Source of the DNA: Streptomyces akebiae | GTDB lineage: Bacteria; Actinomycetota; Actinomycetes; Streptomycetales; Streptomycetaceae | Length of the DNA stretch: 64,000 bases | Direction of reading: 5' to 3' | Assembly: GCF_019599145.1 (NCBI RefSeq) | Contig: NZ_CP080647.1 | Coordinates: forward strand, 9,610,001 to 9,674,000 | Shown: piece by piece, positions 1 to 64,000 of the stretch | Position numbering within the stretch: position 1 is the first letter of the stretch | Layout of the letters: each line of letters begins with the position of its first letter | The notes under the pieces: model-generated | Told to the model about the DNA's origin: nothing | What the model saw: the letters and a program-made list of their open reading frames with translations, nothing else | Database searches by the model: none | Program-made: the position numbers and the translations under genes

Positions 1-2
1 AC

Positions 3-269
3 CGGGTCGCCGCCACCCGGCTCTCCTTCTTCCTCGGCATTCCGGCCCTCACCGGCGCCGGGCTCTACGAGCTGAAGGACGCCCTCGGCTCGGGGGTGGG
101 CGCGGCCCCGCTGATCGCCGGCACCACCGTGTCGTTCGCGGTCGCGTACGCTTCGGTCGCCTGGCTGCTGAAGTTCGTGACCAGGCACTCCTTCCAGGTG
201 TTCGTGTCGTACCGGATCGTGGTGGGCGTCCTGCTGTTCGGGTTGCTCGCTGCCGGTGGCCTCGGCTGA
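3..269 (+). CDS. uppP: Undecaprenyl-diphosphatase, C-terminal part (5' end outside window)
   Basis: Last 88 residues of the BacA/UppP membrane phosphatase that recycles undecaprenyl pyrophosphate to the monophosphate carrier used in peptidoglycan synthesis. The fragment starts in the conserved stretch RVAATRLSFFLGIPAL and continues through two further hydrophobic helices ending YRIVVGVLLF, as in the family C-terminus. The catalytic N-terminal half lies upstream of the window. It ends about 85 nt before the promoter of the next operon, so it is a separate unit. Confidence 0.85.
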   Translation, partial: RVAATRLSFFLGIPALTGAGLYELKDALGSGVGAAPLIAGTTVSFAVAYASVAWLLKFVTRHSFQVFVSYRIVVGVLLFGLLAAGGLG

Positions 270-353
270 CGAGGCCCACCCCCACGAGGCCGTCACACGG
301 CACACGGCTGATCCACCACCGCTCGTGACCTGGAAGATCGAATACGGGCCCCC

Positions 354-383
354 TTGACAGCCCCCTCCGGTCACCCGCAGGAT
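354..383 (+). promoter_or_regulatory. Promoter of the asparagine/aspartate/glutamine operon
   Basis: TTGACA at 354-359, an 18-nt spacer, and CAGGAT at 378-383 resemble a housekeeping-sigma promoter. The predicted start point (about 390) falls on the GTG start of the regulator gene at 391, so the mRNA may be leaderless. This is inferred from spacing only. Confidence 0.5.
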
Positions 384-390
384 CACCCCC

Positions 391-1122
391 GTGAACCTGT
401 CAGACAGCCAGACAGGTGGCTCGGCACCCCGGCGCGTCAGCGCCATGGAAGCGGTGCTCACCCACCTCCGCGACGCCATCGAGCGCGGCAAGTACGCCAT
501 CGGGGACAAGCTCCCCTCGGAGGCGGAGCTCTGCCGACAGCTCGAAGTGAGCCGTCCGGTCCTGCGCGAGGCGCTGCGCGCCCTCCAGGTGATGGGCCTG
601 ACCCAGTCCCGCACCGGCAAGGGCACCTTCGTGATCGCGAACGCCGTCGAGGACCCCACCTTCGGCGACTACGCGGCCAGCGACCTGCTGGAGGTGCGCC
701 GCCACGTGGAGATCCCGGTCGCCGGGTACGCGGCGGTCCGCCGTACCCCGGAGAACCTGGACCACCTGGCCCACCTGCTGGACCGGATGGAGCGGGAGAC
801 CGACACGACCGCCTGGGTCGCGATGGACACCCTCTTCCACCTGGCCGTGGCCGAAGCCGCCCAGAACCCGGTGTTCCGCCGGGTGATCGAGGAGATCCGG
901 GACGCGCTGGCCCGCCAGTCGGCCTTCCTCAACGAGCTGGGCGGCCGGCGCGAGCAGTCCAACCGTGAGCACCGGGCCATCGTCGAGGCGCTGATCGACG
1001 GTTCCGAACACGACGCGGTGGAGGCGATGTCCCACCACCTCGACCGCGTCGAGACCACCCTCACCGACATCGTGCGTTCCCCGCGCACGGAGAGTTCCAC
1101 GGAAGGCGGACCCGAGGCGTGA
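391..1122 (+). CDS. FadR-subfamily GntR transcriptional regulator
   Basis: Protein of 243 residues. A winged helix (about 20-85, with LPSEAEL and [12 protein letters not shown]) is followed by an all-helical FCD ligand-binding domain (about 100-225). FCD proteins usually repress catabolic operons and are released by a carboxylate ligand. It is the first gene of an operon and its stop overlaps the permease start by 4 bp (GTGA at 1119-1122), so it very likely controls its own operon, with aspartate or asparagine as plausible effectors (inference). GTG 391 is chosen because an AGGA stretch lies 8 nt upstream; ATG 445 is an alternative. An 11-bp palindrome at 397-407 inside the first codons could be its operator. 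Confidence 0.85.
397..407. promoter_or_regulatory. Candidate FadR-type operator palindrome
   Basis: CTGTCAGACAG is a perfect 11-bp palindrome. It matches the general GntR/FadR operator shape (TGTCNGACA) and lies about +7 to +17 from the predicted transcription start of the regulator-led operon. Autoregulation is inferred. Confidence 0.35.
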
Positions 1123-2567
1123 GCGAGCAGTCCCTCGAGAAGGACGACGTACGGGCCGGGCAGTCGCCGGCTCACGTCGACGCCGGAGACGCCGGCTACA
1201 GCAAGTCCCTGAAGTCCCGACACGTCAACATGATCGCCATCGGCGGAGCGATCGGCACCGGCCTGTTCCTCGGCGCCGGCGGACGTCTCGTCGACGCGGG
1301 CCCGTCCCTCTTCATCGCCTACGCGGTCTGCGGAGTCTTCGCCTTCCTCGTCGTCCGCGCACTCGGCGAACTGGTGCTGTACCGGCCCTCGTCGGGCGCC
1401 TTCGTGTCCTACGCCCGGGAGTTCCTCGGCGAGAAGGGCGCGTACACGGCCGGCTGGATGTACTTCCTGAACTGGGCCACCACCGGTATCGCCGACATCA
1501 CCGCGGTCGCCCTCTACACCCACTACTGGGGCATGTTCTCCGACATCCCCCAGTGGGTCATCGCGCTCATCGCGCTCGGGGTCGTCCTCGCCGTGAACCT
1601 GATCTCGGTGAAGATGTTCGGCGAACTGGAGTTCTGGTTCGCGATCATCAAGGTCGGCGCGCTCGTCACCTTCATGGTGATCGGCATCTTCCTGCTGGTC
1701 ACCCAGCAGCCCGTCGACGGCCACACCCCCGGCCCGTCCCTGATCACCGACAACGGCGGCATCTTTCCCAACGGTCTGCTGCCCATGCTGCTGATCATCC
1801 AGGGTGTCGTCTTCGCCTACGCCTCCGTCGAGCTGGTCGGCGTCGCGGCGGGCGAGACCGAGAACCCCGAGAAGATCATGCCGAAGGCGATCAACTCGAT
1901 CATGTGGCGCGTCGGTCTGTTCTACGTCGGCTCCGTCCTGCTCCTTGCGATGCTGCTGCCCTGGTCCTCGTACAAGGCCGGCGAGAGCCCCTTCGTCACG
2001 GTGCTCTCCAACATCGGCGTCCCGGCGGCCGGCGGCATCATGAACCTGGTCGTGATGACCGCGGCCATGTCCTCGCTCAACTCGGGCCTGTACTCCACCG
2101 GCCGCATCCTGCGCTCCATGGCGATGGCGGGCTCCGCCCCGAAGTTCACCGGCGTGATGAGCCGCAACCAGGTTCCCTACGGCGGCATCCTGCTCACCAC
2201 TGGTATCTGCGTGCTCGGCGTCGGACTGAACTTCGTGGTCCCGGCCGACGCGTTCGAGATCGTGCTCAACTTCGCCGCGATCGGCATCATCTGCACCTGG
2301 GGCATGATCATGATCTGTCACCTGGTGTTCTGGCAGAAGACCGAGAAGGGCGAGCTGACCCGGCCGAGCTACCGGCTGCCGGGCTCCCCGTGGACCGAAC
2401 TGGTGACCCTGTTCTTCCTGGCGTCGGTCCTCGTCCTGATGTACGCGGACGGCGGCGCGGGCCGCACGACCGTGCTGTGCCTGCCCCTCATCGTGCTGGC
2501 GCTGATCGCGGGGTGGTTCGGCGTACGTCGCCGGGTCGCCCAGCAGTCGGCCGGAGTGAAGAAGTGA
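1119..2567 (+). CDS. ansP: Amino-acid permease, probable L-asparagine transporter
   Basis: APC-superfamily permease of 482 residues with about 12 membrane helices. The hallmark first helix is present ([17 protein letters not shown], about 37-53), as is the amino-acid transporter signature around [19 protein letters not shown]. The sequence resembles AnsP/GabP-type proton symporters, and the asparaginase that follows with a 4-bp overlap (GTGA at 2564-2567) points to asparagine as substrate. It also overlaps the regulator by 4 bp, so the three genes are probably translationally coupled. Substrate assignment rests on context. Confidence 0.85.
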
Positions 2568-3628
2568 TCCACGCAGTGACGTACGACCCCACGACCACCG
2601 GCGCCGCGGCGATCCCTGCGGCTCCGGTGGCCGCGGCCCCCGCGATCCGGGAACCGCTCCACGCCCCCGTCGCCCACCTCGTACGCGGAGGTGTCATCGA
2701 GGGCATCCACCACGGCTCCGTCGTGGTGCTGGGAGCCGACGGGGAGGTGGAACTCCAACTCGGCGACATCGAGGCGGCGTTCTACCCCCGGTCGGCGCTC
2801 AAGCCGGTCCAGGCCGTGGCGATGCTGCGTGCCGGACTCCCCCTGGACGGCGAACTGCTGTCGCTGGCCGCTGCCAGCCACTCCGGCGAGGAACGCCACC
2901 TCGCCGGAGCCCGGCGGATCCTGCAGCTGGCCGGCGCTGCCGAGGACGATCTGCGCAACGTCACCGACATGCCGTACGACCCGGCCGTCCGGGACGCGTG
3001 GATACGCGAGGGGAGGCAGCCCTCCCGTCTCGCGCAGAACTGCTCGGGCAAGCACGCGGCCATGCTCTACACCTGCAAGCTCAACGGCTGGTCCCTGGAC
3101 GACTACCTCGACCCGGCCCACCCCTTGCAGCAGGCCATCGCCGAGATCGTCGAGGACCTCACCGGGCAGGCCATCGCCCGGGTGACCGTCGACGGCTGCG
3201 GCGCCCCCCTGTTCTCCGTCTCCCTGCACGGCCTGGCCCGCGCCCTCGCCCGGGTCACCACCGCCGCCGAGGGCACTCCCGAGCGCACGGTCGCGGACGC
3301 CATGCGCGACCACGCCGAGATGGCCTCCGGCACCGGACGCGACGTCGCCGAACTGATGCGGGCGGTGCCCGGACTGCTCACCAAGGACGGCTTCGAGGGC
3401 GTCCAGGTCGCCGCGCTGCCCGACGGCCGGGCCGTCGCCGTGAAGATCTCCGACGGTGCCGACCGGGCCCGGGTCCCCGTCACCGCCGCGGCCCTGGCCC
3501 GCGCCGGCGTCGATCCGGCCGCCCTCACCGCGTTCGCGGGCGCCCCGCTGCTCGGCGGCGGCCACGTCGTCGGACACGTCCGACCGGCCAGGGCGCTCGA
3601 CCCGCTCGCGGAGACCACGGACGGCTGA
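2564..3628 (+). CDS. Asparaginase (Rhizobium etli AsnA-like family)
   Basis: Cytoplasmic hydrolase of 354 residues converting asparagine to aspartate and ammonia. It belongs to the asparaginase II family that adopts a serine beta-lactamase-like fold, not to the classical E. coli type. The SxxK pair is in [11 protein letters not shown] (Ser77, Lys80). Other family motifs are ASHSGEERH (about 104) and NCSGKHAAM (159-167, with Cys160 and Lys163). GTG 2564 gives a 4-bp overlap with the permease; GTG 2576 is possible. The first 30 residues are Ala/Pro-rich and not conserved. Its product feeds the aspartase encoded next. Confidence 0.85.
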
Positions 3629-3811
3629 AGCCGCTCGCGTCCCACTCGTTCGACCTCCGGGTCCGCCCATGGATCCGACGGAGATCTGAACCCCTGGCCC
3701 CCGCGATCTCGTCTCCCTTCGAACCGCCCTCCGACGGCGCGACCCCACAAGGGCCGCGCCCGACGAAGGCGGCCATCCGCACCCGCCTCAAAGAAGAGGA
3801 CCCGTACCACC

Positions 3812-5223
<1,412 letters not shown>

Positions 5224-5224
<1 letters not shown>

Positions 5225-6144
5225 TGGATTCCCCCGACTTCCGGGCGATCCTGGAACGCATCGCCGAGGAGATCGAACGGACCCCGGGCCGCGGCCGGCC
5301 CGCCGACTACATCCCGGCGCTCGCGGCCCGCGACCCGCGCCACTTCGGCATGGCCGTCGCGGAGCCGGACGGCACGGTGTACGGCGTGGGGGACTGGCGC
5401 GAGCCGTTCTCCACGCAGTCCATCACCAAGGTCTTCACCCTCGCGCTCGACCTGGCGCGCGAGGGTGACGCCCTCTGGGAACACGTGGGCCGCGAGCCCT
5501 CCGGCAATCCCTTCAACTCCCTGGTCCAGCTGGAGTACGAGAACGGCATCCCGCGCAACCCGTTCATCAACGCGGGCGCCCTCGTCGTCACCGACCGTCT
5601 GCACACCCGGACCGGCGACGCGGCGGGCACGCTGCTGTCCTTCCTCCGCACGGAGAGCGGCAACCCCGGCCTCGACTTCGACCCGCAGATCGCCGCCTCC
5701 GAGTCCGCCCACGGCGACCGCAACGCCGCCCTCGCCCACTTCATGGCGTCGTACGGCAACATCGACAACCCCGTACCGGTCCTCCTCGACCAGTACTTCC
5801 GCCAGTGCTCCCTCACCGCCTCCTGCGCCGACCTCGCCCTCGCCACCGCCTTCCTGGCCCGGCACGGCCTGCGCGCCGACGGCACCCGCCTGCTGACCCG
5901 CAGCCAGGCGAAACAGGTCAACGCGGTGATGCTCACCTGCGGGACGTACGACGCCGCCGGTGACTTCGCGTACCGCGTGGGCCTGCCCGGCAAGAGCGGG
6001 GTGGGCGGCGGCATCATCGCGGTCGTGCCCGGCCGTTGCACGCTCTGTGTGTGGAGCCCGGGGCTGGACGAGCGGGGCAACTCGGTGGCCGGAGTGGCGG
6101 CCCTGGACCGGTTCACGACCCTGACAGGGCTGTCGATCTTCTGA
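5224..6144 (+). CDS. glsA: Glutaminase
   Basis: Serine-dependent glutaminase of 306 residues (glutamine to glutamate and ammonia). The catalytic SxxK motif is QSITK at 65-69 (Ser66, Lys69), the same positions as in E. coli YbaS. EYENGIPRNPFINAGA and the glycine-rich PGKSGVGGGI near the C-terminus are typical of the family. It is the last gene of the Asn/Asp/Gln operon, so one regulator appears to control entry, deamidation and deamination of these amino acids. A strong hairpin follows at 6200-6231. Confidence 0.92.
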
Positions 6145-6199
6145 CCCGCTCCCCATACAGGGCATCCGCTCCTTGTGCGGGCCCGCCACCGTCGGCTCC

Positions 6200-6231
6200 G
6201 AACCCGCCGCCCCGCCCGGGGCGGCGGGTTC
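6200..6231 (+). terminator. Hairpin terminator after the glutaminase operon
   Basis: Perfect 14-bp arms (6200-6213 and 6218-6231, GAACCCGCCGCCCC and its complement) around a 4-nt loop, 55 nt after the glutaminase stop. No T-tract follows, which is common in Streptomyces terminators. Confidence 0.7.
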
Positions 6232-6309
6232 GCTCATGGTCACGCCCTCGTACCCGCCCGGAGGGCGCGACGTCGCTTTCACGCCACCCGGCGTTGACAG
6301 CCTGACCGA

Positions 6310-7707
6310 GTGTTGGCCATCGCCTTTCCCGTCGACCTGCGCCGCTGCCAGGCACTCGGCCTGGCCGGATCCGCCTTTCTCGCCCTGGGAGGTGAGACCG
6401 CCGGAGCCCTGCCCGTGCGGGAGCTGCTCTCGCCGACCTCGGGGCGCGGCGCCCTGGGGCTCGTCGGCGTCTACGCCGGCATCGTCCTGCTGACAGCCGC
6501 ATGGGCGCTGCTGGGCAAGGTGATACGGGGCCCGGAACCACCGACTCCCCACGCCCTGCTGCCCGTTCTGGCTCTCTGGGCGGCACCGCTGCTGCTCGCG
6601 CCTCCGTTGTTCAGCCGGGACGTCTACAGCTACCTCGCCCAGGGCGCCATGGTCGAAGCGCACATGGACGTCCACCTGCACGGCCCTGCCCGGCTCGGCG
6701 GACCGCTCGCCGACGAGGTGGCCCCGATGTGGCGGCACACCGCGACACCGTACGGCCCGGTCTTCCTCGCCCTGGCCTCCGCGCTGTCCGCCCTGACCGA
6801 GGGCCGGACACCGGCCGGGCTCATCGGGATGCGACTGGTCGCCCTCCTCGGCGTGGCACTGATGGCCGTCGCGCTGCCCCGCCTCGCCCGGTACAGCGGA
6901 GCCGACCCGGCGGTCGCCCTCTGGCTCGGCGCGCTCAACCCGCTCGTCCTCCTGCACCTGGTGGCAGGGGCCCACAACGACGCGATGATGCTGGGTCTGC
7001 TGGGCGTCGGGCTGGTGCTCGCGCGGGGCCGCTGGTACCTCGTCGGCGTCGTCCTGGTCACGCTCGCCGCGCTGGTGAAGGCACCCGCCGCGCTCGGGCT
7101 GGTGGCGGTGGTGGTGATGCGCGGCCGTACGGGACGGGTCCGGACGGCGGCGGGGACCCTGGCCGTCGCCGTCGTCACCACGGCCGCCGCCACCGTCCTG
7201 GCCGGCACGGGATACGGCTGGATCGCCGCGCTGCGCACACCCGTGTCCCCGCGGAACTGGGCGCCCACCACCGTCCTCGGCCGCGCCACCGGCACCCTGC
7301 TGCACGACCTCGGCAGCGACCTGGCCCCCCTCGCGCTCCCGGCCTGGCGTGCCGCCGGACTGCTGCTGGCCCTCGCCGTCGTCGGCCACATCTGGTTCCG
7401 GCTGCGGCCCGGCCCCGTGTACGCGCTCGGCCTCAGCCTGGCCGCCGTGGCCGCGCTGGGCCCGGCGGTGCGCCCCTGGTACGCCCTGTGGGGCCTGTTC
7501 CTCATCGCCGCCGGCGCCCGGGACGTCTCCGTGCAGCGTCGGGCCACGGCCGCCAGCGGGGTGCTCGCGCTCGCCGTCCTGCCGAGCGGGAACCCGGCGG
7601 ACACCGAGCAGATCGTCCTCGCCGCGTGCGGGGGAGTGCTCGCGTTGGTGGTGCTGTGGCAGGCCGAACAGGCCTTCCGGGCGCCGGTCCTGGAGCGCAC
7701 GGCATGA
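6310..7707 (+). CDS. Polytopic GT-C glycosyltransferase, MptB-like
   Basis: Integral membrane protein of 465 residues with about 12 hydrophobic helices. It resembles the polyprenol-phosphomannose-dependent alpha-1,6-mannosyltransferase MptB of actinobacteria. The GT-C acidic motif sits in the first periplasmic loop (PPLFSRDVYSYLAQG, about 98-112), followed by HTATPYGPVFL and GAHNDAMML. The Streptomyces acceptor is unknown, as the genus lacks lipoarabinomannan, so only 'membrane glycosyltransferase' is safe. GTG 6310 is the likely start. Its stop overlaps the next small gene by 4 bp. Confidence 0.75.
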   Translation: MLAIAFPVDLRRCQALGLAGSAFLALGGETAGALPVRELLSPTSGRGALGLVGVYAGIVLLTAAWALLGKVIRGPEPPTPHALLPVLALWAAPLLLAPPLFSRDVYSYLAQGAMVEAHMDVHLHGPARLGGPLADEVAPMWRHTATPYGPVFLALASALSALTEGRTPAGLIGMRLVALLGVALMAVALPRLARYSGADPAVALWLGALNPLVLLHLVAGAHNDAMMLGLLGVGLVLARGRWYLVGVVLVTLAALVKAPAALGLVAVVVMRGRTGRVRTAAGTLAVAVVTTAAATVLAGTGYGWIAALRTPVSPRNWAPTTVLGRATGTLLHDLGSDLAPLALPAWRAAGLLLALAVVGHIWFRLRPGPVYALGLSLAAVAALGPAVRPWYALWGLFLIAAGARDVSVQRRATAASGVLALAVLPSGNPADTEQIVLAACGGVLALVVLWQAEQAFRAPVLERTA

Positions 7708-8147
7708 GCGGACCACGCCCGAGGCGGCTCTGGCGGCTGCTGCCGCTCACGGCGGCGCTGTACGGGGTGCTGTGCAGCAGCGTCGTCTGGCTGTGGTTCG
7801 ACGGCGCGTCCGGCGTCGACGGCTTCGTCGGTGCCAACACCTTTGTGTGGATCACGCTCGGTCTGCTGCTGTGGCTGCCGGTCGGTCAGCCCCGGGTGAA
7901 CCGGCCGTGCCTGAGCCGCAGCGCCAGGGCCACGGCCGCCGCGCCCACTCCTGCCGCGCCCGTGATCGCGCCCGCCACCGGCCAGCCGGGAACGGCCGGC
8001 TCGGCACTGCCCGCGCGGACCTCGGGCGGCGACGCGGGGCCGGCCTCAGGTGCCGCCGCCGGGCGCGGAGGAAGGAGCGAGCCCACGGCGTCCACGCGCC
8101 CGACGGCACCGAACCCCCAGTCCAGCAGGGAGCGCGCCTCCTCGTAG
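7704..8147 (+). CDS. Small predicted membrane protein, unknown function
   Basis: Open frame of 147 codons whose ATG overlaps the stop of the glycosyltransferase (ATGA, 7704-7707), suggesting coupled translation. Two hydrophobic helices are visible (about 10-28 and 46-62: LLPLTAALYGVLCSSVVWLW and FVWITLGLLLWLPVG). The remaining 85 residues are low-complexity Ala/Pro/Ser/Arg and run antisense to the 3' end of the convergent carboxypeptidase gene, with 262 nt of overlap. That tail probably has no conserved sequence. The N-terminal part looks real; the long tail may simply reflect absence of a stop codon. Confidence 0.5.
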   Translation: MSGPRPRRLWRLLPLTAALYGVLCSSVVWLWFDGASGVDGFVGANTFVWITLGLLLWLPVGQPRVNRPCLSRSARATAAAPTPAAPVIAPATGQPGTAGSALPARTSGGDAGPASGAAAGRGGRSEPTASTRPTAPNPQSSRERASS

Positions 8148-9112
8148 ACGGCGAAGCCACCCCCCGACTCGGGACGCATCACCGTCACGACGAGGGTGCG
8201 CCCGTCCCGTTTCGCGGCCGCGATCAACGTGTTGCCCGCGTGGGTGGTGTAGCCGTTCTTGACGCCGATCAGCCCCGGGTAGCGCTCGACGCCGGCGCCG
8301 GTGAGCAGTCGGTTGGTGTTCTGGATGCCGTACGACCAGCCGCCCGCGGGGAACTTCGCACTGGCCGTGGCGCAGTACCCGGCGAACTCCGCGTTGCGCA
8401 GCCCGGCCCGCCCGAACACCGCCAGGTCGTAGGCGGACGACACCTGACCGGGCGCGTCGTAGCCGTCGGGAGAGACGACGTGGGTGTCCCGGGCGCCCAG
8501 GGCGCGGGCCTTGGCCCGCATCTGCTCGGCGGTGGCCTTCCAGCCGCCGTTGAGGTGGGCCAGGACGCGGACGGCGTCGTTGCCCGAGCTGAGGAAGACC
8601 CCGCGCCACAGGTCGGCGACGGTGTACGTGCGGTTCTCCTTGACGCCGACCAGGCTGCTTCCGGCGCCGATGCCCGACAGTTCCTCGCGCTTCACGGTGT
8701 GTCTCAGGCCCGCCGGGAGGCCCGGCAGCACGGTGAGCGCGAACAGGGTCTTCAGCGTGCTCGCGGGCGGCAGTCTGCGGTGCGCGTCGTGCGCGGCGAG
8801 CACCGCGCCGCTGTCGGCGTCGGCCACCAGCCACGACACCGCGGACACGTCCTGCGGCACCTCGGGCGCCCCGGCCCGGGGCCGTACCTGTGTCCCCTGC
8901 CCGTACAGGGACGGTGACTCCTGCGCGGCCTTGGCGTCCTGAGTGCCCGTCCCGGACCGGGGGCCGACGGCTTCCGGGTCGGTCGCGACGGCCAGGGCCC
9001 CGAGCGCGCAGACGGCGGCGCAGCACACGGCGAGGCGGGCCGCACGGGCAGCGCGGGCGCCACGGGGGGCGCGAGCAACACGGGAAGCGCGGGAGCGGAA
9101 TCCGATGGTCAT
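7886..9112 (-). CDS. D-alanyl-D-alanine carboxypeptidase (peptidase S11)
   Basis: Exported penicillin-binding protein of 408 residues that trims the terminal D-Ala of peptidoglycan stem peptides. An Arg/Ala-rich N-terminus leads to a signal or anchor helix (about 26-44). The three active-site motifs follow: STLK (118-121), SGN (176-178) and KNG (285-287). The third is usually KTG; Asn at this place should be noted but the surrounding GYTTHAG is normal. A C-terminal hydrophobic helix then a short basic tail (RLRHGRFTRG) anchors it to the membrane. ATG 9112 gives the best start. It converges on, and overlaps, the small gene at 7704. Confidence 0.88.
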   Translation of the reverse strand: MTIGFRSRASRVARAPRGARAARAARLAVCCAAVCALGALAVATDPEAVGPRSGTGTQDAKAAQESPSLYGQGTQVRPRAGAPEVPQDVSAVSWLVADADSGAVLAAHDAHRRLPPASTLKTLFALTVLPGLPAGLRHTVKREELSGIGAGSSLVGVKENRTYTVADLWRGVFLSSGNDAVRVLAHLNGGWKATAEQMRAKARALGARDTHVVSPDGYDAPGQVSSAYDLAVFGRAGLRNAEFAGYCATASAKFPAGGWSYGIQNTNRLLTGAGVERYPGLIGVKNGYTTHAGNTLIAAAKRDGRTLVVTVMRPESGGGFAVYEEARSLLDWGFGAVGRVDAVGSLLPPRPAAAPEAGPASPPEVRAGSAEPAVPGWPVAGAITGAAGVGAAAVALALRLRHGRFTRG

Positions 9113-9192
9113 ACCGCAAACGTAGGAAGGGGCGTGCCGTAGTCCGGGATGCCCGGGCCGAGCGCACGGATCGAGCACCCGGATGCCGCATG

Positions 9193-10344
9193 TCATGCCG
9201 TCGGCAGCGTGGGGCGCACCTGTCGCAGGAAGGTCGCGTTGTCCGGCGTGGCGCGCATGCGTTCCAGCAGTGTCTCCAGGTTCGTCTGCCCCTCGCGCGA
9301 CCGCAGGGCCCGCCGCAGACCGCGCACGGCCGCCAACTCGCCTGCTGTCAAAAGGAGTTCCTCGCGGCGGGTGCCGGAGGGGGTGATGTCCACGGCCGGG
9401 AAGACCCGCCGGTCGGCGAGGGCGCGGTCCAGGCGGAGTTCCATGTTGCCGGTGCCCTTGAGCTCCTCGAAGAAGAAGTTGTCGGCGCGGGACCCGGTCT
9501 CCACGAGGGCGGTGGCCAGGATGGTGAGGGAGCCGGCCTCCTCGGTCAGCCGGGCTGCGCCGAACAGCCGCTTGGGGCCCTGCAGAGCGGCGGCGTCGAC
9601 CCCGCCGCTGAGGGTGCGGCCACCGGCCGCGGCCGCGTTGTTGTGGGCCCGGCACAGCCGGGTCAGGGAGTCCAGGAGGATCACGACGTCCTCGCCCTGT
9701 TCCACGAGCCGCTTGGCGCGCTCCACGACGAGTTCGGCGAGCGCGACGTGCTGCTTGGGGGACCGGTCGAACGTCGAGGCGTACACCTCCCCCCGTACGG
9801 AGCGCCGCATGTCGGTCACCTCCTCGGGCCGTTCGTCGAGCAGGACCACCATCAGGCGGGCCTCGGGGTGGTTGGCGGCGATGGCGGCCGCCACCTGCTG
9901 CAGCAGGACGGTCTTGCCGGTCTTGGGCGGGGCCACGATCAGCCCGCGCTGTCCCTTGCCGACGGGGGCGACGACGTCGACCAGACGGCCCGTCAGGCCG
10001 CTCGCCGGGTGTTCCAAGCGCAGTCGCTCGCGCGGGTGCAGCGGGGTGAGGTCGTGGAAGTGCGGGCGGCCGCGCAGCTCTTGAGGCGTACGGCCGTTGA
10101 CCCGCTCGACGTCGGTGAGGGTACGCCGACCGTCGTACACACCCTCGACGGTGTCGCCCTTGCGCAGGCCGTACCGGCGGATCAGCGCGGCGGAGACCTG
10201 GGGGTCGGAGGGGGTGGGCAGGCAGCCCTCGACGCGCAGATGGCCGTGTCCGCCCTGTCCGCCCTGTGCGGTCTCCAGGACGCCGGTGACCCGGACCGGA
10301 GGCCGAGGATGTGTGGAAGTGCGTTCGATTGTGGTGCTGGTCAT
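9193..10344 (-). CDS. rho: Short Rho-type transcription termination factor
   Basis: Hexameric RNA-dependent ATPase family, 383 residues. An RNA-binding cold-shock-like region (about 17-95) is followed by the RecA-like motor. The Walker A motif is APPKTGKT (138-145), Walker B is VVILLDSLTRL (220-230), and the Q/R-loop segment GGVDAAALQGPKRLFGAAR (247-265) is intact. Streptomyces housekeeping Rho is normally far longer because of a large basic/acidic N-terminal insertion. This copy lacks both the insertion and the N-terminal helical bundle, so it is likely a second, compact paralogue (inference). ATG 10344 is preceded by AAAGGA. An in-frame upstream extension exists but has no family similarity. 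Confidence 0.85.
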   Translation of the reverse strand: MTSTTIERTSTHPRPPVRVTGVLETAQGGQGGHGHLRVEGCLPTPSDPQVSAALIRRYGLRKGDTVEGVYDGRRTLTDVERVNGRTPQELRGRPHFHDLTPLHPRERLRLEHPASGLTGRLVDVVAPVGKGQRGLIVAPPKTGKTVLLQQVAAAIAANHPEARLMVVLLDERPEEVTDMRRSVRGEVYASTFDRSPKQHVALAELVVERAKRLVEQGEDVVILLDSLTRLCRAHNNAAAAGGRTLSGGVDAAALQGPKRLFGAARLTEEAGSLTILATALVETGSRADNFFFEELKGTGNMELRLDRALADRRVFPAVDITPSGTRREELLLTAGELAAVRGLRRALRSREGQTNLETLLERMRATPDNATFLRQVRPTLPTA

Positions 10345-10728
10345 GAAGGAGGGTCCTTTCGAGGACGTGGGAAAACGCGTGGGAAGCGAGGGGGAGGGCA
10401 CACACCCGGAGTTCGGCTGAGCCGTGCACGGCCGCGCTTCGAGAGGCGGTCCGTGTGTCGCGGGTGGTTGTGGTGAAGCCGACGCCGATCGAGATGTCGA
10501 CGGGCGGTGCGGCGAGAGAGATCTCAGGAGCTGAGCTGCGCTGAGAGGGAGCGGCACCGGCGCCCGGGAAGGGGCGATACACACGTGCCGCGATCAGCGT
10601 ACCACCACCGGCGGCCGATGGTGCGGAGTTCCTTACCGACGGCTTACCGGTGGCCGTTGAACCGATCTCGGGGAGCCCCCGTACAGATGGGGGCACCGCC
10701 AGCGGTCTTCGCACGGAAGGAACGTCGC
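10345..10728. other. 384-nt divergent intergenic region between rho-like gene and sulfatase
   Basis: No convincing gene. It must hold the leftward promoter and a long leader for the Rho paralogue (long leaders are usual for autoregulated rho) and the rightward promoter for the sulfatase gene. A short hairpin (GCCCCC 10675-10680 with GGGGGC 10689-10694) sits about 35 nt before the sulfatase start. I could not pick out confident -10/-35 elements. Confidence 0.4.
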
Positions 10729-12513
10729 GTGTCGCTCTTCACGCGCTCCAGCCCATCACCCGACACGGACGGGACGAGCCGGCCGTCGGATCAGGACACA
10801 CCGGCGAAGACCGTCGAACCCGTGCGCCGATGGCGCGGGTACCGGACGGCGTTCCGCAGGAAGTACCCCGTCGCGGCGCGGAACGTGTCGTGGGGCGTCA
10901 CGGCGCTGGCCGCCGCCTTGGTGTTCTTCGCGCTGCTGATGCCCGGCAAGGTCGAGTACTTCGAGGCGCGGCAGTTCCTGCGCATACCGGTGGAGCCGAT
11001 CCTCGCCGCCGCCCTGATGCTGGTGCTGCCCCGACGGCCGAGGCTGGTCGCCGCGGTCGTCGTCGGGGTCGGCTTGGCCGCGCTGGTCGTCGTGAAGGCG
11101 CTCGACATCGGCTTCAACCAGTTTCTCGGCCGGGGCTTCAACGTCGTCCTCGACTGGGGACTGCTGGACGACGCCGAGTCCTACGTCCAGGACACGCTCG
11201 GCCCGACGGGCGCGACGGCCGCCGTGGTCGGCCTCATGGTCCTGGTACTGACGCTGTTCGTCGTCATGGCACTGGCGGTGGTACGGCTCGTCGACCTCCT
11301 GGTCCGCGACCGCGACCGGGCGACCCGGGGCACGATCGTCGCCGGCACCGTGTGGATCACCTGCGCGGCGCTCGGCCTGACACCGATCGAGAACACGGCG
11401 GTCGCCTCCAGGAACACCATCGGGTTCGTGCAGGACCGTTGGGGCCGGGTCCAGGAGACCCTGCGGGACGAGGCCGCGTTCGCCGAGGAGGCCAAGAAGG
11501 ACACCTTCGCCGATGTGCCCGCCGACCGGCTGCTGACCGGACTGCGCGGCAAGGACGTCATGATCACCTTCATCGAGAGCTACGGCCGCGCGGCCCTGGA
11601 GGACCCGGCCATCGCACCGGGCGTCGACGCGGCCCTCGACGAGGAGGGCGAGGCCCTGACCGAGGCCGGGTTCGCTGCGAGGAGCGGCTGGTTGACCTCC
11701 GCGACGTACGGCGGCAGCAGCTGGCTCGGCCACTCCACGTTCCTGACGGGCCTGTGGATCGACAACCAGAGCCGCTACCGCACGGTCACCGCCGGCGAAC
11801 GCCTCACGCTGCCCGGCGCGTTCCACAAGAGCGGCGCCTGGCGGACGGTCGGCATCGTGCCCGGGGTGCAGAAGAACTGGCCTGAAGGCGACTTCTACGG
11901 CCTCGACAAGGTCTACGACTCCCGCGATCTCGGCTACCGGGGACCGAAGTTCAGCTGGTCGACCATGCCCGACCAGTACGCCCTCACCGCGTTCGAGCGC
12001 CTGGAGGCCGCCAAGAAGGGCGACAAGCCGCTGATGTCGGAGATCATCCTGACCTCCAGCCACCAGCCCTGGGCACCGCTGCCGGAGATGGTCGGCTGGG
12101 ACGAGGTCGGCGACGGCTCCGTCTACCGGGACATCGAGAAGGCAGGCAAGGACCCCGCGGACGTGTTCACCGACCCCGTCGAGGTGAAGGAGGAGTACGG
12201 CAAGTCCGTCCAGTACTCGCTGCACAGCCTCCTGCAGTACGTGGAGAAGTACGGCGACGAGAACACCGTCCTGGTCTTCCTCGGCGACCACCAGCCCATG
12301 GCGAGCGTCAGCGGCAACGGCGCGAGCCACGACGTACCGGTCACCGTCGTGGCCCACGACCCGGAGGTCCTCGACCGGATCGACGACTGGGGCTGGTCCG
12401 ACGGCCTGCGCCCCGGCGACGACGCCCCGGTCTGGCGCATGGACACCTTCCGCGACCGTTTCCTTACGGCGTACGGCGAGGAGCCGAAGGCGGCCGGCCC
12501 GCCCGCGCCGTAG
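10729..12513 (+). CDS. LTA-synthase-like membrane sulfatase
   Basis: Protein of 594 residues. Four or five N-terminal membrane helices (about 45-220) precede an extracellular alkaline-phosphatase/sulfatase domain (about 255-580). Visible landmarks are VMITFIESYGRAALEDP (metal-binding Glu), the GGSSWLGHSTFLTGLW segment that carries the presumed nucleophile, and VFLGDHQPM (DH metal ligands). The family includes lipoteichoic acid synthases and other phosphoglycerol/phosphoethanolamine transferases; the Streptomyces substrate is unknown. GTG 10729 is preceded by GGAAGGA at good spacing; the longer upstream frame lacks a plausible start. Confidence 0.78.
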   Translation: MSLFTRSSPSPDTDGTSRPSDQDTPAKTVEPVRRWRGYRTAFRRKYPVAARNVSWGVTALAAALVFFALLMPGKVEYFEARQFLRIPVEPILAAALMLVLPRRPRLVAAVVVGVGLAALVVVKALDIGFNQFLGRGFNVVLDWGLLDDAESYVQDTLGPTGATAAVVGLMVLVLTLFVVMALAVVRLVDLLVRDRDRATRGTIVAGTVWITCAALGLTPIENTAVASRNTIGFVQDRWGRVQETLRDEAAFAEEAKKDTFADVPADRLLTGLRGKDVMITFIESYGRAALEDPAIAPGVDAALDEEGEALTEAGFAARSGWLTSATYGGSSWLGHSTFLTGLWIDNQSRYRTVTAGERLTLPGAFHKSGAWRTVGIVPGVQKNWPEGDFYGLDKVYDSRDLGYRGPKFSWSTMPDQYALTAFERLEAAKKGDKPLMSEIILTSSHQPWAPLPEMVGWDEVGDGSVYRDIEKAGKDPADVFTDPVEVKEEYGKSVQYSLHSLLQYVEKYGDENTVLVFLGDHQPMASVSGNGASHDVPVTVVAHDPEVLDRIDDWGWSDGLRPGDDAPVWRMDTFRDRFLTAYGEEPKAAGPPAP

Positions 12514-12561
12514 AAGGCCGTAGGTGGGCGACGTCGGCGCGGGCACCGGTGTCGTGCGCGG

Positions 12562-14148
12562 CTAACCGTCGAGTTCGAAGATCCCGTACCCGAAGCCCCG
12601 TGCGGTGACCGTGCCGTCCGCGATCTCCACGCCCTGCCCCTCCAGGGTGCTCCGGACGGCGCGTGCGGAGGACCAACGGGCCTGGTCCCGCTGAGGGTTG
12701 ACCACCACGAGATACCGTCCGCCCCGGACGTACACGAACGGATAGCCCGCGTGCAGCACCTCCACCGAGCCGCCGGGGCCCAGCTCGGGTGTCCGGCGGC
12801 GCAGGGCGATCAGGCGGTGGACGAGGTGGAGGAGCGAGGCGCCGTCGGCGCGCTGGGCGGCGACGGTCGGGCGGTCGGGGGAGGGGTCCACGGGGAGGTA
12901 GAGGCGGTCGGCGGGTGCGGTGGAGAAGCCCGCGTTCGGCGTGTCGTCCCACTGCATGGGCGTGCGGGAGCCCGCGCGGTTGTAGCCGGGGCCGAGGACG
13001 CTGCCCTCCTTGTCGGGCAGACCCGGGACGTAGCGCATGCCGATCTCGTCGCCGTAGTAGATCGCCGGGAGCGTCGGCCAGGTCAGCTGGAAGGCGAAGG
13101 CCGCGGGGAGCTGATCGGGCGTACGGGGGCCGCAGTTGAGGCGGGAGAAGTCGTGGTTGGCGGTGGGCAGGGAGACGAAGCCCGCGCCGGCGACGGCCGT
13201 GGTCGCCTGCTGCCAGGCCTCGACGAAGGGGTTCGGCGAGCCCCCGCCGCTCGCGTCGAAGAAGCAGTCGAGGGGGTCCCAGTCCTCGTGGACCGTGCCC
13301 TGGCTGTTGTTCCACAGCGACCGCAGGGCGAGGCCGTCGGCCGGGCCGCCGAAGTGGAGGAAGAAGTCGGCGTGGAAACCGGCCGGGATCGACACCTCGG
13401 GCTCGCCCCACTCGGCGAGCAGCACGGCCTCCGGGTGGGCGGTGTCCAGCCAGTGCCGCAGTTCCGTCCAGACACCGGCGGTCTCGGTCCTGTCCGGGTC
13501 GTCCTTGACGAGCGACGCGGCCATGTCGACGCGGAATCCGCAGATCCCGAGGTTCAGCCAGTGGTCCATGATCGTGCGGAGGGCGCGGCGGTTGGCGCGT
13601 GGCCCGTCGGCGTCGACCGGCAGCCGCCACGGCTCGGCCGGATTGCCGCGGGCGTAGCCGAAGTTGAGGGCGGGCTGGGAGTCGAAGAAGTTCGGGAGGT
13701 ACGCCCCCGGCCGGGTGCCGGGGGAGGCGACGAACCCGTCGGGCCGGCCCTCCGCCGTCCAGATGTAACGGTGGTCGTCCGGGTCGTTCGCCGAGGCCCG
13801 GAACCACGGGTGGTCGATCGACGTGTGGCCGGCGACGAGATCCAGCAGGATCCGGATCCCCCGGCGGCCCGCTTCGTCGACGAGCCTCGCCAGGTCCTCG
13901 TTCGAGCCGTAGCGCGGGGCGACGTTCAGATAGTCCGCCACGTCGTACCCGGCGTCGCGGAACGGTGAGACGAAACAGGGGTTCAGCCAGACGGTGTCGA
14001 CGCCCAGCCAGGACAGATGGTCGAGACGGTCGGTGATCCCGGGGAGATCCCCGATGCCGTCCCCGTCGGAGTCGGCGAAGGACTGCGGATAGATCTGGTA
14101 GAAGACGGCGTCGGCCAGCCAGGTCGGGGCGGGACGGAACGAAGTCAT
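12562..14148 (-). CDS. GH13 alpha-glucosidase/amylase-family glycosidase
   Basis: Cytoplasmic GH13 enzyme of 528 residues, similar to oligo-1,6-glucosidase/trehalose-synthase-like proteins. It opens with FYQIYPQSFADSDGDGIGDL (the Ca-binding-type loop). The catalytic set is present: GFRVDMA (nucleophile Asp, about 200), LAEWGEPE (acid/base Glu, about 243) and TANHDFSRL (transition-state Asp, about 331). A short C-terminal beta domain follows. No signal peptide is visible. It is a single gene converging with the sulfatase. Confidence 0.82.
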   Translation of the reverse strand: MTSFRPAPTWLADAVFYQIYPQSFADSDGDGIGDLPGITDRLDHLSWLGVDTVWLNPCFVSPFRDAGYDVADYLNVAPRYGSNEDLARLVDEAGRRGIRILLDLVAGHTSIDHPWFRASANDPDDHRYIWTAEGRPDGFVASPGTRPGAYLPNFFDSQPALNFGYARGNPAEPWRLPVDADGPRANRRALRTIMDHWLNLGICGFRVDMAASLVKDDPDRTETAGVWTELRHWLDTAHPEAVLLAEWGEPEVSIPAGFHADFFLHFGGPADGLALRSLWNNSQGTVHEDWDPLDCFFDASGGGSPNPFVEAWQQATTAVAGAGFVSLPTANHDFSRLNCGPRTPDQLPAAFAFQLTWPTLPAIYYGDEIGMRYVPGLPDKEGSVLGPGYNRAGSRTPMQWDDTPNAGFSTAPADRLYLPVDPSPDRPTVAAQRADGASLLHLVHRLIALRRRTPELGPGGSVEVLHAGYPFVYVRGGRYLVVVNPQRDQARWSSARAVRSTLEGQGVEIADGTVTARGFGYGIFELDG

Positions 14149-14212
14149 GTCCCGGACCTTAGGCGACAGTCCACGCCCGGCGCTGCCCCGAGCCAGGGCC
14201 TAAGCTGAGGTG

Positions 14213-14959
14213 ATGTTCACCCCGCAAGGCCCCAGCCTCCGCGAACTCGCCGTTCAGGCGCTCTCCTCCGTCGAACACGGCTACGACCTGCTCGCTCCCA
14301 AGTTCGACCAGACCCCGTTCCGTACTCCGGACTCCGTCCTGGAGGCGGTCGAGGCCGCCCTGTCGTCGATGGGCCCCTTCGAGGACGGCCTCGACCTCTG
14401 CTGCGGCACCGGAGCCGGGATGGAGGTGCTGCGCGAGGTCTGCCGCAAGAGCGTCACCGGTGTGGACATCAGCGCCGGGATGCTGGCGGTGGGCAGGGAG
14501 CGGGTGGGCCCCGGGGGCGCTTCCGCCGGCAGCGAAGGCCCCCTCCTCTCCTGGGTGCGCGGCGACGCCCTCGCCCTCCCCTTCACCTCGGCCTTCGACC
14601 TGGTCGTCAGCCTCGGCGCGTTCGGGCACTTCCTGCCCGAGCAGCTGCCGCGTCTGTTCTCCGAGGTCCACTCCGTCCTGAGACCGGGCGGTCGCTTCGC
14701 GTTCCCGCTGCCGGCGCCCGCCCCGGTCCGCTCCCCCTGGTACTGGGCGGCCCTGGGCTTCGACGCGGCGATGCGGGTGCGCAACGCGCTCTGGCGGCCG
14801 CCGTTCGTCATGTACTACCGGCCGTTCCGGCTCGGTGTCGTGCAGCGTGAGCTGGAACGCGCGGGGTTCGAGGTGGAGTTGTTCGCGCTCCCCGAGTTCG
14901 GCCGACGGACCGACGGCAGCCCCCGCTGTCGCATGGTGGTGGCCACCCGCGAGGGCTGA
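14213..14959 (+). CDS. Class I SAM-dependent methyltransferase
   Basis: About 248 residues. The SAM-binding motif LDLCCGTGAGMEVL lies at about 60, followed by VTGVDISAGML (acidic residue of motif II) and VVSLGAFGHFLPEQ. The C-terminus contains an extra helical segment before a final strand. The substrate cannot be read from sequence. GTG 14210 and ATG 14213 are adjacent starts. It is divergent from the GH13 gene and not in an obvious operon. Confidence 0.7.
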   Translation: MFTPQGPSLRELAVQALSSVEHGYDLLAPKFDQTPFRTPDSVLEAVEAALSSMGPFEDGLDLCCGTGAGMEVLREVCRKSVTGVDISAGMLAVGRERVGPGGASAGSEGPLLSWVRGDALALPFTSAFDLVVSLGAFGHFLPEQLPRLFSEVHSVLRPGGRFAFPLPAPAPVRSPWYWAALGFDAAMRVRNALWRPPFVMYYRPFRLGVVQRELERAGFEVELFALPEFGRRTDGSPRCRMVVATREG

Positions 14960-14977
14960 CCGCACGCCGGCCGCGCC

Positions 14978-15784
14978 TCAACGAGTGGACTTCGCCGCCG
15001 ACTTGATCAGCGAGGTCACCTTGTCCGGGTGGGACATCATCACCACGTGCGAGGAGTCGACCTCGACGGTGTGCGATCCCGCCCGCTCCGCCTGGAAGCG
15101 CTCCAGCGCGGGGGAGATCGTCTTGTCCTCGGTGGCCACCAGGAACCACGAGGGGATCGTGCGCCACGCCGCGGCCTGCGCCGTGGACCCGAACGCCGCG
15201 AGGCTGACCGGGCGCTGGGACACCGCCAGCACCGACGTCGTGGAGCGCGGGAGGTCGGCCGCGAACACGTCGTGGAACTTGTCCGGCTTGATGGCCACGT
15301 CGTGGTGGCCGGCCCCGTCCGGAAGCACCTCCAGCGCCGGGTTGAGCTCGGAGCCCGGGAAACGGTCCGCCAGTTCGCCGAGCGCCTCGCCCTTGTCGGG
15401 CATGAAGGCCGCCACGTACACCAGCGCCTTCACCTCGGGCACGGACGCGGCGGCCTCGGTGACGACGGCACCGCCGTACGAGTGCCCGACGACGATCTTC
15501 GGGCCGTCGATCGTGCCGAGGAGCGAGGCGAGGTACCCGGCGTCCGACTGCAGGCCACGGAGCGGGTTGGCCGGGGCGACGACCGGATAGCCCGCCTTCC
15601 GCAGCCGCGAGACGACCCCGGACCAGCCGGAGGCGTCCGCGAACGCGCCGTGCACCAGGACGACGGTGGGCTTCGGTGTCGTCCGGTCGTCCGAGGGGGC
15701 GGCGGACGACGGGACGACCGTGGCGGTGAGCACGCCGACCGTGACGGCGAGGCCCAGGACCAGAGGACGGTGATGTCTGCGCAT
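14978..15784 (-). CDS. Secreted alpha/beta hydrolase
   Basis: Exported protein of 268 residues with a signal peptide (about 1-29, ending SSAAP). The fold motifs are VVLVHGAFADASGW and the nucleophile elbow GHSYGG (Ser102); a late His in SSHVVMMSHPD completes a likely triad. It belongs to a widespread family of plant-MES-like esterases with unknown bacterial substrates. Two CGAA-N9-TTCG type repeats lie 40-90 nt upstream. Confidence 0.75.
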   Translation of the reverse strand: MRRHHRPLVLGLAVTVGVLTATVVPSSAAPSDDRTTPKPTVVLVHGAFADASGWSGVVSRLRKAGYPVVAPANPLRGLQSDAGYLASLLGTIDGPKIVVGHSYGGAVVTEAAASVPEVKALVYVAAFMPDKGEALGELADRFPGSELNPALEVLPDGAGHHDVAIKPDKFHDVFAADLPRSTTSVLAVSQRPVSLAAFGSTAQAAAWRTIPSWFLVATEDKTISPALERFQAERAGSHTVEVDSSHVVMMSHPDKVTSLIKSAAKSTR

Positions 15785-15822
15785 GCGTGTGTCAGCTCCT
15801 GACGAAGACGAGAGATCGGCAT

Positions 15823-15872
15823 CGAAGGACCGCTGTTCGCTTCAGGGAGACAGCGAAGGACCACAGTTCGCT
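15823..15872. promoter_or_regulatory. Two direct copies of a partial palindrome upstream of the secreted hydrolase
   Basis: Copies at 15823-15841 and 15854-15872 share 16 of 19 bases (CGAAGGACC...GTTCGCT), spaced 31 bp centre to centre. Each is an imperfect palindrome of CGAA and TTCG arms around 9-10 nt. Their position 39-88 nt upstream of the start fits operators for an unknown regulator. Confidence 0.35.
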
Positions 15873-15990
15873 CGGGGTCGATACTGGCACCGGAGAAGGT
15901 GCGGGAATCGACTGAGCGTGCACTGTCGCAAGACTCTCCGTGCCGGGGGAGCACAGCCCCGGACGGGCGTGGGGCGGGCCGCCCCGTGGG

Positions 15991-17151
15991 TCACAGCGCG
16001 GTGTGGAGCGCGTCGACGAGCGCCATCTTGCGCGGGTCGTCGGCGATGTGCGGACCCATACGGTTCATGACGTAGCCGAGGGACACGCCGGCCTCCGGGT
16101 CGGCGAGACCGCAGGAACCGCCGTAGCCGTCGTGGCCGAAGGCCCTGGGGTTCGGGCCGTACGAACCGTGCGGCCCGCTCAGCCACAGTCCCAGCCCGAT
16201 CTCCGTGTCCCGGCCGAACCCGGCCCCGAGCACCAGGTCACGGCAGGCGCCCTGCCCCTCACGGACCCGCTCGGCCGCCTTCGCCGACAGCACCTCCCGG
16301 CCGCCCCAGGTACCGCGCAGCGCGAGGATGCCGTACAGCGCGGCCACAGCCCGCGCGGTGCCGTGGCCGTTGGCGGCCGGCACCTCGGCCGTCCGCCACT
16401 CGGGGGTGTTGGCCTGCGCCGCGCCGACCACCGGGTTGGCGAGGGCGGCCAGCGCGGTCGGCGTCAACTGGGCGAAGACCGCCGCCTGTTCACTGGTCGT
16501 CGCGGCCGGTGGATGCACCAGCTCGGCCACCCGTGACGCCTGCGCCTCGGGCAGTCCGATGGTGAAGTCGATGCCCAGCGGGCCGGTCACCTCCCGCGCC
16601 AGGAAGGCGCCCGGCAGCAGCCCCGACACCCGCCGGACCACCTCACCGACGAGGAAGCCGAACGTCATGGCGTGGTACCCCGACCGCGTGCCCGGCTCCC
16701 ACCACGGCTCCTGCGCGGCGAGCCGTTCGACGGTCGGCTCCCAGTCCAGGAGCTGCTCGAACGAGAGCGGCTCGCGCGGGCCCGCGAGCCCCGACCGGTG
16801 CGACAGCAGATGCCGGACGAGGACACCCTCCTTGCCGGCCGCCGCGAACTCCGGCCAGTACGCGGCCACCGGGGCGTCCAGGTCGAGCAGACCCCGGTCG
16901 ACGAGGAGGTGCGCGCACAGCGCGGTCGCGCCCTTGGTCGTCGACCAGACGTTGACCACGGTGTCCCGCTCCCAGGGGCGGGTCCGCGCCGCGTCGGCCC
17001 AGCCGCCCCACAGGTCCACCACGGTCTCCCCGTCCAGCGTCACCGTGACCGCCGCCCCCAGTTCGTCACGCTCGGCGAAGTTCTCCTCGAACGCGTCGCG
17101 CACGGCCTCGAACCGCGCCTCGCAGTGACCCCGCACCTGAGACTGAGACAT
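15991..17151 (-). CDS. Serine hydrolase of the beta-lactamase/EstB family
   Basis: Protein of 386 residues without signal peptide. The SxxK motif is STTK (70-73), followed by RSGYHAMTFGFLVGEV carrying the catalytic Tyr (about 168) and a C-terminal GHDGYGGS segment in place of the KTG triad. This pattern is typical of class C-like esterases (EstB, lovastatin-esterase relatives) rather than antibiotic-inactivating lactamases. ATG 17151 is the likely start. A candidate TetR-type operator overlaps its promoter region (17207-17224). Confidence 0.8.
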   Translation of the reverse strand: MSQSQVRGHCEARFEAVRDAFEENFAERDELGAAVTVTLDGETVVDLWGGWADAARTRPWERDTVVNVWSTTKGATALCAHLLVDRGLLDLDAPVAAYWPEFAAAGKEGVLVRHLLSHRSGLAGPREPLSFEQLLDWEPTVERLAAQEPWWEPGTRSGYHAMTFGFLVGEVVRRVSGLLPGAFLAREVTGPLGIDFTIGLPEAQASRVAELVHPPAATTSEQAAVFAQLTPTALAALANPVVGAAQANTPEWRTAEVPAANGHGTARAVAALYGILALRGTWGGREVLSAKAAERVREGQGACRDLVLGAGFGRDTEIGLGLWLSGPHGSYGPNPRAFGHDGYGGSCGLADPEAGVSLGYVMNRMGPHIADDPRKMALVDALHTAL

Positions 17152-17206
17152 GAGCCCTCCGTCGTCCACGGCCGTTCGCCGGGACGGGTGCCGTCCGGGC
17201 CCCCTG

Positions 17207-17224
17207 AACATACCGACTGGTCGG
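17207..17224 (-). promoter_or_regulatory. Candidate -10 box and TetR-type operator for the serine hydrolase
   Basis: The leftward strand has TATGTT (complement of 17207-17212) as a plausible -10. Next to it lies CCGACTGGTCGG (17213-17224), two 5-bp arms around TG, the shape seen in many TetR-family operators. It lies about 60 nt upstream of the gene start. No TetR gene is present in the window. Confidence 0.35.
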
Positions 17225-17333
17225 ACAGGGGGGAAGGCGTACGACGGACGTGCGGCATGGGCGGCCCACGCCCATGCCGCACACCCACGAACCGCCGTGC
17301 CGCCTCGGCCGTGGCCATCCCCTCCGGGACGCC

Positions 17334-18302
17334 TCAGAGCTGTGCGGCCAGCCAGCGCAGTTTGACCGCCTCCTGGTAGGGCCCGCCGCCCTCGTGGTCG
17401 TTGAAGTCGTAGACCTCGATGCGCTTGTTCGCCTCGGCCCAGGCGTTGAAGGCCGCGAACACCGTGGACGGCGGGCAGGTCTGGTCCTCCAGGGCCGCCG
17501 AGAACAGCGCGGAGGCCCGGCCGCGCGCGGCGAAGTGCACGGCGTCGAAGTAGGCGAGGGTGCGCCCGACCTGCTCCGTGCGGCCGCGGTGGGTCTTGAG
17601 GTACTTGCCGATCTCGCGGTACGGATCCCGGTCGGTGAGGATCGTGGAGCGCGGGAAGTCGCACAGGAACGGCACGTCGGGCGCGACCGCCACCAGGTCG
17701 GGGACGAGTCCCCCGACCGCGATCGAGATGCCGCCGCCCTGGCTGGAACCGACCACGGCGGTGCGTGCGGCGTCGGTCCGCGGATGCGCGCGGGCGGCCT
17801 CCACCGCGCGGACGGCGTCGGTGTAGACCCGGCGGTAGTAGTAGTTCTCGGGGGCGTCGATGCCCCGGGTCATGAAGCCGGGGAAGGCGGGGGCGCCCGC
17901 CACCGGGTCGGGGGTGTCGCCGCCACCGCCCCAGGCGCTGCCCTGGCCCCGGGTGTCCATGACGAAGTGCGCGTAGCCCGCCGAGGCCCACAGGAGGTGG
18001 GTGTGGGGCAGGCCGCGACCGCCGCCGTAGCCGATGAACTCCACGACGGTGGGCAGCGGTTCGGTCGCCCCGGCCGGGAGGACCAGCCAGCCCTTGACCG
18101 GGTGCCCGCCGAATCCGGAGTAGGTGACGTCGTATACCTCGACCGTCTTCAGATGGGTCTCGACCGGCTCGAAACGGGCGTCCAGGTCGTGCGCGCGGGC
18201 CTCCTGGAGTGTCTTCGCCCAGAAGGCGTCGAAGTCCTCGGGCTCCGTCGAAGCGCTTCGATAACCACGGAGCTCGTCCAACGGCAGGTCGAACAGGGCC
18301 AT
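17334..18302 (-). CDS. Acetylxylan esterase / cephalosporin-C deacetylase family
   Basis: AXE1-family (CE7) alpha/beta hydrolase of 322 residues, close to the family length. The conserved RGQ triplet is in DTRGQGSAWG (about 117). The nucleophile elbow is GSSQGGG (Ser187), with the Asp in EDQTCPPST and the His in FNDHEGGG. CE7 enzymes remove acetyl groups from short xylooligosaccharides and cephalosporin C, usually in the cytoplasm. ATG 18302 is preceded by AAAGGTGG; a longer in-frame start at 18341 has no better support. Confidence 0.85.
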   Translation of the reverse strand: MALFDLPLDELRGYRSASTEPEDFDAFWAKTLQEARAHDLDARFEPVETHLKTVEVYDVTYSGFGGHPVKGWLVLPAGATEPLPTVVEFIGYGGGRGLPHTHLLWASAGYAHFVMDTRGQGSAWGGGGDTPDPVAGAPAFPGFMTRGIDAPENYYYRRVYTDAVRAVEAARAHPRTDAARTAVVGSSQGGGISIAVGGLVPDLVAVAPDVPFLCDFPRSTILTDRDPYREIGKYLKTHRGRTEQVGRTLAYFDAVHFAARGRASALFSAALEDQTCPPSTVFAAFNAWAEANKRIEVYDFNDHEGGGPYQEAVKLRWLAAQL

Positions 18303-18347
18303 GAAGGACCACCTTTTGAGTTCTGAGGTGCGGATGATCACACCGTA

Positions 18348-18400
18348 CGTGGGGCGTCGTGGCCCGCCAAGGGGCTTTTCCCGGCCCGCGACGCCCCACG
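18348..18400 (-). terminator. Hairpin terminator after the symporter operon
   Basis: Perfect 12-bp arms (18348-18359 and 18389-18400, CGTGGGGCGTCG and its complement) with a partly self-complementary 29-nt loop, 26 nt downstream of the leftward symporter stop. Confidence 0.55.
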
Positions 18401-18425
18401 GATCACCCGCGGCCGGTGCCGGGGC

Positions 18426-20024
18426 TCACCGCTGGTCCGCCCCGACCAGGGCCCGTACCTCGAAGTCCTCGTACGCGCTCTCGTCCTCGCGCGGACCCAG
18501 ACGAGAGCCGAGCCAACCCAGGAGGAAGCCGGCGGGGATCGACACGATGCCCGGGTTCTGCAGCGGGAACCACGCGAAGTCGGCGTTCGGGTAGACCGAG
18601 CCGGCAGTGGAGGAGACCACCGGCGAGAACACCACGAGCAGCACCGAGGTGGCCAGACCGCCGTACAGGCTGAGCAGGGCGCCGCGCGCGGTGAACCCGC
18701 GCCAGAACAGGCTGTAGACGATGGTCGGCAGGATGGCGGACGCGGCGATCGCGAAGGCCAGGAACGCGAGCGTGGCGGTGTTGGTGCCCCAGGCGAGGAG
18801 GGCGAACATCATGCTCAGGACGCCGAGGATCACCGCGGCGATCCGGGCCACGCCCAGCTCCTGCGTCTCCTTGGCCCTGCCCTTGCGGATCACCTCGCCG
18901 TACAGGTCGTGGGCGACGGACGAGGCCGCGGCGAGCATGAGCCCGGCGGCGACCGCGAGCAGGGTGACGAAGGCCAGGGCCGAGACGATCGCCGTGAGCA
19001 CCTCGCCGCCCAGCTCGTGGGCGAGGAGCAGGACGGCGGCGTCGCCCTTGTGATCGATGCCGGCGATGGTCTCCCGGCCGACGACGGCCGTGGCGCCGAG
19101 GCCCAGGACGCCGGCCATCAGGCACACGAAACCGACCAGACCCACCGCCCAGACCACGGAGGCGCGCAGCACCCTGGTCCGACGCGGGGCGAACAGCCGC
19201 ATCATGACATGGGGGAGCGCGGCGAGTCCGAGCACGATGGCCAGTTGCAGGCTGAAGAAGTCGATCTTGCTGATCGGGCCCGCCCCGTACCGCAGACCGG
19301 GCTGCAGGTACTCGTCGCCCAGCCCGCTGCCCGCGGTGGCGGACGCCAGCAGCCCGTCGACGTTCCAGTCGAAGCGGTTCAACACCAGGACCGCGAGCAC
19401 CGAGACCCCGGCGACGAGCATCACGGCCTTGACCACCTGGATGAACGTCGCGCCGGGCATACCGCCGATGGCCGCGTAGATGGTGACGATGGAGCCGATG
19501 ATGATCACGGTCATCGTGCGGGTGGTGGGGCCGGGTTCGCCGACGAACTGTGTCATCAGCGCGATGCTGCCGACCAGTTGGGCCACCAGGTACAGGGTGC
19601 ACACGCAGAGCGTGCAGACGGCGAGCGCCAGCCGGACCTGCCGCTGCCGCAGCGGGAGCCGGCGTGCCAGGGCGTCGCCGAGGGTGAACTTCCCGGAGTT
19701 GCGCAGGGGTTCGGCGATCAGCAGCAGCACCATCATCCAGGCGACGACCGTGCCGCCGAGGTAGAGCAGACCGTCGTACCCGGTGAGGGCGACGAGACCG
19801 GTGCTGCCGAGCAGTGTCGCGGCCGAGAGGTAGTCACCGCACATGGCGAGGCCGTTGCGCAACGGCGACATGTCACGGTTGCCGAGGTAGAACTCGCCGA
19901 TCTCGTCCCGCTGCGGTGCCGTCAGCAAGGCGGTGAACAGGGTGATCACGACGACCGACAGGAACAGCACGAACGTCAGCCGCAGGCTGAACGCGTCGGC
20001 CACGCTCGCGGAGAAGGTCACCAT
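18426..20024 (-). CDS. Sodium:solute symporter, acetate/monocarboxylate type
   Basis: SSS-family permease of 532 residues with about 13 helices, closest in pattern to ActP cation/acetate symporters. Features include the ISxxGMPGATFIQ-like segment (IGGMPGATFIQVVKAV), ALPHVMMRLF and GDYLSAATLLG near the start. It overlaps the upstream DUF485 gene by 7 bp, the same pairing as yjcH-actP in E. coli. Likely substrates are acetate, propionate or pyruvate. Exact specificity is not readable from sequence. Confidence 0.85.
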   Translation of the reverse strand: MVTFSASVADAFSLRLTFVLFLSVVVITLFTALLTAPQRDEIGEFYLGNRDMSPLRNGLAMCGDYLSAATLLGSTGLVALTGYDGLLYLGGTVVAWMMVLLLIAEPLRNSGKFTLGDALARRLPLRQRQVRLALAVCTLCVCTLYLVAQLVGSIALMTQFVGEPGPTTRTMTVIIIGSIVTIYAAIGGMPGATFIQVVKAVMLVAGVSVLAVLVLNRFDWNVDGLLASATAGSGLGDEYLQPGLRYGAGPISKIDFFSLQLAIVLGLAALPHVMMRLFAPRRTRVLRASVVWAVGLVGFVCLMAGVLGLGATAVVGRETIAGIDHKGDAAVLLLAHELGGEVLTAIVSALAFVTLLAVAAGLMLAAASSVAHDLYGEVIRKGRAKETQELGVARIAAVILGVLSMMFALLAWGTNTATLAFLAFAIAASAILPTIVYSLFWRGFTARGALLSLYGGLATSVLLVVFSPVVSSTAGSVYPNADFAWFPLQNPGIVSIPAGFLLGWLGSRLGPREDESAYEDFEVRALVGADQR

Positions 20025-20419
20025 GCGCCGAACCGCCGTCCGGCCGGAACCCGGGGCTGCTCGGCCTCGTGCTCCTCCAGCTGGCTGCGGAGCCGCCGGA
20101 CGACCGGGTCGATCTTCTCGCGCATGTGCCGGACATACAGCAACGCGGTCACACCCATGACGGCGAACTGCGCCAGACCCAGGGTCAGCCCGAGCGTGAG
20201 ATGTCCGATCAATCGCTGATTCATTACCCCCGGAGCGAAACTCGACAGGAGGACGTACGACAGGAATCCACCGACGGAAAACACCGTCGCCGCTATCCCG
20301 AACCTACGATATGCCGCGCTTATCGAACGAAACTCAGGATGGGCGTGGATGGGCTGTCGGCTTGTCCGTGCGGGGGGAGACGGGGCGGAACTGCCGTACC
20401 GTGCCGTGTGGTTGGACAC
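20018..20419 (-). CDS. DUF485 membrane protein (YjcH-like)
   Basis: Small inner-membrane protein of 133 residues with two helices (about 41-63 and 75-95), a cytoplasmic N-terminus with HPEFRSISAAYRRF (the DUF485 signature) and a charged C-terminal helix. The family almost always sits just before an SSS symporter and is presumed to assist it. Here the two genes overlap by 7 bp. A good promoter overlapped by an inverted repeat lies 45-75 nt upstream. Confidence 0.85.
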   Translation of the reverse strand: MSNHTARYGSSAPSPPARTSRQPIHAHPEFRSISAAYRRFGIAATVFSVGGFLSYVLLSSFAPGVMNQRLIGHLTLGLTLGLAQFAVMGVTALLYVRHMREKIDPVVRRLRSQLEEHEAEQPRVPAGRRFGAW

Positions 20420-20463
20420 AATGCACCCTCTTCGCTGCCTTATGCCTGTGGGGGAGGAAGCGG

Positions 20464-20501
20464 ATTATGGCAGCAACGCAATTGAAGTATCAACTGCGTT
20501 G
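20464..20501 (-). promoter_or_regulatory. Promoter and inverted-repeat operator of the symporter operon
   Basis: Leftward strand: TTGATA (complement of 20488-20493), 18-nt spacer, CATAAT (complement of 20464-20469). A 12-bp inverted repeat with one mismatch and a 4-nt centre (20474-20485 and 20490-20501, CAACGCAATTGA/TCAACTGCGTTG) covers the -35 and spacer. A protein bound there would block RNA polymerase. The stretch is locally AT-rich compared with its surroundings. Confidence 0.6.
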
Positions 20502-20592
20502 AGGAAGTGGATTTTGTGGATGTTTCGAGGGTGGCCGACATGTGCTGTGCAGCTATTAGCTGAGAATTGTTCGCGTTCGTTCTCGTGGCCCA

Positions 20593-21177
20593 TCAGGCCG
20601 GGCGGTGTCCCCAATCGGGCCCCGTCCGCGCCCACTCCCGCTCCCACTCGTCGAGCCGGTGCCGAAGGGCGATCCGGCGGACGACGACGTGTCCCAGCAG
20701 CACGGCGGCGGCGGCGCCGCCCGTGGCGAAGGTCCCCATGGACAGCGCGTGCTGCCAGACAGCGGTGTCGGTCGGCGGTGGCTGGACACTGCGCCCGGCG
20801 TCGTCCAGCCACACATCGGCGCGATCGCCGCGCTCGGTGCCCGCCGGCACCCGGGCCTCACCGGTACGGGAGCCGCCGTCGGGCTCGGTCCAGCGGGCCC
20901 CCACCCAGTACTTGGGTTGCCTGTCGCCGTGCGCCGAGGGCACGGAGGCCGGCGCCTGCTCGACGATCACGGCGCTGACCCGGTCCAGCGCGGCGCGCTC
21001 GGCCGTGGCGTGCGCTCGCGCGTCCCCATGGGCCCACCGGCCCACCGCGACCCCGACGGCCGGGGCACCCAGGACGAGCAGCAGCACGACGCACAGCACC
21101 GTCCACGCCTCGACGACGTCCGAGCGTCGCCGCAGCGGATTGGCGCGCCAACGCCACCCGAAGACCTGGCCTCGCAT
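20593..21177 (-). CDS. Two-helix membrane protein, Rv1733c-like family
   Basis: Protein of 194 residues with two membrane helices (about 29-49 and 145-168) flanking an extracytoplasmic domain of about 95 residues containing QPKYWVGARWTEPDG and DVWLDDAGRSVQPPPTD. This layout matches the Rv1733c-type proteins common in actinobacteria, whose function is unknown. ATG 21177 is preceded by a GAGGG stretch. Confidence 0.7.
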   Translation of the reverse strand: MRGQVFGWRWRANPLRRRSDVVEAWTVLCVVLLLVLGAPAVGVAVGRWAHGDARAHATAERAALDRVSAVIVEQAPASVPSAHGDRQPKYWVGARWTEPDGGSRTGEARVPAGTERGDRADVWLDDAGRSVQPPPTDTAVWQHALSMGTFATGGAAAAVLLGHVVVRRIALRHRLDEWEREWARTGPDWGHRPA

Positions 21178-21301
21178 CTCGCCCTCCCTCACCGGCACGG
21201 CCCTCGGATACGAGAACCCCGGTTAGGACTGGTCCGCACTTCCGGTGTACCCGAAAGAGGCCGGAATGGCATGGTCTGCGCCAGAAATCTCGCGGCGAAG
21301 G

Positions 21302-22067
21302 TCAGCCGAACCGCTCGATGCGGATGCGATCCACCGGCTGCCCCGCCGCCACCAGCAGCCGCGAGGCGTGCTCGGCGAACGCGTTGGAGCCGCACACATA
21401 GGCCTCCCACCCGCCCGTCGGCCGCTCGGCCACCACCCGCGCCACGTGAGCCGCCGACAGCCGCCCCACCGGCATCCCCTCGGGCGCCCGCCGTGTGAAC
21501 ACGGCCGTGGTCTCCGCGCCGTACTCCGCCGCGTAGATCAGCTCCTCCGGCCCGCGCGCGGACACCAGCAGCCGCAGGGGTACGTTTAGCGCCCGCCTCC
21601 GGTGGTGGCGGAGCATCGACATCAGCGGTACGACACCGGAACCCGCCCCGATCAGCAGCGCGGGCCGGTCCCCGGGCCAGGCGAAGAAACCGCTGAGCGG
21701 GCCGCGCACCTCCACCTGGTCGCCCGGCCGGGCCTCGGTGTGGAACCAGCCGGAGACCTCACCGCCCTCGACATGGTCCAGGGTCAGCTCGATGTGTCCC
21801 GCGTCGTCCGGCGGGGAGGCCAGCGAGTAGTGACGCTGCGCCGTGTAGCCGTCCCCGGCGGTCAGCCGCAGCATCAGGTGCTGCCCCGGCAGATGTCCCG
21901 CCCACCCGGGCACCGCGAACCGGAACGTGGACACGACGGGCGTCTCCCGCCGGATCTCCGTCAGCGTGGCCGTCTGCCACAGGGCCGCCGTCCGGTTGCT
22001 CACGGCGATACGGCCGGGCACGGCGAACCGGGTGGGTGGCGAGAAGGCCGTGTCCGGCGCTGTCGTC

Positions 22068-22075
<8 letters not shown>
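21302..22075 (-). CDS. FAD/NAD(P)-binding oxidoreductase (ferredoxin-reductase fold)
   Basis: Flavoreductase of 257 residues without a 2Fe-2S domain. RHYSLASPP (about 81) is the FAD-binding RxYS motif, GAGSGVVPLMSML (about 142) binds NAD(P) and CGSNAF (about 228) is the C-terminal nucleotide site. It overlaps the upstream molybdopterin oxidoreductase gene by 8 bp, so it probably supplies or withdraws electrons for that enzyme (inference from the pairing). Confidence 0.85.
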
Positions 22076-22673
<598 letters not shown>

Positions 22674-22972
22674 GGGGGTCCAACGTGACGGCGGTGGTGG
22701 GTGAGTCACACAACCGTACGTGCCGCTGGAGAGTGCCCCGGCCCCGGGGGCGGGTGCCGATCATTGGGTTCGCGTGAAGTCGTCGGAGCCCCGGGAAGAG
22801 GGCCGCGACGATCTTCCTTGCCGCCAGTGGCCGGAGCTGGTGGAGCAGGCCGGTCCGGCGGCCGACGAGCCGGATGAGCAGACCATCCGGATGAGGCGGA
22901 TCAGCAGGACGGGCCGGACGGGCCGGAGTGGCCGGAGTGGCCGGACGGCAGTGGAGCGGAGTGGGAGAGCGC
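22674..22972. other. 299-nt divergent intergenic region with a 9-bp tandem repeat
   Basis: No gene seen. It separates the leftward molybdo-oxidoreductase from the rightward acetyltransferase. Positions 22911-22946 hold four tandem 9-bp units of the form KGGCCGGAS, ending 26 nt before the acetyltransferase start. Confidence 0.5.
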
Positions 22973-23782
22973 ATGACCGAGTACGCGACGGGCGGCGGCA
23001 AGGGCACGGACACCGTGCCGCACGTCCTCGACAACCCCGCCCTCGCCGCCCTCACCGGGCCGCACGCCCTCCCCCACAGCCTGAACGGCGTGGGAGGTGC
23101 CCCCATCGCCGAGCGGCGCGGCCGGCTGCTGCGCTACCCACCCGACGTCTCGCCGTGGTTGGGCCTGCCGGAGGGCCTCGACGCGGCAGACTGGGCCGAT
23201 CTCGCCGCGCTGGCCGGTCCGGGTGCCGAGGTGGCGGTCGCCTACTGCGAGGGGTTCCCGGCGGGCTGGGAGGTGACCCTCGACCTGGAGGGCGTCCAGC
23301 TCGTCGACGACGGGATCGCCGCCGCCCCGGACGACGAGGCGGTACGGCTCGGCCCCGCGGACGTGCCCGAGATGCTCGACCTCGTCGCACGCACCCGGCC
23401 CGGCCCCTTCCTGCCTCGCACCATCGAACTCGGCACCTACCTCGGCATCCGCCGGGACGGCACGCTGGTCGCCATGGCCGGTGAGCGGCTGCGTCCACCG
23501 GGCTGGACCGAGATCAGCTCGGTCTGCACCGACCCGGCCTTCCGGAGCGCGGGCCTCGCCACCCGCCTCGTCCGTGCCGTCGCCCACGGCATCCGGGAAC
23601 GAGGCGAAACCCCCTTCCTCCACACCGCCGCCGCCAACACGACCGCCATCCGCCTCTACGAGGCCCTCGGCTTCCGCCTCCGCCGCACCACCCGCTTCAT
23701 GGCGGCCCGGGTGTCGGCGGTCGCGACGGGGGACGGTCGGACGCCGGCGGCGCCTCTCGGAGCCTTGAGGGACCGTTCGTGA
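22973..23782 (+). CDS. GNAT-family N-acetyltransferase
   Basis: Protein of 269 residues with a C-terminal GNAT fold (about 125-250). The acetyl-CoA binding segment is SVCTDPAFRSAGLATRLVRAV, followed by TPFLHTAAANTTAIRLYEALGF, as in the FR47-like group. The N-terminal 120 residues form a variable domain. The substrate is unknown. ATG 22973 is used; an upstream frame would translate the 9-bp repeats. A likely promoter for the next gene follows its stop closely. Confidence 0.75.
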   Translation: MTEYATGGGKGTDTVPHVLDNPALAALTGPHALPHSLNGVGGAPIAERRGRLLRYPPDVSPWLGLPEGLDAADWADLAALAGPGAEVAVAYCEGFPAGWEVTLDLEGVQLVDDGIAAAPDDEAVRLGPADVPEMLDLVARTRPGPFLPRTIELGTYLGIRRDGTLVAMAGERLRPPGWTEISSVCTDPAFRSAGLATRLVRAVAHGIRERGETPFLHTAAANTTAIRLYEALGFRLRRTTRFMAARVSAVATGDGRTPAAPLGALRDRS

Positions 23783-23790
23783 TCATGGGG

Positions 23791-23815
23791 TAGTGTTGCC
23801 GGGCCAGTCAGCAAC
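23791..23815 (+). promoter_or_regulatory. Candidate -10 box and leader hairpin before the methyltransferase
   Basis: TAGTGT at 23791-23796 is a good actinobacterial -10; no convincing -35 is present at 17-18 nt. GTTGC (23795-23799) and GCAAC (23811-23815) could form a small stem at the RNA 5' end. Confidence 0.35.
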
Positions 23816-23828
23816 GTGGACCGAGGAG

Positions 23829-23897
23829 GTGAGACCCATTACCGCTGTGTCAGGTCGGGTGCTCTCACCTCAACACCGCGCGGTGCGCCGCCGCTAG
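23829..23897 (+). CDS. Possible 19-22 residue leader peptide
   Basis: A short frame ends at TAG 23895-23897 and has a perfect Shine-Dalgarno core (AGGAGGTGA, 23824-23832). Read from GTG 23829 it would give 22 residues, but that start lies inside the ribosome site. Read from ATT 23838, spaced about 7 nt after the core, it gives 19 residues ending HRAVRRR. The Arg-rich end and its place before a methyltransferase gene suggest a regulatory uORF. Alternatively the motif is an RNA-only element. No known leader family is recognised. Confidence 0.35.
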   Translation: MRPITAVSGRVLSPQHRAVRRR

Positions 23898-23945
23898 GCC
23901 ACCGCGGGAGCGCCCTTCGGCCCACCGAAAGGCTCCTTGGCTGTC

Positions 23946-24722
23946 ATGCCGCTTCTCTCCCTCACCTCCGTCGTCACGGCACTGCGCGCCGCCGGTTGCG
24001 TCTTCGCCGAGGACGAGGCGGAGTTGATCCTCGCGACCGCCCCCACCCCGGACGAGGCCGCCTCCATGGTCGACCGGCGTGTCGCGGGCCTGCCCCTCGA
24101 ACTCGTCCTCGGCTGGGCGGAGTTCGCCGGCCTGCGCATCACCGTCGAACCCGGCGTGTTCGTCCCCCGCCGCCGCACCGAGCACCTCGTCGAGCAGGCC
24201 CTCGCCACCGCCCCCGGCGCCCGCGTGGTGGTCGACCTCTGCTGCGGCTCCGGCGCGGTGGGCGCCGCCCTGGCCGCGTCGCTCGGCGGCGTCGAACTGC
24301 ACGCCGCCGACATCGACCCGGTGGCGGTCCGCTGTGCCCGCCGCAACCTCGGTCCCTATGGCGGCCGCGCCCACCAGGGCGACCTCTTCGCCGCACTCCC
24401 CGACCACCTGCGGGGCCGGGTCGACATCCTCGCGGCGAACGTCCCGTACGTCCCCACCGGCGAGGTCCCGCTGCTGCCGAGCGAGGCCCGCGACCACGAA
24501 CCCCTGGTCGCGCTCGACGGCGGCACGGACGGCCTCGATGTCCTGCGCAGGGTCGCCGCCGGGGCCCCCGACTGGCTCGCCCCCGGCGGCTGCCTCCTCG
24601 TCGAGACGAGCCGACGCCAGGCACCGCACGCCCTCGACGCCTTCCACCGATCCGGTCTCACCGCCCGCACGGCCGTCTCGGAGGAGAGACACGCCCACGT
24701 GGTGATCGGCACCAGAGCCTGA
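23946..24722 (+). CDS. PrmC-related protein glutamine methyltransferase
   Basis: About 258 residues. The SAM site is VVDLCCGSGAVGAAL (about 95), followed by LHAADIDPVAV. The catalytic NPPY tetrad of PrmC/HemK reads NVPY here (AANVPYVPT), the variant typical of the 'PrmC-related' family whose target is not established; release factors are the precedent. A second PrmC near prfA would be expected elsewhere in the genome. ATG 23946 is used; TTG 23937 is possible because AAAGG lies 5 nt before it. Confidence 0.75.
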   Translation: MPLLSLTSVVTALRAAGCVFAEDEAELILATAPTPDEAASMVDRRVAGLPLELVLGWAEFAGLRITVEPGVFVPRRRTEHLVEQALATAPGARVVVDLCCGSGAVGAALAASLGGVELHAADIDPVAVRCARRNLGPYGGRAHQGDLFAALPDHLRGRVDILAANVPYVPTGEVPLLPSEARDHEPLVALDGGTDGLDVLRRVAAGAPDWLAPGGCLLVETSRRQAPHALDAFHRSGLTARTAVSEERHAHVVIGTRA

Positions 24723-24742
24723 GAACCCCACCCGCACCCTGA

Positions 24743-26857
<2,115 letters not shown>

Positions 26858-26865
26858 GAGGCGTC

Positions 26866-26920
26866 GCGGGCGCCCGGCGGAGGGGACGCGGGCGCCCGGC
26901 GGAGGAGGCGGGCGCCTGGT
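26866..26920. repeat. Short tandem GC-rich repeat between fadH and padR
   Basis: The 18-mer GCGGGCGCCCGGCGGAGG occurs at 26866-26883 and again at 26888-26905, and a degenerate third copy begins at 26908. Each contains GGCGCC/GGGCGCCC palindromic sequence, so the RNA could fold. Confidence 0.5.
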
Positions 26921-26972
26921 CGCGGGGTGCGTGCGGCAAGTCGTGCGCACCCGCCCTTCCTAGGATGAGCCC

Positions 26973-27650
26973 ATGTCACTCCCGCACGCGATCCTCACCG
27001 CCCTCCTGGAGAAGCCCTCGTCGGGCCTGGAGCTGACCCGGCGGTTCGACAGGTCGATCGGCTACTTCTGGTCGGCGACGCACCAGCAGATCTATCGCGA
27101 GCTCGGGAAACTGGAGGGCGAGGGCTACATCCGGGCCCTGCCCTCCGAGCGGCCCGCCCGGGGCCAGAAGAAGAGCTACGAGGTGCTGCCGGCCGGCCGC
27201 GAGGAACTGGCCCGCTGGACCTCCGCGCCCCAGGACCCCAAGCCGTGGCGCGACGCGCTCTTCGTCCGGCTGCGCGCCGCCGCCGTGGTCGGCACCGACG
27301 GCCTCGAGGACGATCTGCGGCGTCATCTCGCCCTGCACCGGCGGACGTTGGCGGAGTACGAGAAGATCGAGAAGCGGGACTTCGGGCCCGGCCGCGACAC
27401 CGCCCAGGACCGGCTCCAGCATCTGATCCTGCGGGCGGGGATCGACCTGCAGACCTTCTGGACACAGTGGCTGACGAACGCCCTGGAGGAGTTCGCGACG
27501 CTGCCGGGGGACACCGGCGGCGGCGAGGACTGCGGCGGCGAGGACCGCCGCGGGGAGGGCGACGCGGAGGACGGGAACGCGGAGGAGGAAAGCGGGGAAG
27601 CGGGCGCGGACGAGGGAAGCGCGGGGGAGGAGGGCGCGAGGGGGCAGTAG
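26973..27650 (+). CDS. PadR-family transcriptional regulator
   Basis: Protein of 225 residues. The N-terminal winged helix (about 1-80) contains the PadR signature IGYFWSATHQQIYRELGKLEGEGYI in part, and the C-terminal helical dimerisation domain spans about 90-175. The last 45 residues are a highly acidic Gly/Glu/Asp tail (GGGEDCGGEDRRGEGDAEDG) that is unusual for the family and encoded by near-repetitive DNA. The probable target is the palindrome before fadH. Confidence 0.85.
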   Translation: MSLPHAILTALLEKPSSGLELTRRFDRSIGYFWSATHQQIYRELGKLEGEGYIRALPSERPARGQKKSYEVLPAGREELARWTSAPQDPKPWRDALFVRLRAAAVVGTDGLEDDLRRHLALHRRTLAEYEKIEKRDFGPGRDTAQDRLQHLILRAGIDLQTFWTQWLTNALEEFATLPGDTGGGEDCGGEDRRGEGDAEDGNAEEESGEAGADEGSAGEEGARGQ

Positions 27651-27675
27651 GCGGCCGTCCGCGTCACAGGGGACC

Positions 27676-27698
27676 GCTCACCCGGCTTCGGGGTGAGC
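27676..27698. terminator. Bidirectional hairpin between convergent genes
   Basis: GCTCACCC (27676-27683) and GGGTGAGC (27691-27698) form an 8-bp stem with a 7-nt loop between the PadR gene and the leftward secreted-protein gene. Confidence 0.55.
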
Positions 27699-27710
27699 GC
27701 CCACCACAGG

Positions 27711-28247
27711 TCAGAGGCGGTGCGGCTTCGCCCGGCGGCGCAGGTACCAGACGGCGGCTCCCGTGCCCATGGCCACCAGCGCCCCGCCGCCCACAAGGGT
27801 GGCGGTGCCGTACTCCCGGGTCGCCCCGCCGACACCACCCATGACGCCGCGGGCGGGTGAGGCCGTCGTGGAGATGGTGGGCGTGGCCGCCGTGACGATG
27901 ACGGACTGGGTGCCCGCCGTGGTCCCGTCCTTGCACACCACGATCACGGTGTAGGTGCCCGGGCCCACGTTCGACCACGAGGCGGACTGGGTGGTGCTGG
28001 TGCCGGTGAGGGTCACCTGACGCCCCTGGGAGAAGTTCGCCTGCCCGCCGGAGAGCAGCGAGGCGGTGCCGAACGTGCCGTTGACGCTGTTGGGGCAATC
28101 GGGCGTGTTCACGGTGACCGAGGAACCCGTGGTGCTCACCGAGATACCCGTCGGCACCGCCGCGGCCGGCTGCGCGGTCAGGGCGATCGGCAGCGCGGCG
28201 GCGGCCACCGTCAGGCCGGAGCGGAGGAGTAGCTGAGACGTACGCAT
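27711..28247 (-). CDS. Secreted, C-terminally anchored protein of unknown function
   Basis: Protein of 178 residues with a clear signal peptide (about 1-30, ending QPAAA), a Thr/Ser-rich extracellular domain with two cysteines (TPDCPNSV and VIVVCKDG) resembling an Ig-like sandwich, and a C-terminal hydrophobic helix followed by RRRAKPHRL. No LPXTG sortase motif is present, so it is probably a membrane-anchored surface protein. Start ATG 28247. Function not recognised. Confidence 0.7.
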   Translation of the reverse strand: MRTSQLLLRSGLTVAAAALPIALTAQPAAAVPTGISVSTTGSSVTVNTPDCPNSVNGTFGTASLLSGGQANFSQGRQVTLTGTSTTQSASWSNVGPGTYTVIVVCKDGTTAGTQSVIVTAATPTISTTASPARGVMGGVGGATREYGTATLVGGGALVAMGTGAAVWYLRRRAKPHRL

Positions 28248-28408
28248 GGTCTGCCCTCCAGCGGCACGGTCGCGGCACATCCCTTGCGCCGCCGAGGATC
28301 GGGGGACCCGTGCTGCCTCAGGGTGAGCCAACGTGCCCCGCGCCCCGGTCGCATGCGGACGACACCCGGGCAGGTGACGGATACCGCCGTGCGGGGGACA
28401 CCGTGGTC

Positions 28409-29389
28409 TCACCCGGCGGTGGTGACCGTCCGCTCCGCCGAGAACCCGCCCCAGGTCCCGTCCGGCAGCTTCGCCCGGATCCGCACGCGGTAGGTCACCC
28501 CGGCCTCCAGGCCCACGTGGAAGCGGTACGTGGCTCGTCCCCGGGGCGGGGTCCCGCCCCAGACGAGGGTGGTGGCGGGCCGTCCGTCGAGCTGGATCTC
28601 GTACTCCGTGACCACCCCGTCGACGGGCGGAGGCAGCCAGGACAGCTCGACGGAGTACGCCCGCTCGTCCCGGCGTGTCGCCGCACGGAGTCCGGTGGGC
28701 GCGGTGCCCCGCCCGTCGTCCGCTCCCGGAGCGGTGGTGAGCCGTGCCGTCGCGCTCACGGGCGAGACGTTGTCCGCCGCGTCCCGTGCCCGCACGGTGA
28801 AGGAGTAGCGGGTGCCCGGCCGCAACCCCGTGACCACGGCCGCCGTCTGCTCCCCGCCCACACCGTGGACCTTCGAGCCGCCTTGCAGGATGTCGTACGA
28901 CACCACGTCCCGGTCGTCCGTCGACGGCCCCCAGGACAACTGCACGGTCCTGCTGCCGAGCACCTTCCCGTCGGGCCGCCCCGGCCGGCTCGGGGCCCGC
29001 CGGTCGGCCGTCCCGGCGGCCGGTGTCGTGGCCCGGACCTCCGCGCTCGGCGGCCCGAGGTCCCCGGAGGCGCCGCGGGCCCGCACGGTGAACACGTACG
29101 TGGTGGAGGGCCGGAGCCGGGTGATGTCCACCATGTGCTCGTCGCCCGGCACGTCCTTCACCTTGGCGCGGCCCCGGTAGACCTCGTACCCGGCGATCTC
29201 GGTGTCCCCAGGTGCCCGGTTCCACATGACGTGCACGCTGGTGGCGCTGCCCGCGTCGGCGGTGACGCCTGGTGGGGCGGGCGGCGGGAGACTGCCGGGG
29301 CGCTCCCGCACCGCGCAGCCGGCCGTGAGGAGCAGCGGGCCACAGAGCGTCGGCACCAGGACGAGTGCCGGCACGGAAACGCGTCGCAC
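28409..29389 (-). CDS. Lipoprotein with three fibronectin type III domains
   Basis: Protein of 326 residues. The signal peptide ends in a lipobox (LLLTAGC, Cys25), so the protein is predicted to be lipid-anchored outside the membrane. Three consecutive FN3 domains (about 38-120, 130-220 and 230-325) each show the W...YE/YD...TYVFTVRARGASG pattern. There is no catalytic domain. FN3 arrays of this kind act as spacers or adhesion modules. A chitosanase gene lies divergently upstream. Confidence 0.8.
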   Translation of the reverse strand: MRRVSVPALVLVPTLCGPLLLTAGCAVRERPGSLPPPAPPGVTADAGSATSVHVMWNRAPGDTEIAGYEVYRGRAKVKDVPGDEHMVDITRLRPSTTYVFTVRARGASGDLGPPSAEVRATTPAAGTADRRAPSRPGRPDGKVLGSRTVQLSWGPSTDDRDVVSYDILQGGSKVHGVGGEQTAAVVTGLRPGTRYSFTVRARDAADNVSPVSATARLTTAPGADDGRGTAPTGLRAATRRDERAYSVELSWLPPPVDGVVTEYEIQLDGRPATTLVWGGTPPRGRATYRFHVGLEAGVTYRVRIRAKLPDGTWGGFSAERTVTTAG

Positions 29390-29789
29390 GATCCTGCCCC
29401 CTCGATCGTCGAGCCATGACGGGATTGGTCTGTACCTATCTCCATGTATGCATGACTGACGCGGTCACATCAAGGGGTGGGTCCGGATGGCCGCGGTGCG
29501 CGGCGGGGCGGGGCGCTACGTATGCTGGTTCTCCGACACGACGTGAACTCTCCTCCGTGCCAGGTCGGTTCACGCCGTACGGCGCGGGCCGCTGTCGTCG
29601 CCGATCCCGCGCCGACGAGAGCGGCCGAGCGGCCGGGCCGAGTCGGGCCCGGCCCTCGGCCGCGCACCCGCGGACAGCGTGACGCAAGCGCCGTGGTCCG
29701 TCCGGCCCCCTCCCGGTGGCCGTCCTCTCCGACCCGCACCACCTTTGGGTGAGTGTCCGTCATGTCCCCCCAGGAGAGGGTCCCTCATC
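29390..29789. other. 400-nt divergent intergenic region
   Basis: No convincing gene, although several GC-rich frames are open by composition. It must hold the leftward promoter of the FN3 lipoprotein (AT-rich stretch with ATGCAT near 29450) and the rightward promoter of the chitosanase. I could not assign either promoter with confidence. Confidence 0.4.
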
Positions 29790-30518
29790 GTGCGTGTCCG
29801 CTCGTTGACGCTGGCCGCCGTCGGCGCCGCCCTGCTGGCCCCCGTCGCCCTGCCCGCCCTGGCCCATCCGCAGCGTCCCGTGCAGTACGAGGGCGGTGTG
29901 ACCGCCGCCGACCTGCTGGCCAGGGCGCGTGGGTGCGTCCGGGTCTCCGAGGGGCTGTACAGCAGCGACGCGGGGAAGCCCGCCGAGATCCCCGTCTGCG
30001 GTGTCGACGGCGCGGTGTACTGGAAGGCCGACATGGACATCGACTGCGACGGCCGGCCGAGTCCGCGCTGCAACCGCGAGACCGACCCGTGGTTCCAGCC
30101 CGCCACGTCCTTCCTGCAGTCCGACGGACGCTACCTCCGCTCCGAGAGCCTGCCGTTCGTCGTCGTTCCCGCGCCGAGCCGCGTCTGGGACTACCGGGTC
30201 CACGGCATCAAGGGCGGTTCGGTCGCCGCCGTCGTCCACGGGGACCGGGTCGAGTACGCCGTCGTGGGCGACACCGGCCCGCAGAACATCATCGGCGAGG
30301 CCTCCTACGCCACGGCCGAGGCGCTCGGCATCCGCCCCGACCCGCGCACCGGCGGCACCGCCTCCGGAGTCACCTACATCGTCTTCGAGGACACCGAGGT
30401 GACCCCGATCGAGGACCACCAAGCGGCGGTCGAGCTGGGCGGCAAACTGGCCCGGAAGTGGGTGGAGGGGGCGGTGATGCGCCGAGGCGCGACGATGCGG
30501 GGCGGGGCGACGAACTGA
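29790..30518 (+). CDS. Secreted chitosanase, glycoside hydrolase family 75
   Basis: Protein of 242 residues with a signal peptide (about 1-26, cut after LPALA). The GH75 core shows VYWKADMDIDCDGRPSPRC, which carries the family's catalytic Asp residues, then DPWFQPATSF and VVGDTGPQNIIGEAS with the conserved Glu. GH75 enzymes hydrolyse beta-1,4 bonds in chitosan outside the cell. GTG 29790 has the strong ribosome site AGGAGAGGG just upstream. Confidence 0.85.
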   Translation: MRVRSLTLAAVGAALLAPVALPALAHPQRPVQYEGGVTAADLLARARGCVRVSEGLYSSDAGKPAEIPVCGVDGAVYWKADMDIDCDGRPSPRCNRETDPWFQPATSFLQSDGRYLRSESLPFVVVPAPSRVWDYRVHGIKGGSVAAVVHGDRVEYAVVGDTGPQNIIGEASYATAEALGIRPDPRTGGTASGVTYIVFEDTEVTPIEDHQAAVELGGKLARKWVEGAVMRRGATMRGGATN

Positions 30519-30620
30519 CGTCACCGACCGGGGGCGAGGGAGCGGGGGAAACGCTCCCCGTCGCCCCGGCGCGGCCGACCGACCACACCCGGGTCCCTAG
30601 CCGTCCCCTAGCCGAGCGAC

Positions 30621-30682
30621 AGCCGGTCATCTTCCGTGCGAGCCGGTCACTTCTGTGCGAGCAGCCGGTCACTCCTTCCGGG
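30621..30682. repeat. Three imperfect 20-22 bp direct repeats
   Basis: Copies starting AGCCGGTCA at 30621, 30641 and 30663 continue with CTTC/TTCT-rich sequence; the third runs into the hairpin at 30670. They lie in non-coding DNA between the chitosanase and dhaM. Confidence 0.45.
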
Positions 30683-30721
30683 GCCCGCCGCCTGATGGGG
30701 CGGCGGGCCCCGGAAGGAGTG
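30670..30721. terminator. Very strong bidirectional hairpin, 23-bp perfect arms
   Basis: Arms 30670-30692 and 30699-30721 are exact complements with a 6-nt loop (TGATGG). It lies between the convergent chitosanase and dhaM genes and can terminate both. Confidence 0.75.
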
Positions 30722-30780
30722 TGCCGGGCGTCGGCTGGCGCCGGGAGGAGGCGTCTCCCGGGTTGCGGTCGAGTGGAGGG

Positions 30781-31191
30781 TCACTCCTTCCGATACGTGT
30801 ACGCCTCCGAAGCCGCGGCCGCCACCGCCGTGAGGTCCGCGCCCGTCGAGGCCGTGACGACCGCCGCGACGGCGCCCTCCACGAACGGGGCGTCCACCAG
30901 ACGCGTGTCCGCCGGGAGTTCGTCGCCCTCGGCGAGGAGCGCCTTCACGGTGAGGACCGCGCTGCCGAGGTCGGTCAGGACCGCGACCCCGGCGCCCCGG
31001 TCGACGGAGGCGGCCGCCGCCGAGATCAGTTCGGCGCTGGTGCCCAGGCCCCCGTCCTCGGTGCCACCGGCCGGGGCGACGGGAACGAAGGCGCCCGCAC
31101 CGGCGAGCCCCCGCGCCAGCTCGGCCACCGAGGCGGCGACAGCGGCGCTGTGCGACACCAACACGATGCCGACCCGCTTCTCCTCAGACAT
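30781..31191 (-). CDS. dhaM: Dihydroxyacetone kinase phosphotransfer subunit DhaM (EIIA domain only)
   Basis: Protein of 136 residues, a stand-alone PTS EIIA-mannose-like domain. The phosphorylated His14 is in LVSHSAAVA. E. coli DhaM also carries HPr- and EI-like domains, which are absent here, so phosphate must come from the general PTS HPr. It passes phosphate to ADP bound in DhaL. It overlaps dhaL by 8 bp and ends the dhaKLM unit. Confidence 0.9.
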   Translation of the reverse strand: MSEEKRVGIVLVSHSAAVAASVAELARGLAGAGAFVPVAPAGGTEDGGLGTSAELISAAAASVDRGAGVAVLTDLGSAVLTVKALLAEGDELPADTRLVDAPFVEGAVAAVVTASTGADLTAVAAAASEAYTYRKE

Positions 31192-31798
31192 CGGCGGCCT
31201 CCGTGTCGGCGGTGGTGGCGAGAGCCGCGATCAGCAGCGCGGCGGAGGTGGCACCGGGATCCTGGTGGCCGATGCTCCGTTCGCCGAGATAGCTGGCCCG
31301 GCCCTTGCGGGCCTGCAACGGTGTGGTCGCCGAGGCGCCCTCCTCGGCCGCGGCCCGCGCGGCGGCGAACGACTCTGCCAGCGCGTCGACCGCCGGGACC
31401 AGCGCGTCGACCATGGTCTTGTCCCCGGGTGCCGCCCCGCCCAGCGTCATGACCGCGTCGACCCCGGCGCGCAGCGCGTCCGTGAGCTGGGCCTCGCTCA
31501 CCTCGGCGGCGTCGCCGAGCGCCTTGCCGGTCCGGCGCAGCAGGGTGCCGTACAGCGGGCCGGACGCGCCGCCGACGGTCGAGATCAGCTGTCGTCCGGC
31601 GAGCACCAGGACGGCGCCGGGTGTGTCCGGAGCCTCCTTCTCCAGGACCGCCGCCACGGCGGTGAACCCGCGGTGCAGATTGCTGCCGTGGTCGGCGTCC
31701 CCGATCGGCGAGTCGAGCTCCGTGAGCCGCTCGGCCTCGCGCTCCACCGAGGCCGCGGTTGCCGTCATCCAGCGACGGAAGAAATCGGCGTCGAGCAC
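31184..31798 (-). CDS. dhaL: Dihydroxyacetone kinase subunit DhaL
   Basis: ADP-binding subunit of 204 residues. The Mg-nucleotide site is SPIGDADHGSNLHRG (about 30-44), followed by TVGGASGPLYG and GDKTMVDAL. It transfers phosphate from DhaM to the dihydroxyacetone bound to DhaK. GTG 31798 is preceded by AAGGAG. It lies 89 nt after dhaK. Confidence 0.9.
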   Translation of the reverse strand: MLDADFFRRWMTATAASVEREAERLTELDSPIGDADHGSNLHRGFTAVAAVLEKEAPDTPGAVLVLAGRQLISTVGGASGPLYGTLLRRTGKALGDAAEVSEAQLTDALRAGVDAVMTLGGAAPGDKTMVDALVPAVDALAESFAAARAAAEEGASATTPLQARKGRASYLGERSIGHQDPGATSAALLIAALATTADTEAADV

Positions 31799-31887
31799 GG
31801 AATCTCCTTGCGTGGTCAGTGAGTTGACGGGTGGTGAGGGGTGCTGCCGCCGAGCCCCGCCATGCGCGGCCGTCCCTTGCGGACCGC

Positions 31888-32880
31888 TCACACGCCCCAG
31901 CGCAGACCCGGCGTCCGCACCGGAGCGTCGTACAGCCGCAGCAGTTCCTCGTCGACCTGGCACAGCGTCACCGACGCGCCGGCCATGTCGAGCGAGGTGA
32001 CGTAGTTGCCGACGAGCGTGCGGGCCACGGCGACCCCGCGCTCGGTGAGTGCCCGCTGCACCTCCGCGTTGAAGCCGTACAGCTCCAGCAGGGGCGTGGC
32101 GCCCATGCCGTTGACGAGCAGTAGCACCGGGTTGCGGGGGCTCATGTCGTCCAGGACGGCGTTCACCGCGAAGTCGGCGATCTCCCGCGAGGTCATCATG
32201 GCGCGCCGCTCACGACCGGGCTCACCGTGGATGCCGACGCCCAACTCCAGCTCCCCGGCGGGGAGATCGAAGGTGGGGCTGCCCTTGGCCGGGGTGGTGC
32301 AGGCGCTCAGGGCCACGCCGAAGCTGCGGGAGCTCTCGTTGACCTGCCGGGCCAGCGCCTCGACCTGCTCCAACGGCTGCCCCTCCTCGGCGGCGGCCCC
32401 CGCGATCTTCTCCACGAACAAGGTCGCGCCCGTGCCGCGCCGCCCGGCGGTGTAGAGGCTGTCGGTGACGGCGACGTCGTCGTCGACGAGGACCTTGGCG
32501 ATCCGGATGCCCTCGTCCGCGGCGAGCTCGGCGGCCATGTCGAAGTTCAGCACGTCACCGGTGTAGTTCTTCACGATGAACAGCACCCCGGCGCCGCTGT
32601 CCACGGCTGCCGCGGCCCGCACCATCTGGTCCGGCACGGGGGACGTGAACACCTCCCCGGGACAGGCCGCCGACAGCATCCCGGGTCCCACGAACCCACC
32701 GTGCAGCGGCTCGTGCCCCGAACCGCCCCCGGAGACCAGCCCCACCTTCCCGGCCACCGGCGCGTCCCGCCGTACCACCACCCGGTTCTCCACGTCCACG
32801 GTCAACTCGGGATGCGCGGCCGCCATACCCCGCAACGCGTCCGCGACGACACTCTCGGCTACGTTGATCAGCATTTTCAT
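31888..32880 (-). CDS. dhaK: Dihydroxyacetone kinase subunit DhaK
   Basis: Substrate-binding subunit of 330 residues. His218 in GIHGEPG is the residue that binds dihydroxyacetone covalently, at the same position as in E. coli. SGGGSGHEPLHGGFVG and FIVKNYTGDVLNFDMA are also conserved. First gene of the leftward dhaKLM operon, used in glycerol or dihydroxyacetone metabolism. ATG 32880 is preceded by GGGAGG. Confidence 0.92.
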   Translation of the reverse strand: MKMLINVAESVVADALRGMAAAHPELTVDVENRVVVRRDAPVAGKVGLVSGGGSGHEPLHGGFVGPGMLSAACPGEVFTSPVPDQMVRAAAAVDSGAGVLFIVKNYTGDVLNFDMAAELAADEGIRIAKVLVDDDVAVTDSLYTAGRRGTGATLFVEKIAGAAAEEGQPLEQVEALARQVNESSRSFGVALSACTTPAKGSPTFDLPAGELELGVGIHGEPGRERRAMMTSREIADFAVNAVLDDMSPRNPVLLLVNGMGATPLLELYGFNAEVQRALTERGVAVARTLVGNYVTSLDMAGASVTLCQVDEELLRLYDAPVRTPGLRWGV

Positions 32881-32990
32881 GTGTGCCTCCCGGTGAGGTT
32901 GGTCGGTGTGCTCATGACCTGCGTGTGGCCGGGTCGGAGCTTTCTCCATGGTCCGTCAGATCTCTTTGGTCGTGTCGAGCGTCAAGCGAC

Positions 32991-33020
32991 GAGTGCGAGT
33001 GCGAGTGCGAGTGCGAGTGA
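32991..33020. repeat. GAGTGC hexanucleotide repeat
   Basis: Four exact GAGTGC units and a fifth ending GAGTGA. One frame reads Ala-Ser repeats, the same dipeptide as the N-terminal tail of the intact DUF418-type protein encoded at 47998-49314, and in the same frame as the remnant at 33691. Confidence 0.6.
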
Positions 33021-33690
33021 TGAGTGACGAGCCTCGTCGTCGGAGCAGGGTGTGTGCGCACAGCAGGTTGCCTTCCGTGACGGTCGGTGGCGAACCGAGC
33101 GTAGTGCTGGGCCAGTTGAGTGCGATACCGGGCGCGGGTCGACAGATCCGGCAGCCCGGGGGAGCCCACCAGGCGCCGGTGGTACCGCAGTGGCTTCTCG
33201 TGCCCGCTTCCGCCCGCACTTCGCATACACCTGCTCGTCGTGGATCAACCAGGTCGAACGTCCGGCTCGCCGAGCCGGAAGGACACCGCCTCCGACGCGG
33301 AGTGGTCCGCTCCGCGCGGGCGACCTGCCCCGTCCTTCGAGTCGGCCGCCGCAGGCCCCGGTCCACCCGGCTCGCTCGCCACGCCGTCGACAACATCCTC
33401 CATCCAGGGGCCCGGGCCTGCCATCGCACCGGAACCGGCGCGGCGCATGCGACTTCGAGGGCGGAAGACGACCGGGCGCTGCCGGGAGCCGGGCCCACCG
33501 CCGTGCGGGGCTCGTACCCCCGGGTGGCGGGGGTGGGCCGGGCCTTCGTCGGATCCTCCGGCCCGGGTCGGCCCACAGCCTGGACGCATGCCCCGGAACG
33601 CAGACGACACGGTGGTCGTCCCACCGGGTACCTCGTCGGCCGAAGCCCCGGTGGGCGAGCCGAGCACCCGCGCCCGGGACCAGACGTTCC

Positions 33691-33894
33691 CAGGCAGGGC
33701 GCCTGATCGGCGTGGAGCTGGCGCGGGGGCTCGCGGTCTTCGGGATGTACGCGGCACACCTCGGTCCCGACCCCTCCGAAGGCGGCACCACCGGCTTCCT
33801 CGTGGAACAGTTCAGCGCCCGCCCGGTCGGCATCATCGGCGCCGCCGCCACCGCGCCCAACGGCGACCTGCACCAGGCCACCCTCACCCCCTGA
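33691..33894 (+). pseudogene. Truncated DUF418/acyltransferase-like gene fragment
   Basis: Translates to GRLIGVELARGLAVFGMYAA followed by HLGPDPSEGG, nearly identical to the first domain segment of the intact protein at 47998-49314 (GRLVGIDLARGLAVFGMYAA, HVGPDPADGG). Similarity fades after about 45 residues, where the frame ends at 33894, so the membrane helices that make up the family are missing. There is no start codon or ribosome site directly before it. It is best read as a pseudogene remnant. Confidence 0.65.
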
Positions 33895-34123
33895 TCCCAC
33901 CCCGACCCCGATACCGGCTTCTCGGCCACCGCGGCAACAGACGGGCATGGCGACGAGGTGATCACCCCCCACCGCCGCATCGAACACCCTGGATGCCGGC
34001 GCCCGTGTCACCGCTCTCGGCGCGTTTCTGCCGGGCCGCTCGGACGAGAGCCCCGCGGGTCGACGGCGGTCGCGGTCCTGATGTATTCACCATTCGCCCG
34101 GGACGCCCACTCGCTGAGCGCCG

Positions 34124-35080
34124 TCACCCCGTCAGAAAGTCGACGAGAGCCGCGTTCACCTCGTCCGGGCGCTCCTGCTGCGTCCAGTGTCCACAGCCGG
34201 GCAACTCGACGGGCTCGCCCCGAAGGCTGGGCATCAGGTCCGGCAGGGCCGCGATGAGTTCGGGCGTGCCGGGGAACGCGGGCACCAGATCACGGTCGCC
34301 GTAGACGAACAGGGCGGGCGGGGTGACGCGGGCGTGGTGCCAGGGTGCCGTCAGCTCCCAGTTGCGGTCGAGGTTGCGGTACCAGTTGAGTGCTCCGGTG
34401 AAGCCCCGGGAGAAACTCTCGGTGAGGACGTCGAGGTCGTCCTCGGTGAACCACTCCGGCAGCGCCTCGGGGTCCGCGAGCGTCGTGAGCCAGCCCCGCT
34501 CGGGATCGACCAGGGGCTGCCTGTCCTCGCCGGTGACGCGAGCGTCGCCGGAGGCCCAGTAGAAGATCTTCCGCAGCGTGGTGCGGGGGTCCTCGGCGAA
34601 CTCGGCGTCGGCGACACCCGGGCGGTTGAAGTAGTTCCAGTAGAAGCGGCCGCCGTACCTCTCCTGTGCCGCCACCAGCGGAGGCTGCTTCCCCCGGAAG
34701 GGGGGCGGCACGCTCAGGCCGGCCACCCCGAGCACCATGTCCGGCCGCAGCAGTGCGGTGTGCCAGGCGACCGGCGCGCCCCAGTCGTGTCCCACGACGT
34801 ACGCCTTCTCCTCGCCGAGCGCCCGGATCAGCGCGACGACGTCGCCGACCAGATGGAGAATGGTGTACGCCTCGACGGCCTCGGGGCGGTCGCTGTCTCC
34901 GTAGCCGCGCTGGTCGGGGGCGACGACGCGGAAGCCCGCCGCGGCCAGCGGGTCGAACTGGTGGCGCCAGGAGTACCAGGACTCGGGAAAGCCGTGCAGA
35001 AGCACCACGAGGGGGCCGGCGCCCTGCTCGGCGATGTGCAGTCGTACTCCGTTCGCTTCGATCATTCGATGCGCAACCAT
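34124..35080 (-). CDS. Epoxide-hydrolase-like alpha/beta hydrolase
   Basis: Protein of 318 residues. HGFPESWYSWRHQ is the oxyanion-hole motif typical of soluble epoxide hydrolases, the nucleophile is Asp99 in VGHDWGAP, a lid segment has LNWYRNLDRNWE, and the general base His is in GCGHWTQQERP. Haloalkane dehalogenase is less likely because of the HGFPESW motif. It follows the methyltransferase by 67 nt on the same strand and may be the last gene of the peptide-system operon. Start ATG 35080, or ATG 35065. Confidence 0.82.
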   Translation of the reverse strand: MVAHRMIEANGVRLHIAEQGAGPLVVLLHGFPESWYSWRHQFDPLAAAGFRVVAPDQRGYGDSDRPEAVEAYTILHLVGDVVALIRALGEEKAYVVGHDWGAPVAWHTALLRPDMVLGVAGLSVPPPFRGKQPPLVAAQERYGGRFYWNYFNRPGVADAEFAEDPRTTLRKIFYWASGDARVTGEDRQPLVDPERGWLTTLADPEALPEWFTEDDLDVLTESFSRGFTGALNWYRNLDRNWELTAPWHHARVTPPALFVYGDRDLVPAFPGTPELIAALPDLMPSLRGEPVELPGCGHWTQQERPDEVNAALVDFLTG

Positions 35081-35147
35081 GCGAACGAGCGTACGCGTCG
35101 GGGGATCCGGGTCCCGGTGGAGCCTGGCCGCCCTCCTGGTGTGGTTG

Positions 35148-36011
35148 TCAGGGCTTGACGTAGGAGCAGATGGCCAAGGGCGAGTCCGGGCCGTACGGGG
35201 CCGCGTCGGCCGGCCAGTCGCCCCAGCGGCGTTCGGGTTCGAGGCCGGCGGCGCGGGCGTAGGCGTCGAATTCCTCCGGCGCGGTCAAACGGGAGACCTC
35301 GGTGCCCACCCGGGTGGTGCCGTCGGACTCGTACCAGACGTGGGAGAGGTGCCAGAGGGACCCCTCGGGGAAGAGCAGGGAGTGGCTCTGCAGACCGGTG
35401 CCGGGTTCGGGGTAGGGCGTGAAGTACGTGGCGCGGGCGCGGCCTTCGTGCAGGGCGAGGACGGCCGGCTTGTTGTGGGTCTCCACGACCAGTCGGCCGC
35501 CGGGGGCGAGCAGGTCGGCGGCGCGCCGCACCGCCTGCTGCTGCTCCTCGGGGGTCAGCAGCATGGAGAGGGTGGCGCAGATCGCGTACACCAGCCCCAC
35601 GGTGCCGTCGGCGGTGTAGGTGCGGATGTCGGCGTGCACGGGCTCCACGGGGGTTTCCTCGGTGAGGTCCCGGCGCAGCAGGGCGAGCATCTCCGGGGAG
35701 GAGTCGACGCCGGTGATCCTGCCGACCCGGCGGGAGAGCGGGAGGGCGATGCGCCCGTTGCCGACACCGAACTCGACCGTCCCCGTGGCCGGGTCGGGGT
35801 GGAGCGAGGCGAGGAGATCCACCTCGGCGACGACGGACGCGTCGTCGGGGAAGAGCCGGTGGTACCAGCCGTCGAACTGCCGTCCGTAGCCGATGTCGTC
35901 GACGATGCCGGTCGTCGTGGTCCGGGTTGCTGTCCCGGTCCGGGTGGTCGCGCCGGCCGTGGGGGTCTTGGTCAGGGTGACGGACGTGGTGGACGTGGTG
36001 GACGTGCTCAT
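35148..36011 (-). CDS. Class I SAM-dependent methyltransferase
   Basis: Protein of 287 residues with an unusual Thr/Ser-rich N-terminal tail (about 1-35, almost only Thr, Ser, Ala and Gly) before the fold. The SAM motif is VEFGVGNGRIALPL, followed by ITGVDSSPEML and LVYAICATLSMLL. Its start overlaps the upstream 63-residue gene by 4 bp, so it belongs to the operon of the HTTM/DUF5819 island. It could modify the Ala-rich peptide or a small molecule; the target is unknown. Confidence 0.75.
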   Translation of the reverse strand: MSTSTTSTTSVTLTKTPTAGATTRTGTATRTTTTGIVDDIGYGRQFDGWYHRLFPDDASVVAEVDLLASLHPDPATGTVEFGVGNGRIALPLSRRVGRITGVDSSPEMLALLRRDLTEETPVEPVHADIRTYTADGTVGLVYAICATLSMLLTPEEQQQAVRRAADLLAPGGRLVVETHNKPAVLALHEGRARATYFTPYPEPGTGLQSHSLLFPEGSLWHLSHVWYESDGTTRVGTEVSRLTAPEEFDAYARAAGLEPERRWGDWPADAAPYGPDSPLAICSYVKP

Positions 36012-36199
36012 GGGTGGTGCCTCCGCTTCTTGGGTGGGGTGGTCCTCGGATGGGCGTTCCTTCTGGCCTGGGAGCAGGCCCCGAGCAGCACCACGAGGGC
36101 GACGCCGAGGACGGCGGGGGTGCTGACGGCCCGGGTGGTGATGAGGAAGCCGACGATGCCGAGGGCCACCACGAACGGGATCAGCAGGAAGTCGTTCAT
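36008..36199 (-). CDS. 63-residue membrane protein
   Basis: Two hydrophobic helices (about 3-22 FLLIPFVVALGIVGFLIT and 28-44 PAVLGVALVVLLGACS) followed by a basic tail ending PPKKRRHHP. It is tightly set between the ABC exporter (58-nt gap) and the methyltransferase (4-bp overlap). Size and charge would suit an immunity or assembly factor in a peptide system, but this is inference only. Confidence 0.65.
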   Translation of the reverse strand: MNDFLLIPFVVALGIVGFLITTRAVSTPAVLGVALVVLLGACSQARRNAHPRTTPPKKRRHHP

Positions 36200-36257
36200 C
36201 AGGTTCTCCTTTGGGGGAGGTCGTTTCGGGAACTTCGTTCTCCTGTCGGGTCTTCGG

Positions 36258-38150
36258 TCAGGACGCCACGTCGCTCAGCGCCTGGAGCCGGGCGAGCCGG
36301 CGGTAGAGGTCGCTGTGGCGGTGGAGTTCGTCGTGGGTGCCGACGGCGTGCACCCGGCCCCGGTCCAGCACGACGATCTGCTGGGCCTCGGTGACGGTGG
36401 ACAGCCGGTGGGCGATGGCGATGACGGCGCAGAAGCCGGAGATCATGGCGATGCTGTCGCGCAGCGCGTTCTCCGACTCGGTGTCGAGGTTCGCGGTGGC
36501 CTCGTCCAGCAGCAGGAACCGGGGCGCCTGCAGCAACGTCCGGGCGATGGCCAGGCGTTGTCGCTGACCTCCCGACAACCCCGCGCCCCGATCGCCCAGT
36601 TCGGTGTCGAGGCCGTGCGGAAGCGCGGCGATCACCTCGGTCAGGTTGGCCATGCGCAGCGCCTCGGCGATGTCCTTGTCGTCCGCGTCCGGCGCGCTGT
36701 AGGTGAGGTTCTCGCGGACGGTGCCGCGCAGCAGCGTGTGGTCCTGGTCGACATAGCCGACGATGGACCGCAGCTGGTTGAGCGGCAGATCGGTGATGTC
36801 CGTCCCGTCGATGCGGATCGCCCCGGACACCGGGTCGAAGAGCCGCTCGATCAGCTGGAAGAGGGTGGACTTGCCGCCGCCGGAGGGACCGACGATGGCG
36901 GTCAGCCCTCCGGGCGGGACGCTGAAGGAGACCCCGTCGAGGACCATCTTGTCGCTGCCCGGGTAGGAGAACCGGACACCGTCGAAGCGGAGTCCGGGCT
37001 CGTAGTCGCGCCTGAGCGGGCGGACACCGCGCGGCCGTTCGGCCGACGGTCCGCCGACCGCGTCCGTCTCGACCTCGATCCTGCCGAGCTCCGCGAGCCG
37101 GTCCACCGACGCCCTGCCGATCTGGAACTGCGCGATCGACTCGAACAGCGTCAGCAACGGCGCCACCAGGTAGAACAGGTAGAGGATGAACGCCGTCAGA
37201 TCGGCGGTGGGCATCGCCCCGGTCGCCGTGCGGGCCGCGCCCAGACCGATGACGACCGTCAGGGCGAGCTGGGTGCCGATGCTCATGGTCGGGTCGAGCA
37301 GCGACGACATCACCGTCACCTTGATCCCCGACTTCCGGGCTCGCCGGGCGATGGCCGCGATCCCCTCGGCCTCCCGGCTCTCGGCGCGGGAGGCCTTTAC
37401 GGTGGGCATCGCCCCCAGCACCCGCAGCAGGGCGGAGCCGAAGGTGCCCAGGTCGGCCTGGTTGAGCACCGACACCCTCCGCACCCCGCGTGCCAGCCAG
37501 AGCGAGACGGCGCTCGTCACGCCGAGGCAGGCCAGGGTCGCGGCGAGCAGCACGGTGTCGATCCAGGCCATCAGGGCGATCCCGCCGATGACCAGGAAAC
37601 TGTTGTTGAGGATGCTGTCGATGGCGTGGGTCATGGTGGAGCGGGCGAGCATGGTGTCGCTGACCATCCGGGAGAACACATCGCCCTGCTGCAGTCCGCT
37701 GTACGCCTTGAACCGGGAGCGCAGCAGCCGCGAGGCGAGCGTCCGGCGGATGTCGTAGACGATGTTCTCGCCGGCCAGCCCGATGACGTACGAGTGCAGT
37801 GCGCCCAGAGCGGCGTCGGCGATGAACAGCGCCGCGCCCACCAGGATCGGGCCGGTCACCGAGCGTCCCTCGCCGACGGCGCCGACGAGTTGGCCGATGA
37901 CCGCGGGCTGGGCCAGGGAGGTCCCGGCTCCCACCAGGCCGAGGAAGATCCCGAGCAGGACCAGCCGGCGGTGACGGCCCATGGCCCGCCAGGGTTTGGC
38001 TCCCTCGCCCCACAGCAGGTGCAGATTGAGCTGGGGGACCGCCCGGTGCCCGGCCCGCCGCCCGCCACCGGGCCCGCCCTCCTTCGCCAGGTTCACCGGG
38101 GGGTCCTGCGGGCGGGTGTGCCGCCCCCGGCCGGCCGGAAGGTCACTCAT
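36258..38150 (-). CDS. ABC exporter, fused membrane and ATPase domains
   Basis: Protein of 630 residues. An N-terminal cytoplasmic stretch of 60 residues, six membrane helices (about 63-340), and a nucleotide-binding domain (about 385-620) with Walker A GPSGGGKST, signature LSGGQRQRLAIARTLL, Walker B FLLLDEATANLD and switch His in IAHRLST. It has no C39 peptidase domain, so it would export without cleaving a double-glycine leader. Its place in the HTTM/DUF5819 operon suggests export of the mature peptide. Confidence 0.85.
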   Translation of the reverse strand: MSDLPAGRGRHTRPQDPPVNLAKEGGPGGGRRAGHRAVPQLNLHLLWGEGAKPWRAMGRHRRLVLLGIFLGLVGAGTSLAQPAVIGQLVGAVGEGRSVTGPILVGAALFIADAALGALHSYVIGLAGENIVYDIRRTLASRLLRSRFKAYSGLQQGDVFSRMVSDTMLARSTMTHAIDSILNNSFLVIGGIALMAWIDTVLLAATLACLGVTSAVSLWLARGVRRVSVLNQADLGTFGSALLRVLGAMPTVKASRAESREAEGIAAIARRARKSGIKVTVMSSLLDPTMSIGTQLALTVVIGLGAARTATGAMPTADLTAFILYLFYLVAPLLTLFESIAQFQIGRASVDRLAELGRIEVETDAVGGPSAERPRGVRPLRRDYEPGLRFDGVRFSYPGSDKMVLDGVSFSVPPGGLTAIVGPSGGGKSTLFQLIERLFDPVSGAIRIDGTDITDLPLNQLRSIVGYVDQDHTLLRGTVRENLTYSAPDADDKDIAEALRMANLTEVIAALPHGLDTELGDRGAGLSGGQRQRLAIARTLLQAPRFLLLDEATANLDTESENALRDSIAMISGFCAVIAIAHRLSTVTEAQQIVVLDRGRVHAVGTHDELHRHSDLYRRLARLQALSDVAS

Positions 38151-38189
38151 CCCGGGCCCTCGGCCCCATGGCGGCCGTCCGTACCCGGC

Positions 38190-38315
38190 TCACTCGTGTT
38201 CCCTCCCTTCCTCTTTCGCTTCCGCCTGGGACCTGCGGATCCGCAGGCCCGCCTTGAGCAGTCCGAGCGCGAATATCAGCATCGCGAGCAGGATGAAGGG
38301 GATGGCGAAGTCCAT
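38190..38315 (-). CDS. 41-residue single-helix membrane protein
   Basis: Very short gene starting 1 nt after the upstream DUF5819 stop (TGACATG on the coding strand). One strongly hydrophobic helix (about 3-22, DFAIPFILLAMLIFALGLL) is followed by a charged Arg/Lys/Glu tail (RIRRSQAEAKEEGREHE). The tight spacing and clean topology make it a credible gene. Function unknown; it could be a small subunit of the HTTM/DUF5819 complex or an immunity peptide. Confidence 0.65.
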   Translation of the reverse strand: MDFAIPFILLAMLIFALGLLKAGLRIRRSQAEAKEEGREHE

Positions 38316-38316
38316 G

Positions 38317-38937
38317 TCACACCTTTGCGGGAGTCTTGGCCGGGGCCGACGTCAGCGGGGTGCCCGGGGCCTGCGGGTCGAGGGGAACGAACGGGGAGAC
38401 GAACATCAGCTCGGGACGGTGGCGCGTGTCGAAGCCGGTGGCCCGCGCCAGCGCGAACTGGAAGCCCCGTACTTCGTCGGCCGCGAGGCCCTGGGACCTG
38501 ATGAGGAGACGCAGGTGCTCGGTGACCATCCGGTAGCCGGGGACCCGGGAAGCGGCCTCGAAGCCGCCGAACTCGAGGGTCGGGAGGATGTCGGCGCACG
38601 CGTCGGAGACGCCCTTGTCCGCGCGCCGGGTGGGGAACCACACGATGTGCTGGGGCTTGCGCGTCTCGGTCGTGAACCCGTCCCGCCAGGGCGAGGCGTT
38701 GCCCTCCGCGTCCACCGTGCGGTACAGGAAGTGGCTGTCGTGCATACAGGGGTTGGGGGCGAAGAACCGCCAGTTCGGTACCAGGGACAGAACGTCCTTC
38801 GTACGGAACCGGGAGAACTGTTCGAAGGGGTGCTGGCCCGCGAAGGTGACGACCAGCATGGCGGCGCCGGCGATCCGCCAGGCCGCGCCCTCGCCGGTGA
38901 ACGGGTTCTTCAGCGGAAGACGTCGCGGCATGCTCAC
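38317..38937 (-). CDS. DUF5819-family protein, SdpA-like
   Basis: Protein of 206 residues with one N-terminal membrane helix (about 18-36) and an extracytoplasmic domain. VPNWRFFAPNPCMHDSHFLY (about 53-72) is the most conserved block, reminiscent of the WxFFxxxP region of SdpA, which works with SdpB to mature the Bacillus SDP toxin. GTG 38937 overlaps the HTTM gene by 4 bp. DUF5819 proteins commonly sit beside HTTM proteins. A role in maturing or exporting the Ala-rich peptide is inferred from this pairing. Confidence 0.7.
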   Translation of the reverse strand: MSMPRRLPLKNPFTGEGAAWRIAGAAMLVVTFAGQHPFEQFSRFRTKDVLSLVPNWRFFAPNPCMHDSHFLYRTVDAEGNASPWRDGFTTETRKPQHIVWFPTRRADKGVSDACADILPTLEFGGFEAASRVPGYRMVTEHLRLLIRSQGLAADEVRGFQFALARATGFDTRHRPELMFVSPFVPLDPQAPGTPLTSAPAKTPAKV

Positions 38938-40853
38938 CGGGAGGCCTCCTTCCTGAGGGTGACGGATCGGGTGGACCGTGCCGCGCGGGGGCGCTCGTCG
39001 AGGTTGTGGAAGAAGGCGAGGACACGGTCCGTCACCTGGTGGGCGTAGCGGCTGTTGATCAGCAGGGTGTCGTGCCCCGCCCCCTCGATGACCACCGTCT
39101 CGGTGGGCGCCCCCCGGTGGGCCTCGGCCAGTTCCCGGTGCATCAGCAGTTGTTCGGGGTCGCGGTCCACGGTCCGCTGGGCCGAGATCACCAGGCAGGG
39201 CACGCCCTCGATCGGAGCGAGTCGACCGGGGAAGGCCTCGAAGTCCTCCCGCAGCGCCGTCCATTCACGGCGTGCCGCTTCCCACATCCGCGCGTCGGAG
39301 TACTGGGCGAAGACCTTGTCCTGGTAGGCGGCGGGGAGTTCCTTGATCCACCACGGGCGGGTGAGGAGGGCCCCGGTGCCCAGCCGCAGGGCTCGGCTCA
39401 TGGAGGTGAAGGTGCTGCCCAGGCCGGCACCGGTCACCCGCTGCTGGGCGGACCGGTGGAACTGGTCGGGGTGCGAGGAGTCGAGGTACACGACGCCGTG
39501 CACCCGGTCGCCGAGGTGCGTCACCGCACGGCGGGCCAGCTCGCCGCCGATCGAGTGGCCGACCAGGACCACCTTGCGGTGCGGTGCCACGGCCCCGTTG
39601 ACCAGGTCGACGAGGTCGTCGACGGACTCCGTCAGCCGGTAGGCGGTGGTCGCCCTGCGGTGGCTCCCGGCGTACCCGGCGCGGGCGTAGGTGATGACGC
39701 CGTACGAGGTCTCGTAGGCCAGGCGCTCGCTGATCCAGGCGTAGTGCTCGCTGGTGGACAGCAGACCGGCGGCGAGCACGAAGACCGGCCGGTCGGCGTC
39801 CCCGGCGGCCATCTCCTCGTACTGGAGCCGGTTGCCGTGGCGGGTCGTCAGCACTCGGGAGGTCCGCCAGCCCTCGGTGGCGCGCATGCGCCGGTGCACG
39901 GCGGTGACGCCCGCGGCCGCCGTCGCACCCGCGAGCAGGGTGAGGGCGGCGGGCAGGGCGCGGTCGTCGCGTCCCGCCACCGCGGGGTGCGTGCGGGGGG
40001 CCGCGGTGTAGGCGATCAGCGGGTGCATCGCGGGGAACGCGGTGGCGAACCTGCCGAGCCCCATGAAGTAGCCGTTGGCGAGGTGGAACGCGGCGGCGCT
40101 CGCGAGGACGGGACGGGTCAGTCGGCCGCCCTTGAGATAGGCGAGCGGGAAGAGGCATTCCAGCGCCAGCACACTGTGGGCGAGCAGCTTGGCGGCCCGG
40201 GGGTTGTTCCGGATCCAGGTGTGCATGCCCTCGTGGCCGTAGGTGTGCGTGCGCATCACACCCGGAAGGGCCGAACCGTCGCGCCAGTCCGGGCCGAGCA
40301 GCTTGACCCAGCCGGAGACCAGGTAGGAGAGGTTGGACTGCAGGGCGACGTACCACATCAGGGCGTCCTTGGCGGCCGGCGAGGGCACCAGACGGGCGCC
40401 GCCGGTGGCGAGCTGTACGAGGGTCGCCACCTGGTCGGCGCCGTCGCTGCCGTAGTGCTGGCGGGGGCCGAGGAGGGCGGAGGTCGCACCGAGGAAGAGG
40501 CTGCCGGCGCCGCGCCAGGGGGACCTGCCCGGCAGCAGCATGGCGGAGGCGACCGCGGCCCGTGTGACGTGCAGAGCCGTCGTGGTCCGCCGTCCGCTGG
40601 CGATGTCGATCACTCGACGCAGCAGGGGGTTCGCGTGCGCGACGCTGTCCTTGGCGATGTCCCAGTCGTTCATGCCTCCCTTGTCCATCTCATGGCGCTG
40701 GCTGAGGTATTCGAGGGACGAGGTGAGGCTCGTCGCGGCGGCCAGCCGCTCCGACAGGCCCAGCGCGCGGTCCCGGCCGACCGGTATCGGGCCGAGCACC
40801 GCGGAGGCGACCTTGTCCGGGACCGCAGAGGTGATCCTTCGGACGAGTTTCAT
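38934..40853 (-). CDS. HTTM membrane protein fused to an alpha/beta hydrolase
   Basis: Protein of 639 residues. Residues 1-320 form a multi-helix HTTM domain (the vitamin-K-dependent carboxylase/SdpB-related fold) with the hallmark SYLVSGWVKLLGPDWRDG at 176-193. A linker leads to an alpha/beta hydrolase domain (about 335-620): nucleophile elbow VGHSIGG (Ser434), acidic residue near 560, and His594 in EGAGHDTLL. SdpB alone has only the first part, so the fusion brings a serine hydrolase or peptidase-like activity to the membrane enzyme. It is the first enzyme gene after the peptide gene and is preceded by AAAAGAGG. Confidence 0.75.
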   Translation of the reverse strand: MKLVRRITSAVPDKVASAVLGPIPVGRDRALGLSERLAAATSLTSSLEYLSQRHEMDKGGMNDWDIAKDSVAHANPLLRRVIDIASGRRTTTALHVTRAAVASAMLLPGRSPWRGAGSLFLGATSALLGPRQHYGSDGADQVATLVQLATGGARLVPSPAAKDALMWYVALQSNLSYLVSGWVKLLGPDWRDGSALPGVMRTHTYGHEGMHTWIRNNPRAAKLLAHSVLALECLFPLAYLKGGRLTRPVLASAAAFHLANGYFMGLGRFATAFPAMHPLIAYTAAPRTHPAVAGRDDRALPAALTLLAGATAAAGVTAVHRRMRATEGWRTSRVLTTRHGNRLQYEEMAAGDADRPVFVLAAGLLSTSEHYAWISERLAYETSYGVITYARAGYAGSHRRATTAYRLTESVDDLVDLVNGAVAPHRKVVLVGHSIGGELARRAVTHLGDRVHGVVYLDSSHPDQFHRSAQQRVTGAGLGSTFTSMSRALRLGTGALLTRPWWIKELPAAYQDKVFAQYSDARMWEAARREWTALREDFEAFPGRLAPIEGVPCLVISAQRTVDRDPEQLLMHRELAEAHRGAPTETVVIEGAGHDTLLINSRYAHQVTDRVLAFFHNLDERPRAARSTRSVTLRKEASR

Positions 40854-40899
40854 GGAACCTCTTTTCCTGGTACTTTCGAATGCGTTTTTTGAGTACGGC

Positions 40900-40948
40900 G
40901 GAACCCGCTGCCGGACCAGAACAGCCCTCTGGTCCGACAGCGGGTTCC
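40900..40948 (-). promoter_or_regulatory. Intercistronic hairpin between the peptide gene and the HTTM gene
   Basis: Two-part stem: 40900-40910 pairs with 40938-40948 (11 bp), then 40913-40920 with 40928-40935 (8 bp), around a 7-nt loop. It begins 20 nt after the peptide stop. Downstream on the coding strand is A-rich, not T-rich, so it probably attenuates or protects the upstream mRNA, giving more peptide than enzyme. Confidence 0.7.
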
Positions 40949-40968
40949 TATGCGATCACCGTCGGTCG

Positions 40969-41238
40969 TCAGACCGCGGGCGGCGTACCGCCGACGGCGG
41001 CGAGCGCGGCCTGGTTCTGGGCGTTGGCCTCCGCCGCCAGGTTGTTGGCCTCCGCGGCCTGCGCGACACCGACCGCCGCGGTGGCGGCCGCCGCGAGGGC
41101 GCCGACACCCTCGGCCGCCTGGGCGATGCGGCCGATGCGGGCGATCCGCGGGGTGCCCAGGGTCGGGCGAGCGGCGACGTAGACGACACCCTCGACGGGG
41201 ATTTCCACGCTGTTCAGCGCGTTCTCGATGCTGCTCAT
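40969..41238 (-). CDS. Ala-rich, Cys-free 89-residue peptide, candidate precursor
   Basis: No homologue recognised. The sequence runs from MSSIENALNSVEIPVEGVVY, through a basic stretch (RIARIGRIA, 31-39), to a small-residue core of alternating Ala/Gly/Val and Asn/Gln (about 41-82) ending GGTPPAV. Alanine makes up 27 of 89 residues; Cys, Lys, His, Trp and Phe are absent. There is no standard signal peptide and no Cys, so it is not a lanthipeptide. ATG 41238 has GAGAGG at ideal spacing; ATG 41247 overlaps that site. Position before HTTM, DUF5819 and ABC genes argues for a processed secreted peptide. Confidence 0.7.
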   Translation of the reverse strand: MSSIENALNSVEIPVEGVVYVAARPTLGTPRIARIGRIAQAAEGVGALAAAATAAVGVAQAAEANNLAAEANAQNQAALAAVGGTPPAV

Positions 41239-41302
41239 TTCTTTCATCCTCTCGCATTCGGGACTGCGGAAGTTCTTTTCTTCCGGTGCCCTTCTGGAGA
41301 AA

Positions 41303-41331
41303 ACATTAGGGCCTCTCCGGCCGTCTCCACA
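41303..41331 (-). promoter_or_regulatory. Candidate promoter of the peptide operon
   Basis: Leftward strand: TAATGT (complement of 41303-41308) as -10, 17-nt spacer, and TGTGGA (complement of 41326-41331), a poor -35. The weak -35 in an AT-rich patch suggests that an activator is needed. ATCGATGTG overlaps the -35. Confidence 0.45.
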
Positions 41332-41395
41332 TCGATAAAAATGCCTATTGTTGAAAGCCGTCCTTCGCGCCGGGGCATCACCCCGTGGACGCGGA

Positions 41396-41426
41396 AAAGG
41401 CCCGGACCGATTCGGTCCAGGCCTTT
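41396..41426. terminator. Strong bidirectional terminator after the flavoprotein gene
   Basis: AAAGGCC-GGACCG pairs with CGGTCC-GGCCTTT (one internal mismatch, 3-nt loop), flanked by A on one side and T on the other. It lies 32 nt after the leftward flavoprotein stop and separates that gene from the peptide operon. Confidence 0.75.
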
Positions 41427-41457
41427 CTCAGGAATGTCGCGGCCGGCGGCTGCCGGG

Positions 41458-42888
41458 TCATTCTCGACCGTGCCGTCGCCGGAGATGACGCAGGGCGGAC
41501 GCGGCGGCGTTCGCGCCGCACATGCCGTGGGCGCCGGCTCCCGGTGGTGACGCGGCGGAGCAGATGTACATCCCCGGGACCCCCGTGCGGTACGGGTCGA
41601 GGGCCACCCGGGGCCGCATCACCAGCTGGAGGGCGGTGTTCGCCCCGGTGACGACGTCCCCGCCGACGTAGTTCGGGTTGTAGTCCGCGAAAGCGGCGGG
41701 CGGGCGGACGGCCATGTCGAGGACACGTTCACGGAACCCCGGCGCGAACCGTTCGATCTGCCCGATGATCGCCTCGGTCGCGTCGCCGTCGTAGCCGTGC
41801 GGAACATGTGCGTAGGTCCAGACGGGATGGAGGTCGCCCTTCGAGCGGCTCGGGTCGGCCAGGTACTGCTGGCCGACCAGGACGAAAGGCCGTTCCGGCA
41901 TGCGCCCGGCCTGGATCATCCGCTCGGTGTGGGCGACCTCCTCGAACGTTCCGCCGAGGTGGACGGTGCCCGCCCGACGGGCCGCCTCGTTGGTCCAGGG
42001 GACGCCGCCCTCGACCGCGAAGTCGGCCTTGAAGGCTCCGGGCCCGTGGCGGAAGCGCCGGTAGGCCCGCGCGACGCGTCCCGGCAGCCGGTCGCCCAGG
42101 ATGTCGGCGACGGCGCGGGGGGCGAGGTCGAACAGGACCACGTCGGCCGGGGGCAGATCGGCCGAGGCGCACACCTTCACTCCCGTCTCGATCCGGCCGC
42201 CGAACTCGAAGAGCTGTGCCGCGAGCGCGTCGCTGATCGCCCGGGATCCCCCCGCGGCCACCGGCCAGCCGTGCCGGTGACCCGCGGCGACGATGGTCAG
42301 ACCGACCGCGGCGCCGGCCGGCAGGTGGAAGGGGCGGAAGGCGTGCGCGGCCACACCGGCGAAGAGCGCGCGGGCGGCCGGCGACCGCCACAGCCGGGCC
42401 ACCGCGACGGTGGGCAGCAGGGCCCGCGACCCGAAGGCCGCGAGGCGCAGCGGATGGCGCGGCACATGCGGGAGCGGCAGCATCAGATCCTCGGCCAGCG
42501 CGTCGAAGCCGTCCGCGAGCGGCCCGAAGAGCCGCTGCCAGCGGCGTCCGTCCACTCCTCCGAGGCCGTCCGCGGTCTCCTGCACCGACCGGTGCAGGAC
42601 GCCGGCCTCGCCGGAGTCCAGGGGGTGCGCGCAGTCGATCTCCGGCAGGCACCAGGTGAGGCCGTGCCGGCCGAGGTCGAGGTCGCGCAGGAACGGCGAG
42701 GCGACGGCCATGGGATGCGTTGCGGAGCAGTGGTCGTGCAGCAGCCCGGGGGTCAGTTCGCTGGTGCGGGTGCCGCCGCCGATGGTGTCGGCGGCTTCGA
42801 GGACGGTGACGTCCACGCCCTCCCGGGCGAGGAACACGGCGGCCGCGAGACCGTTCGGACCGCTGCCCACCACGACGGCCGTAGTCAT
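41458..42888 (-). CDS. Phytoene-desaturase-like FAD-dependent oxidoreductase
   Basis: Protein of 476 residues. The N-terminal dinucleotide fold is VVGSGPNGLAAAVFLAREG (about 6-24), with TIGGGTRTSELTPGLLHD and a C-terminal VPGMYICSAASPPGAGAHGM segment closing the FAD site, as in CrtI/CrtD-like enzymes and bacterial homologues of human PYROXD2. No carotenoid genes are nearby. It lies just upstream of the peptide operon on the same strand but behind its own terminator, so a link to the peptide is possible, not shown. Confidence 0.78.
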   Translation of the reverse strand: MTTAVVVGSGPNGLAAAVFLAREGVDVTVLEAADTIGGGTRTSELTPGLLHDHCSATHPMAVASPFLRDLDLGRHGLTWCLPEIDCAHPLDSGEAGVLHRSVQETADGLGGVDGRRWQRLFGPLADGFDALAEDLMLPLPHVPRHPLRLAAFGSRALLPTVAVARLWRSPAARALFAGVAAHAFRPFHLPAGAAVGLTIVAAGHRHGWPVAAGGSRAISDALAAQLFEFGGRIETGVKVCASADLPPADVVLFDLAPRAVADILGDRLPGRVARAYRRFRHGPGAFKADFAVEGGVPWTNEAARRAGTVHLGGTFEEVAHTERMIQAGRMPERPFVLVGQQYLADPSRSKGDLHPVWTYAHVPHGYDGDATEAIIGQIERFAPGFRERVLDMAVRPPAAFADYNPNYVGGDVVTGANTALQLVMRPRVALDPYRTGVPGMYICSAASPPGAGAHGMCGANAAASALRHLRRRHGRE

Positions 42889-42982
42889 AGGTCTTCCGTG
42901 CCTCCTCGATGACGGGCGCCGGGCCTGGGCCCGCGCGCGGCGGACGGGAGACGACCGGTTCCGAAGCGGTGTGCGGAAACGG

Positions 42983-43010
42983 GGACCGGGCCCTCGAAAG
43001 AGCCCGGTCC
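42983..43010 (-). terminator. Hairpin terminator downstream of histidine kinase 1
   Basis: GGACCGGGC (42983-42991) pairs with GCCCGGTCC (43002-43010); further pairing is possible inside the 10-nt loop. It lies about 125 nt after the kinase stop and before the flavoprotein start. Confidence 0.6.
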
Positions 43011-43134
43011 GCGCCGATTCACCACTCTGCGGGACGTGGGGAAGGCCGTCCCGGCGCCTTTTGGTTCTCAGACGATAGAGGGTGGATCGGCCGGGCGCGA
43101 TTCGCAGAATTGCCTAATTCACGCCCCCGATCGA

Positions 43135-44481
43135 CTAACTCGCGTCCCAGCTCATGTCCGGCTCGGGTTCCGCGTGCGCATTCGGCTTCGCATGACGCCC
43201 GGGTTGCCGGCGGGATCCCGGACCCGATCCCGCGGCGTCCTCGGCGCCGGGGAGCACGGCCGGTGGGAGTACCGGGAAATGGGCGATGATCCACCAGCCC
43301 CCGTCGTCGGCCGGGCCCGCCGTCAGGGAGCCGCCGACCGTCTCCACGCGCTCGCGCAGCCCGATCAGGCCGTAGCCCCCTCTGCCTCCCGTGGGACGGG
43401 AGACCCGCCGCTCGGGCCCCTCGTTGTACACGTCGACCCGCAGCAGGTCGTCGCGGGTGCGGTGGACGCGCACCGTGGCCTGGGTGCCCGGTGCGTGCCG
43501 CCGTACGTTGGTCAGCGCCTCCTGGACCACGCGATGGACGGCCGAGCCCACCTCGGGCAGCAGACCGCTTCTGCGGGCGGCCCCGGTGATCTCCAGCTGG
43601 GCGGTCGAACCGTCGCCCTGGTCGCTGAACTCCGAGACCAGTTTCGCGAGTTCGGCGTACGGCTCCTCGGGACGTTCCAGGGAGACCTGCTCGCCGTCCT
43701 CGCGCAGCACCCGGATCAGCCGGCGCATGGAGTCCATGGTCCGCTGCCCGGCCTCGGCGATGTTGCCCAGGATGGGCCCGACCTGGTGGGGCGCGCTCTC
43801 GTGGACCACACCGGCGGCGTGTGCCTGGGCGATGATGCCCGTCACATGGTGGGCGACGAAGTCGTGCAGTTCCCGGGCGAGTTGGATCCGCTCGGCGAGC
43901 CGTACGGCGGCGATCGTGCGACGGCGCCGGGCGTCCAGGGTGCGCAGGTAGCACCCCGCGCCGATGGCGCCGCCGACCGCGAACGTCAGCAGGAACGGGT
44001 AGGTGAGGGTGATGCTCGTGCCCCCGGTGCGCAGGGGTTCGTCGATGACGCTGGCCCCCATCGCCGCGGCCAGCGCGAGGGCGACCCGGGGCCGGGCCAC
44101 GTGGCGGCAGGTGCGGGCGAGCAGGACCAGCATGCACGCCGTCTCCAGCAGCCCCCACTCGGGCATGGCCCAGCCCATCAGGGACGTGCCCAGAGTCACC
44201 GTCGTCGAGACGGCCGCGCAGAACCCCGTACGCCAGGTGATGCTCAGCCGCGATTCGGGCACCAGCACCAGAGCCAGCGCGACGGGGCCCGTCACCAGCG
44301 GCAACCAGTCGAGGGGGCCCCGTTGCTGCGACACGATGATGCCCACGTCGAGCAGCCACAGCACGCCCAGCGCCGGATACAGAGCGCGGTGGTCCAGCCG
44401 TCGCGCGGGTAACCGGGGGCGGCCGTGATGGTGCGGCTGGGTCGCTCGTGCCGAGAGTGCCGCGAGTGACGAAGTTGTCAT
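43135..44481 (-). CDS. NarL-type sensor histidine kinase 1
   Basis: Protein of 448 residues with about five N-terminal membrane helices (about 33-180), a HisKA_3 dimerisation segment with phospho-accepting His206 in LARELHDFVAHHVTG, and an HATPase domain (EALTNVRRHAP, about 310; GGYGLIGLRERV). The last 40 residues are a hydrophilic Pro/Gly/His-rich tail. It follows its response regulator by 99 nt. The signal is unknown; proximity suggests control of the peptide island. Confidence 0.88.
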   Translation of the reverse strand: MTTSSLAALSARATQPHHHGRPRLPARRLDHRALYPALGVLWLLDVGIIVSQQRGPLDWLPLVTGPVALALVLVPESRLSITWRTGFCAAVSTTVTLGTSLMGWAMPEWGLLETACMLVLLARTCRHVARPRVALALAAAMGASVIDEPLRTGGTSITLTYPFLLTFAVGGAIGAGCYLRTLDARRRRTIAAVRLAERIQLARELHDFVAHHVTGIIAQAHAAGVVHESAPHQVGPILGNIAEAGQRTMDSMRRLIRVLREDGEQVSLERPEEPYAELAKLVSEFSDQGDGSTAQLEITGAARRSGLLPEVGSAVHRVVQEALTNVRRHAPGTQATVRVHRTRDDLLRVDVYNEGPERRVSRPTGGRGGYGLIGLRERVETVGGSLTAGPADDGGWWIIAHFPVLPPAVLPGAEDAAGSGPGSRRQPGRHAKPNAHAEPEPDMSWDAS

Positions 44482-44580
44482 ACAACCGGAGGCTAGGCAT
44501 GCACATGCTTCCCCGGCAGGGAGTGGATCGATGTGTGGGCAGCGTCATAGATCGATTACAGGGCGCTCACCACATCCCCG

Positions 44581-45282
44581 TCACCGCCCTGTCCGTACCG
44601 TCCCGTTGGCCCAGGCCCACGCGGCCACCTCGACGCGGTTGCGTACACCGAGCTTGTGGTGGATGTGACCCAGGTGCGTCTTCACGGTGGACAGCGACAG
44701 ACAGAGCTCGTCACTGATCTCCTGGTTGGTCCGGCCCACCGCGACCAGCCGGGCCACCTCCAACTCCCGTGCGCTGAGCGAGGATTCGGGCACGCCGACA
44801 CCGTCCACCGGGACCGCCGCCCGCTCCTCCAACTGCTTCAGCAGCCGGACCGTCACCGCGGGGGAGACCAGCGCGTCACCGCGTGCGGCCGCCCGTACCG
44901 CCTCGATCAGCAGCGCGGGCGCCGCGTCCTTCAGGAGGAAGCCGCACGCTCCGTTGCGCAGCGCGACGTTGAGGTAGTCGTCCTGGTCGAAGCTGGTGAC
45001 CACCACGACCTGGGTCGGGTGCGTGGCCCCCGGCCCGGCGAGCAGCCGGGTCACCTCCAGCCCGTCCAGCTTCGGCATCCGGACGTCCACCAGGCACACA
45101 TCCGGCCGCAGCGCGCGCGCCAGCTCCACGCACGCGAGCCCGTCGGCGGCCTCTCCGATCACCTCGATGCCCTCCTGGGCGTCGAGGATGAGACGGAAAC
45201 CGGCCCGGATCAGATCCTGGTCGTCGGCGATCATCACACGTGTGGGGGTGTGGCTCACGCGGCCGAGCATGCCATGGATCAT
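44581..45282 (-). CDS. LuxR/NarL-family response regulator 1
   Basis: Protein of 233 residues. The receiver domain (about 15-130) has phospho-acceptor Asp66 in VCLVDVRMP and switch residues VVVVTSFDQDD; Lys is in FLLKDAAP. The C-terminal LuxR helix-turn-helix (about 165-225) reads LSARELEVARLVAVGRTNQE and LSTVKTHLGHIHHKLGV. It pairs with the kinase encoded downstream. Start is ambiguous between ATG 45282, ATG 45270 and GTG 45258; no strong ribosome site decides it. Confidence 0.88.
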   Translation of the reverse strand: MIHGMLGRVSHTPTRVMIADDQDLIRAGFRLILDAQEGIEVIGEAADGLACVELARALRPDVCLVDVRMPKLDGLEVTRLLAGPGATHPTQVVVVTSFDQDDYLNVALRNGACGFLLKDAAPALLIEAVRAAARGDALVSPAVTVRLLKQLEERAAVPVDGVGVPESSLSARELEVARLVAVGRTNQEISDELCLSLSTVKTHLGHIHHKLGVRNRVEVAAWAWANGTVRTGR

Positions 45283-45525
45283 CCGGCCGGTCCGGCGGTC
45301 CGGGGAAGCCGGCCCGCCAAGCCCCCTGCCGAATCGGGCAGTTGGTGCTTACCCGGCGAAAGCTCCGCCCCGGAGGGTGGGACCGAGGCCGATCGGCCGA
45401 TGACTACTGCCCGGTATCGGTCGAACGGTCGATGGCCGGTGCCCGGATGTCACGGAAGAGTCACAGCGCAGCAGATGAACGGCACGCGGGGTCCTCGACC
45501 CCCACTTCGGACAAGGCAGGCACCC

Positions 45526-45828
45526 ATGGCATTGGACAGCTCCGGCCGGCTCAGCGCCCGGGAAATGGAGATCCTCCTTCTGGCGGCCCACGGCATGTCG
45601 GACGCGGACATGTCTCGTCAGCTGTCGATCTCGGTTCGCACAGTGGCTTCCCATATGCGCAGCATCCGGGAGAAGTTGTGCGCGAAGAACCGTACACACC
45701 TCGTGGTGACCGCACTGCGCGCGGGAATCCTCGCGCTGCGGACGGACCGGATGGACCGCCTCGACGAAACGTTCCGCTTGACCGGGCGCAGCGGGGTCCG
45801 GCCGCCGCGACCCGTCGGCATCGCGTAG
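45526..45828 (+). CDS. Stand-alone LuxR-type helix-turn-helix protein
   Basis: Only 100 residues: a LuxR HTH (about 8-70, LSAREMEILLLAAHGMSDAD, SVRTVASHMRSIREKL) with no receiver or ligand domain, then an Arg/Pro-rich tail. Such single-domain regulators in Streptomyces often control neighbouring secondary-metabolite or developmental genes. It sits alone on the plus strand between the two leftward two-component pairs, followed by a 12-bp perfect hairpin. ATG 45526 has AAGGCAGG upstream. Confidence 0.78.
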   Translation: MALDSSGRLSAREMEILLLAAHGMSDADMSRQLSISVRTVASHMRSIREKLCAKNRTHLVVTALRAGILALRTDRMDRLDETFRLTGRSGVRPPRPVGIA

Positions 45829-45839
45829 CGGGTGAGCGT

Positions 45840-45872
45840 GTGCCCCGGGCCGGTTGGTGCGGCCCGGGGCAC
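45840..45872 (+). terminator. Hairpin terminator after the LuxR-type gene
   Basis: GTGCCCCGGGCC (45840-45851) and its exact complement (45861-45872) with a 9-nt loop, 12 nt after the stop. Confidence 0.75.
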
Positions 45873-45973
45873 CTGCGCGTCAGCCGCCGGTCCTCGGCAG
45901 CAAGGAGATGATCCTGCCGCGGGGCGATGGCCGACGCGGTGGACGCGGAGAGCCTCTCCCGGGACTGCGTCCC

Positions 45974-46002
45974 CGGCCCGGCCTCGACCCGGGGCCGGGC
46001 CG
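45974..46002 (-). terminator. Hairpin downstream of histidine kinase 2
   Basis: CGGCCCGGC (45974-45982) pairs with GCCGGGCCG (45994-46002), 8 nt after the leftward kinase stop. Confidence 0.55.
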
Positions 46003-46009
46003 CTACCGC

Positions 46010-47131
46010 TCACGGCGCGCCGTCGACCGGCAGCTCCAGACGCAGCTCGTAGCCGCCGTCCCGCAGATGCCCGGAGGTGACCGTCCCGCCGAGGAGTTCG
46101 GCGCGCTGGCGCAGACCGATCAGGCCGTGGTGGGCACCCGGCAGCGAGAGGGCCGGGCGGCTGGGCGCGGTGTTGGTGACGGTCGCGCGCAGCGTGCCGT
46201 CCCGCCGGCGCACCCGGATGGTGGCGGTGGCACCGGGAGCGTGCTTGCGGATGTTGGTGAGGGCTTCCTGGACGGTGCGGTAGACGGCGCGCTGGACGGG
46301 CGGCGGCAGGTCGGCCGGCAGGTCCGTCCGCAGGTCGGTGTCGATGCCGCTGCCGGCGACCAGCCGGTCGAGGTCGGCGAGGGAGGGCTGCGGGGTCAGT
46401 TCGGTGGGGCGGCTGCCGGAGGCCCGCAGTACCCCGACCATGTGCCGCAGCTCGTCCAGGGTCTGCACGCTCAGCAGCCGTATCGTCGCCGCCGCCTCCT
46501 TCGCCTCCGTGTCCCGGCTGCCGACCTGGAGGGCTCCCGCGCGCACGGCGATCAGACTGACCTGGTGGGAGACGGCGTCGTGCATCTCCCGGGCGAGCTG
46601 GGCGCGTTCCTTCGCCAGGACGCTCTGCGCGATCAGCAGCCGCTCGTGCTCGCGCGCCTCGGAGACCTCGACGAGACGGAGCGACAGCTCCCGTCGCGCA
46701 TGGACGAGCTGCCCGAGGAAGAGGGGAGCGGTCGCCTGCGCCACGCTGTAGGAGAGCGGGATCAGGGCCTGACGGTCGTCGAGGTCGGTGAACTCCGGTG
46801 ACGGCCACGACCACCACGTCAGGTCGCAGACCGTGAACCCCAGCGCGCACACGGCCAGCGGCACCCGGTGGTGGGTGCGGGAGGCGAGGGTGTACAGCGC
46901 CACCAGCGTGGCGAACACCGCGTCCGTGAACAGGGCGGTCGGCAGGGTGAGCAGAAAGGTCGGCAGCGGCAGCCCGCGGCGCATGACGAGCGCGCAGGCC
47001 GCGAGCAGGGCGGCGGCCGGCTCCTGGGGATGATGGGGGCCCACGTCGTGGATCCACACGTCCGTCAGGGAGACCGCGACGAGCACGGCGTCCGTCATCC
47101 ACACGCGTGGGGCGCGGGAGGGGGCCCTCAT
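46010..47131 (-). CDS. NarL-type sensor histidine kinase 2
   Basis: Protein of 373 residues with four to five membrane helices (about 12-145), HisKA_3 with His184 in LAREMHDAVSHQVSLIA, and an HATPase domain (EALTNIRKHAPGAT; HHGLIGLRQRAELLGG). It overlaps its response regulator by 4 bp (47128-47131). It is a paralogue of kinase 1 in architecture but not close in the sensor region. The signal is unknown. Confidence 0.88.
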   Translation of the reverse strand: MRAPSRAPRVWMTDAVLVAVSLTDVWIHDVGPHHPQEPAAALLAACALVMRRGLPLPTFLLTLPTALFTDAVFATLVALYTLASRTHHRVPLAVCALGFTVCDLTWWSWPSPEFTDLDDRQALIPLSYSVAQATAPLFLGQLVHARRELSLRLVEVSEAREHERLLIAQSVLAKERAQLAREMHDAVSHQVSLIAVRAGALQVGSRDTEAKEAAATIRLLSVQTLDELRHMVGVLRASGSRPTELTPQPSLADLDRLVAGSGIDTDLRTDLPADLPPPVQRAVYRTVQEALTNIRKHAPGATATIRVRRRDGTLRATVTNTAPSRPALSLPGAHHGLIGLRQRAELLGGTVTSGHLRDGGYELRLELPVDGAP

Positions 47132-47805
47132 CCGGCCTCCCGTCCGCCGCCGGCGGAGCGCGGCCGCCTGAGCAGACCGGCACGCTCGGCCAGCAGCGCC
47201 GCCTGCACCCGGCTGCCCACCTCCAACTTGGTGAGGAGCGCGCTCACATGGTCCTTGACCGTGCCGGTGCTCAGGTGCATCCGGTCACCGATGTCGGTGT
47301 TGGACAGCCCCTCCGTGATGAGGACCAGGACGTCCCGCTCACGTTCGGTCAGCCGGTCCACGAGCCGGACGGCGGCCTCCCGGGGCCCGTTGTCCAGGTA
47401 CCCGTCGACCACGGTCCGGGTCACCCGGGACGACAGGACGACCCCGCCGGCCGCCAATGTCCGTACGAGATAGGGCAGTTGCTCCGGGTCCGTGTCCTTG
47501 AGGAGGAAGCCCGCGGCTCCCGAGCGGAGAGCGGCCGCCACGTACTCGTCCATGTCGAAGGTGGTGAGCATGGCCACCACCGGCGGGCGGGCCAGTCTCC
47601 TCAGTTCGGCGAGGACCGTGAGCCCGTCCACATCGGGCATACGGATGTCCAGCAGGACGACCTCGGGGCGCAGCTCCCGTACGGTGTGGACGGCCCGGCC
47701 ACCGGGGACCGCCGCGACCACGTCGATGTCGTCCGCGGAGTTGAGGATGTGCTCGAAGCCCGTACGGATCAGGGCTTCGTCGTCGACCACCAGTACCCGG
47801 ATCAC
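47128..47805 (-). CDS. LuxR/NarL-family response regulator 2
   Basis: Protein of 225 residues. The receiver has Asp53 in VVLLDIRMPDVDG with LTTFDMDEY and FLLKDTDPEQL; the LuxR HTH (about 148-205) reads LTERERDVLVLITEGLSNTD and STGTVKDHVSALLTKLEV. Cognate kinase is encoded immediately downstream with a 4-bp overlap. A 192-nt divergent region separates it from the DUF418-type gene. Confidence 0.9.
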   Translation of the reverse strand: MIRVLVVDDEALIRTGFEHILNSADDIDVVAAVPGGRAVHTVRELRPEVVLLDIRMPDVDGLTVLAELRRLARPPVVAMLTTFDMDEYVAAALRSGAAGFLLKDTDPEQLPYLVRTLAAGGVVLSSRVTRTVVDGYLDNGPREAAVRLVDRLTERERDVLVLITEGLSNTDIGDRMHLSTGTVKDHVSALLTKLEVGSRVQAALLAERAGLLRRPRSAGGGREAG

Positions 47806-47997
47806 CCGTGCCCCGCTCGTCGTCGGACCACCACTGGACTTCTGCTGGAACCGCTACGACGTCCGAAGTCGCCGCCTGGTTCCCATTCCTCCCCATTTCC
47901 GGTCACCTGGCGGGGGTGGCTCCGGCTGGTCGGCGGGAGAACGTCCAGCCACCCGCCGGATGGAGACGCGCCCCTCGCGCCCCCGACGCTGAAGGCC

Positions 47998-49314
47998 ATG
48001 ACTCCAGACACGTCGTCGGACCTGTCGTCCAAGCCGGTCGCCGCACCCTTTCCCGCCTCCGCCTCCGCCTCCGCCTCCGCCTCCGCCTCTGCCTCTGCCT
48101 CTGCCTCTGCCCCTGTCCCCGCCTCGCCCCCCACAGCCGTCGGAGTCTCCGCGAGGCCGTCCACCGGGCGGCTGGTCGGCATCGATCTGGCCCGTGGACT
48201 CGCGGTCTTCGGTATGTATGCCGCGCACGTCGGCCCGGACCCGGCCGACGGCGGGCCGCTGGGCTTCGTGATGGAACTGGCACGGGGCCGCTCCTCCGCG
48301 CTGTTCGCGCTGCTCGCCGGTTTCACCCTCGTCCTGATCACCGGGCGCCCGCACCCGCGCACCGGGCGCGCCGGACGCCAGGCGGTCGTCCGGATGGTCA
48401 TCCGTTCCCTCGTCCTGATCGTCCTCGGGTTCGCCCTGACCTCCCTCGACACCGACGTCGACGTGATCCTCGCCTTCTACGGGCTGACCTTCCTGGCCGT
48501 CCTCCCCCTCCACCGCCTGCGTGCCCGGACGCTCGCGCTCCTCGCCGCCGTGGGCGCGCTCGTCATGCCCCAACTCCTCCACGTGACACGGCTGTCGATC
48601 GAGGAGGGCGACTGGGCGGACGCGATCGTCGCCGCCGATCCGCTGGCCCGGATCAGCGACACCGACGGCTTCATGGAGCTGCTGTTCACGGGCGAGTACC
48701 CGGTGCTCACCTGGATGTCGTTCATGCTGGCCGGGATGGCGGTGGCCCGACTCGACCTCACCAGGAACACCGTCCGCGCCCGACTGGCGTGCACGGGCGG
48801 CGCGTCGGCCCTGCTCGGCTACGGCGGTTCCTGGCTGGCACTGCGACTCGTCCCCCACGCGCGGGCCACCGTCGCCGCCGCCACGGACGGCGACTCGGCC
48901 GCGTCCGCCTGGTGGTCCGACACCGTCGGCTACCTCGTCGACGACACCCCGGCGGCCTGGCTCCTGGTGGGCGCGCCGCACAGCCAGACGACCTTCTCCA
49001 TCCTCGGCAACACCGGTGTCGCGCTGCTCGTCCTGGTGCTGTGTGTGACGGTCATGGACCGACTGCCGCGCTGCGCGCGCCTCGCCACGCCCGTGTGCGC
49101 CGTCGGAATGACGGCCCTGACGGCGTACGTCCTGCACATCCTCGCCGTCCGGGAGTTCGGCATGGAGGAGGAGACCGGCCCGGCCCTCTTCGACCTCCTC
49201 GCGTACACGTCGCTCGCCCTGCTGCTCGCCACCGCCTGGACCCGCCGATTCCGCCGCGGACCGCTGGAGCAGCTGCTCCACGTCAGTACGCTCCCGGCCC
49301 GCCACGTGAAGTGA
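47998..49314 (+). CDS. DUF418/acyltransferase-like polytopic membrane protein
   Basis: Protein of 438 residues. After a hydrophilic tail with nine Ala-Ser dipeptides (about 20-38) comes GRLVGIDLARGLAVFGMYAA, the HGSNAT/DUF1624-type first helix, then about nine further helices ending in a DUF418-like C-terminus (LTAYVLHILAVREFGMEEE). Function unknown; relatives may transfer acyl groups across the membrane. A truncated copy of its first domain lies at 33691-33894. ATG 47998 is the first good start. Confidence 0.72.
   Translation: MTPDTSSDLSSKPVAAPFPASASASASASASASASASAPVPASPPTAVGVSARPSTGRLVGIDLARGLAVFGMYAAHVGPDPADGGPLGFVMELARGRSSALFALLAGFTLVLITGRPHPRTGRAGRQAVVRMVIRSLVLIVLGFALTSLDTDVDVILAFYGLTFLAVLPLHRLRARTLALLAAVGALVMPQLLHVTRLSIEEGDWADAIVAADPLARISDTDGFMELLFTGEYPVLTWMSFMLAGMAVARLDLTRNTVRARLACTGGASALLGYGGSWLALRLVPHARATVAAATDGDSAASAWWSDTVGYLVDDTPAAWLLVGAPHSQTTFSILGNTGVALLVLVLCVTVMDRLPRCARLATPVCAVGMTALTAYVLHILAVREFGMEEETGPALFDLLAYTSLALLLATAWTRRFRRGPLEQLLHVSTLPARHVK
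48055..48108. repeat. Hexanucleotide repeat encoding an Ala-Ser tail
   Basis: Five GCCTCC units then four GCCTCT units, in frame, giving nine Ala-Ser dipeptides near the N-terminus of the DUF418-type protein. Length changes would keep the frame, so it cannot act as an on/off switch. Confidence 0.8.
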
Positions 49315-49491
49315 CACGGATCGGGCGACGCCCGGGCGAACTTCGGCCAAACCGCGGCCGTACCACCACGTCGGCATGGACAGCTCACGTCCGTCTGCGC
49401 GCAAGCTTCTCTCCGCACCATCGACATGGCCCCGCCCACGACATGACCGCGCCCATCGACGGCAGTCACGACGGTAAGGAAGCGAACGCCT

Positions 49492-50808
49492 GTGAGAACG
49501 CCCCGCACTGCTCGAAGAGTCGCCCTGCTCGCCTCGGGAACCGCGCTGACCACGTTCCTCGCGGCCGCCCCCGCGGGAGCGGGCACGGCCGCCCTTCCGA
49601 CGGTGACCGCGACGAGCGAGTCGGCCGCGCTGTACGACGACGAGGCCGGCGCCGACTCCGACGCCGACGACCCGGCGATCTGGCGGAACCCCGCAGACCC
49701 GGACCGCAGCCTCGTCGTCGCCACCGCGAAGGAGGGCGGCCTGCGCGTCTACGACCTGGACGCCCGCCTCGTGCAGTCCCTGGCCGCGCCGAAGCCGCCG
49801 ACGCAGGACGACGCCCCGGGCCGCTACAACAACGTCGACCTCGTCACCGGCCTGCGGACCTCCGCGGGCCGGGCCGATGTGGCCGTGGTCAGCGACCGGG
49901 GCAACGACCGGCTGCGGATCTACCGCATCGACCCCGACCGCCCGAACGGCCCGCTGACCGACGTCACCGACCCGGCCGCCGCCCCCGTGTTCTCCGCCGA
50001 CCAGGCCGAGATCAACGACCAGCGCACCGCCTACGGCCTCGCCACCTGGACGGACAGGGCCACCGGCCGGTCCTACGCCCTGGTCAGCCGGCGCGAACGC
50101 ACCCGTCTCGCGCTGCTCGAACTCCTCCCGGCGGCGAACGGCACGGTCGGCTACCGCGCGATCCGCACCCTCGACCTGCCCGCCTCCTTCCGGCTGCCCG
50201 ACGGCACCCGATGGAGCCCCTGCGGCGAACCCGGTGAACTCCCGCAGGTCGAGGGGATGGTCGTCGATCCCGCCACCGGCACCCTCTACGCCGGACAGGA
50301 GGACGTCGGCATCTGGCGCCTGCGCGCCGACCTCACCGGAAAGCCCGTCCTGGTCGACAGGACCAGGGAGTACGGCGTCCCCGGCACCTACGACGAGGAG
50401 ACCGAGGAGTGCGTGCCCGGTGCCGACCCCGGCTACGGCGGGAAGCGGCTGTCGGCCGACGTCGAGGGACTGACGCTCTATCAGGAACGGGACGGCGACG
50501 GCTACTTGCTCGCCTCCAGCCAGGGCGACAACACCTTCGCCCTGTACGACCGTGAGGTGAGCGAGGGCAACGAGTACGAGGGCGGATTCCGCGTCGGGCC
50601 CGCGTCGGACACCCTCGACGGAGTGGAGGAGTGCGACGGCGCGGCCGTCCTCAACGCCCCGCTGGGCAGCCGCTACCCGCGCGGCCTGCTCGTCGTCCAG
50701 GACGGCCACGAGACCCCGGAGGTCCCGGACGGCGAGGGGGGCACGCGCACGGGCACCGGCTTCAAGTTCGTCGACCTCGGCGAGCTGGCGGACGCCACCG
50801 ACCTGTAG
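49492..50808 (+). CDS. Secreted beta-propeller phytase
   Basis: Protein of 438 residues with a signal peptide (about 1-30, ending AGAGTA) and a six-bladed propeller. Family motifs are DADDPAIWRNPADP (Ca-binding, about 57), KEGGLRVYDLDA, RYNNVDLVTGL (about 120) and SADVEGLTLYQERDGDGYLL. These enzymes release phosphate from phytate outside the cell and need calcium. GTG 49492 has GGAAG upstream. The 177-nt upstream region shows no recognisable PhoP box to my eye. Confidence 0.85.
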   Translation: MRTPRTARRVALLASGTALTTFLAAAPAGAGTAALPTVTATSESAALYDDEAGADSDADDPAIWRNPADPDRSLVVATAKEGGLRVYDLDARLVQSLAAPKPPTQDDAPGRYNNVDLVTGLRTSAGRADVAVVSDRGNDRLRIYRIDPDRPNGPLTDVTDPAAAPVFSADQAEINDQRTAYGLATWTDRATGRSYALVSRRERTRLALLELLPAANGTVGYRAIRTLDLPASFRLPDGTRWSPCGEPGELPQVEGMVVDPATGTLYAGQEDVGIWRLRADLTGKPVLVDRTREYGVPGTYDEETEECVPGADPGYGGKRLSADVEGLTLYQERDGDGYLLASSQGDNTFALYDREVSEGNEYEGGFRVGPASDTLDGVEECDGAAVLNAPLGSRYPRGLLVVQDGHETPEVPDGEGGTRTGTGFKFVDLGELADATDL

Positions 50809-50813
50809 GGCGC

Positions 50814-51518
50814 TCAGCCCTCGGCCGCGCCGAGGGGATCCTCCTCGACGAGCCCGTTCGCCATCCACTGCTCCACGGCGGCGACATGGACCGTCGCCGC
50901 CGACACCGCCAGGGCGGCGTCGTGGGCCCGCAGGGCGCGGAGGATCTCCTCGTGCTCGCGGTGGGCGTGCTCCACGGCCCGCTCGGTGCGGGTGCCCCGG
51001 ACGATCCGGGCCCGCTGGGTGCGGGTGGAGAGCACCCGCAGCAGCATCGACAGCACCGGGTTGCCCACCGCCTGCACGATCCGCAGGTGGAACGCGATGT
51101 CGTGGCCGACGAACTCCTCGACCGTCGCGGCCGCCCGCGACCGTTCCAGGATCACGCCCAGCTCGTCGAGGTCCTCGGCGGTGAGCAGGGCTGCGGCCGC
51201 ACCGGTCGCCTGGGGTTCCAGCAGCCGCCGTACCTGGAGCAGTTGCAGCGCCGTCTGCCCCTGGGAGACGTCCGAGGCGAACGAGAGCGACTCCAGCAGC
51301 AGATGCGGCTCCAGGCTCGACACGTAGGTGCCGTCGCCCTGCCGGGTGACCAGGATCCGCATCGCGGTCAGCGCCCGTACCGCCTCCCGCAGCGAACTGC
51401 GGGACAGGCCGAGCTGGGCGGCGAGGATCTCCTCCTTGGGAAGGCGGGAGCCCGGCGCCAGCTCGCCGGCCACGATCATCGCCTTGATCTTGTCCATCGC
51501 CTCGTCCGTGAGTGCCAC
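50814..51518 (-). CDS. FCD-type GntR regulator of the fucose locus
   Basis: Protein of 234 residues with a winged helix (about 1-70; GSRLPKEEILAAQLGLSRSS and LREAVRAL) and an FCD domain (about 85-215) containing the metal-binding His pattern HDIAFHLRIVQAVGNP. It is the last gene of the leftward ABC-transporter operon (22-nt gap from the permease). It most likely binds the three 15-bp sites at 55503, 55675 and 55733 and is released by a pathway intermediate such as L-fuconate or its keto-deoxy derivative (inference). Confidence 0.82.
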   Translation of the reverse strand: MALTDEAMDKIKAMIVAGELAPGSRLPKEEILAAQLGLSRSSLREAVRALTAMRILVTRQGDGTYVSSLEPHLLLESLSFASDVSQGQTALQLLQVRRLLEPQATGAAAALLTAEDLDELGVILERSRAAATVEEFVGHDIAFHLRIVQAVGNPVLSMLLRVLSTRTQRARIVRGTRTERAVEHAHREHEEILRALRAHDAALAVSAATVHVAAVEQWMANGLVEEDPLGAAEG

Positions 51519-51540
51519 GAGGTGCCTCCCTGTAGCGGGG

Positions 51541-52581
51541 CTACTCCTGCTTCTCGCCCGAGGCGAAGCGGGAGATGATCAGTGCGACGATGATGATCGC
51601 GCCGTTGAGGAACTGGTTCCACAGCGGCGGCACCCCCGCCAACGTCATCACGTTCACGACGAGTTGCAGCGTCAGCACACCGGTGAGCGCGCCGAACACC
51701 GAGCCCTTGCCGCCGTTGAGGCTCACTCCGCCGATGACGGTCGCCGCGAAGACCTGGAAGATCCAGCCGCTGCCCTGGGTGGCGGAGATCGAGCCGTAGT
51801 GGCCGCTGTAGAGGATGCCGGCGAACGCGGCCAGCACACTGCCGAGGATCAGCACCGCCCACACGATCCGGTCCACCCGGATGCCGGCGGTACGGGCCGC
51901 CTCGGCGTTGCCGCCGATCGCGTACAGCGCCCGTCCGTGCCGCAGCCAGGCCAGCGCGCTGCCCCCGAGGGCGAAGAGGACCACGCAGATCCAGATGGCG
52001 GCCGGTACCCCCAGCCACGACGCCTTGCCGAGGTAGGTGAAGGAGGACGGCAGCTCCACGATGGACTGCCCCTCCGAGAGGGCGACCTGGAGGCCGCGCA
52101 GCATGGTCAGCATGCCGAGGGTGACGATGAACCCGTTGAGGCGCAGCTTCAGGATCAGGAAGCCGTTGACGGCGCCGATCACGACGCCCACCAGCAGACA
52201 GAGCGGTACGGCCGTCCACTCGGGCAGCAGCCCGAGCCCGGTGAACCGGGCACCGCTGGTCGGCAGCACCAGCCAGACCGCGATGACGGGCGCCACGCCG
52301 ATCGTGGACTCCAGGGACAGGTCCATCCGGCCGCAGATCAGGATCAGCGCGGTGGCCAGCACCAGCAGGCTCAGCTCGGTGGACTGCTGGGCCACACCGA
52401 TGAGGTTGTCGGCGGTCAGGAAGGCCGGCGAGACGATGAACCCGATCAGGCCGAGCACGAGGATGGCCGGGACCAGGGACAGCTCACGGAAGCGACCGAG
52501 GCCGAGCCCGCGGCGGGTGTCTCCGGTGGTCTCCCGCGCCACGCTCGTGGCGGGCTCGGTGACATCAGTGGTGGCGGACAT
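51541..52581 (-). CDS. Sugar ABC transporter permease (RbsC-like)
   Basis: Membrane subunit of 346 residues with about nine to ten helices. Family landmarks include ALILICGRMDLSLESTIGVA (about 78) and ALYAIGGNAEAARTAGIRVD, as in ribose/xylose-type permeases. It starts 2 nt after the ATPase gene and forms the membrane pore with it. The N-terminal 30 residues are hydrophilic. Confidence 0.88.
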   Translation of the reverse strand: MSATTDVTEPATSVARETTGDTRRGLGLGRFRELSLVPAILVLGLIGFIVSPAFLTADNLIGVAQQSTELSLLVLATALILICGRMDLSLESTIGVAPVIAVWLVLPTSGARFTGLGLLPEWTAVPLCLLVGVVIGAVNGFLILKLRLNGFIVTLGMLTMLRGLQVALSEGQSIVELPSSFTYLGKASWLGVPAAIWICVVLFALGGSALAWLRHGRALYAIGGNAEAARTAGIRVDRIVWAVLILGSVLAAFAGILYSGHYGSISATQGSGWIFQVFAATVIGGVSLNGGKGSVFGALTGVLTLQLVVNVMTLAGVPPLWNQFLNGAIIIVALIISRFASGEKQE

Positions 52582-52583
52582 GA

Positions 52584-54209
52584 CTACCTTCCGTGCTCTT
52601 CGGTGGTGTCAGACGTGGGATCGGCGGAGGCGTGGGCGCCGGAGTTCTCGGCGCGGTCGGCCACGCCCTCCATGGCGGCGACCACGTGCTCGTCCTTCCA
52701 GCCGCGGTCGAACTCGGCGACCGCCCGCCCGTGGAACATCACCACGAGCCGGTCGCACACCTTCAGGTCGTCCAGCTCGTCGGAGACGATCAGCGCGGCC
52801 TTCCCGCCGTCGGCGATCTGCCGGATCCGGCGCAGCAGGAACTCCTTGGACCTGACGTCCACCCCGTTGGTGGGGCGGATGGCCACCAGCACCTGGGGAT
52901 CGGTGGCCAGGGCGCGGGCGACGACGACCTTCTGCTGGTTGCCGCCGGAGAGCTCCGACACGGGTGTGGAACCGCCCGGGGTCTTGATGTCGAGGTCGCG
53001 GATCATGCGCCGGGCGAAGCTTCTGGTCCGGGCGGGCAACACGGTGCCGTACGGGCCGAGCTGGTCGGTGACGGTGAGCGTCGCGTTCTCGGCCACGCTG
53101 CGGTTGTTCACCAGGCCCTGGAGGTGGCGGTCCTCCGGGACGAGCCCGACACCGACGGCGAGCGCCGACGGTACGCTGCCGCCGCGCACCCGCCGGCCAC
53201 CGACCGAGATCGTGCCCTGCTCGGGGCGGTGCAGCCCGGCGACGGTCTCACCCACCCGCACATTGCCGCTGGCCGCCGCACCGGCGAGGCCGACGACCTC
53301 ACCCGCCCGCACCGTGAGCGACAGGTCCTCGCAGGCGCCGGGCAGGGTGAGGTGCTCGACCGTGAGGAGTTCCGGGGCGTCGGACCGTACCGGGGGCCGG
53401 TTCTCGACGGTTTCCGCCGCCGTGACCGTGCTCTCCCCGGTCATGGCCTCCACCAGCGCCCGGTGGCCGAGTTCGGCAACGGGCGCGGTGAGGATGTGGG
53501 CGGCGTCGCGGTAGACCGTGACGGTGGTGCAGAGGTCGTACACCTCTTGCAGGTGGTGCGAGATGAAGAGGAAGGCGACGCCCTGTCGCTGGAGGTCGCG
53601 GAGCTTGTCGAAGAGGCGGTTGATGCCGCGGGCGTCGAGCTTCGCGGTCGGCTCGTCGAGGATGATGAAGCGCGCGCCGAACGACAGGGCGCGGGCGATC
53701 TCGACGAACTGCCGCTGCTCGACGGTGAGGTCCCGTGCTCGCGCGTCGGCCTTCACGTCCACGCCGTATCCGGCGAGCAACTCCTCAGCGCGGGCGCGCA
53801 GTTGCTTCCAGCGGATGGGCCGCAGCGGGCCGTCGCTCTGCCGGTTCAGGAAGAGGTTCTCGGCGACGGTCAGATCCTGGATGATCGTGGACTTCTGGTA
53901 GACGCAGGCGACCTTGGAGCGCCAGGCGTCGATGTCGCCGACGGCGGGCGCCGCCTCGCCGGAGAAGCGCAGGGTGCCGGTGTCGGCGGGGCGCAGCCCG
54001 GTGAGGATGGACACCAGCGTGGACTTGCCGGCGCCGTTGCGTCCGACCAGTGCGTGCGACTCGCCCGGCGTGATGGTGATCCGGGCGTCGCGCAGCGCGA
54101 CGGTGGCGCCGAACCTCTTGCTGATGCCGGTGGCCTCGGCCACCGGGGCGTCGTTCCCGGCGGCGGGGTGCCCGCCGCCGGTCGCCGCGGCGGTCGTGGT
54201 GTCCGCCAT
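52584..54209 (-). CDS. Sugar ABC transporter ATPase, two tandem nucleotide-binding domains
   Basis: Protein of 541 residues in the RbsA/AraG class. The first domain has Walker A GRNGAGKST and signature LTVEQRQFVEIARAL. The second has a degenerate P-loop (GLAGAASGN), as usual, and a canonical signature LSGGNQQKVVVARAL. It couples ATP hydrolysis to monosaccharide import with the permease and the lipoprotein encoded alongside. Confidence 0.9.
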   Translation of the reverse strand: MADTTTAAATGGGHPAAGNDAPVAEATGISKRFGATVALRDARITITPGESHALVGRNGAGKSTLVSILTGLRPADTGTLRFSGEAAPAVGDIDAWRSKVACVYQKSTIIQDLTVAENLFLNRQSDGPLRPIRWKQLRARAEELLAGYGVDVKADARARDLTVEQRQFVEIARALSFGARFIILDEPTAKLDARGINRLFDKLRDLQRQGVAFLFISHHLQEVYDLCTTVTVYRDAAHILTAPVAELGHRALVEAMTGESTVTAAETVENRPPVRSDAPELLTVEHLTLPGACEDLSLTVRAGEVVGLAGAAASGNVRVGETVAGLHRPEQGTISVGGRRVRGGSVPSALAVGVGLVPEDRHLQGLVNNRSVAENATLTVTDQLGPYGTVLPARTRSFARRMIRDLDIKTPGGSTPVSELSGGNQQKVVVARALATDPQVLVAIRPTNGVDVRSKEFLLRRIRQIADGGKAALIVSDELDDLKVCDRLVVMFHGRAVAEFDRGWKDEHVVAAMEGVADRAENSGAHASADPTSDTTEEHGR

Positions 54210-54260
54210 GGTGGATACCGTCCTTCGTGGGGTGGGTGCGAGGGGGGGCGGGCCAGGGAC

Positions 54261-54291
54261 CGGCGGAGGGACGGGCCGCGTCCCTCCGCCG
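54261..54291 (-). promoter_or_regulatory. Intercistronic hairpin between binding-protein and ATPase genes
   Basis: Perfect 12-bp arms (54261-54272 and 54280-54291, CGGCGGAGGGAC and its complement) with a 7-nt loop. Such hairpins after a binding-protein gene commonly raise its relative expression. Confidence 0.65.
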
Positions 54292-54309
54292 TCGTCGGCC
54301 GGTACGCGG

Positions 54310-55359
54310 CTAGCCGACGTTGTTTCCCCACAGGGCCTTGTCGTCCACGTTGTCCTTGGTCACCAGCGGTGCCGGGAGCTGGTCCTCCAGGCCGCCCGGG
54401 ATCTCGATGATCGTGGAGTCGTGATCGGTCGTGCCGGGCTCGAACGTCTTGCCCTCGGCCGCCGCCTCGGCGTAGTACAGCGCGTACTTGGCGTAGAGGT
54501 CGGCGGGCTGGGAGACCGTGGCGTCGATCTGGCCCTTGCGGATCGCCTCGAACTCCTGCGGGATGCCGTCGTTGGAGATGATCGAGATGTGGCCCTTCTG
54601 ACCGGCCGGCTTCAGCAGGCCCTTCTGCTCCAGCAGGGCCAGGGTCGGCTGGAGGAAGACGCCGCCGGCCTGCATGTAGATGCCGTTCAGGTCGGGGTGC
54701 TGGGCGAGCAGGCTCTGCAGCTTGGCGGAGGCCACGTCGCCCTTCCAGTCGGTGGGCAGCTCGAAGACCTCGATCTTCGGGAACTTCGTCTTCATGCACT
54801 CCGCGAACGCCTCGGAGCGGTCCCGCCCGTTGATGGAGTCCAGCGCGCCCTGCAACTCGGCGACCTTGCCCTTGCCGCCCAGCTGCTCGCCGAGGAACTC
54901 GCACGCCTTGGTGCCGTAGGCCCGGTTGTCGGCGCGGACGACCATGTAGACGTCGCCCTTGTCGGGGCGGGTGTCGACGCTGACCACCGGGATCTTCTTC
55001 GACGCGAGGGTGTCGAGGGTGGAGGCGATGGCCCCGGTGTCCTGCGGGGCCATGACGACGGCCTTGGCGCCCGTGTTCTGGAACACCTGCACGTTGGCGA
55101 CCAGCTTGGTGATGTCGTTCTGCGAGTTGCTGAGCGGCAGCACGTTGATGTCCTCGGACTTGATGTCCTTCTTCAGGTACTCGGCGTAGGAGTTCCAGAA
55201 GTCCGAGTCGGAGCGCGGCAGGTCGATTCCGATGGCGGGCTTGTCGCCGCCCGAGCCGGCGGACCCGGACGAGCTGTCGCGGTTGCACGCGGTGAGGAGG
55301 GTGAGGGCCGCGAGGGCGCAGGCCGCTGCGGCGGTGGAGCGGGTGCGAGCGAGCTTCAT
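54310..55359 (-). CDS. Sugar-binding lipoprotein of the ABC importer
   Basis: Periplasmic-binding-protein-type lipoprotein of 349 residues. The signal peptide ends in the lipobox LLTAC (Cys25). The ribose/galactose-binding fold follows (IGIDLPRSDSDFWNSYAEYL, NTGAKAVVMAPQDTGAIAST, IPVVSVDTRPDKGDVYMVV). First gene of the leftward importer operon; AAGGAG precedes ATG 55359. The ligand is inferred as L-fucose or a related sugar from the divergent catabolic genes. Confidence 0.87.
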   Translation of the reverse strand: MKLARTRSTAAAACALAALTLLTACNRDSSSGSAGSGGDKPAIGIDLPRSDSDFWNSYAEYLKKDIKSEDINVLPLSNSQNDITKLVANVQVFQNTGAKAVVMAPQDTGAIASTLDTLASKKIPVVSVDTRPDKGDVYMVVRADNRAYGTKACEFLGEQLGGKGKVAELQGALDSINGRDRSEAFAECMKTKFPKIEVFELPTDWKGDVASAKLQSLLAQHPDLNGIYMQAGGVFLQPTLALLEQKGLLKPAGQKGHISIISNDGIPQEFEAIRKGQIDATVSQPADLYAKYALYYAEAAAEGKTFEPGTTDHDSTIIEIPGGLEDQLPAPLVTKDNVDDKALWGNNVG

Positions 55360-55502
55360 GGCCGGGTTCTCCTTAGCCAGGACAGGGAGGCCGCCCTCCG
55401 GGCCACGCGTGCGTGGACCGACGGAGGGGAGGCATAGAGGGTCAACCGGTGAACGAGCAGCGGAGTTTGAAGGGCCACTACCTCGCTGTGGGCGGTGGAG
55501 CG

Positions 55503-55517
55503 ATTCCTCCGATGTAT
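55503..55517. promoter_or_regulatory. 15-bp operator copy 1
   Basis: ATTCCTCCGATGTAT, just downstream of the predicted start point of the leftward importer promoter, where a bound repressor would block transcription. Confidence 0.6.
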
Positions 55518-55531
55518 CTCGGACGTCGAGG

Positions 55532-55561
55532 ACGTTACGGCGGCATTGCCCGGACTGACAA
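55532..55561 (-). promoter_or_regulatory. Leftward promoter of the sugar importer operon
   Basis: Complement strand: TTGTCA (55556-55561), 18-nt spacer, TAACGT (55532-55537). Very close to the housekeeping-sigma consensus; predicted start about 55525. Confidence 0.65.
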
Positions 55562-55674
55562 GAGGTTGTCCACGAGGAATTCGACCGTGTGTGCGTGCGG
55601 CGCCCCGGTGCTCCGGTCGAGACAAAGTCGTACATGCCGGATCTATGAGCTGCGAAAAGCCTGGTGTCAGGCAA

Positions 55675-55689
55675 ATACATCCGAGGAAT
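55675..55689. promoter_or_regulatory. 15-bp operator copy 2 (inverted)
   Basis: ATACATCCGAGGAAT, the reverse complement of copy 1 with one difference, lying just upstream of the rightward -35 box. Confidence 0.6.
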
Positions 55690-55692
55690 ACG

Positions 55693-55721
55693 TTGTCAGG
55701 GCGCCGAACTGCCCCTAAAGT
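55693..55721 (+). promoter_or_regulatory. Rightward promoter of the fucose catabolic operon
   Basis: TTGTCA (55693-55698), 17-nt spacer, TAAAGT (55716-55721). Its start point (about 55728) lies between operator copies 2 and 3. Confidence 0.65.
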
Positions 55722-55732
55722 CGCGGTGCGTC

Positions 55733-55747
55733 ATTCCTCCGATGAAT
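55733..55747. promoter_or_regulatory. 15-bp operator copy 3
   Basis: ATTCCTCCGATGAAT, about 5-20 nt downstream of the predicted rightward start point and 31 nt before the first gene. It differs from copy 1 at one position. Confidence 0.6.
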
Positions 55748-55777
55748 GATCGAACCCATGGCAAGGGAGCTGCCCCA

Positions 55778-56629
55778 GTGAAACTGCTACGCGTCGGCGC
55801 CCCGGGAGAGGAGCGGCCCGCCGTCCGCGGTGACGACGGCCGGCTGCTGGACCTGTCCTCCGTGGCCCTGGACATCGACGGCGCCTTCCTCGCCTCCGGC
55901 GGAGTCGACCGGGCCCGCGCGGCAGTCGAGGCGGGCACACTGCCCGAGCTGGACCCCGAGGGCCTGCGCGTCGGCGCCCCCGTCGCCCGCCCCGGCAAGG
56001 TCATCTGCGTCGGGCTGAACTACCGCGACCACGCCGCCGAGACCGGCGCCGCGATCCCGCCCCGCCCCGTGGTCTTCATGAAGGACCCGGGCACGGTCGT
56101 CGGCCCGTACGACGAGGTGCTGATCCCGCGCGGCTCGGTCAGGACCGACTGGGAGGTCGAGCTGGGGGTCGTCATCGGACGGCCGGCCCGCTATCTGGAG
56201 GGCCCCGGGGAGGCCGCCGGGGTGATCGCCGGGTACGTGGTCAGCCATGACGTCTCCGAGCGCGAGTTCCAGCTGGAGTACTCCTCGCAGTGGGACCTCG
56301 GCAAGTCCTGCGAGACCTTCAACCCCATGGGGCCCTGGCTGGTCACCGCCGACGAGGTCGGTGATCCGCAGGACCTTGGGCTGCGCCTGAGCGTCAACGG
56401 CGTCAAGCGCCAGCAAGGGCACACCCGCGACATGATCTTCCCGGTCCACGAGATCGTGGCGTACCTCAGCCGGTACATGGTCCTTCAGCCCGGCGACGTG
56501 ATCAACACCGGTACGCCCGCGGGCGTCGCCCTCGGCCTGCCCGGCACCCCCTATCTCCGCCCCGGTGACACCGTCGAGCTGGAGATCGACGGGCTCGGGA
56601 GCCAGCGCCAGACCTTCGGCCAAGCGTGA
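55778..56629 (+). CDS. FAH-family hydrolase, probable 2,4-diketo-3-deoxy-L-fuconate hydrolase
   Basis: Protein of 283 residues. The fumarylacetoacetate-hydrolase core shows [41 protein letters not shown] (metal-binding acidic residues) and [12 protein letters not shown]. In the non-phosphorylative fucose pathway this enzyme makes pyruvate and L-lactate from the diketo acid. GTG 55778 has AAGGGAGC upstream. It overlaps the next gene region and heads a six-gene operon. Confidence 0.82.
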
Positions 56630-56640
56630 AAGGCACCCCC

Positions 56641-57990
56641 TTGAGCACCCCCGTGACTGCAACCCCCGCCCGGATCACCGCGGTCGACACCTACGACGTC
56701 CGGTTCCCCACCTCGCGGGAGCTGGACGGGTCGGACGCCATGAACCCGGACCCCGACTACTCCGCCGCCTACGTCGTGCTGCGCACCGACGCCGGAGACG
56801 GCCTCGAAGGCCACGGCTTCACCTTCACCATCGGCCGCGGCAACGACGTCCAGGTCGCCGCGATCGGCGCCCTGCGGCCCCACCTCCTCGGCCGCTCGGT
56901 CGACGAGCTGTGCGCCGACCCCGGCTCGGTCAATCGCGACCTGATCGGCGACAGCCAGCTGCGCTGGCTCGGCCCCGAGAAGGGCGTGATGCACATGGCC
57001 ATCGGCGCCGTCGTCAACGCCGTATGGGACCTGGCCGCCAAGCGCGCAGGCCGGCCCCTGTGGCGGCTGCTCGCGCACGCCGACCCCGAGTGGCTGGTCT
57101 CCCAGGTCGACTTCCGCTACATCGCCGACGCCCTCACCCCCGAGGACGCCCTCCGGCTGCTGCGCGAGGGCCGCACCGGGATCGCGGAGCGCGAGGCCAC
57201 GCTGCTTCGGCGCGGCTACCCCGGCTACACCACCTCACCGGGCTGGCTCGGCTACTCCGACGAGAAGCTCACCCGGCTGGCCAAGCAGGCCGTCGCCGAC
57301 GGCTTCACCCAGATCAAACTGAAGGTCGGCGCCGACCTCGCCGACGACGTCCGCCGGATGCGTACCGCCCGCGCCGCCGTCGGCGACGGCATCCGCATCG
57401 CCATCGACGCCAACCAGCGCTGGAACATCGACGAGGCGATCGAGTGGACCCGGGCCCTCGCCGACTTCGACCCGTACTGGATCGAGGAACCCACCAGCCC
57501 CGACGACATCCTCGGCCACGCCGCCGTCCGCCGGGGCGTCGCCCCGGTGAAGGTCGCCACCGGTGAACACGTCCAGAACCGCATCGTCTTCAAGCAACTC
57601 CTCCAGGCCGGCGCCCTCGACGTCCTCCAGATCGACGCCGCCCGCGTGGGCGGCGTCAACGAGAACCTGGCGATCCTGCTGCTCGCCGCGAAGTTCGGGG
57701 TCCCGGTCTGCCCGCACGCCGGCGGCGTGGGCCTGTGCGAACTGGTCCAGCACCTGTCGATGTTCGACTACCTGGCCCTCTCCGGCACCACCGACGACCG
57801 GGTCATCGAGTACGTCGACCACCTCCACGGGCACTTCACCGACCCCGTGGTGATGCGCGACGGTCACTACGTCGCCCCCCTGACCCCCGGCTTCTCCGCG
57901 ACCATGCACCCCGGGTCGCTCGCCGAATACCGTTACCCGGACGGCGCGTTCTGGGCCGCCGACCTCGCTGGACGGGAGGAAGTCGCATGA
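56641..57990 (+). CDS. Enolase-superfamily sugar acid dehydratase, probable L-fuconate dehydratase
   Basis: About 449 residues, mandelate-racemase subgroup. Catalytic and metal residues are all visible: TQIKLKVG (Lys acid/base), [10 protein letters not shown] (Asp), [10 protein letters not shown] (Glu), VATGEHVQN (Glu) and [10 protein letters not shown] (His). The sequence matches the fuconate dehydratase pattern well. TTG 56641 has GAAAGG 7 nt before it; GTG 56626, overlapping the previous stop by 4 bp, is the alternative. It removes water from L-fuconate to give 2-keto-3-deoxy-L-fuconate. Confidence 0.85.
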
Positions 57991-58751
57991 CCGACACAGG
58001 TGAGCTGACGGGACTCCGCGCGCTCGTCACCGGTGGCGCGTCCGGGATCGGGCTGGCCACGGCCCGGCTGCTGGCCGGGCGGGGCGCCTCCGTCGCCGTC
58101 CTCGACCTGGACCCCTCCGGCGCTTCGGCCCCGCTGCTCGGCCTCAAGGCCGACGTCTGCGACGACGCCTCCGTACGGGAGGGCGTCGCGGAGGCCGCCC
58201 GGCGGCTCGGCGGCCTGGACATCCTCGTCAACAACGCCGGCATCGGCGCGCAGGGCACCGTCGAGGACAACCCCGACCACCAGTGGCAGCGGGTCCTCGA
58301 CGTCAACGTCCTCGGCATGGTCCGCACCAGCCGCGCCGCCCTGCCGCATCTGCGGAACTCGTCTCACGCGGCGATCGTCAACACCTGCTCCATCGCCGCC
58401 ACCGCCGGCCTGCCGCAGCGGGCCCTGTACTCCGCCAGCAAGGGCGCGGTCCTCTCCCTGACCCTGGCCATGGCCGCCGACCACGTCCGTGAGGGCATCC
58501 GGGTCAACTGCGTCAACCCCGGCACCGCCGACACCCCCTGGGTCGGCCGGCTCCTCGACGCCGCCGACGACCCCGAGGCCGAGCGCGCCGCCCTCAACGC
58601 CCGCCAGCCCATGGGCCGGCTGGTGAGCGCCGACGAGGTCGCCGCCGCCATCGTCTACCTGGCGAGCCCCGCCGCGGCCTCCGTCACCGGCACCGCCCTC
58701 GCCGTGGACGGCGGTATGCAGGGTCTGCGGCTCCGCCCGGCGGGCTCATGA
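57987..58751 (+). CDS. SDR dehydrogenase, probable 2-keto-3-deoxy-L-fuconate dehydrogenase
   Basis: Classical short-chain dehydrogenase of 254 residues: NAD site [23 protein letters not shown] (about 84), and active-site Ser with YSASKGAVL. It overlaps both neighbours by 4 bp (ATGA). In the pathway it oxidises keto-deoxy-fuconate to the 2,4-diketo acid that the FAH protein cleaves. Assignment relies on operon context. Confidence 0.82.
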
Positions 58752-59746
58752 GGACCAGGACCCTCGGCCGCACCGAGGTCCGCGTCACCGAGCTGGCCTA
58801 CGGTGCCGCTGGCATCGGCAACCTCTTCCGCCCGGTGCCCGACGAGGTGGCGGCCGCCGCGATCGACGCCGCCTGGGACGCCGGGATCCGCACCTTCGAC
58901 ACCGCCCCCCACTACGGGCTCGGCCTGTCCGAACGACGCCTCGGCGCCGCGCTCCGGGACCGGCCCCGGGAGTCGTACACGATCTCCACCAAGGTCGGCC
59001 GACTGCTGGTGGAGAACGAGACCACCGGGGGCGACGACCTGGGAGACGGCTTCGCGGTCCCGGCGACCCACCGCCGCGTCTTCGACTTCACCGCCGACGG
59101 CGTCCTGCGCTCCCTGGAGGCCAGCCTGGCGCGGCTCGGTCTGGACCGGGTGGACGTGGTCCTCCTCCACGACCCCGACGACCACGTCGAGCAGGCCCTG
59201 AGGGAGGCCTACCCGGCGCTGGAGCGGCTGCGTGACGAGGGCGTCGTGGGCGCCATCGGGGTCGGCATGAACCAGTGCGCCGCACCCACCCGCTTCCTGC
59301 GTGAGACCGACATCGACGTGGTGCTGCTGGCCGGCCGCTACACCCTCCTCGAACAGGAGGGCCTGGCGGAACTGCTGCCCGAGGCCACCGCCCGGGGACG
59401 CAGCGTACTGATCGGCGGCGCCTTCAACTCCGGCCTGCTGATCGACCCGAAGCCGGGCGCCACCTACGACTACGCCCCCGTGCCGGTGCCCGTGCTCGAC
59501 CGCGCCCTGCGGCTGAGGGCCGTCACCGAACGCCACGGTGTACCGCTGCGCGGCGCGGCCCTGGCGTTCCCCTTCGCCCACCCGGCGGTCGCGGCCGTAC
59601 TGACGGGCGCCCGCTCCGCCGAGGAGGTGCGTGACACGGTCGACCTGCTCAGCCGTCCGATCCCTGCCGCACTCTGGGACGAGCTGCGCGCCGAGGGGCT
59701 GCTGAGCCCGGACATCCCCGTCCCGCAGCCGAAGGAGACGTCGTGA
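58748..59746 (+). CDS. Aldo/keto reductase, probable L-fucose 1-dehydrogenase
   Basis: Protein of 332 residues, D-threo-aldose 1-dehydrogenase group. The barrel starts LGRTEVRVTELAYGAAGIGN; the catalytic Tyr is in FDTAPHYGLGLSERRLG and a Lys in YTISTKVGRLL. It would oxidise L-fucose (or related sugars) to the lactone, the first catabolic step. ATG 58748 overlaps the SDR stop by 4 bp. Confidence 0.82.
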   Translation: MRTRTLGRTEVRVTELAYGAAGIGNLFRPVPDEVAAAAIDAAWDAGIRTFDTAPHYGLGLSERRLGAALRDRPRESYTISTKVGRLLVENETTGGDDLGDGFAVPATHRRVFDFTADGVLRSLEASLARLGLDRVDVVLLHDPDDHVEQALREAYPALERLRDEGVVGAIGVGMNQCAAPTRFLRETDIDVVLLAGRYTLLEQEGLAELLPEATARGRSVLIGGAFNSGLLIDPKPGATYDYAPVPVPVLDRALRLRAVTERHGVPLRGAALAFPFAHPAVAAVLTGARSAEEVRDTVDLLSRPIPAALWDELRAEGLLSPDIPVPQPKETS

Positions 59747-60054
59747 GGGTCGCCCTGCACACCAAGGTCCGCGCCGACCGCGTCGAGGAGTACGAGGCGG
59801 CCCACCGCGAGGTCCCCGGGGAACTGACCACCGCCATCCGCGCCGCCGGGGTGAGCCAGTGGACGATCTGGCGCAGCGGCACCGACCTCTTCCACCTGCT
59901 GGAGGTCGAGGACTACCCGGCGATGATCGCCGCACTGGAGAAACTGCCGGTCAACATCGCCTGGCAGGCCCGCATGGCCGAACTCCTCGACGTCGTCCAC
60001 GACTACTCGGCCGAGGGTTCCGACGCCGGACTGCCCGTGGTGTGGGAACTGTGA
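59743..60054 (+). CDS. Sugar mutarotase of the RhaM/FucM-like fold
   Basis: Ferredoxin-like protein of 103 residues, the L-rhamnose mutarotase family: RVALHTKVRADRVEEYEAAH, SQWTIWRSGTDLFHLLEVED and a C-terminal LPVVWEL. It interconverts anomers to feed the dehydrogenase. GTG 59743 overlaps the previous stop by 4 bp and its own stop overlaps the next GTG by 4 bp. Confidence 0.8.
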   Translation: MRVALHTKVRADRVEEYEAAHREVPGELTTAIRAAGVSQWTIWRSGTDLFHLLEVEDYPAMIAALEKLPVNIAWQARMAELLDVVHDYSAEGSDAGLPVVWEL

Positions 60055-60995
60055 CCGGCACGGACGACACAGGCGGCAGGACCGGCCCGCACGACACGAC
60101 CGGCACGGACGACACAGGCGGCCCGGATGACACAGACGACACGGACGCCTGGACGGTCGACGCCCACCACCACGTCTGGGACCTCTCCGTACGGGACCAG
60201 GACTGGATCACCGGGCCCGAACTGGCCCCGCTGCGTCGCGACTTCACCCTCCGCGAGCTGGAGTCCGCCGCGAGCGTCGCCGATGTCACCGCCACGGTCC
60301 TGGTGCAGACGATCACCGTGCCCGAGGAGACCCCCGAGTTCCTGGCCCTCGCCGCCCGCAGCGACGTGGTGGCCGGGGTCGTCGGCTGGACCGACCTCAC
60401 CTCTCCCGCCGTCGCCGACGCCCTGGCCGAACTGCGCGACGGCCCCGGCGGGGAGCACCTGGTGGGCATCCGTCACCAGGTACAGGGCGAACCCGACCCC
60501 CGCTGGCTGACCCGCCCCGACGTGCTGCGGGGCCTCGCCGCGGTCGCCGACGCGGGACTCGTCTACGACCTCCTGGTCACACCCCACCAGCTCCCGGCCG
60601 CCGTGGAGGCGGCGGCCCGCCTCCCCGGACTCACCTTCGTGCTCGACCACCTGGGGAAGCCGCCCATCGCCTCCGGCGAACTGGAGCCCTGGGCGGGGGA
60701 GATCCGACGGCTGGCGGCCCTGCCGAACACCGTGTGCAAGCTCTCCGGCCTGGTCACGGAGGCCGACTGGCACTCCTGGCGGGTCGCGGACCTCGTCCCG
60801 TACGCCCACACCGTGCTGGACGCCTTCGGCCCCGGGCGGCTGATGTACGGCTCCGACTGGCCGGTCTGCCGACTGGCCTCCGACTATGTCGAAGTCCTGC
60901 ACGTCGCCGACGCGTTGATGTCCGGACTCGGTGAGGCCGAACACCGGCAGGTCTTCGCGGGCACCGCCGTCCGCGTCTACGGCCTGCGGATCTGA
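60051..60995 (+). CDS. Amidohydrolase-family lactonase, probable L-fuconolactonase
   Basis: Protein of 314 residues. A Thr/Gly/Asp-rich N-terminal tail (about 1-33, repeats of TGTDDTGG) precedes the metal-dependent barrel: DAHHHVWDL (HxH), FVLDHLGKPP (His) and LMYGSDWPVCRL (Asp). It opens L-fuconolactone to L-fuconate. The tail is unusual and probably disordered. Its last 19 nt overlap the convergent cobalt-transporter ATPase gene. Confidence 0.83.
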   Translation: MTGTDDTGGRTGPHDTTGTDDTGGPDDTDDTDAWTVDAHHHVWDLSVRDQDWITGPELAPLRRDFTLRELESAASVADVTATVLVQTITVPEETPEFLALAARSDVVAGVVGWTDLTSPAVADALAELRDGPGGEHLVGIRHQVQGEPDPRWLTRPDVLRGLAAVADAGLVYDLLVTPHQLPAAVEAAARLPGLTFVLDHLGKPPIASGELEPWAGEIRRLAALPNTVCKLSGLVTEADWHSWRVADLVPYAHTVLDAFGPGRLMYGSDWPVCRLASDYVEVLHVADALMSGLGEAEHRQVFAGTAVRVYGLRI

Positions 60996-61858
60996 GGCTG
61001 CGGCAGGAACGACCCCGGCCCGGTGTCCGACCCCGCCAGGGCCGCCAACTCGTCCGGTGTGCGTGGGCCGGCTTCCTCCTCCGCCAACAGCCCCCGCTCG
61101 CGCAGGAGTCGGGCGACCGCGACACCCCAGGGGAGCCGAAGCCCCGCCTGCTGGAGGAGATCCGTGCGGGCGAGCATCTCGGCCACCGGGCCCGTGCGCG
61201 CGCCGGACGGGGTGAGCAGCGCCGCGTCGTCGGCCCAGCGCAGCGCGAGGTCGACGTCATGGGTGGCCATCACGACGGTGGTGCCGGACCGGCGCAGCTC
61301 GTCCAGGGTGGCCAGGAGCCTCTCCTGCCCGTCGGGGTCGAGCCCGGCGGTCGGCTCGTCCAGGATCAGGACCCGGGGCCGCATCGCGACCGCCCCGGCG
61401 ATGGCGGTCCGCTTGCGCTGGCCGTAGGAGAGCAGATGGGTCGGCCGGTCGGCGAGGGCGGCGATACCGAGCGCGCCGAGCGCCTCGTCCACCCGGTCCC
61501 TCACCTGCGCGTCGGGCAGCCCGAGGTTCAGCGGCCCGAACGACACGTCCTGCGCGACGGACGCCGCGAAGAGCTGGTCGTCCGGGTCCTGGACGACCAG
61601 CTGGACCGTCGTCCGCAGCCGGGTGAGGCCCTTGCGGTCGTACGTCACCGGCCGCCCCTCGACCGTCAACTCGCCCGTACGGGGCCGAAGTCCGCCGCTG
61701 AGCAGCCGCATCAGCGTGGTCTTGCCGCTGCCGTTGCGGCCCAGCAGGGCGAGCGCGCGCCCCTCGCGCACCTCGAAGTCGAGGTCGCTGAGCACGGCCG
61801 GTCCGTCCTCGTACGCGAACGACGCGCCCCGCAGGGCGACGAGCACGGGCTCGCTCAT
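60977..61858 (-). CDS. cbiO: ECF transporter ATPase, cobalt type
   Basis: Protein of 293 residues: Walker A GRNGSGKTT (about 40), ECF-specific VQDPDDQLFAASVAQDVSFG, signature LSYGQRKRTAIAGAVA, Walker B VLILDEPTAGLD and H-loop ATHDVDLA. It energises the CbiMNQ cobalt importer. ATG 61858 overlaps cbiQ by 4 bp. The C-terminal 80 residues form the usual extra domain. Confidence 0.88.
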   Translation of the reverse strand: MSEPVLVALRGASFAYEDGPAVLSDLDFEVREGRALALLGRNGSGKTTLMRLLSGGLRPRTGELTVEGRPVTYDRKGLTRLRTTVQLVVQDPDDQLFAASVAQDVSFGPLNLGLPDAQVRDRVDEALGALGIAALADRPTHLLSYGQRKRTAIAGAVAMRPRVLILDEPTAGLDPDGQERLLATLDELRRSGTTVVMATHDVDLALRWADDAALLTPSGARTGPVAEMLARTDLLQQAGLRLPWGVAVARLLRERGLLAEEEAGPRTPDELAALAGSDTGPGSFLPQPQIRRP

Positions 61859-62604
61859 GTCAGCGGCCTTTCCAGAACGAAGGTGAGGGCGACCAGGGCC
61901 GCGAGGAGCGCGACACTGGCCGTGGTGAAGCGCACGGAGACCCGGGCCTCGGGCACCAGGACGCGCAGGGTGCCGTCGTACCCGCGTCCGGCGAGCCCGG
62001 TCTGCAGCCGCGCCGCCCGGTCGAAGGCCCGTACGAACGCGGTGGCGCCGAGCCCGGCGAGGGAACGCCAGGTGGCGGCCCGGGTGGTGTGCCCCAGCCG
62101 GGCCGCCTGCGCCTCCCGGATCCGGCGCACGGAGTCCAGGAGCAGGAAGCTCATCCGGTAGGTCACGAGGGCCACGTCCACGACCGGCGCCGGCACCCCG
62201 GCCCGCACGAGCCGGGGCAGCAGGTCCGACATGGGAGTGGTGAAGGCGAACAGGAGGACGCCGAGGGAGGCGGCCGAGGTGCGCAGCAACAGCTCCCCGG
62301 CATGCACCGGCCCGCCGACGGCCGGGGTGACGAACCCGTCCGGCCCGCCCACCTGAACGAGCAGCGGCAGCGCGCCGGTCACGCAGAAGCCCAACGGCAC
62401 CCGGTAGGCCCGCCACAGCCGACGGCCGGGCACGCCCGCGGGGCCCAGCAGCACCACGAGCGCGGTCAGCAGGACCAGAGCCGCGCCGGGCCAGGGCGGC
62501 AGGGAGATCGCCAGCACGGTGAGGCCGAGACCGAGCACGGCCTTGTCCACGGGATGGCGGCGGCGCCAGCGACTGCTGTGCGCCGCCGCGTCGATCGGCA
62601 GCAC
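61855..62604 (-). CDS. cbiQ: ECF transporter transmembrane component, cobalt type
   Basis: Membrane protein of 249 residues with about five to six helices. The coupling helices carry the family Ala-Arg-Gly-type motifs, seen here as REAQAARLGHTTRAATW and RAARLQTGLAGRGYDG. It links the ATPase to CbiM/CbiN. GTG 62604 is 5 nt after the cbiN stop. Confidence 0.87.
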   Translation of the reverse strand: MLPIDAAAHSSRWRRRHPVDKAVLGLGLTVLAISLPPWPGAALVLLTALVVLLGPAGVPGRRLWRAYRVPLGFCVTGALPLLVQVGGPDGFVTPAVGGPVHAGELLLRTSAASLGVLLFAFTTPMSDLLPRLVRAGVPAPVVDVALVTYRMSFLLLDSVRRIREAQAARLGHTTRAATWRSLAGLGATAFVRAFDRAARLQTGLAGRGYDGTLRVLVPEARVSVRFTTASVALLAALVALTFVLERPLT

Positions 62605-62609
62605 CCGGG

Positions 62610-63146
62610 TCAGCCCCGCCCGGCGGAGGACTCCCCGGAGCCACCGGACGAGCCTTCGTCGCCGGATGCGCCGGATGCGCCGGATGCGCCGGATGCGCCG
62701 GATGCGCCCTTCGAGGCCGCCGCGGCGGCCGGGGCACTCGCCGCCGCCGTGGCCGCCGCCCTCGCCGTGGACGCCGCGACCGCCACGTCCACCGGCTTGG
62801 CCGGAGCCGTGTCGGCCTCCCCGGCCGCGTCGAGCAGTGCCCGGGCCCGGGCCTCGCCCTGGCGTCGACCCCGGTGGATGCCGAAGTAGTAGGCGAGGAC
62901 CCCCGCGCCGAGGGCGGCCTGGAGGGAGAAGAGTGCCGACTCGATCTCACCGGACGGCGGTTCGTAGAGAGGGGAGAACCACGGCTCGTAGTCCGGCTCT
63001 ATCTCCGTGATCGCCGTCTCCGCCTCGCCGTCGGCGCCCGTGAAGGGCTCCTCCTTGTGGTCGCCGAGGCCGAGGGCCAGCGGCAGGACGGCGAGTGCGG
63101 CCACGGCGAGCAGCAGCAGTGCGTTGATCTTCGTGTTCCGCTTCAT
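62610..63146 (-). CDS. cbiN: Cobalt transporter subunit CbiN with a long low-complexity tail
   Basis: Protein of 178 residues. The first 100 are normal CbiN: two helices ([20 protein letters not shown] and [20 protein letters not shown]) around a loop with [20 protein letters not shown]. The remaining 78 residues are an added Ala/Ser/Gly-rich cytoplasmic tail ending in Gly-Ala-Ser repeats; typical CbiN stops near residue 100. It overlaps cbiM by 4 bp. Confidence 0.85.
62661..62705. repeat. Five 9-bp repeats in the cbiN tail
   Basis: GCCGGATGC five times in tandem, encoding Ala-Ser-Gly units on the leftward strand. In-frame length variation between strains is likely. Confidence 0.8.
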
Positions 63147-63862
63147 CGGGCCACCGCCTTGTTCCCGGTCTCCGTCCCGGCCCCGGCGCGGCTCTGCCCG
63201 CCGGTCAGGAGCACGCCGAGCCGGGTCAGTTCGCCCTTGCTCGACTGCACCAGCAGACGCATCACCAACACCGTGAGCAGACCTTCGCTGACCGCGAGCG
63301 GGATCTGGGTGACGGCGAAGATGGAGCCGAACTTGCCGAGCGCGCCCAGGAAGCCGCTGCTCGGGTCGGGGAAGGCGAGCGCCAACTGCACGCTGGTGAC
63401 GCAGTAGGTGACCAGGTCGGCGAAGAACGCGCCGAAGAACACCGTCACCATCAGCGGCACGCCGAAGCGTCGTAGCAGCCGGTAGACACCGTAACCCGCC
63501 CAGGGGCCGACGATCGCCATCGAGAAGACGTTGGCGCCGAGCGTGGTCAGACCGCCGTGGGCGAGCAACAGTGCCTGGAAGAGCAGGGTGATGGTGCCGA
63601 GCACCGCCATGATCGGCGGCCGGAACAGGATGGCACCGAGGCCGGTGCCGGTGGGGTGGGAGCAACTCCCGGTGACCGACGGGAGCTTCAGCGCGGACAG
63701 AACGAAGGTGAAGGCCCCCGAGGCGCCGAGCAGCAGCGTGCTCTCGGGATGCTCCCTGACCTCACGGGTGAGTGCCCTGACTCCGTGGACGACGAACGGC
63801 GCGGACGCGACGCCCCAGGCGATCGCGTGCGCCGGAGGAAGGAAACCCTCGGCTATGTGCAT
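63143..63862 (-). CDS. cbiM: Cobalt transporter substrate-binding membrane protein CbiM
   Basis: Protein of 239 residues with about seven helices. It starts [18 protein letters not shown], whose N-terminal Met-His-Ile loop chelates the metal; [16 protein letters not shown] supplies further metal ligands. A cobalamin riboswitch directly upstream identifies the metal as cobalt rather than nickel. First gene of cbiMNQO. Confidence 0.92.
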
Positions 63863-63904
63863 GGCTCAGCAGACCCTCTCCAGCACCTCGTGGATGGTTG
63901 ACGC

Positions 63905-64000
63905 GCCTTGGCCGGTCTCCTGGCTTACGGGTGACACCGCCCGTGCTCCGCCTTCCCGGGTCCGAAGACCCAGTGGCTGTCCGTGAGGACCGGAGCCGGA
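63905..64000 (-). promoter_or_regulatory. Cobalamin riboswitch, 3' part (runs off the window)
   Basis: On the leftward strand the RNA contains GCCACTG (complement of 63971-63977), GGGAAGGCGG and GCCAGGAGACCGGCC (complement of 63910-63924), the conserved blocks of the adenosylcobalamin aptamer. It ends 48 nt before cbiM and would switch off cobalt import when vitamin B12 is plentiful. The 5' part lies beyond 64000. Confidence 0.88.

What the first reader, a model, noticed from the sequence alone, without database searches (positions are those of the whole stretch)
34124..41331. Undescribed SDP-like peptide system: Ala-rich peptide + HTTM-hydrolase + DUF5819 + ABC exporter
Seen: one leftward operon with tight overlaps encodes an 89-residue Cys-free peptide, a membrane HTTM protein, a DUF5819 protein, two tiny membrane proteins, an ABC exporter and a methyltransferase. 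Known: Bacillus SdpC needs SdpB (an HTTM protein) and SdpA (small protein) to become the SDP toxin. Inference: this is an actinobacterial relative with a different precursor and extra tailoring genes, and the tiny proteins may give immunity. I know no characterised Streptomyces counterpart.
Basis: partly seen in the sequence, partly recalled or inferred. Interest (0 to 1): 0.9.

Follow-up and report, generated by a model that had tools for sequence, protein, structure and literature searches.

The report
Threonine-poor linaridin peptide gene cluster
A Streptomyces operon appears to make and export a long, alanine-rich modified peptide of the known linaridin class; it stands out because its peptide has very few of the residues that linaridin enzymes are known to dehydrate, so another change (probably L-to-D conversion) may be the main one.

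Summary
The operon is real, but it is best read as a linaridin-type RiPP cluster, not an SDP relative. The 89-aa peptide carries PTLGTP, the PxxxTP leader motif of linaridins. Behind it lie LinH (HTTM fused to an alpha/beta hydrolase), a LinL-like DUF5819-related protein, an ABC exporter and a methyltransferase. H and L occur together in 27 of 27 loci, mostly near PxxxTP peptides. The genome has no SdpA, L shows no significant profile match to SdpA, and the SdpB model scores 12.5 against a cut-off of 178.4. The Streptomyces scabiei ortholog is very probably the cryptic 'linaridin' BGC#31b of PMC8914351. A conserved FAD oxidoreductase upstream should be added; the epoxide-hydrolase-like gene downstream dropped. 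Unusual is the core: in nine distinct clade precursors 58-88 residues, 37-45% Ala, at most two Ser+Thr, no Cys; one species has none of the three. Dehydration, the hallmark of the class, can hardly be the main task; epimerisation, already credited to LinHL, is my best guess. The HTTM lysine aligns with catalytic Lys218 of vitamin K gamma-carboxylase, with quinone-pocket Phe/Trp/Asn, suggesting a testable carbanion mechanism. No chemistry was tested.

The parts
40969..41238 (-). LinA-like precursor, 89 aa: leader ending in PTLGTP, then a 59-aa core (41% Ala, 2 Thr, no Ser, no Cys). An in-frame ATG at 41247 is a less likely start
40900..40948 (-). hairpin between precursor and enzyme genes, 22 pairs without bulge (2 of them G-U); attenuator-like (role inferred)
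   Evidence: (z -5.6); a strong hairpin is in all 8 gaps folded (window and 7 loci), shorter in L006, L041 and L042
38934..40853 (-). LinH-like: HTTM domain (about 1-325; K184, W190, F256, H257, N260, F269) fused to alpha/beta hydrolase (S434, D563, H594 invariant in 36 of 36)
38317..38937 (-). LinL-like: an N-terminal hydrophobic helix (TM by eye), NWRFFAPNP motif, distant DUF5819 homolog
38190..38315 (-). 41-aa protein with one hydrophobic stretch (by eye), conserved in L002-L007 and L039; function unknown (immunity or export accessory possible)
36258..38150 (-). ABC exporter (TM + ATPase); no peptidase domain among the Pfam matches
36008..36199 (-). 63-aa hydrophobic protein, conserved in L002-L007, L039, L041 and L042; function unknown
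35148..36011 (-). SAM-dependent methyltransferase; by analogy with linaridins, alpha-N-methylation of the mature N terminus
41458..42888 (-). FAD-dependent oxidoreductase (CrtI/CrtO-like) upstream of the precursor; frequent companion of these loci, not in the original finding
   Evidence: 23 of 27 loci, any strand; 17 of 24
34124..35080 (-). alpha/beta hydrolase (epoxide-hydrolase/dehalogenase-like), named in the finding; probably NOT part of the system

Best explanation
A linaridin-class RiPP operon. The precursor is delivered by its leader (ending PTLGTP) to a membrane complex of LinH (HTTM + alpha/beta hydrolase) and LinL. That complex abstracts C-alpha protons of core residues, giving mainly L-to-D epimerisation of the Ala/Val-rich core and at most two dehydrobutyrines. 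The leader is cut after PTLGTP, the new N terminus is methylated by the methyltransferase, the FAD enzyme makes an unknown redox change, and the ABC transporter exports a long linear peptide, probably an antagonist of related actinobacteria. SHOWN: gene order, PxxxTP, LinH/LinL co-occurrence, conserved catalytic-type residues, low Ser/Thr/Cys. INFERRED: epimerisation as main change, complex formation, cleavage site, methylation site, FAD role, exported product, activity.
For: PTLGTP in the precursor; PxxxTP in 26 of 54 small ORFs (Arg at most 12%, a filter I chose) within 1.5 kb upstream of H, against 47 of 540 elsewhere in the same loci and window. H and L together in 27 of 27 loci with H, 20 of them fetched on H (L002 and L038 are the same place), and in 6 of 6 non-window loci fetched on L. 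T in 20, FAD in 17, M in 16 of 24 loci by my gene caller. Similar gene set in a published linaridin with MS-supported cleavage at PxxxTP (PMC9927463, abstract and passages). A 54%-identical fused homolog in Streptomyces sp. CT34, the legonaridin strain. S. scabiei BGC#31b called 'linaridin' next to concanamycin (PMC8914351 passages); that genome has one LinH homolog at E <= 1e-8, 29 kb past the last ketosynthase of a large array. LinHL named among peptide epimerase systems (PMC10406935 passage); GrmL suggested as one (PMC10373908 passage). All nine distinct PTLGTP-clade cores from loci have at most two Ser+Thr and no Cys; one has none. HTTM, hydrolase and LinL-like genes beside annotated LanB and LanC in a S. 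atratus plasmid, where dehydration would have its own enzyme.
Against: No Pfam or NCBIfam match labels the precursor or L as linaridin. That this L is the 'LinL' of the literature is inferred from position and partnership; no named LinL was compared. 16 of 69 loci gave no PxxxTP ORF by my filter; searches do show one for L004, L005, L064 and, 3 kb off, L049. No decarboxylase (type A) or SDR (type B) among the eight correctly framed proteins scanned. A review assigns cypemycin dehydration to kinases and lyases (PMC10880069 passage), which conflicts with a LinHL dehydratase. Epimerisation of a Thr-poor core is shown nowhere that I read.
Confidence: 0.75

Rival explanations
1. An SDP-like system: HTTM protein = SdpB, DUF5819 protein = SdpA, peptide = SdpC analogue, cut to an unmodified toxin.
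For: HTTM half related to SdpB (hhalign probability 57, E 1e-4; shared invariants). L and SdpA are both small, with an N-terminal hydrophobic stretch and a W-x-F-F motif.
Against: L against SdpA probability 0.14 (four SdpA sequences). SdpB model 12.5 bits against cut-off 178.4. No SdpA in the genome. Fused hydrolase, methyltransferase and PxxxTP precursor are linaridin traits.
Confidence: 0.05
2. An ordinary linaridin in which LinHL only dehydrates the one or two Thr (plus N-methylation); the Ala-rich rest stays L and merely forms a helix.
For: Eight of nine clade cores keep at least one Ser or Thr. In corynaridin seven Thr and one Ser are all dehydrated (PMC9927463). Thr-poor cores are common in the wider set: 25 of 51 have at most two Ser+Thr+Cys.
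Against: No Ser/Thr position is kept throughout: S. tailanensis has none and L041 has one Ser and no Thr, yet H and L are present and open there.
Confidence: 0.15
3. A decayed or repurposed cluster: the core has lost its Thr residues and the peptide is no longer processed, or serves as a structural or signal peptide.
For: Very low Ser/Thr; no activity known; 'cryptic' in S. scabiei (PMC8914351 passages). G106 (L040) has H, L and T but no M, s1 or precursor found.
Against: Catalytic-type residues invariant in 36 of 36 LinH; open frames of A, H, L, T and M in L002-L007; hairpin kept; synonymous excess in the precursor.
Confidence: 0.05

Closest known systems
Type B linaridins (legonaridin, mononaridin, corynaridin)
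   Same: PxxxTP leader, HTTM + alpha/beta hydrolase + LinL, ABC exporter, no decarboxylase seen; methyltransferase as described for legonaridin (PMC9927463)
   Different: HTTM and hydrolase fused (separate in corynaridin); core 59 aa, 41% Ala, 2 Thr (corynaridin: 7 Thr + 1 Ser); no SDR among the proteins scanned
Type A linaridins (cypemycin, grisemycin, salinipeptins)
   Same: LinHL genes; several D-residues reported for this type (PMC10373908 passage)
   Different: no Cys, no decarboxylase seen, so no AviCys
S. scabiei 87-22 BGC#31b (cryptic linaridin)
   Same: very probably the ortholog of this cluster (LinH 89% identical); locus tags not read, position inferred
   Different: I saw only table and text entries; product unknown
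SDP (SdpABC)
   Same: HTTM superfamily protein needed for peptide maturation
   Different: no SdpA, no SdpB over cut-off, different precursor and tailoring genes
Vitamin K-dependent gamma-carboxylase (GGCX)
   Same: HTTM superfamily; GGCX K218, W223, F286, N290, F299 align with K184, W190, F256, N260, F269
   Different: NNH Glu-binding motif replaced by DGxD (weak alignment there, -0.7 bits); a hydrolase half instead of GGCX's other domains

Membership tests
Linaridin RiPPs | precursor with PxxxTP at the end of the leader | tested here: met
   PTLGTP
Linaridin RiPPs | LinH (HTTM, alpha/beta hydrolase) and LinL | tested here: met
   HTTM and hydrolase; L co-occurs with H in 27 of 27 loci. Identity of L with the published LinL is inferred; no named LinL compared
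Linaridin RiPPs | dehydrobutyrine residues from Thr in the product | not testable with these tools
   two core Thr here; none in S. tailanensis
Linaridin RiPPs | no lanthipeptide dehydratase in the cluster | tested here: met
   none among the eight correctly framed operon and flank proteins scanned with Pfam and NCBIfam (NCBIfam lists cut at 25)
Type A linaridin | C-terminal Cys and Cys decarboxylase | tested here: not met
   no Cys in peptide; no decarboxylase among the eight proteins scanned
Type B linaridin | short-chain oxidoreductase gene | tested here: not met
   none among the eight proteins scanned; the FAD oxidoreductase is of another family
SDP (SdpABC) | SdpA homolog | tested here: not met
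   TIGR04034: no match in own genome; LinL against SdpA probability 0.14 (four SdpA sequences)
SDP (SdpABC) | SdpB over family cut-off | tested here: not met
   12.5 against 178.4 bits; own genome none over cut-off
DUF5819 (PF19136) | score over gathering cut-off | tested here: not met
   21.0 against 27.1 bits; profile-profile probability 87, E 4e-6; some relatives of L are listed with PF19136
Daptides | daptide methyltransferase equivalog | tested here: not met
   NF041820 68.1 against cut-off 175
VKGC/HTTM superfamily | Lys equivalent to catalytic GGCX K218 | tested here: met
   by alignment; role of K218 from PMC12589487 (passages)

The most novel reading that the evidence does not exclude
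LinH is a quinone-dependent carbanion enzyme: like vitamin K gamma-carboxylase, its HTTM domain uses menaquinol and the conserved lysine (K184) to create a strong base that removes C-alpha protons, so that LinHL is at heart a peptide epimerase and dehydration is only what happens when the residue is Thr or Ser. In this clade evolution has stripped the core of nearly all dehydratable residues, leaving a 'linaridin' that is mostly, in S. tailanensis wholly, a D/L-patterned alanine-rich peptide without dehydroamino acids.
Probability: 0.2. Interest if true: 0.85.

Novelty: new variant of a known kind. Interest (0 to 1): 0.5.

Why it matters
In 2022 the roles of the HTTM protein and hydrolase of linaridins were called unclear (PMC9927463, passage). 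A 2023 reconstitution (Xue et al., JACS) assigns a 'family-determining activity' to two membrane proteins; I saw only its title in a reference list. A natural core with almost no Thr or Ser separates the two chemistries credited to LinHL: if the product is still modified by LinHL, the change cannot be dehydration alone. The alignment to the catalytic lysine and quinone pocket of human gamma-carboxylase gives point mutants and a cofactor test that could settle the mechanism, and would tie a bacterial peptide-antibiotic enzyme to blood-clotting chemistry.

Tried and rejected
SDP relationship: tested with TIGR04033/TIGR04034 and hhalign; only HTTM-superfamily kinship remains. DUF5819 as a full member: below Pfam cut-off. 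Daptide: methyltransferase below cut-off. Defence system: the PADLOC scan of four proteins gave only generic-looking ABC and methyltransferase matches (mad3, mad8, mad2, JetC, AriA, LmuB). Fold of LinL: model pLDDT 75.6, no PDB match with E <= 0.001. Fold search with LinH: the 50 rows shown look like alpha/beta hydrolases by their titles, so the HTTM half got no structural check. A LinH-only profile did not reach GGCX at E 0.001; the match came with the mixed profile A3 (one LinH, ten HTTM from the DUF5819 side, three SdpB). The epoxide-hydrolase-like gene was dropped. Sigma-70 scan upstream of the precursor: nothing. My gene caller finds L in only 10 of 24 loci, an artefact of the caller: one search finds L in all 27. 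In one search three of 51 'cores' (two PRPRTP, one PPGRTP) look like wrong-frame ORFs; without them 9 of 48 lack Thr and 1 of 48 lacks Thr, Ser and Cys. The 69 loci include places fetched twice. Not counted among the nine clade precursors: P0073 (core with 1 Thr), P0074 (same as L005), P0075 (129 aa; its tail runs into another frame and holds Ser, Thr and Cys) and P0076 (21% coverage), all.

Errors of mine: and protein 1, used the wrong frame for the peptide; repeated in the right frame (no family either). Protein 3 was not a gene of the operon.

Papers: PMC9927463 (abstract and outline, whole introduction, passages); PMC10406935, PMC10373908, PMC10880069, PMC7794033, PMC5719810, PMC8914351, PMC12589487 (passages only); PMC8893953 (one reference title). 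Georgiou 2020 (PMC7680433) is not held, so whether it already lists Thr-poor precursors like these is unknown. Xue 2023 and Xiao 2022 were seen only as citations. Host of cypemycin is recalled.
Full report
WHAT IS THERE. The window lies at 9.61-9.67 Mb of a 10.5-Mb genome. By sequence it is a Streptomyces near the scab-associated species: LinH is 94% identical to S. caniscabiei and 89% to S. scabiei. The leftward operon runs precursor A (41238..40969), H (40853..38934), L (38937..38317), s1 (38315..38190), T (38150..36258), s2 (36199..36008), M (36011..35148). H is an HTTM domain fused to an alpha/beta hydrolase; T an ABC exporter; M a methyltransferase. H, T, M, s1 and s2 homologs recur in order in L002-L007 and L039; in L041 and L042 s1 is only a weak match; L040 lacks M and s1. 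The frame of A shows 6 synonymous and 2 non-synonymous codon differences to S. caniscabiei and GC3 0.91.

BOUNDARIES. The downstream epoxide-hydrolase-like gene has a homolog within 7 kb of H in only one other genome among the 27 loci, about 1 kb further out. The FAD oxidoreductase upstream of A has a homolog (E <= 1e-20, either strand) in 23 of 27 loci and in 17 of 24 by a separate clustering, and an NAD(P)/FAD oxidoreductase precedes a related cluster on a named plasmid. I therefore move the system to about 35148..42888. Between A and H lies a hairpin of 22 pairs, two of them G-U (centroid -47 kcal/mol, z -5.6). A strong hairpin is present in all eight gaps folded, the window's included, but shorter in L006, L041 and L042. 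It looks like an attenuator that lets precursor mRNA exceed enzyme mRNA; that role is inference.

WHY LINARIDIN. Corynaridin, a characterised linaridin, has a precursor cut at PxxxTP, an HTTM protein, an alpha/beta hydrolase, LinL, an ABC transporter and an SDR (PMC9927463, introduction and passages). Our peptide has PTLGTP. Starting from H in 295 Streptomyces genomes (41 with a match at E <= 1e-10, the window's own included), small ORFs with PVMATP, PVLATP, PVAFTP, PTMTTP and the like sit upstream of many H genes. In the loci compared, 26 of 54 small ORFs (45-140 aa, Arg at most 12%, a filter I chose) within 1.5 kb upstream of H carry PxxxTP, against 47 of 540 elsewhere. In a wider set, 53 of 69 loci had such an ORF and 16 had none by the filter used there (for L004, L005, L064 and L049 searches show one). 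L accompanies H in 27 of 27 loci (26 places, since L002 and L038 are the same). In reverse, 6 of 6 non-window loci found with the L profile in 396 genomes of the phylum have H. Several loci hold HTTM and hydrolase as separate ORFs (for example L050-L052), as in corynaridin. Streptomyces sp. CT34, the legonaridin strain, encodes a fused homolog 54% identical over 96%; whether that one is the legonaridin enzyme I could not check. In S. scabiei 87-22 a published table lists BGC#31b 'linaridin, cryptic' directly after the concanamycin cluster (PMC8914351, passages). That genome has one LinH homolog at E <= 1e-8, at 9,403,896-9,405,812, 29 kb past the last ketosynthase of the array at 9.31-9.37 Mb. 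So the ortholog is very probably already labelled linaridin in print, without a product.

WHY NOT SDP. SdpA and SdpB occur over cut-off in the same 4 of 61 Streptomyces genomes (G005, G009, G013, G031), not in this one. Profile comparison: LinL-DUF5819 probability 87 (E 4e-6); LinL-SdpA 0.14, though that insignificant alignment does pair NWRFFAPNP with QGWAFFTKSP; DUF5819-SdpA 2.2; LinH HTTM-SdpB 57 (E 1e-4); LinH HTTM-HTTM from the DUF5819 side 84; SdpB-HTTM from the DUF5819 side 97. Only four SdpA and four SdpB sequences were used, so the negative is soft. What is shared for certain is the HTTM superfamily; a remote LinL-SdpA kinship is not excluded.

WHAT IS UNUSUAL. In the nine distinct PTLGTP precursors found in loci the cores are 58-88 aa, 37-45% Ala, with no Cys and at most two Ser+Thr. 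S. tailanensis (L006) has none of the three; L041 has one Ser and no Thr. Thr-poor cores are not confined to this clade: in the wider set 25 of 51 distinct cores have at most two Thr+Ser+Cys, 10 of 51 have no Thr, and 1 of 51 has none of the three (three of the 51 look spurious). LinH keeps its hydrolase triad (S434, D563, H594) and its HTTM residues in 36 of 36 fused homologs. Linaridins are described by dehydrated Thr; here the substrate for that is nearly gone. LinHL is also named as an epimerase system (PMC10406935 passage citing Xiao 2022 and Xue 2023), and type A linaridins contain several D-residues, with GrmL a suspected epimerase (PMC10373908 passage). Opinions on dehydration differ: LinH or LinL (PMC7794033 passage) or kinases and lyases for cypemycin (PMC10880069 passage). 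A S. atratus plasmid carries HTTM, hydrolase and a LinL-like protein beside a gene annotated lantibiotic dehydratase and LanC, and the small ORF upstream has no PxxxTP: there dehydration should have its own enzyme, so LinHL is presumably there for something else.

MECHANISM IDEA. A profile of HTTM proteins (LinH, HTTM from the DUF5819 side, SdpB) finds human gamma-carboxylase at E 3e-9. [quoted passage not shown] numbering from the 31-residue offset between the chains listed, with one gap before W190). K184 is invariant in 36 of 36 fused LinH, 31 of 31 more distant rows, and the 10 DUF5819-side and 3 SdpB rows. F256 and N260 are invariant in the 36 fused LinH and frequent in the distant rows (28 and 22 of 31). 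N260 is absent from the 13 other HTTM rows; F256 occurs in 2 of the 3 SdpB rows only. The Glu-binding NNH of GGCX seems to be replaced by DGxD, but that part of the alignment scores -0.7 bits. I infer, not show, that LinH makes a strong base in the membrane and removes C-alpha protons; reprotonation from the other face gives D-residues, and loss of water gives dehydro-residues where the side chain allows it. The hydrolase half, with an intact triad, might remove the leader, since no other protease was seen among the proteins scanned.

LIMITS. No product was seen. LinL identity is by position and partnership, not by comparison with a named LinL. The library holds only open-licence papers, and the key linaridin survey was not readable. 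The listings and passages from my ten searches mention no Thr-free linaridin, but none of those searches asked for exactly that, so I make no claim that it is unpublished.

Noticed in passing
G000:C1:5058751-5060462 and other Streptomyces genomes (L092-L141): PF19136 (DUF5819) proteins are present in 60 of 61 Streptomyces genomes at E <= 1e-5, and in many of them weak SdpB-model (HTTM) hits lie right beside (coordinates; not counted): a near-universal uncharacterised HTTM + DUF5819 pair.
   Followed up: partly
L148 (NZ_CP108284.1, Streptomyces atratus plasmid) 2293-10367: Genes annotated lantibiotic dehydratase and lanthionine synthetase C run in one direction with HTTM, alpha/beta hydrolase, LinL-like and a flavin oxidoreductase gene; the small upstream ORF has no PxxxTP.
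   Followed up: partly
window 40900..40948: Very stable hairpin between precursor and LinH gene, with a strong hairpin at the same place in seven related loci.
   Followed up: partly
L147 (plasmid pGBA1, Streptomyces sp. GBA 94-10): A related cluster with two PxxxTP precursors on a linear plasmid typed as mobilizable, with transposase genes on both sides.
   Followed up: no
window 43135..45282: What look by eye like a sensor kinase (43135..44481) and a response regulator (44581..45282) lie beside the cluster (no family scan done); the second one's family recurs in 8 of 24 loci, all in the close clade, so shared neighbourhood is as likely as regulation.
   Followed up: no
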